From positions 1 through 38,428 of IMG/VR virus record IMGVR_UViG_3300010883_000118: 38,428 nucleotides of DNA. One strand, written 5' to 3'. Positions 1 to 38,428 of the stretch are shown piece after piece. The notes beneath the pieces are model-generated. The model made no database searches, was not told the origin of the DNA, and saw nothing but the letters and a program-made list of their open reading frames with translations. The first letter of the stretch is position 1; each line of letters begins with the position of its first letter. A program made the position numbers and the translations under genes. The DNA comes from a virus.

Positions 1-1
1 A

Positions 2-3000
2 GATTTTAGAATTGGAATGTCAGACTTTGGATTTCTAGACTCTGGGTGTACAACAGGAAGTGCTTCAAACATCTTAGCTTTATGTTTTAATGCCCCTTTA
101 ACTTCGGCTGTTATCGGAACTAATAAACCAACTCCTCTTACAGGTACTTTATTGTTTGATGTTAATGAAGACTGGAGATCTGATGTAATGGGCCAAGTTG
201 TAGTTGGTAATACATTTAGTGCTAAGAAAACTGGGCTACACGAAATACTACATGCATTTGGATTTGGGCATGACATTTTCACATTTGGAGGAGTAGGGCC
301 AGCAGGAGATTGTACTGCTCTTTGTGGTTGCCCTTGTTATCAAGGTGCGCCAGGTTGTCCTGGGCTTAACATGTGCGAAGACCCTCCTATGTCTGGTAAT
401 TGGGTTCCTTGCTGCCCAGGAGCAGTGCCTAATCCTGACGCTTTAATGGGGCCGTTTAGTAATCAAAATTCATTCGCTACTGACTTCCCTACAGGATTAT
501 TAGGCCCAGAAGGAATTTATGATAGAAGAGCTACATGTGGTATTTACGGAAACCCAAGTCTAACTTGGGGATGTGAAGATGGAACTTGTTTACAAGGATG
601 TGCTTTTGTGACTTATTACTCTAACGATCCTGATTTAGCCCCATACCTTAATGGGACTATAATATGGGATAACTTAGACCCAGCAGGAGAAAGATGTTGG
701 GAAGTAGAATGGGTTAACCCTCTACCTCCAGCAGCAGTAATAACTGCTAATATTCCATTTACTTCAGGAAATGCTAATTCAGATTGTATTGTCTGCGATT
801 CGAATAATGGAAATGATTGCTATGAGTTAAATCTGTGTGCATGCCAACAAGCAGGATCTGGAGCACCCGCACAGATTACAACTGATACAGATTTATCTGC
901 ATGGTGTAATGGTACAATAGGTAATGGGACTACAGTAGAAATTGATCTATGGCCAGGAGTTTGTTATGAGATTAATTGTGTACCAGTTCCTTGTGGCATG
1001 GCACCGACAACTGTTGCTATAACAGCTACATACCAAGACTGTAATGATTGTTGTTTAAATAATCAAACGTGTTATGAGTTATGTCCTTGTGATAATATAC
1101 CGCCAGCATGCGTTTGTAATCAAGATATTACTATGGGAGGACTAGGCCAGCCGGCTAGTGGTTTTACTCTCTTAGCACCGACTGCTTTTGCTAGCGAGGC
1201 GGCTGCATTTACATTCTATACAACTTTTTCAAATGGGTTTACATCTACTCCTTTTTATAACCCACCAACTTCAAATGGTTTGGCTTACTATAGTGCAACT
1301 GCACTGAATCCTGCGACCGCGTGTCCAGTCGTTCCAGGAGATGGTAGCGAATTACGTGTATATGCAACACTATCTCCGTACACCATTGGTGCTTGCACTC
1401 CTAATATATTTACTGGGGGTCCATGGATGGATTGGGCTGATATAATAGCCGACCCAATATCAGCAGCTGCCGGCGCCGTTATATCAGATAATTTTCCTGC
1501 TTGGCAAGTTAAAATGTTAGCCTTTTACGGTTGCCCGGCGGGCGTAGTGAGAGGGACTAATTTCTGTGAAGGATCTACTGTAATCGTGCCTACGAGTAAT
1601 AATTGTAGCGCCTCTGTTGGTACATTTATAAGTGCAGTCAATCCCCCTTATTTAACTAGTGCACTTCATTTTATATCTACCCCTGCAAATGGACTTCTTT
1701 CAACTGTGATGGGTATGCCTGATATAAGCTATCAGATACTATCGGCTCCTCCTGGTAATCCTGATTGGTGTTATGATCCGGTAACCGGTTTAAAACAGAT
1801 AGTCTTTTCTGGAATAGCATTATACACTAACCTGCTTACACCTTGGCCGGGAATGACAAATATGCAATGGCAACGATGGGATTTATTTTTAGCTGAAATG
1901 GTTGTAGCTGGTTATGCAACAGTTGGTGATACGTTTAATGATCTTACTTTAAATGCTAATTATATTGCACAGCAGGCTATTCAGGGTAGAAGTATAAGTA
2001 ACATGGAAGGGCCTTGTACATGTACTGGGACTCAACCAGCTCTATGCACAACTGTTACAAATGACTTAAGTGGTAACATAGGAGATGTAGTCCAAATAGG
2101 GCCAGGATCTCCAGCACCTCTAGTAGAAGGGGAATGTTATATCGTAGGAGAATGCGGACCGTGTACTACTGCTCCTGCAGATCCATGTACTCCTGTAGGT
2201 GCTGCTACAATAATCGGACCTTTTATAGATTGCCCCACTTGTGAGATACAATCACTATGTGATTGCTATATGTTAACACATTGTACAAACGGATCAGTCA
2301 TAAATAATGTTTGTGCGAGTGTAGATCTAGCTAATGCAGAAATTAATGGTGATATAATACAAATTAATGGTGATACAACTAATTGCTATCACGTAGCTTG
2401 CGATACACCAACTCACTGTAACCCAGTAACTTGTGTAACTGTTGCGGTGACAAGTATCCCTGGCTTTGTTTCGTGCCAGGCTTGTGCGACCGTTCCGACA
2501 TGGAATTATATATGTCATCCTACTATTCCTTGTGATTGTGAGATGACAACTGACCCTGGTTATGTAGATTGTGCAACTATGTTTGCTAATGAACCTCTTT
2601 GTTGCCCGAATCAGCCTGTAGAGTATGAGTGTGAACCTACGACTTGTAACTGTGTTCCATGTTTAGTTCCTCCATGCCCTGCTTATAATGTAGGCCCAAC
2701 ATCAGCAGATAACTTAGCAGCGTGTATGGCAGATGTTACTGGATGTTGTAATACTAATAATAGTGTCACTTATGATTGTCTTTATAATCCAAGTTCTCCA
2801 GTTTATACATGTGTAGACCCAGGAAATGGAATGGGATACTTTACAGGTGCTACAGCATTAGTAGATTGTAATGCAGCAGTAGCAGCTAATACACAACCAT
2901 GTGCTATACCATCTTGGGGGTGCGATTCTATTACTGGACAGTGTACCGATCCAGGAGATGGTAGTGGTCCTTTTAATGATTCGAATGGAGGATTTGCTGC

Positions 3001-4564
3001 ATGTGTAAGTTGTGTAGGTTGCGCCTTAGACCCATCTTGCCCGGGAACAGTTGTAAGTTATGACTGTGATCCAGTTTATGGATGCATACAAAACTGGCTA
3101 GGTACAGGTGATTATCCAAATATCAATTCATGTGTTCAGTACTGTGCGGATGAAGATCCAGATCCGGGAACCTTTGAAGGAGATTGTGTAAACTGTTTAG
3201 AAGAAGTAGATATGAAAGTTCTGTTTGAAAAAGTTTCTGATATGTGCGAAGAATGTAATGTTCCTTACGGCTTGACAGAACAAGAGAAAACTTGTGAGGT
3301 AGACTGTTTTACAGGAAATCTATATGTAGTTCTGGATGTCACTTCTGTATTTACTACATCAAATCAAGTACCCTACCAGGTAAGACTAACAGAAATCTTA
3401 AATTTTAAAGCAACTGTGTTAGTCCCTGCGTTTAATAGAATAAAACAAAATAATCCAAGTTATACAGGTCACTTATATATTCTTTTGGGTGCGTATCCTT
3501 TTGATATGTTTGGAATGTGTTTTGATAATAATAATACTGGAGCTCAAGTTCCTAGTGCTGGAGCAAACACCCCAGAGAATTGGTTACAATGGGTTCAATA
3601 CCCATTATCTGGAAATGCGGGAGCAAGTGGGTTAGCCCCAACTCCATTTATTGGGGGTAGTTTACCCGCTACCCAACGAGTTGCATTTGCTAATACAATG
3701 GTAGATGCTGTTGGAGGAGCCCCATGGGTTTGTAATGGAGGGGCATATGATCCAGCTGTGCATAAATCGTTAATGGAACAAATTATTATTTTACCTGGAT
3801 CTTATACAACAGATGGATTTACACAAACAAATCCGTGGCAAGACCCAGCAGGAACTGAAGGAATGAGTGATCCTTATCATGAGTTTGAAGGGGGAGATAT
3901 AGATTCTAAAGTTATTGTATTTACAGATGAGGCTAATAACGGTTACTATGAAGGGTCTGGAAATGTAGGTGTTCTAGATATGTTTGCAAATCCTATCGGA
4001 GTATGCGGCGCACCTTTAACTAACGGAGTTCCTTCAGTGAATTGGAATGGATATGGTTTAGGCGCAGGCTCTTTACTAACTTCCCAATGGAAAAATGATT
4101 ATACTAACTATATGTCTCTCCACCAATATGGTTGGGATATTAATGGCGGCGCAAATCCTACAACACACACTGTAACACAACGAGCATTTGTTTATGCTGG
4201 AGCTGCTAACCCTCCGGGAGATTGGAGTGTAACAGTAGTTTCAAGATGGAAATTCCGATACCACTTATATCAAGCTATCGGAGGTAGTCATCCAACAGTA
4301 AGTGCTCAAGGACATGTTAGTTGTGCGCAATATAGACCAATACCAGCTGTATATGGACAACAAGCCTATGCAATAACGGATCCAACTATTCCAAATATGT
4401 ATATGGGAGCCACAGGCGGAGGAGACCCAACCTTAACTACAGGATATAAAGGAGGTTCGTTAAGTAACTATGGTATTGATTTTCATATACCAAGTAATAG
4501 AATAACAGATCTGACAGAAGAAGCATTGTACGGGTTAATAGTAGAATACTTAACTGATTGTTAA
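2..4564 (+). CDS. 5'-partial Cys-rich surface protein: metzincin protease motif, Cys-rich repeats, vWA-like C-terminus
   Basis: The reading frame is open to the window edge, so the gene starts upstream; the first internal ATG is at 17 (residues are numbered from it). A complete metzincin signature HExxHxxGxxHD lies at residues 75-86 (H75, E76, H79, G82, H85), preceded by a matrixin-like strand (LLFDVNEDW) and followed by a possible Met-turn at M144. The N-terminal half of the catalytic domain must therefore lie outside the window. Residues about 190-1080 are packed with cysteine (about 95 Cys by hand count over the whole protein) in two repeat families. Near the C-terminus, strand LYVVLDVTSVF (D1107) and KVIVFTDEANN (T1303, D1304) resemble the metal-site strands of a von Willebrand A domain. 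Known for families: metzincins are zinc endopeptidases and vWA domains bind ligands. Inference: a virion surface or tail adhesin that cleaves and binds host surface material. The vWA call is weaker than the metzincin call. Confidence 0.8.
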   Translation, partial: DFRIGMSDFGFLDSGCTTGSASNILALCFNAPLTSAVIGTNKPTPLTGTLLFDVNEDWRSDVMGQVVVGNTFSAKKTGLHEILHAFGFGHDIFTFGGVGPAGDCTALCGCPCYQGAPGCPGLNMCEDPPMSGNWVPCCPGAVPNPDALMGPFSNQNSFATDFPTGLLGPEGIYDRRATCGIYGNPSLTWGCEDGTCLQGCAFVTYYSNDPDLAPYLNGTIIWDNLDPAGERCWEVEWVNPLPPAAVITANIPFTSGNANSDCIVCDSNNGNDCYELNLCACQQAGSGAPAQITTDTDLSAWCNGTIGNGTTVEIDLWPGVCYEINCVPVPCGMAPTTVAITATYQDCNDCCLNNQTCYELCPCDNIPPACVCNQDITMGGLGQPASGFTLLAPTAFASEAAAFTFYTTFSNGFTSTPFYNPPTSNGLAYYSATALNPATACPVVPGDGSELRVYATLSPYTIGACTPNIFTGGPWMDWADIIADPISAAAGAVISDNFPAWQVKMLAFYGCPAGVVRGTNFCEGSTVIVPTSNNCSASVGTFISAVNPPYLTSALHFISTPANGLLSTVMGMPDISYQILSAPPGNPDWCYDPVTGLKQIVFSGIALYTNLLTPWPGMTNMQWQRWDLFLAEMVVAGYATVGDTFNDLTLNANYIAQQAIQGRSISNMEGPCTCTGTQPALCTTVTNDLSGNIGDVVQIGPGSPAPLVEGECYIVGECGPCTTAPADPCTPVGAATIIGPFIDCPTCEIQSLCDCYMLTHCTNGSVINNVCASVDLANAEINGDIIQINGDTTNCYHVACDTPTHCNPVTCVTVAVTSIPGFVSCQACATVPTWNYICHPTIPCDCEMTTDPGYVDCATMFANEPLCCPNQPVEYECEPTTCNCVPCLVPPCPAYNVGPTSADNLAACMADVTGCCNTNNSVTYDCLYNPSSPVYTCVDPGNGMGYFTGATALVDCNAAVAANTQPCAIPSWGCDSITGQCTDPGDGSGPFNDSNGGFAACVSCVGCALDPSCPGTVVSYDCDPVYGCIQNWLGTGDYPNINSCVQYCADEDPDPGTFEGDCVNCLEEVDMKVLFEKVSDMCEECNVPYGLTEQEKTCEVDCFTGNLYVVLDVTSVFTTSNQVPYQVRLTEILNFKATVLVPAFNRIKQNNPSYTGHLYILLGAYPFDMFGMCFDNNNTGAQVPSAGANTPENWLQWVQYPLSGNAGASGLAPTPFIGGSLPATQRVAFANTMVDAVGGAPWVCNGGAYDPAVHKSLMEQIIILPGSYTTDGFTQTNPWQDPAGTEGMSDPYHEFEGGDIDSKVIVFTDEANNGYYEGSGNVGVLDMFANPIGVCGAPLTNGVPSVNWNGYGLGAGSLLTSQWKNDYTNYMSLHQYGWDINGGANPTTHTVTQRAFVYAGAANPPGDWSVTVVSRWKFRYHLYQAIGGSHPTVSAQGHVSCAQYRPIPAVYGQQAYAITDPTIPNMYMGATGGGDPTLTTGYKGGSLSNYGIDFHIPSNRITDLTEEALYGLIVEYLTDC
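577..1056 (+). repeat. Two tandem copies of a Cys-rich protein module (DL-x-NGT ... CYxxxC ... DCxxC)
   Basis: At protein level, two adjacent copies of about 70-80 residues share the same order: an opening Cys pair, a D-L-(A/S)-x-(Y/W)-x-NGTI segment, then G/E-x-C-(W/Y)-E-(V/I), and a closing DC-x-x-C. Copy one runs from about 577 to 800 and copy two from about 812 to 1056. Two more copies occur at 2005-2490 after an insert of roughly 310 residues. The DNA itself is too diverged to count as a nucleotide repeat. Confidence 0.6.
2005..2490 (+). repeat. Third and fourth copies of the CYxxxC ... DCxxC protein module
   Basis: Copy three (about 2005-2246) has the opening CTC pair, NDLSGNIGDVVQI, GECYIVGEC and the closing IDCPTC. 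Copy four (about 2253-2490) has CDCYMLTHC, ASVDLANAEINGDIIQI, NCYHVAC and the closing FVSCQAC. The order matches the copies at 577-1056, so the module is repeated four times around a central insert that is poorer in Cys. Confidence 0.6.
2498..3150 (+). repeat. Second family of about five short Cys-rich protein repeats
   Basis: About five units of 35-48 residues each begin with an aromatic residue and Cys (WNYIC, VEYEC, VTYDC, PSWGC, VSYDC). They usually continue with a second Cys, a D-P-G-x-G-x-(F/Y) turn, and a closing C-x(2-3)-C or C-x(n)-C. The units lie between the CYxxxC modules and the vWA-like region. They look like a disulphide-stabilised or metal-binding stalk. I do not recognise a named family. 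Confidence 0.5.
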
Positions 4565-4573
4565 AAAATTATA

Positions 4574-4581
4574 TATATTTG
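4574..4581 (+). promoter_or_regulatory. Bacteroidota-type -7 promoter box TATATTTG
   Basis: TATATTTG is a full match to TAnnTTTG, the -7 element of the main sigma factor in Bacteroidota. It lies in the 157-base gap after the metzincin gene. I find no good -33 TTG at 19-21 bases upstream. A start about 6 bases after the final G would fall at or next to the ATG at 4586. Confidence 0.4.
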
Positions 4582-4585
4582 CAAA

Positions 4586-4750
4586 ATGTTTATAGCACAA
4601 AAATCAAAATATTACTGGGACGTTACACGGAATATGTCTTATGAGCAGGGCCAGGAATACTTGAAACAGAAGAAGGACACAAAACTAAATAAAATTATTA
4701 ACCACATAAAAATAAAAAATAATGAGTGGAATACAAAAAACAGATGTTAA
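4586..4750 (+). CDS. Possible small hypothetical protein, 54 residues
   Basis: ATG at 4586 opens a 54-codon frame ending in TAA at 4748-4750, overlapping the next gene by 29 bases. The product is Lys/Tyr-rich and charged (starts MFIAQKSKYYWDVTRNMSYE) with no membrane segment. It fills what would otherwise be the longest gap in the window and starts just after a -7 promoter box, so its mRNA could be nearly leaderless. Alternatively the stretch is simply the 5' leader of the gene at 4722. I do not recognise the product. Confidence 0.3.
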   Translation: MFIAQKSKYYWDVTRNMSYEQGQEYLKQKKDTKLNKIINHIKIKNNEWNTKNRC

Positions 4751-5042
4751 TACTTTAGCCAAGGTAACATCATTGGGAGCACGCTTCTTCGAGAAGTTTG
4801 TGACGACAAAAAACATGAATAAGGTCATAACTAATATGAATGATGTTGGTATGATCGATCTGATCATTGGTACTAACGTTTCTCAAACTATAGACTTTAC
4901 AAACCTAAAGGTTGGAGATCATATAGTAAGAATTTTACCAGTAGCTGGAGGAGCAGTATTTGTAACATGCTCTGTTGCCGGTGACCTAGGAGTAGCAGCA
5001 GTAGTAGGAGCTTTATACGTAGTATGTAGACCAAGTATGTAA
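4722..5042 (+). CDS. Small virion-type protein, possible decoration or fibre component
   Basis: 106 residues from an ATG in an A-rich leader without Shine-Dalgarno. The C-terminal half is rich in short hydrophobic strands and small residues (LKVGDHIVRILPVAGGAVF, then DLGVAAVVGALYVVCRPSM). This VAAVVG-x-LYVV ending is, from memory, common at the ends of small beta-rich structural proteins in environmental phages. The N-terminal half is helical-looking. Its position between the Cys-rich surface protein and the lysis/ring genes fits a minor structural protein such as a capsid decoration or fibre tip. This role is an inference; no catalytic motif is seen. Confidence 0.75.
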   Translation: MSGIQKTDVNTLAKVTSLGARFFEKFVTTKNMNKVITNMNDVGMIDLIIGTNVSQTIDFTNLKVGDHIVRILPVAGGAVFVTCSVAGDLGVAAVVGALYVVCRPSM

Positions 5043-5077
5043 TAGTAAATAATTAATTTTAACTTAAAAACAATAAC

Positions 5078-5500
5078 ATGAGTACAAAAGTAAAAACGAT
5101 GAATCTATCAAAAGGACCACAAACTAAAAAATTAAAAGTGAAAGACCTTTTAACAATTAGTCAAGGATTAGCTTATATTAATAGCAAAGAAACTAAAGTA
5201 TGGCATACTATTAGCCAGAACTTAGATGGAATTGCTCCTTTAGTTAATGCTGTTAATGAGAAGCATAAACTATTAGTAGAAGATCTTGCTACAAAAGATG
5301 AGCACGGTAATGCTATAAAGACTTCTGAGAATCAGATTGACTTTGGGGATAATATAGAAAAAGCTAATGCTAGATGGGAAGAAGCACTTGCTGAGGATGT
5401 AGAGATTAATTTAATAACAATTAACTTAGAAGATATAAAAGAGTATGGCTTAGATGCAAATATTATGAAACCTCTTTTAGGCCTTCTGGTTAAGGAATAA
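5078..5500 (+). CDS. Hypothetical protein, mostly helical, late-region
   Basis: 140 residues. A basic N-terminus (KTMNLSKGPQTKKLKVKDLL) is followed by a helical stretch with KVWHTISQN, an acidic loop (ATKDEHGNAIKTSEN) and a C-terminal segment EINLITINLEDIKEYGLD. The general pattern, a helical N-terminal half, a short 'deG' loop and a C-terminal beta segment, resembles small phage proteins of unknown function found beside tail genes (DUF1617-like in layout only). No signal peptide, membrane helix or catalytic motif is visible. The leader before ATG 5078 is A-rich with no Shine-Dalgarno. It is a real gene by spacing and reading direction, but its function is unknown. Confidence 0.75.
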   Translation: MSTKVKTMNLSKGPQTKKLKVKDLLTISQGLAYINSKETKVWHTISQNLDGIAPLVNAVNEKHKLLVEDLATKDEHGNAIKTSENQIDFGDNIEKANARWEEALAEDVEINLITINLEDIKEYGLDANIMKPLLGLLVKE

Positions 5501-5513
5501 AAAACTAACTTTA

Positions 5514-5732
5514 ATGACAAAGAGACGTATTACAAACCTAGAATTACATGAGAATATCACAGACTTAAAAGAGGATGTTAGATTTATTAAACTAAAACTT
5601 TTAGATCCAGATGAGGGTGTAACAGCTAGAGTAAATAAGAATACGGCTTTTCGTAAGTCAACAGGTAAAGTTTTATGGTCTATTTGGGTAGCACTTGCAG
5701 GAGTGTTAACCAAATTAATGTTTTGGAACTAA
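5514..5732 (+). CDS. Small membrane protein, holin-like (XhlA-type layout)
   Basis: 72 residues. The N-terminal part is a predicted coiled coil with regularly spaced hydrophobics (LELHENITDLKEDVRFIKL). A short polar link follows, then one membrane segment at the C-terminus (VLWSIWVALAGVLTKLMF). This is the layout of the XhlA/haemolysin-type accessory holins, which sit in the inner membrane with a cytoplasmic coiled coil. The stop codon overlaps the start of the next gene (TAATG), so the two are probably translationally coupled. The next product also has a membrane segment, which supports a lysis pair. The sequence shows a single-pass membrane protein; the holin role is inferred. Confidence 0.7.
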   Translation: MTKRRITNLELHENITDLKEDVRFIKLKLLDPDEGVTARVNKNTAFRKSTGKVLWSIWVALAGVLTKLMFWN

Positions 5733-6292
5733 TGAAGATTGATCCTAAATATCTGATTATGTTAGGATTATTTGTATATATAGTATACCTACAAAACTCA
5801 TCTAGTGTACAAACAGTTGAAGATCAGGTTATTGTAAGTACAGATACTACTAGTACTACATTTGTAGATACAATTTTATTTATAGATACAATAGTCCAGA
5901 CAGTATTTGTTACAGTTAATGACCCGTTAGTTATTAATGATAGTGTTAAAGAGTACACCAATGAGTTTACAGATAGCCTTTTAACAGGGCTTGTATGGAC
6001 ACAGGTTAGTGGAAATATGCTAGATCAAAAGATAGACTATACTCCAAAGTTCCCTCAGTATATCTTTCAAGTAGACACGTTAATCATTAAAACGGATAAA
6101 ACTATTATTAGACCTCAATCTAAATTTAGTTTTAATATAGGTTTAGAAGTTGGGGGGAATGAAGAAACTTTTAATTTTTCTCCGGTTGTAGGGTTTAGCA
6201 ATAATAAGACTAATTCATATTTTTATAGATATGGAGTTATTGATAAAACCCATAGTATAGGATTAATGTATAATTTTAAATTTAAAAATTAA
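5732..6292 (+). CDS. Membrane-anchored envelope protein, spanin-like or DUF6808-like in layout
   Basis: 186 residues from ATG 5732. An in-frame ATG at 5675 lies inside the previous gene, and the TAATG junction argues for 5732. One hydrophobic segment near the N-terminus (YLIMLGLFVYIVYL, about residues 7-20) is followed by a Thr/Asp/Val-rich stretch. The C-terminal third has alternating strands ending in aromatic residues (GLMYNFKFKN), as seen in outer-membrane beta proteins. The layout, an inner-membrane anchor, an extended periplasmic linker and an outer-membrane-like end, could bridge the Gram-negative envelope. Such small anchored proteins are common next to holins in Bacteroidota phages. 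A spanin-like role is an inference and no lipobox is visible. Confidence 0.72.
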   Translation: MKIDPKYLIMLGLFVYIVYLQNSSSVQTVEDQVIVSTDTTSTTFVDTILFIDTIVQTVFVTVNDPLVINDSVKEYTNEFTDSLLTGLVWTQVSGNMLDQKIDYTPKFPQYIFQVDTLIIKTDKTIIRPQSKFSFNIGLEVGGNEETFNFSPVVGFSNNKTNSYFYRYGVIDKTHSIGLMYNFKFKN

Positions 6293-6302
6293 TAGCAGAG
6301 TT

Positions 6303-7448
6303 ATGATATTGCAAATAACGTATGAAGGGCAACTGGTTGGGCGCTACCAGAATATAACCGAAGCGTCAGAAAAAACAGATATTGATAAAGGAAGTATCTG
6401 TAGAGTATTAAAGGGTCAGCGTAAAAGTGCTGGAGGATTTAAATGGGAACGAGAAGAAGATGAGATTGATAATGAAAATGTTAATATTAACGATTCTGAT
6501 TTCACGGCCCTCCTAACAGCAGAAGGACTAGACCGGTCTAATGTTAAATCTGTGAAGATCTGGCAAACAATGAAGGGTCAAACTCGTTACTCTATAGTAA
6601 CAAAGGAGGGAGACCAAGCGATGAGAGATGTAAAAGATGAGTTCTTTGAAAGTTTAAAATCTATATCCCCTACGATTATAAAAAGATCGTATGATATAAA
6701 AAAGGAGAATCCTATTGTATATGAAATATCTTTACCGGATATTCATTATGGTAAGAGAACAGGTATAAGTCCTGAAGAAGCTGAGGTTAATTATATGAAT
6801 TCAATTCAAGAATTACACCAAAGAGCTGAAGGATTAAACATTGAACGGTTCTTACTACCCATTGGTAACGATGGAATGAATTCTGAAGGTGCAAGTAGAG
6901 CTACTACAAAGGGAACTCCTCAAGATGATACAATGGATTGGCAAGAATCTTTTGTTGGGTATACAAAACTTATGATAAAGGCTATAAATTATCTAAGTCA
7001 GTATGCTCCAGTAGATGTTGTTATTATCGGAGGGAACCATGACTATGAACGTATGTTTTATGCAGGTGAAGTTTTAGCTGCATGGTATACAGAAGATAAG
7101 AATGTTAATGTAGATAATACTACAGAAGGTAGAAAGTATTATGAATATGGAACTAACATGATTATGTTTACACATGGGGATAAAGAGAAAGCTGCGAATA
7201 TGCCACTAATAATGGCAACAGAGCAGCCTATGATGTTTGCACGAACTAAGTTCAGAGAAGTTCATTGTGGGCATCTGCATAAAGAAATGGTTAATGAGTA
7301 TAGAGGGATTAAAGTAAGATTCATCCCTTCAATATGCGCTAACGATTCTTGGCATAAACTGATGGGGTATCAAGCATCAAGATGTGCACAAGCATATATA
7401 TGGAGTAAAGAAAAAGGGTGTGAAGGTTATTTACAAGTAAATATTTAA
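6303..7448 (+). CDS. Calcineurin-like metallophosphoesterase with N-terminal NUMOD1-like DNA-binding module
   Basis: 381 residues. Residues about 5-50 (GRYQNITEASEKT, then GSICRVLKGQRKSAGGFKW) match the NUMOD1/intron-encoded-nuclease repeat, a small DNA-binding module. Residues 146-326 carry the full metallophosphoesterase series: D146-x-H148, the G-N-D190 equivalent of the GD motif, GNHD at 244-247, H291 in FTHGD, and GHLH at 323-326. The dinuclear-metal site therefore looks intact. Known for the family: hydrolysis of phosphomonoesters or diesters, including nucleic acids. Crass-like genomes are known to encode such a phosphatase. The attached DNA-binding module suggests a nucleic-acid substrate, which is inference. 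It sits 11 bases after the envelope protein and 3 bases before the first ring gene, so it is in the same transcription unit. Confidence 0.88.
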   Translation: MILQITYEGQLVGRYQNITEASEKTDIDKGSICRVLKGQRKSAGGFKWEREEDEIDNENVNINDSDFTALLTAEGLDRSNVKSVKIWQTMKGQTRYSIVTKEGDQAMRDVKDEFFESLKSISPTIIKRSYDIKKENPIVYEISLPDIHYGKRTGISPEEAEVNYMNSIQELHQRAEGLNIERFLLPIGNDGMNSEGASRATTKGTPQDDTMDWQESFVGYTKLMIKAINYLSQYAPVDVVIIGGNHDYERMFYAGEVLAAWYTEDKNVNVDNTTEGRKYYEYGTNMIMFTHGDKEKAANMPLIMATEQPMMFARTKFREVHCGHLHKEMVNEYRGIKVRFIPSICANDSWHKLMGYQASRCAQAYIWSKEKGCEGYLQVNI

Positions 7449-7451
7449 TTA

Positions 7452-8198
7452 ATGGCAATAAATTTAAACACAATAGTATACGATATAGTTAATACGGCTT
7501 ATGGCGGAGAGAGTTCAGATGATGCAGCTCTTAGTTTTCGTCAGGTAGCGTATTGGGTAAAACAAGAAAGATCTCTATTATTATCTCAGATAATGAGTAA
7601 GAGGGTAAGAGTTCCCGCTTCCTGCATAGAGTATTTAAATTGTGTTTATTTGCAACCTGTAGATGCTTCTGAATGTTGTGAGGTAGATATGGGAGTACAT
7701 GTATTAAGATCAGTTAATCCAATTCCTTCTACTGTCCAACGAAATAATAGAGATAGTATTATGGCAGTAGAATCTTTAGACGGTGAGCGAGCTTTCTCAG
7801 AAACAACCTCAACCCGCCGTAAATGGAATAAGTATAATAAGTATACTAGTTCAAACTATCGTTGGTATATAAAGAATCGATACTTATATATTAGTTGTGA
7901 TTTACGTCTTGACGCTGTCTCAGTAACAGGAGTTTTTGAAGACGCGGAAGAAGTTTGGAAAATAAACTACTGTACATCTGCTACAAATCCTATACTTTCC
8001 GCATGTGAATATGATTGGGATTTCCCTTTCCCTATATCCCTAACTTTAGCCGAACAAGTAAGTAGTATGATATTACAAAAAAGAATTAATGTTATTTTAA
8101 GCACACCATCAGATGAAACAAACAACGCGAAAGACGATGCAGGAACCATGCAAGGACCTGCTCAACAACAAGCCCGCAGCTTGTTGTACACTAGTTAA
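7452..8198 (+). CDS. Tail ring / tail accessory protein, crAss-like type
   Basis: 248 residues. The N-terminus (LNTIVYDIVNTAYGGESSDD, then LSFRQVAYWVKQERSLLLSQ) and the CVYLQPVDASECCEVDMG segment match the conserved crAss-like ring protein pattern: SDD, RQ-x-x-YW, and CVxL-x-x-VD-x-(S/A)-ECC. In crAss-like virions, such proteins stack as dodecameric rings below the portal, so this is a structural component of the tail barrel. The start lies 3 bases after the phosphoesterase stop. The C-terminus, Gln/Ala-rich (DDAGTMQGPAQQQARSLL), is overlapped by the next gene in another frame. Which ring it forms cannot be decided from sequence alone. Confidence 0.85.
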   Translation: MAINLNTIVYDIVNTAYGGESSDDAALSFRQVAYWVKQERSLLLSQIMSKRVRVPASCIEYLNCVYLQPVDASECCEVDMGVHVLRSVNPIPSTVQRNNRDSIMAVESLDGERAFSETTSTRRKWNKYNKYTSSNYRWYIKNRYLYISCDLRLDAVSVTGVFEDAEEVWKINYCTSATNPILSACEYDWDFPFPISLTLAEQVSSMILQKRINVILSTPSDETNNAKDDAGTMQGPAQQQARSLLYTS

Positions 8199-8595
8199 TG
8201 CGTATAAGGAGTATGATGACTTCTATAACGTTGGGTATAAAAAGTATAGAGCAATTTGTGAAAGTTTTAATAAAAAACTTATAGATCAAATTCTTCTAAA
8301 GGCAAAAGAGTTTAAGATGCCCAATAGATTGGGATCTCTTAGGATCTTAAAAAAAGAAATGAACTATTCTGTAGGCAAGAATAAGTTAAAGATAGATTGG
8401 AAAGAAACAAATATGCAGAAGAAAGTTATTTACCATCTGAACGATCATACTGATGGGTTTAACTATAGATGGTTTTGGTCAAAGAAAAACGCTATAATAA
8501 AGAATAAGACTGTTTATAGTTTTCAGGCAACCAGAACAAACAAAAGGAAATTAGCAGGATTATTAAAAACTAAACAGGTAGACTATTTTGAATAA
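8113..8595 (+). CDS. Conserved crAss-like tail-region protein (between ring genes)
   Basis: Up to 160 residues. The recognisable part begins near residue 28 (YKEYDDFYNVGYKKYRAICE) and includes FKMPNRLGSLRI, a K-x-x-IDW segment, VIYHLNDHTDGFNYRWFW and a final DYFE. From memory this pattern is conserved in crAss-like phages between the ring proteins. The only ATG starts that keep the conserved N-terminus are 8113 and 8137, both inside the previous gene, so the true start overlaps it by 62-86 bases; no ATG in this frame lies after that gene's stop. It is strongly basic and has no membrane segment. Its role is probably in tail assembly or tail structure (inference from position). Confidence 0.75.
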   Translation: MKQTTRKTMQEPCKDLLNNKPAACCTLVNAYKEYDDFYNVGYKKYRAICESFNKKLIDQILLKAKEFKMPNRLGSLRILKKEMNYSVGKNKLKIDWKETNMQKKVIYHLNDHTDGFNYRWFWSKKNAIIKNKTVYSFQATRTNKRKLAGLLKTKQVDYFE

Positions 8596-8600
8596 CGATA

Positions 8601-9356
8601 ATGATTTATAAATTTATATCCATAAAAGAAATAATAGAAGGAGTATATAGAGATACTGGTATCCATGAAGAGCTAGACATTTGGGATGTTATTGAATGGG
8701 GTGGAGAAGCATTGGAGCTCATTGGTGCTGGATTACAATACGAAGAATTAATAGCTGAGATATGTGTAAAAGAGCATAGAGCTCCATTACCGTGTAATTT
8801 ACATCTTATGGATTCTATATCTTATAAAGGTAATCCTCTTATCTTATGTACTGGTACCTTTGGTGCAATCTCTACATCACCAACAAGTACAGATACAAAT
8901 GTTATAGATGGTAAACAAGTAGACAAAGATAACTTCCCAATGCAGGGAAATTCTGCAGGACCTGGAGGAGATTGTTATTATATCAATGATAATTATGTGA
9001 TAACTTCATTTGAATCAGCGTGCCTATTAATGGCTTTCCGAGGAATCAAAGTAGATCATGATGGGTACCCAATGATACCTGATCATGTTAGTTATAAACG
9101 AGCGATTAAGTCGTATATAACTATGATGCTTGATCGAATTAACTGGAGAAAAGGAACTGCACCAGAAGCTATTTATCGTGATACTCAAAGAGATTGGGAA
9201 TGGTACGTTAAGCAAGCCCGAGGCGCAGCTAATATGCCTAATCTAGATATGATGGATAATATTAAAGTTCAATGGGTTAAATTAAAACCTAATATGAACT
9301 CTCATGGGACTTTTTATACAGACTTAAGTAGTCCAGAACAAAGATTAGTAGGATAA
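8601..9356 (+). CDS. Tail tubular / ring protein, crAss-like (P22 gp4-like position)
   Basis: 251 residues. The N-terminal block (IKEIIEGVYRDTGIHEELDI, then WDVIEWGGEALELIGAGLQYEE, then HRAPLPCNLHLM) is the typical start of the crAss-like tail-tube/ring family: RDtGi, EW-x-GEAL-x-x-IGA-x-x-QY, RA-x-LPC. That family has been compared with the P22 gp4 head-completion protein. A C-terminal helix-rich part (AIKSYITMMLDRINWRKG, RDWEWYVKQARG) is also typical. It stacks below the portal as part of the tail. Its stop codon overlaps the start of the muzzle gene (TAATG at 9354-9358), indicating coupled translation. Confidence 0.87.
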   Translation: MIYKFISIKEIIEGVYRDTGIHEELDIWDVIEWGGEALELIGAGLQYEELIAEICVKEHRAPLPCNLHLMDSISYKGNPLILCTGTFGAISTSPTSTDTNVIDGKQVDKDNFPMQGNSAGPGGDCYYINDNYVITSFESACLLMAFRGIKVDHDGYPMIPDHVSYKRAIKSYITMMLDRINWRKGTAPEAIYRDTQRDWEWYVKQARGAANMPNLDMMDNIKVQWVKLKPNMNSHGTFYTDLSSPEQRLVG

Positions 9357-12300
9357 TGGCAGAAGATAATAAACAACCAGCTCCGATTAGTATCAATACT
9401 TTTACTGGGGGTATGAATAAAGATATATCAAAATATGTCTTACCTCCTAATGAGTATTACGATGCTTCTAATGTTAGAATTGTAGCAGACTCAAGCAAAG
9501 AGTCAGCAGCTTTAGTAAATGTTCAGGGAAATGAATTTGCTGTCGAAATCCCATGTAGTCCTGCAGTTTATCAAATGATCCTAGATCCCAATGCTAACCT
9601 AAGCGGAGTTGCGTGGACAGTTAATTTTACGGTAAATGTTTCTACGAGTACTGGAACAGATGTATGGCAACTTCTCTTATCAGGTATAGGAGGGAACCCA
9701 GTTCAATCTGTGGGTAGCGCTCTCCAAAATAATCAAGGATGGATATTAAATGGTATTGCAGTTGCGGCTGGCCCAAATACTGTAGCTGGGGGGCCGTCTG
9801 GCTTCTACTGGATCTACGATGAGTCTTCTAAAAGAATTATATTTTGGGGAAAACCTAAGTCTGCAAATCCATTAAGCGCACCAACTATTCTTCCTATGGG
9901 TCCTACAGGAGTATACCAAGTGATAGGTGTAGCTATGTCGGGGAATTACGCTCTAATAAACTCATTAGCAAGTCCTCAATGTGCAACATCTGTAATTGGA
10001 TACGCAGTTTTAAGAGATAGTATATATTTATTTACAACAGCCTATGATGGAGGAACTCCTGATGCTGTCGGTGGGCCCGGGCAGATCTGGAAAGTAGATG
10101 TGTTAGAATCTATGCAAACCTTAGCAGGTGTCTTAACATATATTGAATGTGTGTATACTAGAGACCAATGTATTAATTTTACTAAACAGCATCCTATTGA
10201 GGCTATAGGACGATACGAAAAGATAGAAACTCAAGGTATATACTGGACTGATAATTTTAATGCGCCTAGAAAACTTAATGTAGCAAGTGGTAACGCAATG
10301 TCAACCCCTTGTGAATTTCTAGACCTTGCCCCAAAAACAGGTTTTAGTGTTCCTATTCTTTTTGATATACCTAACGGAGGAGAACTTCTAAGTGGGGTTT
10401 ATCAATTAACTTATAGATATAAAAACTCAGAGGGGCAGGTAACAGATTGGTCTCCCCTTTCTAATCTGGTCCCAGTATTTAAAACTACTTTGGCAGATAC
10501 ATATTGTAATATAAAAGGGGGAGAGTATGATATGGAGACATCGAAAGGTACTCCAACTGGAAAAAGAATACGATGGGAAATATCAGATTTAGATACTTCA
10601 TTTGAGTTTATCGAATTATGTGCGGTATATCACGTAGATGATATTCCTGGAAACGAACAGTTTTATATCTTCCAAGAATTAACAAACGGATTAACAACGC
10701 AACTAGTTGACCATACCGGGAATGAAGATTTTATTCCTCTTACTGCTATTGAATTTGTTACTGGTATCGGGGCAACCTTTGAAAGGGTAAAAACTTTATC
10801 TTCAAAAGATAATAAATTATTCTTTGGAAATATTGTAAACACTGCATTTGATATTGAGTATGATGCAAGAGCTTTTAGATTTAATTCTGTTGCTAATGGA
10901 CAACTTGGTTTACTTGACTCATTATCAGATTTACCCGTTACTATAAACGGTGCATCTCCTTATCTACCAGCGGTAGGGCAGACTGCTGTTGATTTAGTTC
11001 CTACTCTGCATGATTGTATTAATCCCTATAACGATGAAAACCCAGCAACTAATCCAAACTGGTTTGCTAATGATCAATATATATATAAATTCGATGGTGG
11101 GACTTTAGGTGGAGAAGGGCCTAATGTTAGTTATACATTTATAACAGAAACAAATGAAGAAGATATTGTTGATGAGTCTATACCTCTAGGACCGGAGTGG
11201 CAAAATCCGTATATAGATAGTTTTACAGCGTGCGACGCTCTACAGTTTAACCCACAACAATCTTGTTTTGCTTTTCCAGTAACACAAATACCCGGAACAA
11301 GAAGTCTTAATATTCCTAATCAAGTTTATAATATGAATATGTCTTTTGATAATATGAAGTCTCCGTTTAAATGGAGTCTTTATGGGGCTTATGCTAGAGG
11401 AGAAACTTATAGGTTTGGTATGATGTTTTATAATAATAAAGGTCAGGCAAGTTTTGTACAATGGATTGGCGATATTAAAATACCTTTTTCTTACCAGTCG
11501 GGGTTAGGAAATCCTTTTGGGCAGTTCCATGTGAGTACTTGGGTAGGAAGACCCGGAAGTCCAGTTATGAATCATACACAGGATGGTGCCAATAATATTA
11601 CTCCATTCGACCAAGAAGGAACACTGTCTACAAATCAAATAGGAATTGAATTTATAGTTAATCTAGATCCAGCAACATCAGGTATAGATGTAAATGCATT
11701 AGGAATTACTGGATTTTCTATTGTTAGATGTGATAGAACAGATAAGGACAAGTCTAAGTTTGGACATGGGTTGGCTCACACGGTAGATAAATTAGTGATG
11801 ATTGAAGATCAGTGGGATGATTTCACAAACCCTGAACCAAACTTATGGGGAGTTGCTAATAATGAGGCTCTGTGGATACCATCTTGTGGGCAATATAATT
11901 TCTATTGCGGCGGTCCATATTTAAATTATTGTGATGCCGGAACTTATAATGCAGATCATGGTAATGTCTGTGATTTTGCTCCTTTTGTAGGTGTTCCGAA
12001 TATTTCAGACTGGTTAGGGTACAAGTTATGTAAAACGACTAAAGAAGCAATAATGCTCTATGGCCCCCTTGGCTGGAAAAATAGTGACTCAACTAATGAT
12101 GGTAATTTAGATACCGGACTAGATATAAGTAATACTATAAGTCAAAATGATTATTTAAAGGTAGAATCTGTAATGGCTCCTCAGTATAATTATGGAATGG
12201 GTATGGGAGGTTGGATACCTACTTTTAACAGTGTTCAGTTACCTTGGAGATATTATAATAATAATTGGTTTAAATATTATTATGGAGCTAATATTACGAA

Positions 12301-14872
12301 TGGGATATTTGGAGCAAATCCTATAGCCCTGAATTATAGTTATACAGATGGAGTACCAAGTTCACTATTTGCACAGGATCCTGCAAATAATAGAATGCAT
12401 ATTAACTATGGTACACATGTAGGGGATGGCTTATTTATTCCCGATAGTCAAGATCCGACTCTGAGTTTTCCCTTTAATAATGTTAGTCATCCTGGAGAAC
12501 AGGCTCTGTTTTCGATATTATCTGCTGGTAATAACTGGGTGAGTAATAGACCACATTCTATTGGAAGTGAGGCTTATCTTTTTACACTACAGACTCAAGA
12601 TCAATGGATGGGATGTAAATGGTTAATGGGAGCTTCATTAGATGCTTGGGCTACTGCAGCTACTTTTCCTGCTTATAGAGGTATATTTAGTTATGAAAAA
12701 TATAATATCCCTTACGGAGGAAATACATATGCTAATAGAGCTAATTCAACTTATATATCTGCAGGTCACTTTTATCCTCTCACTCCTCTAACACTATTAA
12801 CTGTTCCTCTTTCGTCAAGCTGCTGGGGAGGAGATACTCAATGTCAGTTATATGATTTTAATATGTACGAAAAGAATTGGGGCCAAACTGCTTTTCATAA
12901 TTGGGATTGGATGGTAAATGCAGGATATACTGGAAGTAATGTACTTGGTCAAGGTGGTGGCTGGGGAGACTCAAATTGGGGGATACAATGGAATTGTATA
13001 TATCCTGCTGAAGTCCATTTAAAAAATGTTTTATGGAGAACAGGGTATCATTTTAATGAGAAGGCAGATTCAGCTGGTAATGTCCCTGATGATGGAACTC
13101 AGTTACATGATGAGTTTTTGCTTATGTCAGCCTATAATACAAAGAATGATGTCCGTACCTACTTTCCAAGACCCTTAAGTGTATCTATGGGAGATGAATT
13201 TGATACTAGGGTTTATTATTCTGAGACTAAAATTAACGGAGAAGCTGTCGATTCATGGGCTGTCTTCTTACAAAATAATTATAAAGATGTAGAGGGAGTT
13301 TATGGGCCGATTAATAAACTTATGCGGCTCAATGAAACAATGTATTGGTTCCAAGACACTGGGTTTGGTGCACTGTCTGTTAATCCGACAGCGATGGTAC
13401 AATCTGATGATGGGACTTCTTTACAACTAGGAACTATAGGCTCAGGTGCTGGAGCTTTTATACAAAGCTTTAAATATATATCTACTCTGTTTGGAGCAAA
13501 GCAGCAGTGGGCCGTAACACATTCCGATAATGCATTATACTTTTTTGATATAAACCAACGAAAACTTTTTACTTATAGCGGCGAAGGAACATTACCAGTA
13601 TCTGATGTGACGGGACTTCATTCTTATTTCCAAGATCATTTAATAGGAACTGTCTTAACACATGATAACCCAATCCTTAAAGAAGGGGTTTCATGTGTAT
13701 ACGATGCTGAAAATAATGAAGTTCTATATACATTTCATGATAAAGGATATGCAAAACGATATGAAAGTCCTATTATCTATTCAATGATTCAGGGAGTTAC
13801 TCCTAATAGACTTGCGATGGTAACGATACGCCCAGGTACTGATACATGTAATGACTGTCTTACACAAAACTGTCAAGATTATGAGGCCTCCGGAGTTAAT
13901 TCTTGGGTATTCGTTAATGATGTTTACATTAATAATGTAGGACCTTTTAGCGGTGTTGTTCTCGGTAGAATAGGTTGTCCAAACTTCCCGCTACCAGTAC
14001 CTAATCCTAATGGTTATGCTACTGGAGATGTACTGATAATATTCTTCGAGGGGTGGAATAATTTTCCTGCAGGTATATTACCGGATGTTAGCCTTGATGA
14101 TCTTAATTGGGGCAGTGACGAAATACAGACTTTCTCAATGGGGTGCGGAATAGGGGGTAGTAGTTTTACCATAGCTTACAATGAATTAGTAAAAGGATTT
14201 ACATCGTTTTATGATTTTCATCCAAGTATTTATATAAATAGTGGGAAGTATCTTTTAACACCTAATACACAAACTAACTGTATGAGTACAGTAGGATTTG
14301 GTGAGCATCTATTATATATGCATGGTCTAGGATCTTATGGAAAATTTTATGAAATGATTTATCAAAGTAGTGTAACACTAGCATCTAATATGCAATCTAA
14401 TATCACTAAAGTTTTTGATAATGTATCATATCATATGGAGAGTCTATGGCTTGAAGGTAACTCAGATAGTTGGTGGAACTCTGTAGGAAGAACAACACTA
14501 GGGCTAAGAGGGGGATCTCCTTCTATGAATGTAATAGATATACCAGATAATACATTTGATAAAATAAGATTTTACACTGATTATCAAATGAGTGACTATA
14601 TAACATTAGTCCCAGGAACAAACATTAGGAAAATAGAAAGAGAGTGGCAAACAATGGTAGCAAGAAATATAATGAATGAGAATCTAGTTGATTCAGATAT
14701 TTTTAATGCTTTTAATTATAATCCAAATAGATTATTTAAAGATAGAATGAGAGATAAGTATTTATTTATTGATTTAATTTATAATAATTTTGATAGAGAA
14801 ACAGGAGAACCAAGAAATATTAAGTTTATATTACACTATTTTAAAACATTTTTTAGACCTTCGTACCGATAA
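9356..14872 (+). CDS. Tail stabilization / muzzle-type protein, crAss-like
   Basis: 1,838 residues. The N-terminus (INTFTGGMNKDISKYVLPPN, then EYYDASNVRIV) is the hallmark start of the crAss-like protein usually annotated as tail stabilization protein and placed as the 'muzzle' at the tail tip; P22 gp10 is the distant comparison. The long body is rich in Gly, Asn, Trp and Tyr and beta-strands. A probable beta-propeller-like part surrounds ALYFFDINQRKLFTYSGEG. The C-terminus ends with the usual EREW, RDKYLFIDLIYN and FRPSYR blocks. The region about residues 830-1350 is unusually Trp/Tyr/Asn-rich and may be a host-specific insertion. It starts in overlap with the ring gene and is followed by a promoter-like gap. 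Function: seals the tail and gates ejection (family knowledge). Confidence 0.88.
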   Translation: MAEDNKQPAPISINTFTGGMNKDISKYVLPPNEYYDASNVRIVADSSKESAALVNVQGNEFAVEIPCSPAVYQMILDPNANLSGVAWTVNFTVNVSTSTGTDVWQLLLSGIGGNPVQSVGSALQNNQGWILNGIAVAAGPNTVAGGPSGFYWIYDESSKRIIFWGKPKSANPLSAPTILPMGPTGVYQVIGVAMSGNYALINSLASPQCATSVIGYAVLRDSIYLFTTAYDGGTPDAVGGPGQIWKVDVLESMQTLAGVLTYIECVYTRDQCINFTKQHPIEAIGRYEKIETQGIYWTDNFNAPRKLNVASGNAMSTPCEFLDLAPKTGFSVPILFDIPNGGELLSGVYQLTYRYKNSEGQVTDWSPLSNLVPVFKTTLADTYCNIKGGEYDMETSKGTPTGKRIRWEISDLDTSFEFIELCAVYHVDDIPGNEQFYIFQELTNGLTTQLVDHTGNEDFIPLTAIEFVTGIGATFERVKTLSSKDNKLFFGNIVNTAFDIEYDARAFRFNSVANGQLGLLDSLSDLPVTINGASPYLPAVGQTAVDLVPTLHDCINPYNDENPATNPNWFANDQYIYKFDGGTLGGEGPNVSYTFITETNEEDIVDESIPLGPEWQNPYIDSFTACDALQFNPQQSCFAFPVTQIPGTRSLNIPNQVYNMNMSFDNMKSPFKWSLYGAYARGETYRFGMMFYNNKGQASFVQWIGDIKIPFSYQSGLGNPFGQFHVSTWVGRPGSPVMNHTQDGANNITPFDQEGTLSTNQIGIEFIVNLDPATSGIDVNALGITGFSIVRCDRTDKDKSKFGHGLAHTVDKLVMIEDQWDDFTNPEPNLWGVANNEALWIPSCGQYNFYCGGPYLNYCDAGTYNADHGNVCDFAPFVGVPNISDWLGYKLCKTTKEAIMLYGPLGWKNSDSTNDGNLDTGLDISNTISQNDYLKVESVMAPQYNYGMGMGGWIPTFNSVQLPWRYYNNNWFKYYYGANITNGIFGANPIALNYSYTDGVPSSLFAQDPANNRMHINYGTHVGDGLFIPDSQDPTLSFPFNNVSHPGEQALFSILSAGNNWVSNRPHSIGSEAYLFTLQTQDQWMGCKWLMGASLDAWATAATFPAYRGIFSYEKYNIPYGGNTYANRANSTYISAGHFYPLTPLTLLTVPLSSSCWGGDTQCQLYDFNMYEKNWGQTAFHNWDWMVNAGYTGSNVLGQGGGWGDSNWGIQWNCIYPAEVHLKNVLWRTGYHFNEKADSAGNVPDDGTQLHDEFLLMSAYNTKNDVRTYFPRPLSVSMGDEFDTRVYYSETKINGEAVDSWAVFLQNNYKDVEGVYGPINKLMRLNETMYWFQDTGFGALSVNPTAMVQSDDGTSLQLGTIGSGAGAFIQSFKYISTLFGAKQQWAVTHSDNALYFFDINQRKLFTYSGEGTLPVSDVTGLHSYFQDHLIGTVLTHDNPILKEGVSCVYDAENNEVLYTFHDKGYAKRYESPIIYSMIQGVTPNRLAMVTIRPGTDTCNDCLTQNCQDYEASGVNSWVFVNDVYINNVGPFSGVVLGRIGCPNFPLPVPNPNGYATGDVLIIFFEGWNNFPAGILPDVSLDDLNWGSDEIQTFSMGCGIGGSSFTIAYNELVKGFTSFYDFHPSIYINSGKYLLTPNTQTNCMSTVGFGEHLLYMHGLGSYGKFYEMIYQSSVTLASNMQSNITKVFDNVSYHMESLWLEGNSDSWWNSVGRTTLGLRGGSPSMNVIDIPDNTFDKIRFYTDYQMSDYITLVPGTNIRKIEREWQTMVARNIMNENLVDSDIFNAFNYNPNRLFKDRMRDKYLFIDLIYNNFDRETGEPRNIKFILHYFKTFFRPSYR

Positions 14873-14904
14873 TTAGGTTATATAAATATTTTTTTATAGT
14901 TTTG
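14873..14904 (+). promoter_or_regulatory. Bacteroidota-type promoter: TTAG -33 and TAGTTTTG -7
   Basis: TAGTTTTG at 14897-14904 is a full match to the -7 consensus TAnnTTTG. TTAG at 14873-14876 is a one-mismatch -33 box with 20 bases between the two. Transcription would start near 14911, about 16 bases before the ATG at 14927. It lies in the 54-base gap that separates the tail genes from the three cargo/polymerase genes. Confidence 0.5.
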
Positions 14905-14926
14905 TAAGTTATCTAAAAGAACGCTA

Positions 14927-17743
14927 ATGGCAAATAAGAAAAAGAAAAAAACAAGTAACTCATACTGGATGGAGTTTGGGGGATCTTTAGGCTCGAACAG
15001 AGTTGCACGTGATAGAATGACAGGTCCTACTGTATTAAATTCAAACAGAAGGCTTTTACCTAAAGCTGAATTAGGCTATAGCGGACGACGTTCGGCCCAG
15101 GCTACGGCTCCCCAAGTTAATTGGGATAATATGAATGCAAATGGCCAGCAGGGATGGGGAGCACTAGGAGATACAAATGCATTGCAATATTTAGGTCCTT
15201 GGGGAATGGTGGCTGATATGGCATTAGATACGATAGGTTTTTCCGGGGATGTGAATCAGCATCGAGATAACGAAAAACAAGCGTACACTGCCCTAGGTAC
15301 TATAGATGATATTACTCAAGATGGGGCAAATAAAGATAGTCTTGATTTATCAACTCGAACAAATGCTCTAGGAGCGCAAGCTGCTTATCTAGGAACTGCT
15401 GCTCCAGATGCGGCGACTGAGTTAATGCCAGAACTTATGGAGGGAGCAGGCGCTTTAATGGGAAGTTCCGGCTCAGGAAGTATGAGCAAATTAGGAGGAT
15501 TATTTAAAGGTAAAGGAACATCTACACCGTCTACAGGTGATATAGGTGTGGAAGATGGAATAAAAATGGGAGATGCAATGGGTAGATATGGAGGTAGCCC
15601 AAATAAAAGAATATATAAACATGGAGGACATATGGTCGAAGAGTCTGGGATGGATCTTAAAAATCTTAATCGTCTAGAAAATGGAGGAGCTCTTAACTTA
15701 CGTCCAGGAGCAGGCTCTGGTCTATCCCCTTTGGGGAATCCATATTCTCCAGAAGCATTAATGGCAAGTACTGGTACAGACTCACTCAGTGCGGGCGGTC
15801 CTACCAATGAAAACTATGAGGCCGAAGGAGGAGAAGCTATTATGCATGAAACAGATGGGGCACCAGCTACTTCAGGAAATTTAAATGAGATAACTGAGAA
15901 CCTTTCAATGTTAGAAGGAGCAAGTCATGACAATGGGGGAGAAGAAGTCTCAGGAGCGGGAGAACAATATGTTTTTTCTACGAAATTAAAATCAGATACA
16001 TGGAAAAAAACATTCGCTGAAGCTGCAGAAACAATAGGAAAGAATATAGAAAAGTATGAAACCCTTAGTGATGGGAAGGAATCTGATGAGATCACCGTCT
16101 CTACAGCGAATGCAATGATTCAGTCTTGGCAACAGAAATTAGTAGATCTACAACAAGAGCAAGAAACAGCTAGGCAAGAGAAGTTTATGGGAATGATGGA
16201 AAGTGGCGCGGGACCAGAAGAATTATCTCAAGCTTTCCCGGATTTATATGAATCATTTATGGCAGAGCAGCAAATGCAAGAACAAGCTCAGATGCAACAA
16301 GGGCAACAAGGACAAGGAGGTATGGAACAAGAAGCGCAAATGGCTGCAAATCCTATGGGGAATATTGATATGGCAGCGTTATCCGCAGAAGATCAAGCGT
16401 TAGTGGGCGCTAAATATGGTTTACCACAAAAGAAATATGGAGATGATGAGGCTTTTACACCGTTTAATTTTAATGATTATATGAAACAATCCTCTGGATT
16501 TGTTCTAGGAGAGGATGATCAAACTTTTACGTTAGATAAAAACTATATGGGCGAGAAGAGCCAACTTATGGACGAGTTAACTCTAAACTATCCAGATGGA
16601 GGATACGAAGTAGGAGTCGGAGATGAAGTTGTTAATATTGATAGTCCACAAGGAATGTATGATCATTTATCATCAGACTTTAGTGACTGGAGAAATAGAC
16701 AATTAAAAGAGAATTATAGCACAAGTACGGAGAAAGTTAACAAAGCTGACTTTACAAATGCGGAAGGGGTTGTAGATACGGAGGCATTTAACAAAGCTCA
16801 AGCTACACAGAAATATTATAATAGTGGAATACCAACGAATTGGGAAAGTGACTATGGAGCGAATGCCGGACAGGGTGATAAACAATACTTTGGTAATCTA
16901 AAGAAACAATTATTATCAGATGGTAAATCTGAAAATGAGGTTAAGTCTATTTTAAATAGAGAAAAACTTAAAAGAAGTAATGACTTAGATCTTTTAAAAA
17001 GTAAATCAGAAGAAACTGTAGAACTTACTGATGCAGAAAAAGCAGAACAACAAATAGCAAAACTACAGAGGGAGAAACAGAATGAAGAGATGTTTGGAAA
17101 GCTAGGACAAGATATACAGAATCTAGCCCCATCATTATATAATATGTCTATGGGAAATAAAGATATTTCTAGACAGCAGTATGTAGGAAATAAATATGAA
17201 GATAATATTCTAGATAATATATCGAAGCTGGGTAATACAGACATTTCTCAAGAACTAGATACAACTGAACAATCTTTTAATATGATGAAGTATGCTGCAA
17301 GAAATGCATCAGATGGTTCGAGTGGTGGTATGATGAATACACTTCTTAGGGCTCAGAACTTTAAAGATAGTGCAGATAGAACTACCTATTTAAATAAAAG
17401 AAAAGCAGATACGGCAGGTCTAGTAGCAGGAAATGAAGCTTTATACAAATTAGGAGAAAATGAGAGAACAGAAAGAATGGGTATGGCTGACTCTGATTTA
17501 CAGAGTGAGGCGGCTAAACAAGCTTTCACTGCGAAAGGTTGGGAAGGGCTTTCTGGATACGGACAGTTACAACAGAAGATGGCTAACAGCGCTTCAAGAG
17601 ATGAACAGTTAAGAGGACTATTAGATGATATATATCCTGATGTTGAAATGTATATGAATAGAAATGGAGAGATGGATATTGAAAAAATCTTAGGAGAGAA
17701 TCCAGAACTGATAGAGTACTTTAAAAAAACTTATAAATTCTAA
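14927..17743 (+). CDS. Large internal virion (cargo-type) protein, crAss-like neighbourhood
   Basis: 938 residues. A Lys-rich start (NKKKKKTSN) leads into a Gly/Ser-rich N-terminal third. The block YEAEGGEAIMHE (from residue 297), GASHDNGGEE (H334) and EQYVFSTKLKS followed by TFAEAAE is a pattern I recognise from large structural proteins of Bacteroidota phages: a GE motif, an H-x-x-GG motif, and VFS-d. A Gln/Met-rich low-complexity stretch spans about residues 445-473. The rest is charged and helical, with predicted coiled coil near residues 690-730. No enzyme motif is visible. It is the first of three adjacent giant genes in the place where crAss-like genomes encode the capsid-stored cargo proteins. 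Cargo is the likeliest role; a scaffold-like protein is an alternative. Confidence 0.8.
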   Translation: MANKKKKKTSNSYWMEFGGSLGSNRVARDRMTGPTVLNSNRRLLPKAELGYSGRRSAQATAPQVNWDNMNANGQQGWGALGDTNALQYLGPWGMVADMALDTIGFSGDVNQHRDNEKQAYTALGTIDDITQDGANKDSLDLSTRTNALGAQAAYLGTAAPDAATELMPELMEGAGALMGSSGSGSMSKLGGLFKGKGTSTPSTGDIGVEDGIKMGDAMGRYGGSPNKRIYKHGGHMVEESGMDLKNLNRLENGGALNLRPGAGSGLSPLGNPYSPEALMASTGTDSLSAGGPTNENYEAEGGEAIMHETDGAPATSGNLNEITENLSMLEGASHDNGGEEVSGAGEQYVFSTKLKSDTWKKTFAEAAETIGKNIEKYETLSDGKESDEITVSTANAMIQSWQQKLVDLQQEQETARQEKFMGMMESGAGPEELSQAFPDLYESFMAEQQMQEQAQMQQGQQGQGGMEQEAQMAANPMGNIDMAALSAEDQALVGAKYGLPQKKYGDDEAFTPFNFNDYMKQSSGFVLGEDDQTFTLDKNYMGEKSQLMDELTLNYPDGGYEVGVGDEVVNIDSPQGMYDHLSSDFSDWRNRQLKENYSTSTEKVNKADFTNAEGVVDTEAFNKAQATQKYYNSGIPTNWESDYGANAGQGDKQYFGNLKKQLLSDGKSENEVKSILNREKLKRSNDLDLLKSKSEETVELTDAEKAEQQIAKLQREKQNEEMFGKLGQDIQNLAPSLYNMSMGNKDISRQQYVGNKYEDNILDNISKLGNTDISQELDTTEQSFNMMKYAARNASDGSSGGMMNTLLRAQNFKDSADRTTYLNKRKADTAGLVAGNEALYKLGENERTERMGMADSDLQSEAAKQAFTAKGWEGLSGYGQLQQKMANSASRDEQLRGLLDDIYPDVEMYMNRNGEMDIEKILGENPELIEYFKKTYKF

Positions 17744-17749
17744 TATAAA

Positions 17750-20700
17750 ATGGCAGGAATAAACAAATACATGAAGCCGGCTGAGCAGCCTTTACTAGAC
17801 ACTTACGTCCCTTTACCTTTTAAAGAGATGTCTATGGCTTACGCAGTGAAACAAAAAGAACATACCGATGCAGAAGAATTAGCAGGAAGTTTAGATGATG
17901 ATCTTTTAAAAGTAAGAGCCGTTACCCCCTTACACTCTAGGGAGTTAGGAAATATTAGAACTGGGTTAGATACTGAACTAAAAGAATTAGTTGATAAACA
18001 TGGAGGTAGATATGCTGATATGGTACCAGAATTAAGTAAAATAAAGACTAGGTTAGATAGAGACTTTAGAGATGGTAGTTTATATTCCATTCAAGAAACA
18101 ACCAGGCTTAAGGGAAAACTAGATAAAGGTATAGTTAAAGCAGAAGATTCTGAAAAGTATAGTGATTTATATAGTCCGAGGCTCGGAGGAGAACGTGATT
18201 TTACAAACTTCTATAATCAAGGTATGGTTTCTGATGGACAGGGGGGCACAACATGGGATACAGATCCGAATGTAGGATGGGAGTATACAGGAGATGGCCG
18301 TAAGATCTTATCAACATATGATTATAAGGGGGTACATCGAGGTTCAGACCAGACTGATATTGTTAATACACAAACTTTTGATAAAATAAAACCAGACATC
18401 CAGACTTGGGCAAATGAAAATAAGGGGAGATTATCAAAAGGAGAAATTAGAAAAGTTACTTTATCTAAGATTTATAGAGCAGCTCATAACGCTCACACAG
18501 CTTATCCGGATAACTTCCAAGAAGAGTTAGATCTTATAACAACAGGAATGATGACTCCAGAACAGGTGTACACATCTGCTGCGAATGCTATCGATAATAT
18601 ATATGGATCTGAACCCGAAACTGATGAGTTAACAGAAGCAAGAGACGAGGCATTAGAAGGATTAGGTACAGTAGAGGATCCATCCGCAGACGCATATAAC
18701 TGGGCAAAAACAGCTTATGTAGGTTCTTTAGGTGAGAAATATCTGATGTCTGATACTATGTATTCCGATACATTTGTTGGGACTAAAGACAGTAGCGGCT
18801 TTGGTAGTATCCCAAGAACAGATTGGGTACCGATAGTAGAGGGGGAAACTTCTATGTTACTAACTGGAAAACCAATGACACTGGATGGTACTGGGTTTGT
18901 TGCGGATTCTAAAACACCTTTACACGATTATTCAAAAGTTATAGACTCTAGAAGAAAGGTTTTAATAGATGTTAAAGACGAATACGATAGATTAGTATCT
19001 AGCGACATAGAAATGGATGATGCTTATCATACGGAGTGGCAGGAAAAAATAAATACTGCTCAGTATCAATATGAGTCTTCTGCATTTGCAATGGGTAACC
19101 TCTTACAACAATCTGCAAAAAGTATTAATGCAAAAAGAGTTGGTGATGTAGTAACCTATTCAAATTTTCAGAAAGGGAAATGGGTAGACGGAAAAGGAAT
19201 TGGAAAGGCGGAAGGGACAGTGACAGTAGGTTCTACAGAATGGAATACCGGAGGCTGGGCTACAATTCAATGGGATGAAAATGGTTTACCGTTTGATCCA
19301 GAAAATGTTGACTACAGGCAAGCTGTTAAATTACGTGGTCCAAGTAGTTACTTAAGTGTGAACCATGGATTAGCAAATGGTATAAACTCACTAGCACAAA
19401 GTTCTAAGAATCATCCACTAGCTGATGCGGCAAGGCAGCAGTCAGTTACTATGGGAACCGACGGATTCTTTAATGGAAGAGTACAGACTTTACCTTTATC
19501 TAATACTTCAACAAGTCTAGAAATGGATGAAGCCTTAGATGAAGCACTTGTAACTAACTTAACGCAAGAAGATTATGAATTCCAAACAAGCAGAGGAACA
19601 AAAGTTACTCTCAAGGGATTACTAGACGGAGTTAAGGATGGGGACAATAGTAAACAGATTTCACAAGAGACTCTTGATGGTTTAGGCGAAATAATAGAAG
19701 AAGCACAATTTACAATGGTTCCAGATCCAGCTACAAATGGTTACTTAGGAATGATTACTGTACCCCTTGAACCAAGTGATGCTTGGTTCGCGAAAGATGA
19801 TCCAAACGCTACATTAAATCTTTTCTTCCCGGCACCAAAAGAATATCATGAGACTATGAGAAGACAAGGGGAGTATGAGGAAGTTATTGATGCAGAATTG
19901 GGTACAACACAGAAAGTAACAAGACCTAGAACAGCATTAGAGAAGGCTAAGTTCGATGATGAATACTTTGCCCAACTAGATATTCAAAGAGCAAAAGATG
20001 TTCCAGGAGATATATCAATGAGTTCTTACGAAGACGGTGAAGGGAATCCATTAGGATACTATTACTATGCCCAAGATCCTACTGGAGAGCCTATTCAATT
20101 TGAACAGTATGTATTCCAACCTAGATCAGGCTTAGTAAAAGGTATAAACCCACAAGACGGTTCAACTATATTTACAACAGGAAATGAAATGTTTAATATA
20201 GATTCTGATCTAGGATCTCTTAGTTATTTAATTGCTATGAATGATCCAACTAGAGCTACTAGCAGAGACTTCTGGTTACAGCAGGCGCAAGTTCCTTCTA
20301 GTCCTATAGCTATTGAAAATACTATTCTTAATGTTCCATCGGTAGGTCTTGGGACAGATATGGGTGGAAACTCTTTCCAGACCAGTCTAAACTCAGGACA
20401 AACAATGTTACTAGATGATAGAGTATCAGAAACCTTTGCAGTTACGAATAACATGCCTAATAATCTTATAGGATTACAAAAACCTATTGCTAGCCTATTA
20501 CATAATGCTGCTGATAGCTATTCCGCTGAATTTGAAACAGTTATAAACGATAAACTTTCTGCGTCTGCTGCCACTTTACCAGTAACACTTGAAAGTGGTG
20601 CCCAAATATCTCTTCAGGAGGCTGTTGCCGGAGGTTATGTAGTACTTGAACCTAAAATTCAAGATAATCCTGATAATAATAACTTCTCATTAACCTTAGC

Positions 20701-21196
20701 AAGTGGGGCCCGTACTTACCAACAACAAAAAGAAATGTATGATGCATATGTTGCGGGAGGGAAAAAAGGTAACCCAACTGCTAACCCAGCAAATGGTGGA
20801 TTCCATGTTCTGGGGCAGGCAATAGATTTAAGTTCTCAGAAATCAGATTATGATTGGGTATTAAGCACAAAGGATGTCAAGGCTATTGGTAATTCTACAG
20901 TGGGGTTAAATGTAAGTCGTGGAGCAGGTCCTTGGGGCATATCGTTAAGCGAATTAAAAGGGTCCGATGGTAAGCTCGCGATGCCAAACTTCTATAAGAC
21001 AAGTATAAAATCCTTATTATCTCACATAACAAAATCACCAGCGGAAAGTGGAGTAATAGGTGAGTCTATAGTTAAAGACTATAACATGCCTGCTAACCAG
21101 GGAATACAGCAGTTTGATAAAGAATGGTGGCATTTATCATATGGAGAACAAACAAAAAATCCAGGGGAGTATGTATATCCTTCATGGGCAAATTAA
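17750..21196 (+). CDS. Large virion protein with C-terminal M15 (VanY-like) peptidoglycan peptidase
   Basis: 1,148 residues, starting 6 bases after the previous stop. The first ~950 residues are helical and beta-rich without a recognised family. Residues about 980-1140 are an M15 peptidase: SGARTYQQQKEMY with R988, the zinc-site motif H1019-x(6)-D1026 in HVLGQAIDL, and the final EWWHLSYGE with catalytic E1125 and zinc ligand H1128. All ligands of the LD/DD-carboxypeptidase family are present, so the site looks active. Known for the family: cleavage of D-amino-acid peptide bonds in peptidoglycan. Inference: a virion-carried muralytic enzyme that opens the cell wall during ejection; it could also serve in lysis, since no separate endolysin gene is visible in the window. 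Confidence 0.87.
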   Translation: MAGINKYMKPAEQPLLDTYVPLPFKEMSMAYAVKQKEHTDAEELAGSLDDDLLKVRAVTPLHSRELGNIRTGLDTELKELVDKHGGRYADMVPELSKIKTRLDRDFRDGSLYSIQETTRLKGKLDKGIVKAEDSEKYSDLYSPRLGGERDFTNFYNQGMVSDGQGGTTWDTDPNVGWEYTGDGRKILSTYDYKGVHRGSDQTDIVNTQTFDKIKPDIQTWANENKGRLSKGEIRKVTLSKIYRAAHNAHTAYPDNFQEELDLITTGMMTPEQVYTSAANAIDNIYGSEPETDELTEARDEALEGLGTVEDPSADAYNWAKTAYVGSLGEKYLMSDTMYSDTFVGTKDSSGFGSIPRTDWVPIVEGETSMLLTGKPMTLDGTGFVADSKTPLHDYSKVIDSRRKVLIDVKDEYDRLVSSDIEMDDAYHTEWQEKINTAQYQYESSAFAMGNLLQQSAKSINAKRVGDVVTYSNFQKGKWVDGKGIGKAEGTVTVGSTEWNTGGWATIQWDENGLPFDPENVDYRQAVKLRGPSSYLSVNHGLANGINSLAQSSKNHPLADAARQQSVTMGTDGFFNGRVQTLPLSNTSTSLEMDEALDEALVTNLTQEDYEFQTSRGTKVTLKGLLDGVKDGDNSKQISQETLDGLGEIIEEAQFTMVPDPATNGYLGMITVPLEPSDAWFAKDDPNATLNLFFPAPKEYHETMRRQGEYEEVIDAELGTTQKVTRPRTALEKAKFDDEYFAQLDIQRAKDVPGDISMSSYEDGEGNPLGYYYYAQDPTGEPIQFEQYVFQPRSGLVKGINPQDGSTIFTTGNEMFNIDSDLGSLSYLIAMNDPTRATSRDFWLQQAQVPSSPIAIENTILNVPSVGLGTDMGGNSFQTSLNSGQTMLLDDRVSETFAVTNNMPNNLIGLQKPIASLLHNAADSYSAEFETVINDKLSASAATLPVTLESGAQISLQEAVAGGYVVLEPKIQDNPDNNNFSLTLASGARTYQQQKEMYDAYVAGGKKGNPTANPANGGFHVLGQAIDLSSQKSDYDWVLSTKDVKAIGNSTVGLNVSRGAGPWGISLSELKGSDGKLAMPNFYKTSIKSLLSHITKSPAESGVIGESIVKDYNMPANQGIQQFDKEWWHLSYGEQTKNPGEYVYPSWAN

Positions 21197-21219
21197 GTAT
21201 AAACTAAAAGTAGTTTAAA

Positions 21220-24200
21220 ATGGCAAAAAAAAATCCAGGGGGTAATCTTACTATCCCCAGTCCTCAGACTTTAGATCCTATTACAGGATTACCTATGGAG
21301 CAGGACAAGAAAGAAATTATTATAGACCCTAGTGTCACAAACTCTCGTGAATTATATGATCAGGTTTCTACTGGTACACATTCAGGGCGTTACATGACGC
21401 CAAATGTTAGTGAGGTGAACTACTATGGTATGGATGATGTTACTTGGGATATTTATAATCCACAGAACATAAATAAGAGGAGAGCTGAAAATCAATTAGG
21501 TATAGTACAAGGAGGAAGAGCTCTAACTCAACTTATTTTAGGAGAGGTTGTTGGAGGAACAGTTGAATCTATTGGGAGTCTTATAGACGCCCCACTTAAA
21601 TGGATGGGAGTAGAGGAGGATAAATTCGGAAATGATTATCAAAATGCTATGTCAAAAGGAGGAAGCTGGTTAAGAAACTGGACTAAAGATGCTTTACCTA
21701 TACACAAACGTAACCCATTAGCTAAGGTTGATATGGCGGACCCAGGATGGTGGTGGGATGGGAGTGTAACTGTAGGATCTGCTATTTCCATGATGATTCC
21801 AGGATATGGGGTAATGAGAGCAGTAGCCGGGGGAACTAGATTAGCTAGAACATTCGCAGGAGCCCGCGCCCTAACCAGTACCGGGAGAGCTTCAAAAATG
21901 TATTCTAAGGCTGAAAAACTTCTTACTGGAAATGCATTTACTCAACTTGCAGGAAAGTCTGTTGTTATGGGAGTGGCATCTAGACATATGGAAAACTTTA
22001 GAGAGGCGGGAGAAACATATAAAGTAGCTTTAGATAAAAATCTTGAGTTTCTACATAAAGGAACGAACTATGAAGCCTTCCTAAATTCCCCAGAGGGAAC
22101 AAAATTTAACCAAGATTTCGGGTACAAAAAAGGAGATACGGCAAAACCTGAAGCTATAGCAAATTATTTAGCAGGCAATGCAGCCGCAAAAGCTTATACT
22201 TCAAATTGGGGTAATGTTGTATTTGATATATTACAATCCGGTCTCCTATTAAGAGGTCCACGAGTACTTGGTACAAGAGGCGCAGGAACTGGATCGCGTT
22301 CAAAAAAAGTAAGAGATGCTTCCTATGCTACTATGGCGGGGGGAGATCCACGGGGGAAGGCTATGAAAGCTTGGCAGAATTATATACGACCTGTATCAAA
22401 CTGGGCAGCATGGTCTTACTCAGAGGGGATGGAAGAACAGTGGAATTTTATTTCTATGGAAGAAGGTATACGTAAGGGAGATGTTATGGCAGGTAATATA
22501 GGATGGGAAAATGCAGAATATATGGGAAGCCTTACTCCCGCACAAAGAACAGAGGCGTACTTCCATGATCCTGAGCTGTGGTCTGCTACTATATTCGGAT
22601 CTATGGGGGGTGGTATATTTACATCAGTAGCTAATTTAAAGAATAGAAAGGCCCAGAAAGCATTAGATGCGGCACAGATTTCAGAGATTGGACAACGTGC
22701 AGAATTTATTAAAGCTGCTGAGACAAAGAAAGAAGAAGCTATAGCTCGAGGAGATTTGAATGCAGCTGCCGAACAAGATAAATTATTAGCTCTAAACCTA
22801 GCGCTAAATGCAGCAAATGTTGGAAGTGTAGATATGTTAATAGAAATGCTTAGAGACCCGGCATATGCAAAAACACTTACAGATAGTGGGATAGCTGCAC
22901 CAGAGGCAGAAGCTAATACAAATAAATTAGTTGATCTTATCCTCCAAGTTGAAAAGACATACCAAAAGTATACGAATGAGATGGTAGGTAAAAAATGGGG
23001 ACCTGGAGCAGTTTCGGCTTTAACTCAATTAGAAACTCTTGTTAATATTTATGATGGTCTTGCTAAAGAGGTAAACACGCAGCTACAAGAGAATGAAGCT
23101 TCTGATTCTTATACTACAGAACAGCTTCAAACTGGTCCTAACACACGAGCTAGATACGAGGCAATAATTAATAGAAAAAGACTACAGTCTGATATTGAGA
23201 CTTATACCCAGATAAGAAACAGGGCTGAAACACAGATGGCAGATAATAGTCTTACAGAAGCGGAAAGGAAAAATGCAGAAAAAGTAGCTAAACTTGTAGA
23301 CCAAGTTCTAGAACCAGCTAGAGTAGATTTAGGAAAAGTAGAAAAAGGAGAATCAGATTTAAAAGCTGACTCTGAAACTACGTATGATGCAGAAGCTCTC
23401 GCTAAAGAAACTAAATTTTTAAATAGTGTTAATACCGGAGGGCCCGAAGGTCTGAGATCTAAAGAGGAGATGTTTAAGCATCTTAGGGATTCATCATGGC
23501 AATCTATGCAGGATATATTAAATGGATTGAGTATTAAAACTAAAAATGAAAAAGGAGATATTTCTGATACGCAATTCTCTTCTCAAAAAGAAGCTCCATT
23601 CAGCTCAACTAGAGAAAAAGCTGTTCTTAATAATGAAGCAGAGATCCAAGAGTCTGTAAAAAATAGAGCTATATTAAATGATTTTAGAGATTTACTAAGA
23701 TCTGATCCTAATATAAGTGAAACTCAAATTAGAGATTTCTTAGCTCAATACCCTGATAATGAGTACATTCAAAAGATAGGGCAAGAAGAGTTAGAACATT
23801 TTATGCAAGCTATTGTAAACAATACAATGCGTACAGCATATGAACGCTTATTAGCTGAGAAACAGGCAGCAACAAAAGAAGTTAGTGATCAGATAGATCA
23901 ACAAATCGAAGCCTTAAAGAAAGAAGTCTTTGATCCTAAGATTAGCAGAAAAGAAAAAGCACGTAGAGTGCAAATAGAGAAAGATTATAGAGATCTTAAA
24001 GCAAGAGCAGCTCTAGCTTTATATGGAGATCCTGCGAGTAGAGATTTTATGATCGACACTTTATTTGATAGTTATACTAAAGTAGTCCCAGTAGTATGGG
24101 GAGAAATGATAGGAGCAATTTATAGAGACTCACAAACAAACGAATTGATATTCCGAGAAGGAGCGACAAACAAGGAATATATTGTACAAGAAGCTATTGC

Positions 24201-27200
24201 AGAAAAAGAGTTTGTAGATAGTAAAGGAAATCCTCTTAAAGGTCCTAACTTAGGATACTTAAACATGCTTATGCTAAGAGATTCAAATAGTATTATTGAG
24301 ATAGAGAGTGATGGGAGAACTATAAGTATTGATGGAGTCTACTATAATAATCTAGCTAGTGATCCAACCTCAGCTATTGAATACGACGCAGAATCAAATG
24401 TTGTTTCAGTTACTTTAACAAGATGGGACGGAAAGAAGATAACATTCACAGCTCCAGCAATTACAAATGAAGTAGCAAATGTTATTGAGACTTTAGAAGC
24501 AGTGAAAATAACTCGATTTAATGATCTTGTAAAAGATGATTTCTTAATCATTGAAGATAATGAAAACGAATATGTAGTTGCATACGAGACTAGAGGTTTT
24601 CATAGGTTAGTAGCTAAAGATATAAATGGAGAACCTTTATCAGGAGTCTTAAGAGAGACAGTATTACGGAAAGCTAATATAGAACTTAGTAATGCTATTC
24701 AAAATGAAATTAATAATTTAAAAGAAGAATACAATGAAACAGTCGCAACTCCTGGCAATGTTACCAGCCCCGTTACAGAAGGAAATCTTATGCCTACCGA
24801 TGTGGCAGAGACCGAGAGCTCTGAAAGCGCTGAGGGAAAACAGAACACAGAAATTAATGCAGCCAATACAACGAGTAACCCCACCCCAAGTGGAAACCAA
24901 ACCGTAGTAGAGGAAAATACACAAGAAAATATACTAGCTCAACAAGAAGCTGTGGTAGAAGTAAATCAACTTGAAGTTATAGCTGCTGATGTAGTAGAAG
25001 TAACTCCTGAAGAAGAGCAGGCAAAAGAGGAGCTCATTGCTGTTATTGAAAGTACTACAAACACAGAGACAGGACTGACAACTGTAGAGCAAGAAAGTAC
25101 TGTAGTTACTAAGAATACTCCTACAACGGATAATGTAAAGGTTCTTAATGCATCGTATCCACGAGCTTTTCTTGCTCAGTTCTTAGCTATTACTAATAAC
25201 GATCCTAAGATAGCACCTAAAGGATGGCTAACTGTTCGAGATGCTAATGGTAATCGTCTTCCAAAGTATGTTAATTCTAGTGGTAATGCATATACAATTA
25301 AGAATGCTAAAGATTTAACTAAAGAAGAACAACGTTTACTGAGTGAAGGATCAAAAAGAGTAAAAACTTTACATTATTTTGTGCCCCAGGTTGATAAGAA
25401 TAACCAACCTATTAATGAAGGAGAAAGAGTAATTGAGTCTGAGACTCTCGCACAACTCAGAACAGAAGGTGAATATCAAGTTTTAGTTGTTAATGCAGAC
25501 TCAATAGCTGTATCTGATATATATAGACTAGATTTAGCTAACAGCTCAGAAGTAGGGATAGGTACCGAAGTTATACTTAGGATAGAACCTATTAATCCAT
25601 ATTCAAATTCTACTGACCCTGTCGTTACGATACGTCTAGCATCTAACCCAAGTATTATTTTATCTGAATTGGTCCGCGGTAGCAGGGTAAACTTAAAAAA
25701 TGCTAAGCTAAGAGAGAAAATTAATAAACTTATTGCGCAGAAGACTACTGCTGATATTCGTGCTACGATAGCCGGAAAAACAAATGGCTTTGTAATTAAC
25801 CAAAAAGGTTATGCTGGCCAGTCTATACAGCAACCAATAACAATTCTTGGAGAAGATATAACTTTAGGAATTCATCAAGGAGAATCGGGTATTGTATATA
25901 ATAATACACAGGTACCAAGTCATAGGTCTGTATATTCTGAAAACGGATATGTATATGCAGCAGTTAAATCTTCTAGCGGCAGAATGGTTCCTATACGACT
26001 CTCAACATCAACCCTAAGCGAAAAGGCTATCCAAAGTATTTTAAGCACGCTTACGGATGATAACCTAACAGCAAAAGATAAGCAGGCTATTGTAAATCAA
26101 ATAGTTCATATCCCACTAGGTGTTAGAAAAGATGATCAATTTAAATTAGGAGGGAAAATGTCTAAGATACTTGCAATGGATAACTTTGTTATAAAAATCC
26201 CATTTCAAAACCAAGTACTTGGAATTCAGTATAATATGGAAGGAAGTGAGAAATTTAAAAGAAATAATTTATTAAATGCTTTAGAGGGCAAAGAATTCTT
26301 TTTTAAATTGTATGATGAAGCGGGCAATTTACTATCTACCCCAGGACCTATTATAGGACTGGCCGGACAAGCAGTGCAGACAAATCCATTAATCAGTAGT
26401 AAAACATTAAATTTAGCATCTGGAGAATTAAAAACTGCTATTGAAGAACACCTGGCTTCTAAGGTTTACCACGTAGCAAAGAATAAAATAAATACTAGTG
26501 ATTCATATTTTAACCCTCTAAGACAAGAGGCTTATAAAAATTATCTAGATTATTTAGCAACAGAAGGAATCCTAACAACAGACATCCCAGGAGTAAACGA
26601 ACAACAATTTCATAACTCTGCTATCTATGTTGAAGTAGCTGATGATATTACAAAAGCAACACAAAAGGATGTACCTTCTTTTCTAGAAGGGGCTGTGGAA
26701 GTAGAAGGGATGATTACACCTGAAATGGTAGTAGAAGAAGAAACTACTGAGTTAGATGCGTTAATGACTGGACCGCTTCCTACTACTGGAGGTACAATGA
26801 CAGTAACTACTCCTCTTACAGCAGAAACTTATGTAGAAGGTACTGCAGGTAACCAGACTATCGTAGAGATAGATCCAAATAAGATAGATGACCAATTTAA
26901 ACTGAGAGAGTATGAAGAGTTAGAAGGTAATACAGCTTTAATAACGGAAACAGAACGTCAATGGTTCTTATCTAGATTTGGACAAGAAGGGCTTACTGTT
27001 ATGGATAGATTAAAGTATATGACCTTGAAAGATGGTAGACAAGCATATGGGTATTACCATAGAGGAATGATTACTATAGCTAAAGAAGCTCAAGAAGGTA
27101 CTTTATATTGGGAAGCTTTTAGACGTATCTATGATTTACATTTAACTCCAGAAGAGAAGTCAACTATAGAATTAGAAGTTGTACAGAACTTTAATGAATC

Positions 27201-30200
27201 TGGTGAAGGTGCTATACAAACTCGTTTAGCAAGTGAGTTCATGAAGTTTAAATTAAATGAAGATGCAAAAGGTTTAGGGGCTACAATAAAAAAATTCTTT
27301 AAAGAGTTGATGTATTACCTTAAGAATATGATGGGGATGAAGAATGATATTCAACGTTTATTTAGAGATCTGAATACTAGAGATTATACTTATTATACTA
27401 AAGAAGAGGCCGCATTTTATTCAAATACTCAAGTACCTAAATTAAGAGAAAAGAAAGGGTTTACTACACCACAAGTACAAGAGATTGTAGGAGGTATTAA
27501 CTTCCAGCTTGCAAAAATATTAGAAGCTAACTATGGAGAAACTTGGGCAGAGCAGCTAGGTAAAGGAAATATAATTAAGAATACTTACGAAGCTGTCAGA
27601 CAAACTATTGCAAAAAAAGCTATAGAAATAAAAGAATTAGAAACAAAGAGTGAAAACCTCAGAATACTAGGACAAACATATGCTATAGTATCAGAACCGT
27701 CTGTATGGTATGATAAACCTGGTAAGTATGGGAATATAGTAAGCCCAGGATTTATTACTCTAGCTGCAAAAGGATTAGAAGCTCTTGGAGTTAAATATAA
27801 AGTAAAACAAAATGGAGGAATAGATTTTAATAAAGCCTCAGAAATAGTAGAAGAAGTTGGTAGTGAAGAAACTGCTATAACAGATTTAGAAGAAATAGAA
27901 TCTGAAACTCAACAACATATTTATAATATTAATTTCTTTAATACTCCAGTTAAAGAGAGTTTATCTAGAGATATTAAAGTTGGTTTAAGTTTTATACGTA
28001 CTACGGAAAAAGGAAAAGTATTTGGAAACTATATGTTTCACCCATTTGATGAGGTATACTCTTATTTATCTGTAGCTCTTGCAAATACACCTACAGGTAA
28101 TGTTGTTTCCAAGTTAACGCAGTTAGCAGAGACCGGATCTCATCCTTTAGTAAAGGAAGTAGTTCAGCTTTATGGAACACAGACTAAACAATGGCAAAAT
28201 AAATTTTCTTCTCACTTTAATAAACAAAATATAGATTTCTTAACCTTAGTTATTCAGGATGGTGTAGGAAAGGTAATAAGAACAAATAGAAATGACTTAG
28301 TAAAACAAGTTATTACTAAGTGGGTTGATAATAGAACTAATACAGATTTATTTCTCCCAGCTACAGGACAAGTAGACTTAATAAATACTGAAGCGGTTAC
28401 TAAACTCGATACACTTTATAAAGAAACTCAACGATTAGCTCAGTTAGGAGATAAAGCAAAGTATTTAAGAGCTTTTAAGAATACATTAGATTATGCAGGT
28501 ATGGAGTTAGGACGTGATGCCTATAAGACATTATTTGAAGATGAAACTATGCAGATAGAAGATTTACATACTTATATGGTGGGATCAAAATCTTTTGAAT
28601 ATATTCTAAGAGGATTAAAAAAAGCTATCCCTTCAAGTCCCTATTTACCTGGAAGTGAAACATCTGCCCTAAGACGTATAGCATCCTTAGCGTCAAAGTT
28701 CTCAATAGATCATTACACAGGATCTTTTTTAGGCGCAGATAAAAAAGTTATTTATGCTATAAACTTAAATACATTTGATTCTAAAGCAACATTACAGTTG
28801 AGATCTGATGAAACCTATGAACAGGTTATACAGACTAGATTTAAAGATACATTCTATAGCCCTACACCAGGGATGAGGCATTTAATTTTAGATATGCTAG
28901 CAACTAATCCTGAAGTACGTCTTAACTTCCAACTAAATACCTTTGATGCTATAAAAGAAGATGGTTATGGAGGGAGAGCTACAGTCTATGATAATATGAA
29001 TCAGGAGTTAGCTGCTCAGACAAGAGTAGCAATGTATTTTAATAGTGGATTAGCATTTGGACATTTTAATACAGGTACAAAAGGAGATAAATCTCAATCT
29101 AAATACATACAACTACCTAAAATTTCTCCAGATGGTAGATTTAGCGGAAGATTATGGACGTCTGGAAATGATAGGTCCTATGATGGATGGGTTAAAACTG
29201 CTGTAGATCTCTTAAGACCTGCAGTATACGGCGAATTAGCCCGAATAGCTAAAACAAATAAGCAATTATTCGGTCATAATCCTATACCTTTAAATGAACA
29301 GCAGGAGAATGTACATTACCAAGAGGTTAAAGGAGATAATCAAGGTAATGGATTACGTTTTATAGCGTTCCCATTACTAAATGAGCCTAAATATAATTTC
29401 TTTTCCCCAAGTGGGAGACTAAATATGGCATTTGAAAATCTAAGTTCTATGGCTACCGTTGAGAGTCAGAGAGTTGCTATAGGAGATAGTCTTACTAGAT
29501 ATGTAAAAGAGAATATCACAGGAACCATTGAAGCATTGGAATTAGCCGGTGTTGTTAAAAAACAAAATAATGGCTCATATACTAATGTAAGCTTACCTTC
29601 TGAAATTATTACCGGTAAAATGCTTCAAGGAGATATATCACCAGCTTTAGTAGAGTTTGCAGTAAATGATTTGGTATACAAACCTTATATTAATACAACT
29701 TTTGGTCCTGATTTAGCTTACTACAAAACAGATTCAACAGGTAATCCTATTATTGATGCCGGTAAAAGAGCATACGGACCTATTACTCCAGGAACCGATG
29801 CTGTATGGAATGAAGAAAAACAGTATGGACTTAAACCCCAATTTTCACATGCAGTCTTAAATGATGTTTTTAGAGATAGAGAGGCAGCTATATTCGATCT
29901 GCTAATAGCTTCAGGAACTAATACTAAAGAGGCTAAACGAATCTCAAGTGCTTATAGAAAAGTTAATTCAACAGATGCGCAAGGGTTTACTACTCTAGAA
30001 TTTCATAAAAGCGAAATGGAATCTGATGGTTCTTGGCTTGATACACATGATAATGCATATAATAAGTACTGGTCTAAAGGGCTAATGGGAGATAGAGAAA
30101 GTCGTGCTTTGTACTTAGACCCAAGAAAGACTTATTACTACGGAGATAGATTATCTATTGATTCTCAAGGTAATGAAAGTATTATATGGGAGCAAATTAA

Positions 30201-33200
30201 ACATTCAACTATTCCATTACTTAGAGAGTTTACAGAGCTGTATAAGGAAACACCGGGAGAAAATAAGCTTACATTGAACCAGTTACGAATTCGTATGGAA
30301 AATAAAAATAATCCTATTGATATGGTGAACTTTGTATCTGCTTTAAAGATTGGAGCTAGTGGTGTATTTGATTATACTGAAGATATAAATACTATAAAAG
30401 TTAATTACTTACCGTCAACCCACTTAAGAAGTCCTCAAGTGATTAAAACAAAAGTTGGAGATGCTCTAGATGGTACACAGAGAGCTAAATTAATTTTATT
30501 AAATATATTAGACGAAACGAACTATAATGTATTCAATGCTAAGATAGAAGGTAAGAGCATAAAGAATCTTTATAATGATCTTTATGCAGAGCGTATTAAA
30601 CGATCTCATGATCAGTTAGTATCTGAATTAGGAGTTAAAGAATACGAAAATGCTTTAGATAATAGAGTTGAAATAGGTGAAGAGCAATATGCTAAAGAAG
30701 AATTAAAATTTTTACAAAAGACACGGGATGTAATTACACAAAGTTTAGATAGCAGGGCATTACCTGATAATTATTATCTAGCTTTAGATATAGATGAACT
30801 TGTAAATGATATGGATACATATGGATTTGCAGCTCCTTTAGCTTTTCCTCCATTTGCAAAAAGATTTGAAAGTATATTGTTATCACTATTTAAAAATAGA
30901 GTCTTAAAACAACGTTTTAATGGTATGAGTGTGGTTCAGGTAGCTGAATTCGGATTTGGTATTGATAAAACACTTGAATCAAAACAACATAAGAACGGAG
31001 GTGTTTACGCTGAAGTAGCTCTTCCTTATGAAGTAGCAGTTAAATTAGGATTAAAACCTGGAGATGTAACGAATGATTTAGATGTTCTTGATTTAATAGG
31101 TTATAGAATTCCTACACAAGGAAAAAACTCTATGCTATCTCTCAAGATAACTAGGATACTACCTGAAAATATGGGAGGTGTAATTTTATTCCCTGCAGAG
31201 GTTACTACTATTATGGGATCTGATTTTGATGTAGATAAAATGTATCTTATGTTCCCCGAATTATCTAAATCTAAAGAGAAAATAAGCGCATTCAGCTTAG
31301 AAAAATATAATGAAAGTAAATCATTTGAAGGCCTGTCTGATGAAGCTATTAGTAATGCAATATTTGATATAAGTAATAGTATCCTTACAGCTAAAGAACA
31401 TGCTCAAGAGATATTAGACCCCTTAGATTCACCTACATACACCAAAAAACTAGCGCAATATGAAAAATTAGGATTCATTCCAGATATTTCAGGTATGAAT
31501 ATAAATTCATTTGCTGCAGATATGTATTTAGAAAAAATTAATAAAGATGCTGGAATGTTAATCGGTCTCTTTTCTTTACAAGCTACTGGTCATGCTATGG
31601 CGCAACAGATGGATGTTTCTCTACAGAATGGCTATGAAATTAATATAGAAGCGGGCGGCAAAAAGACTCATACGGACTTAAGTAGAGTACTTGGTTTCGA
31701 TGGTTATTATATTTCTACTTATTTATCTGAGGATCAGAATGAATCACTTGATAATGCTAAGTACCAAAGAATTGGTCGAGTTGGTGTAACAGTATATAAT
31801 AGCGGTGTTGTAGCCCTCTTAAATAGAATTGGATTTAATAATTCTATTACATTAGACTTTATTAATCAACCAATTTTAAGAGAATTCTTTAGGCTAAGAG
31901 CTTTAGCTGGCCCAGAAATGGCTGATATACAGATCGCTAAAGACATAGTAGGAAAGATAGGTACAACAATAGAGTTTACTGATATACACTATAATAATAA
32001 TGTTGCATATACTCCATCTAAAACTTCTTTAGAAGAATCTCTAATAATTGATTATAGCGCTGACCAGTTTAAAGTCCCCCAAACACAAATACTCTCTGAT
32101 TTTTTACAGTATAGTAAAGTAGCAAGAGATTTAAGCAGGTTTAATACTGCTGTAAGTCCTGAAACTTTAAAGAATACAAGCCGTCTAAGTTATTTTGAAC
32201 GCTATAATAGAGCTGTTGAGTCTTTTAATACTGGACAAGCTTCTATAAATATTGGGAATTCTACCTCTAGATTAGAGGCGTTTAGAGAATATGGACTAGA
32301 TGCAGCTGTTTCGTATACATCAAAGTTCATTCCATATAATGTTCCAGGATTCCTTGAGCTAAAGAATAAGATAGCTACGACTACAGGACAACTAGATAGA
32401 ACTCTTACTCCTGAATTAACAGATGTAATAAATGGAATGGCATTATACTATTCATTCACCAAAAAGAATTCTCCATTTGGACTAATGATATACGAAAAGA
32501 ATGAAGCAGTACAAAAATATTTATTTACTGCAGAAGGATCATTACTTAAAGCTTTAACCCGGATAAAAGAACAGTACGGATTAACAAATGATCCATTTTT
32601 AGGTATGTTATACGGCCATGAAAATAATGTGAGTATAGATAATGTTTTACAAACTATAGCTTTTAATAATACTACACGACTGGGTACACCCCAATTAAAC
32701 TTAATTACAGATAGATGGGCAGAGTTATTACAAGATCCTAGAGATGAAGTTAGAATTCTAGCACAGAATTTAGTTAAGTACGCAGTGATAACATCTGGAT
32801 TTATGTTAGGGCCTAACTCTTTTGTAGATTTAATTCCTATTTCTTACTGGCAATCTGCAGGTTTAACTGATTATTTCAGAAAAGAATCTCGTAGTATGGG
32901 ATATGAAAATTACTTTGATGATAATGCTGTAGAACAGATTATAAGAAACATGTATACAGAACAGGGCCTTTTAATGACTATAGATTCTAAGTCTTTAGAA
33001 ACCAGTGATGTATTAAGAAAAGCCCACGGCCTTAACCAAAATCAATATTTTATTCATAAAAAACAAACACCACAGATATTCGTTGATAGTTTAGAAGTAG
33101 GAGTTCAAGAATATGTAGGATATTTTAAAGCCTTTACTGGAGATAAATTTAGACTCTTTAAGTTTAAGAGGAGTACAGCTCGAGGGGGGATTTATGAAGA

Positions 33201-36200
33201 GATTACTCCTCTAGGTACAAGATTTAGACATGTAGAGATGCAGGCTGATAATGTTGTTGTAGAGAGTATGAACCCAAGCAATGCTTTAATGCATGAACCG
33301 ACTCCAGTTAAAGATATAACGGAAATAACATTAGATCAGAGAATAGATGAGTCTAATAGCAGTGAAACAAATGGCGGTTTAATGCCTAGACTAACTCCTA
33401 ATGTAAAAACAGCAGTTCTAAACGAATTAGACCAGAGGATAGAAACTTGGTTAATGGAAAACTTTGGGATACCTGTAGAAAAATACGATAGTCTTAAAGT
33501 TAAATTAGGAGTAGATGCTATTGGTGTGGCAGATATGGCTAATAGAGTAGTTAAGGTAGATAATGAAAGAGATCGTTACACATTACCGGAAGAAGCAGGT
33601 CACTTTTATGTAGAAATGATGGATAACCCTTCATTTGATAGATTAATAAATCTAGTAGGAAGTACTCAAACCTATGAACAGGTCCTTAAAGACTATAGTG
33701 GATTATATACCACTGACTTAGAGTTTAAGAAAGAGGCCGCAGGACAAATCTTAGGAAAGTATATTGTAGGGACCTATACAAATGAAGTTGCTAAAGAAGA
33801 TTATGGCTCAGGTTTAATGGGAACATTAAGAAAGGTTTGGGATTCTATTAAACGATTCTTTAATAGAATTGGTATAAAAGAATCTATAAACGACTTAAAT
33901 AGTCAGTTATATGATATTTTAGGGCCTGCAGCATCAGCTATTATAGAGAATGTGAATCCGGGAGGACTAAGCGTAGAAAATATAGGTATTCATAAATACT
34001 ATGCTTTACAGAATTCTAAAATTGAATTCAGAAATTCGGATGGAAATGTAGTTAATATGGGAGATAAGGCTAAAACAATGTTTAGGCGTGTGGGTAGATA
34101 TGCATCTACAAAGATTCCATATTTAAAAACTTTTACCCAGAAAGAAGCTTTAAACGAGTTGCTAGCAGAGAGTAAACAAATTGTTGCCCCTACAGCTAGT
34201 AATAACTACTATATGCAAGATGGTGTAAAATTAAACCGTGTAAGCAGCTTAATGGAGATATTCCAACATCCTTTTGAACAACAAGAAATGGCAGAGAAAG
34301 TAGCCGCTAAGAATCAAAAAGAGGGTAGTCCTTTTAATACGGCAGATAAAGTTCAGAATCTATGGGATTTCTTAAGAGATGATATGGGGACAGGGCTACA
34401 CAATCTAATGCAGGGCATAATAGAAAAAAGAAGCCTAGATGAGTTAATAAATAGTGTACCGGAGAATCAACAAACAGCTTTTAGAAATGCTATACCACAA
34501 TTACGTGAATGGGTAAGAGAGAAAGAAGCTGCAGGAAGTACTCTGTACTCAGAAACTTTAATAGCAGATAAATCTGATTTGGTAGCAGGTACTGCTGATA
34601 TTATTGAGCTTACATCAGATGGAAGAAAAATAATATGGGATTTAAAAACAAAAGCAAGAGGGAAGTTCGCTACTATAGAACAAAGATTACCTAATTTTAT
34701 AGGAGCTCTATCAGGTATAACAAATACATTATTTAATAAGTATCGATTACAGCTTTCTATATATAAGCATATAATTGAAGAGAAGGGTATCAAGATAGAC
34801 CAAATAAATATTTTACCTTTAGAAGCAGATGTAAATGTTGATAACGAAGGAAATATCACATTTGCTAAGGTATCTTTCCCGGAGACTAATTTACAAGTAC
34901 TAAATAAATTAACTAATATGCAGCCTATAGAGTCTAAACTTATAAAGAAAGCTATTAGTTACGTATCACCCGAAACCGATGAAGCTGGGATAAAACAACA
35001 AGAAGACGCTGATAAATTATTAACCATATTCCAAAAGGCTAAAGATCAAATCGCTACAAAAATAGTTAAGTATAAAAAAGCACAAAATAGTTCTGAGTAC
35101 CTAACGGCAATAAAAACATTACATGAGGAACTTGATGAGCTTACTGAGAAAGAAGGATTAATTCTATATACTAAACGTGCGGTCAGAGATATAAACAGTG
35201 CTTATAAAAAATTAAAAAGTCTACAAAAGACAGGAGGACTAAACGCAAAGAACTTAGGCCAAATATTAGATTTTGTAAGTGTATACGATATATTAGATAA
35301 CATAACTTTAATGGCTCCTATGCTTGCAGAGTCTGGGTATAAGAATCTCTTAGAGAACTATGTTCAACCAGCTATAGCAAAGAGAGAGCTTGTAAAAACT
35401 GAACATGCAGCTTTAATAAGACCAATGATTGCTGAGGCATTAGGAAGATTAAGCAAAAATCCTGGTATGAGTATAAAAGCATTAGAAGCTCAGTTATTAA
35501 TTGCGCCAAGAGACATATCAGCTGCGGCTAGATGGGCAGATGGTTTAGGAGACTCTACAGATACTACACTTGCTATGGTAAGTAAACTAGTTGCTATACA
35601 AAGAAGAAAGGTAAGTGAAGCTACAATAAATTTACGAAATGGAACTTCTACTACTGAGGGCCTTATGAAAGTAACGAAAGCTTTAGAGAAGTTTCAACAT
35701 AACCGAGGTGTAAATCTCTATTCAAATAGAGCAGTATTTGATTTTATGCTAGAGACTACTGAAAAAGGACAAGTTACAGGAAGTATAGTAGGACTGCATA
35801 CACCAGAGTTTAAAGCTCTTCAAGATAAATTTATAGAAGATAATACCCATCTAGACAAACTAAATTGGAATCTGTTCTATGCAGAACATAACCCAAATAA
35901 TTATTTAAGTCCTAAGATGCAAGCTCTTAATGAAATGAGCAAAGAAGATCCAAGAAGAGTATTTTATGATTTTTATGAAGAGAATTATACATATGCTCAA
36001 AGTTTATTACCAGCAAGTTATAGAAAGAAGAGAGCATTACCATCTCTTAGAGCATCGGCAGGTGAAAGAATAACGGAGAAAGAAGGAGGTATAATTACTA
36101 GAAGTTATGATGCAGTAAAAGAATCTATACTTGAAATGACAGTAAGACAAGTAGATAATGTTTCTTATGGGGAATACACAGACGAAAGTGGAAACCCATT

Positions 36201-37848
36201 AGATTATGTCCCAATTCATTATGTTAGAACTATAGGAAATGAAGAGGGGCAACTAAGCCCTGAAGATGTAGCTTATGATTTAACAGATGGTTTACAAAGA
36301 TTTTTTACAATGGCTGTAAACTTCCAAGAAATGAATGAGATTACACCAGAGTTAGAAGGTGCTGGTGAACTTATTAAAAACAGGAGAGTTACAAAACTTA
36401 AATCCGGTATGCCAATCCTGGACCCAGTTACGGAGAAACCACAGACTGAAGCTGGAATAAACTCTCAAGGATTTGCACGTTTTCAGGATTATATGCAAGC
36501 GCAAGTATGGGGTAAACGTAAAAAACAAGAAGGAACTATTAGAGTTGGTGAGAAGACCTTTAATGTAGAACAACTTGGTGACGCAATATTACAGTATGGA
36601 AGTTTAAGAGTTATGGCACTGAATAAGCATGCTGCTTTATCAAATGTAACATTCGGATCTATGATGAATGCGATAGAAGCGTATGCGGGTGAACATTATA
36701 CTGTAAAAAACTGGACAAAAGCAAAAGGTTATTACACAGCAAATATGTCTGGTTTTGCGGCAGATGTATTATCAAGAACTCCCCAATCTAAAATTGGTTT
36801 ACTAAATGAACTCTTCGATGTTCAGCAAGATTTTGATGAATACGGTATGAGAATGTCTCATAGAAAATTAGGTATGCGAGCTGATTTAGGGGCCCTCTAC
36901 TTTTTACAGACTTCAGGAGAGCATATGATCCAGACTCAACTGGGTTTATCCCTGATGATAAATACAGAATTTACAATCTCTACAGGAAAAATAAATTTAT
37001 ATGATGCTTATACAGTAGTAGACGGAAGATTAGAATTAAATTCTGAAGTTGAAAATCAATTCAGTTTAGAACAACGTTCTGAATTTACTGAAAAAATGCA
37101 TGCTGTATACCAAAGACTGCATGGTATATATAACAATAAAGATAGATCTGCTTTGCAACAATATGCAGCTGGTAGATGGGCATTCCAATTCCGTAAATGG
37201 ACAAGACCTGGTTACCTACGTAGATTCCAAGGGGTAGAGAAATTGTTTTATGATAAAAAGTCTGAATTTAAAAAAGCCGACTTTAATGAAAGATTACAAA
37301 CTGTAGCGGAAGGAAACTATGTTACTACAGTTAGATTTCTAGAGGATATAAGAAAAGATTTATTTAAATTACAATTCCTAACTATGAATGAAAGATATAA
37401 GGACCTTAATTCTCATCAACAAGCTAATCTTAGAAGATCTTTAGGAGAAGCATTAGGATTGGTATTTTTATACTTTACGGCAGGTTTACTTAAGCCGGAT
37501 GGTGAGGATGAACCATTATCTGCTTTTGAAAATCAAATGCTTTATAATATAAAACGTGTACAGGGTGAGATGTTATTCTATAATCCGTTTGGAAGTTCTT
37601 TTTATGATATTCTAAGAGCACCGGCTGCGAATTTAACAAGTATTGAAGCTTATGGTAAACTATCGACTCAGTTAGTATCAGACATGATTTCAGTATTAAC
37701 TGGTGGAGATCTTGAAAGATATAAGAGAAAATCTGGAAAATATGAGAAAGGAGATGCTAAATTACGTAAGTACTGGAGAAACGTGCTAGTAGGTAAAGAA
37801 TTCTTTACTGATGCAGGAGATAAATTAAAATGGTTTGATTTGGAATAA
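21220..37848 (+). CDS. Giant virion protein: single-chain virion RNA polymerase fused with PD-(D/E)XK nuclease
   Basis: 5,542 residues in one frame. Order: (1) residues 1-1160, cargo-type, with an amphipathic stretch near 180-230 (WWWDGSVTVGSAISMM) and long coiled coils; (2) an acidic Glu/Thr-rich linker, about 1160-1305; (3) a beta-rich part; (4) a zincin-like site with WEAFR at 1964-1968; (5) the RNA polymerase, with candidate first-barrel Lys3043 (SALKIG), NGMSVVQ at 3234, R3296 in RIPTQG and the catalytic DFDVD at 3335-3339. The R-to-DxDxD spacing (39) is close to that of bacterial beta-prime. Next come (6) EEAGH at 4124-4128; (7) a PD-(D/E)XK nuclease with H4394, D4460, D4474-x-K4476 and QLSIY 4511-4515; and (8) a crAss-type C-terminal region. 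The crAss-like polymerase of Cellulophaga phage phi14:2 is, from memory, only about 2,200 residues, so this looks like several genes fused. It would be packaged and ejected to transcribe early genes. Confidence 0.9.
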   Translation: MAKKNPGGNLTIPSPQTLDPITGLPMEQDKKEIIIDPSVTNSRELYDQVSTGTHSGRYMTPNVSEVNYYGMDDVTWDIYNPQNINKRRAENQLGIVQGGRALTQLILGEVVGGTVESIGSLIDAPLKWMGVEEDKFGNDYQNAMSKGGSWLRNWTKDALPIHKRNPLAKVDMADPGWWWDGSVTVGSAISMMIPGYGVMRAVAGGTRLARTFAGARALTSTGRASKMYSKAEKLLTGNAFTQLAGKSVVMGVASRHMENFREAGETYKVALDKNLEFLHKGTNYEAFLNSPEGTKFNQDFGYKKGDTAKPEAIANYLAGNAAAKAYTSNWGNVVFDILQSGLLLRGPRVLGTRGAGTGSRSKKVRDASYATMAGGDPRGKAMKAWQNYIRPVSNWAAWSYSEGMEEQWNFISMEEGIRKGDVMAGNIGWENAEYMGSLTPAQRTEAYFHDPELWSATIFGSMGGGIFTSVANLKNRKAQKALDAAQISEIGQRAEFIKAAETKKEEAIARGDLNAAAEQDKLLALNLALNAANVGSVDMLIEMLRDPAYAKTLTDSGIAAPEAEANTNKLVDLILQVEKTYQKYTNEMVGKKWGPGAVSALTQLETLVNIYDGLAKEVNTQLQENEASDSYTTEQLQTGPNTRARYEAIINRKRLQSDIETYTQIRNRAETQMADNSLTEAERKNAEKVAKLVDQVLEPARVDLGKVEKGESDLKADSETTYDAEALAKETKFLNSVNTGGPEGLRSKEEMFKHLRDSSWQSMQDILNGLSIKTKNEKGDISDTQFSSQKEAPFSSTREKAVLNNEAEIQESVKNRAILNDFRDLLRSDPNISETQIRDFLAQYPDNEYIQKIGQEELEHFMQAIVNNTMRTAYERLLAEKQAATKEVSDQIDQQIEALKKEVFDPKISRKEKARRVQIEKDYRDLKARAALALYGDPASRDFMIDTLFDSYTKVVPVVWGEMIGAIYRDSQTNELIFREGATNKEYIVQEAIAEKEFVDSKGNPLKGPNLGYLNMLMLRDSNSIIEIESDGRTISIDGVYYNNLASDPTSAIEYDAESNVVSVTLTRWDGKKITFTAPAITNEVANVIETLEAVKITRFNDLVKDDFLIIEDNENEYVVAYETRGFHRLVAKDINGEPLSGVLRETVLRKANIELSNAIQNEINNLKEEYNETVATPGNVTSPVTEGNLMPTDVAETESSESAEGKQNTEINAANTTSNPTPSGNQTVVEENTQENILAQQEAVVEVNQLEVIAADVVEVTPEEEQAKEELIAVIESTTNTETGLTTVEQESTVVTKNTPTTDNVKVLNASYPRAFLAQFLAITNNDPKIAPKGWLTVRDANGNRLPKYVNSSGNAYTIKNAKDLTKEEQRLLSEGSKRVKTLHYFVPQVDKNNQPINEGERVIESETLAQLRTEGEYQVLVVNADSIAVSDIYRLDLANSSEVGIGTEVILRIEPINPYSNSTDPVVTIRLASNPSIILSELVRGSRVNLKNAKLREKINKLIAQKTTADIRATIAGKTNGFVINQKGYAGQSIQQPITILGEDITLGIHQGESGIVYNNTQVPSHRSVYSENGYVYAAVKSSSGRMVPIRLSTSTLSEKAIQSILSTLTDDNLTAKDKQAIVNQIVHIPLGVRKDDQFKLGGKMSKILAMDNFVIKIPFQNQVLGIQYNMEGSEKFKRNNLLNALEGKEFFFKLYDEAGNLLSTPGPIIGLAGQAVQTNPLISSKTLNLASGELKTAIEEHLASKVYHVAKNKINTSDSYFNPLRQEAYKNYLDYLATEGILTTDIPGVNEQQFHNSAIYVEVADDITKATQKDVPSFLEGAVEVEGMITPEMVVEEETTELDALMTGPLPTTGGTMTVTTPLTAETYVEGTAGNQTIVEIDPNKIDDQFKLREYEELEGNTALITETERQWFLSRFGQEGLTVMDRLKYMTLKDGRQAYGYYHRGMITIAKEAQEGTLYWEAFRRIYDLHLTPEEKSTIELEVVQNFNESGEGAIQTRLASEFMKFKLNEDAKGLGATIKKFFKELMYYLKNMMGMKNDIQRLFRDLNTRDYTYYTKEEAAFYSNTQVPKLREKKGFTTPQVQEIVGGINFQLAKILEANYGETWAEQLGKGNIIKNTYEAVRQTIAKKAIEIKELETKSENLRILGQTYAIVSEPSVWYDKPGKYGNIVSPGFITLAAKGLEALGVKYKVKQNGGIDFNKASEIVEEVGSEETAITDLEEIESETQQHIYNINFFNTPVKESLSRDIKVGLSFIRTTEKGKVFGNYMFHPFDEVYSYLSVALANTPTGNVVSKLTQLAETGSHPLVKEVVQLYGTQTKQWQNKFSSHFNKQNIDFLTLVIQDGVGKVIRTNRNDLVKQVITKWVDNRTNTDLFLPATGQVDLINTEAVTKLDTLYKETQRLAQLGDKAKYLRAFKNTLDYAGMELGRDAYKTLFEDETMQIEDLHTYMVGSKSFEYILRGLKKAIPSSPYLPGSETSALRRIASLASKFSIDHYTGSFLGADKKVIYAINLNTFDSKATLQLRSDETYEQVIQTRFKDTFYSPTPGMRHLILDMLATNPEVRLNFQLNTFDAIKEDGYGGRATVYDNMNQELAAQTRVAMYFNSGLAFGHFNTGTKGDKSQSKYIQLPKISPDGRFSGRLWTSGNDRSYDGWVKTAVDLLRPAVYGELARIAKTNKQLFGHNPIPLNEQQENVHYQEVKGDNQGNGLRFIAFPLLNEPKYNFFSPSGRLNMAFENLSSMATVESQRVAIGDSLTRYVKENITGTIEALELAGVVKKQNNGSYTNVSLPSEIITGKMLQGDISPALVEFAVNDLVYKPYINTTFGPDLAYYKTDSTGNPIIDAGKRAYGPITPGTDAVWNEEKQYGLKPQFSHAVLNDVFRDREAAIFDLLIASGTNTKEAKRISSAYRKVNSTDAQGFTTLEFHKSEMESDGSWLDTHDNAYNKYWSKGLMGDRESRALYLDPRKTYYYGDRLSIDSQGNESIIWEQIKHSTIPLLREFTELYKETPGENKLTLNQLRIRMENKNNPIDMVNFVSALKIGASGVFDYTEDINTIKVNYLPSTHLRSPQVIKTKVGDALDGTQRAKLILLNILDETNYNVFNAKIEGKSIKNLYNDLYAERIKRSHDQLVSELGVKEYENALDNRVEIGEEQYAKEELKFLQKTRDVITQSLDSRALPDNYYLALDIDELVNDMDTYGFAAPLAFPPFAKRFESILLSLFKNRVLKQRFNGMSVVQVAEFGFGIDKTLESKQHKNGGVYAEVALPYEVAVKLGLKPGDVTNDLDVLDLIGYRIPTQGKNSMLSLKITRILPENMGGVILFPAEVTTIMGSDFDVDKMYLMFPELSKSKEKISAFSLEKYNESKSFEGLSDEAISNAIFDISNSILTAKEHAQEILDPLDSPTYTKKLAQYEKLGFIPDISGMNINSFAADMYLEKINKDAGMLIGLFSLQATGHAMAQQMDVSLQNGYEINIEAGGKKTHTDLSRVLGFDGYYISTYLSEDQNESLDNAKYQRIGRVGVTVYNSGVVALLNRIGFNNSITLDFINQPILREFFRLRALAGPEMADIQIAKDIVGKIGTTIEFTDIHYNNNVAYTPSKTSLEESLIIDYSADQFKVPQTQILSDFLQYSKVARDLSRFNTAVSPETLKNTSRLSYFERYNRAVESFNTGQASINIGNSTSRLEAFREYGLDAAVSYTSKFIPYNVPGFLELKNKIATTTGQLDRTLTPELTDVINGMALYYSFTKKNSPFGLMIYEKNEAVQKYLFTAEGSLLKALTRIKEQYGLTNDPFLGMLYGHENNVSIDNVLQTIAFNNTTRLGTPQLNLITDRWAELLQDPRDEVRILAQNLVKYAVITSGFMLGPNSFVDLIPISYWQSAGLTDYFRKESRSMGYENYFDDNAVEQIIRNMYTEQGLLMTIDSKSLETSDVLRKAHGLNQNQYFIHKKQTPQIFVDSLEVGVQEYVGYFKAFTGDKFRLFKFKRSTARGGIYEEITPLGTRFRHVEMQADNVVVESMNPSNALMHEPTPVKDITEITLDQRIDESNSSETNGGLMPRLTPNVKTAVLNELDQRIETWLMENFGIPVEKYDSLKVKLGVDAIGVADMANRVVKVDNERDRYTLPEEAGHFYVEMMDNPSFDRLINLVGSTQTYEQVLKDYSGLYTTDLEFKKEAAGQILGKYIVGTYTNEVAKEDYGSGLMGTLRKVWDSIKRFFNRIGIKESINDLNSQLYDILGPAASAIIENVNPGGLSVENIGIHKYYALQNSKIEFRNSDGNVVNMGDKAKTMFRRVGRYASTKIPYLKTFTQKEALNELLAESKQIVAPTASNNYYMQDGVKLNRVSSLMEIFQHPFEQQEMAEKVAAKNQKEGSPFNTADKVQNLWDFLRDDMGTGLHNLMQGIIEKRSLDELINSVPENQQTAFRNAIPQLREWVREKEAAGSTLYSETLIADKSDLVAGTADIIELTSDGRKIIWDLKTKARGKFATIEQRLPNFIGALSGITNTLFNKYRLQLSIYKHIIEEKGIKIDQINILPLEADVNVDNEGNITFAKVSFPETNLQVLNKLTNMQPIESKLIKKAISYVSPETDEAGIKQQEDADKLLTIFQKAKDQIATKIVKYKKAQNSSEYLTAIKTLHEELDELTEKEGLILYTKRAVRDINSAYKKLKSLQKTGGLNAKNLGQILDFVSVYDILDNITLMAPMLAESGYKNLLENYVQPAIAKRELVKTEHAALIRPMIAEALGRLSKNPGMSIKALEAQLLIAPRDISAAARWADGLGDSTDTTLAMVSKLVAIQRRKVSEATINLRNGTSTTEGLMKVTKALEKFQHNRGVNLYSNRAVFDFMLETTEKGQVTGSIVGLHTPEFKALQDKFIEDNTHLDKLNWNLFYAEHNPNNYLSPKMQALNEMSKEDPRRVFYDFYEENYTYAQSLLPASYRKKRALPSLRASAGERITEKEGGIITRSYDAVKESILEMTVRQVDNVSYGEYTDESGNPLDYVPIHYVRTIGNEEGQLSPEDVAYDLTDGLQRFFTMAVNFQEMNEITPELEGAGELIKNRRVTKLKSGMPILDPVTEKPQTEAGINSQGFARFQDYMQAQVWGKRKKQEGTIRVGEKTFNVEQLGDAILQYGSLRVMALNKHAALSNVTFGSMMNAIEAYAGEHYTVKNWTKAKGYYTANMSGFAADVLSRTPQSKIGLLNELFDVQQDFDEYGMRMSHRKLGMRADLGALYFLQTSGEHMIQTQLGLSLMINTEFTISTGKINLYDAYTVVDGRLELNSEVENQFSLEQRSEFTEKMHAVYQRLHGIYNNKDRSALQQYAAGRWAFQFRKWTRPGYLRRFQGVEKLFYDKKSEFKKADFNERLQTVAEGNYVTTVRFLEDIRKDLFKLQFLTMNERYKDLNSHQQANLRRSLGEALGLVFLYFTAGLLKPDGEDEPLSAFENQMLYNIKRVQGEMLFYNPFGSSFYDILRAPAANLTSIEAYGKLSTQLVSDMISVLTGGDLERYKRKSGKYEKGDAKLRKYWRNVLVGKEFFTDAGDKLKWFDLE

Positions 37849-37870
37849 TGTTAAATTAAAATATAAATTG

Positions 37871-38227
37871 ATGAGTGAAAATTTAGATAATTTTTTTTAT
37901 GACCCGGAAGATAGAGATGTAGAGCTAATGACAGAGGAGGAAAAAGAAATAGTGAAATATCATTCTATGAATAATACTTATAAGTTAATTATGAGTGAGT
38001 ATGATTTTACAGTTTTTCCTGATACTTTATTTTGGTTACTAACAGATTACGATAAGGCTTCAGTATTTGATGTTCTAATTGAGTATTTTCAAGATGAGGA
38101 TAGAGAAGAGTATGAAAAATGTGCAGTACTCAAACAACTAAAGGAAAGACGCCTTCGATACAAGAAGCGTGCCTCAAAAAAGGGGAAATTCACTTATAAG
38201 CTGGGAGTTCAGAATGAAGGGTTATAG
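37871..38227 (+). CDS. Small acidic hypothetical protein
   Basis: 118 residues from ATG 37871. An in-frame ATG at 37835 lies inside the giant gene; 37871 was chosen because it avoids the overlap and has an A/T-rich leader. The protein is acidic at the start (DPEDRDVELMTEEEKEIV), has a hydrophobic/aromatic middle (FPDTLFWLLTDYDKASVFDVL), and turns strongly basic at the end (KERRLRYKKRASKKGKF). No membrane segment or motif is recognised. It ends in TAG, whereas the thirteen other + strand genes that can be compared end in TAA. It is the last gene of the + strand block before the orientation switches. Confidence 0.7.
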   Translation: MSENLDNFFYDPEDRDVELMTEEEKEIVKYHSMNNTYKLIMSEYDFTVFPDTLFWLLTDYDKASVFDVLIEYFQDEDREEYEKCAVLKQLKERRLRYKKRASKKGKFTYKLGVQNEGL

Positions 38228-38263
38228 GTGAAGACCTACCACCTAGCGGGTTAAGCTAGCTGG
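38225..38263. terminator. Pair of hairpins at the junction of convergent genes
   Basis: Hairpin one is TAGGT-GAAG-ACCTA (38225-38238), a 5-bp stem with a 4-base loop. Hairpin two (38239-38263) is a 9-bp stem CCACCTAGC/GCTAGCTGG with one mismatch and a 7-base loop GGGTTAA. Both lie where the + and minus genes meet, overlapping both stop codons, in a locally GC-richer patch. There is no T-tract on either side, so a classical Rho-independent terminator is doubtful. A bidirectional terminator or mRNA 3'-end structure is the best guess. Confidence 0.35.
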
Positions 38264-38428
38264 CAGATCGACATATCCTATTACTTCTTTGAATTCTTGT
38301 AACCCAAAAAGTTCTTTATTATAATCTATAGAAGACCATAACTCTGAATCTTTTGGTAAGACTTCATCTAACCTATTTTCCCAATATTCTCTTAAAGAGT
38401 CAGTATCATCAACTAGAACTTTTACAAT
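38243..38428 (-). CDS. 3' part of a minus-strand hypothetical gene (5' end beyond window)
   Basis: Reading the minus strand from the window end gives 61 codons and a TAG stop at 38243-38245 (VKVLVDDTDSLREYWENRL at the start of the visible part; VIGYVDLPASLTR at the end). The segment is acidic and helix-like with no stop over its length. Codon and composition style match the neighbours. It converges on the + strand block, marking a switch of gene orientation as expected between the two oppositely transcribed blocks of many crAss-like genomes. I do not recognise the product. Confidence 0.6.
   Translation of the reverse strand: MVKVLVDDTDSLREYWENRLDEVLPKDSELWSSIDYNKELFGLQEFKEVIGYVDLPASLTR

Follow-up and report, generated by a model that had tools for sequence, protein, structure and literature searches.

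A predicted crassvirus virion RNA polymerase joined to two further cargo-protein segments in one 5,542-residue chain

The window analyzed here, i.e., the whole stretch of 38,428 nt (38.4 kb) that makes up the IMG/VR record IMGVR_UViG_3300010883_000118, contains a series of tail and putative cargo genes that ends with a giant gene:

7452..8198 (+), crassvirus tail ring protein 2 (PF25702, E 2.3e-39)
8601..9356 (+), crassvirus tail ring protein 1 (PF24228, E 4.9e-55)
9356..14872 (+), crassvirus muzzle protein (PF25731, E 7.7e-145)
14927..17743 (+), 938-aa protein in the place of cargo protein C1 (assigned by position only, from the gene order)
17750..21196 (+), 1,148-aa protein in the place of cargo protein C2 (assigned by position only)
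21220..37848 (+), giant gene, A-B-C three-way fusion of 5,542 aa and 622 kDa

The tail genes are crassviral, with ring and muzzle proteins matching curated crassvirus Pfam families at E values of 2e-39 to 8e-145. The capsid and portal genes that mark Crassvirales were found outside the window, in a related contig (G022), as the crassvirus major capsid protein (PF23898, E 2.7e-144) and a P22-like portal (PF16510, E 2.3e-8). The protein encoded at 17750-21196 has a VanY/endolysin-like domain near its C terminus (PF02557, E 7e-5; phrog_2649, E 1.6e-4). Two other genes of the window deserve mention. The one at 6303-7448 combines a NUMOD domain (PF22083, E 1.9e-6) of the sort usually seen in homing endonucleases with a calcineurin-like phosphoesterase/DNA repair exonuclease (phrog_704, E 6.6e-59). 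The one at 2-4564, cut at its 5' end, encodes 1,520 aa with no Pfam or PHROG match, and at the counterpart position of G022 (48213-59243) there is a gene of 3,677 aa.

The giant gene opens with ATG, and its frame is uninterrupted up to the terminal stop codon. A preliminary description of this DNA, made from the letters alone, had claimed a single uninterrupted frame of 5,542 residues, and translation of 21220-37848 gave just that, with the motifs that it quoted (SALKIG at 3040, including K3043; NGMSVVQ at 3234; RIPTQG at 3296; DFDVD at 3335-3339) all in place. A search for suppressor tRNAs gave none, either for the window or for those relatives that were scanned. The gene had no megablast match among phage records, and its product had none in Pfam above the curated cut-offs; PHROGs gave a single convincing match, to the exonuclease family phrog_298. 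A search of IMG/VR with the last 882 residues retrieved nothing, while residues 3961-4660 retrieved the clade described below. Five contigs with about 51-56% protein identity were obtained with a query taken from the start of segment C, and more were added through alignment of the polymerase core. Eight of them contain this core and, with the window, form one clade of nine. Within the giant protein we distinguish the following features, given with residue numbers:

21220..26619 (+), segment A, residues 1-1800 (profile matches to loci L024, L023, and L025, E 6e-100 to 3e-143)
21343-23850 (+), most conserved stretch of segment A, residues 42-877
26620..26904 (+), A/B linker, residues 1801-1895, its length varying strongly among relatives
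26938..27309 (+), zincin-like domain 1, residues 1907-2030, with WEAFR at 1964-1968 (27109-27123) instead of HExxH
27370..33234 (+), segment B, two-barrel RNA polymerase, residues ~2051-4005
29707..31779 (+), conserved polymerase core, residues 2830-3520
30346..30348 (+), Lys3043 (SALKIG; DGVKVG in gp66), candidate catalytic lysine of the beta-like barrel, at least 90% conserved
31105..31107 (+), Arg3296 of RIPTQG, invariant
31222..31236 (+), DFDVD metal site, residues 3335-3339
33235..33405 (+), B/C linker, residues 4006-4062, poorly conserved; L058, the sister lineage, has a gene boundary here
33418..33774 (+), zincin-like domain 2, residues 4067-4185, with EEAGH at 4124-4128 (33589-33603) instead of HExxH
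34207..34884 (+), PD-(D/E)XK (RecB-type) nuclease domain, residues 4330-4555 (phrog_298, E 7.5e-12)
35767..37530 (+), conserved alpha-helical C-terminal domain, residues 4850-5437, homologous to phi14:2 g065 and crAss001 gp49

The limits of the segments were set with clade-derived profiles, which were compared with the ORFs of related loci. Segment A (~1-2030) matches phi14:2 g067, p-crAss gp45, and crAss001 gp47. Segment B (~2051-4005) matches phi14:2 gp66 and crAss001 gp50, and segment C (~4063-5542) matches crAss001 gp49 (E 4.7e-96) and phi14:2 g065 (E 1.5e-42). The earlier suggestion that the polymerase is fused with proteins that are separate elsewhere thus found support, the three segments being separate virion proteins in phi14:2. 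In L058, the closest relative outside the clade, the polymerase gene is homologous up to profile position 4024 and the next gene from 4051 onward, and the fusion junction is therefore a short variable linker.

The polymerase assignment, also proposed in the preliminary description, was upheld by a phmmer match to the structure of phi14:2 gp66 (6vr4, E 7e-20), which aligns GSDFDVD with GSDFDID. In an alignment of 16 sequences, including phi14:2 gp66 and crAss001 gp50, the invariant positions are G3235, R3296, P3298, and G3333-S3334-D3335-F3336-D3337-x-D3339-K3340; the upstream arginine that had been singled out is thus among them, and the lysine that had been put forward as a candidate, Lys3043, aligns with that of DGVKVG in gp66. 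The window protein has the signature of crAss-like polymerases, GSDFD[VI]DK with an upstream R-x-P and a conserved lysine in the first barrel, and downstream of the genes for tail and cargo proteins segment B has its g067- and g065-type neighbors on either side, here fused to it. Judging from this conservation, the motifs are not due to chance. An AlphaFold model of residues 2700-3640 had a mean pLDDT of 70, and with this moderate model quality Foldseek gave 6vr4 as the best solved match (E 1.5e-30; TM-score 0.43 over the query), in agreement with two double-psi beta-barrels in one chain; the absence of a barrel fold, named in the preliminary description as grounds for refutation, was not observed. 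It was followed by P23-45 gp96, P32 gp64, and the AR9 and phiKZ polymerases, with expansins, which are double-psi barrel proteins, in the weak tail of the list. Two relatives have peculiar polymerases: L049 (G028) has the metal motif GQDFDID versus a near-invariant GSDFD[VI]D elsewhere, and the 4,387-aa polymerase ORF of L014 has an apparent intein (CLGYGTKVLMFNGKF...) inserted downstream of the DFDVD motif.

Segment C of the clade contains an additional domain. A block of about 326 residues (profile positions 4246-4571) in the clade corresponds to about 18 residues in L058, whose segment C has no nuclease, and this block contains the predicted PD-(D/E)XK nuclease, with GTAD and WDLKTK in the window and the GxxD and D-x-K core in nine of nine members. 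A related nuclease is located in segment A, next to the zincin, in crAss001 and several others, and in segment C also in L086. Hence, the domain moves among these proteins, which agrees with a remark by Yutin et al. on its presence in a transcription protein of some phages (PMC7886860). The C-terminal domain was modeled with a pLDDT of 82.6 (residues 4840-5450). No solved relatives were found for it; it matches crAss proteins that include phi14:2 g065 (TM 0.76) and R9ZWK0 of phi17:2. The latter is an epsilon-group phage reported to lack the transcription block, and further matches, by structure or sequence, come from one phage record each of Leptolyngbya and Azobacteroides. Homology of this domain to the C2 part of the N4 virion polymerase was also tested, and none was found.

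The two zincin-like domains, which align with HExxH-bearing relatives, flank the polymerase. In the clade, the HEAFH of domain 1 has become WEAFR, WESFR, or WEAMR in all nine members, a single change on the tree. HExxH is kept in this domain by 40 of 40 distinct tree tips outside the clade and by 52 of 52 homologous ORFs, a count that includes redundancy and a few hits of the domain 2 type. For domain 2 the form in the clade is EExxH, shared with crAss001 gp49 and further lineages, and many phages retain HExxH there. The motif of active zincin metallopeptidases, HExxH, does not occur anywhere in the 5,542 residues of the window protein, which has WEAFR and EEAGH in its place, and self-cleavage of the giant chain by these domains is therefore unlikely on sequence grounds. 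Domain 1, with 52-67% identity, is better conserved than most of segment A, and for this reason it is probably retained for structure. The name zincin-like is tentative, taken as it is from HExxH conservation, the p-crAss annotation, and weak Pfam and profile hits (Tox-MPTase4, E 0.0099; alignment with the N4 zincin, probability 28%). We considered whether loss of the zincin is strictly coupled to fusion and rejected this, since L123 is a triple fusion of 5,530 aa with two intact HExxH motifs.

In a tree of 108 polymerases the nine members form a clade with 100% SH-aLRT, with L058 next to it. Split, A+B, B+C, and A+B+C forms are all present, the fused proteins are ordered A-B-C, and across the family it is commoner for the subunits to be partly or fully separate. 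Triple fusions are scattered over the tree, in four or more distinct places, and a single origin was rejected when it was constrained to one clade (AU p 2e-57). Having these forms on one tree means that the subunits have repeatedly tolerated fusion, and this suggests that A, B, and C function adjacent to each other.

The known systems differ in how many of these parts are joined. Cellulophaga phage phi14:2 (Steigviridae) has the homologous g067-gp66-g065 in the same order and the same polymerase residues, but as three separate genes (1,797, 2,180, and 1,421 aa), and neither the nuclease was found in g065 nor the domain 1 zincin hit in g067. In p-crAssphage (Carjivirus communis), gp44 (4,070 aa) unites the polymerase and the C-type subunit and is annotated "RNAP catalytic subunit fused to unknown RNAP subunit," whereas segment A is separate as gp45 (1,957 aa), annotated "fused to zincin protease." The Suoliviridae cr118_1 and the L058, L050, and L004 types have A and the polymerase in one protein of 4,100-4,950 aa (4,946 aa in cr118_1), but wherever C is visible on the contig it has a gene of its own, and zincin 1 retains HEAFH. 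The same segments are fused three-way in L123 (5,530 aa), L072, L073, L075, L077, and L118, which lie elsewhere in the tree and in whose segment C the nuclease was not found; L123 and L073 also retain HExxH. More distant are the giant single-chain virion polymerases with a metallopeptidase-like domain of coliphage N4 (gp50) and Thermus phage P23-45 (gp96). In N4 gp50 the zincin is likewise followed by a large helical C-terminal part, but the polymerase has a T7-like fold, HExxH is intact, and the C-terminal domain has no detectable homology to ours; none of our segments matched N4 gp50 significantly, although such a match would be expected of a member of the N4 type (Schitoviridae). In P23-45, unlike here, the polymerase is fused to the tape measure protein. 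Giant crAss polymerases and two-way fusions were thus already known. For the loss of zincin ligands and the insertion of the nuclease, the literature searched gave no earlier report. Calling the window protein one of the longest phage proteins, as was done initially, is fair. It is not a record, given p-crAssphage gp44, the 4,946 aa of cr118_1, and a review that puts crAss polymerases at "up to ~6000 aa" (PMC10136315).

Is the giant chain real, and is it a single product? The three parts are separate genes in other crAss-like phages, the window is a fragment from a metagenome, and one member of the clade (G027, i.e., L048) has an in-frame TAA near residue 274 (L048 2060-2062), followed by a frame of 5,496 aa; this stop could be an error or a genuine truncation. 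One could thus imagine that an assembly error or a frameshift had joined three genes. However, the full-length frame is present in four other contigs of the clade at 5,520-5,714 aa. It has 5,520 aa and about 51% identity in G022 (IMG/VR 3300020438, 87 kb), with the same neighboring tail genes as in the window, and 5,638, 5,641, and 5,714 aa in G025, G026, and G028. In three more (G020, G021, and G023) it reaches the contig end without a stop. Across the aligned frame, dN/dS was 0.105-0.15 in three close pairs, and it was 0.08-0.26 inside the A/B and B/C linkers wherever it could be measured, values that reveal purifying selection across both fusion junctions. Given these frames and ratios, we rule out an erroneous joining of three genes, whose probability is negligible. 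An additional B+C product, made from an internal start besides the full chain, would find its signal in the A/B linker, where an in-frame ATG at 26797 (residue 1860) is preceded by GGAGGT, an element that recurs in L044 and L048. It is absent from the other members of the clade, though, and the genes of the window do not use Shine-Dalgarno leaders, as expected of Bacteroidota phages. We considered such a start and judge it quite unlikely.

The alternatives that concern the fate of the protein differ more in their prospects. It could be a polyprotein that, once fully translated, is processed at the A/B and B/C linkers by a different protease, of the phage or of the host, into the three subunits seen in other crAss-like phages. 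Both linkers are poorly conserved and variable in length, partly or wholly separate subunits are commoner in the family, and the DdrB protein of phage P1 is processed before packaging (PMC5512222). On the other hand, the window protein has no intact HExxH, no conserved cleavage motif was seen in the linkers of the clade, and the giant polymerases of N4 and P23-45 are whole in virions. Cleavage of the linkers by some other protease would limit the reading of the chain as whole, and we regard this course as unlikely but worth keeping in view. That the degenerate zincin domains are themselves still proteases, using other ligands, is far less probable: the catalytic Glu is retained in WEAFR and EEAGH, and domain 1 exceeds most of segment A in conservation, but in nine of nine members domain 1 lacks both zinc histidines and domain 2 the first one. 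Lower still do we place the idea that the fusion is not packaged and serves as a non-virion polymerase synthesized after infection. P23-45 has both kinds of polymerase (PMC10770324), yet the gene directly follows those for tail and cargo proteins, in the phi14:2 order, and each of the three segments has homologues that are virion proteins.

We thus favor, as likely, a crassvirus virion RNA polymerase in which three cargo proteins are carried in one chain, with the whole chain as its most probable form. In this protein, A (the phi14:2 g067 family), B (the gp66-type two-barrel polymerase), and C (the g065 family) are joined by short variable linkers, with a predicted PD-(D/E)XK nuclease lodged inside C. 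We infer that it is a virion protein from its homologues detected by mass spectrometry in phi14:2, where g065-g067 were identified by MS/MS, and in crAss001, whose virions contain gp47, gp49, and gp50 (PMC10172136). The homologues of these two phages are packaged in the virion and transcribe early genes independently of the host polymerase (PMC10172136, PMC10136315), and crassvirus cargo proteins are thought to traverse the tail partly unfolded, before the DNA (PMC10172136). By analogy with crAss001, phi14:2, P23-45, and N4, the giant protein may be made late and packed near the portal, threaded in a partly unfolded state through the tail before the DNA follows, and refolded in the host, where it would transcribe early genes independently of the host polymerase. 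Fusion would set A, B, and C at 1:1:1 and fix the order of their delivery, and the zincin-like domains would be kept as structural parts of an uncut chain. The initial description had raised the question of whether the protein is ejected whole or cut. The sequence evidence, i.e., no intact zincin motif, argues against self-cleavage, and for this reason packaging and ejection of the whole chain seem most likely.

These results bear on the role of metalloprotease-like domains in giant injected phage polymerases. Self-processing was a leading proposal for polyvalent proteins (PMC5512222). There are precedents for whole giant polymerases in virions: that of N4, which has a metallopeptidase domain, is nevertheless packaged without processing (PMC5512222), and P23-45 gp96 is full-sized in virions (PMC10770324). 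The clade described here amounts to a natural knockout, since it has the full fusion and no intact zincin motif. Should virions turn out to contain the chain intact, the crassvirus polymerase would need no self-cleavage for its packaging, ejection, or function. The broader proposition, that the clade evolved independently of N4 an uncut ejected transcription machine of ~620 kDa with pseudoprotease domains and an added nuclease, could in our opinion equally well prove right or wrong.

Two other loci were noted. A crAss-like polymerase homologue occurs in a 1.05-Mb contig labeled Candidatus Aenigmatarchaeota (L124; CP070801.1, 918-940 kb), for which mis-binning, an integrated phage, and a wider host range are all possible explanations. 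Finally, L115 (404-18637), in which a C-type tail was not detected, has a stop-to-stop frame of 6,078 residues with zincin 1 and the polymerase, and it is longer than the window protein.
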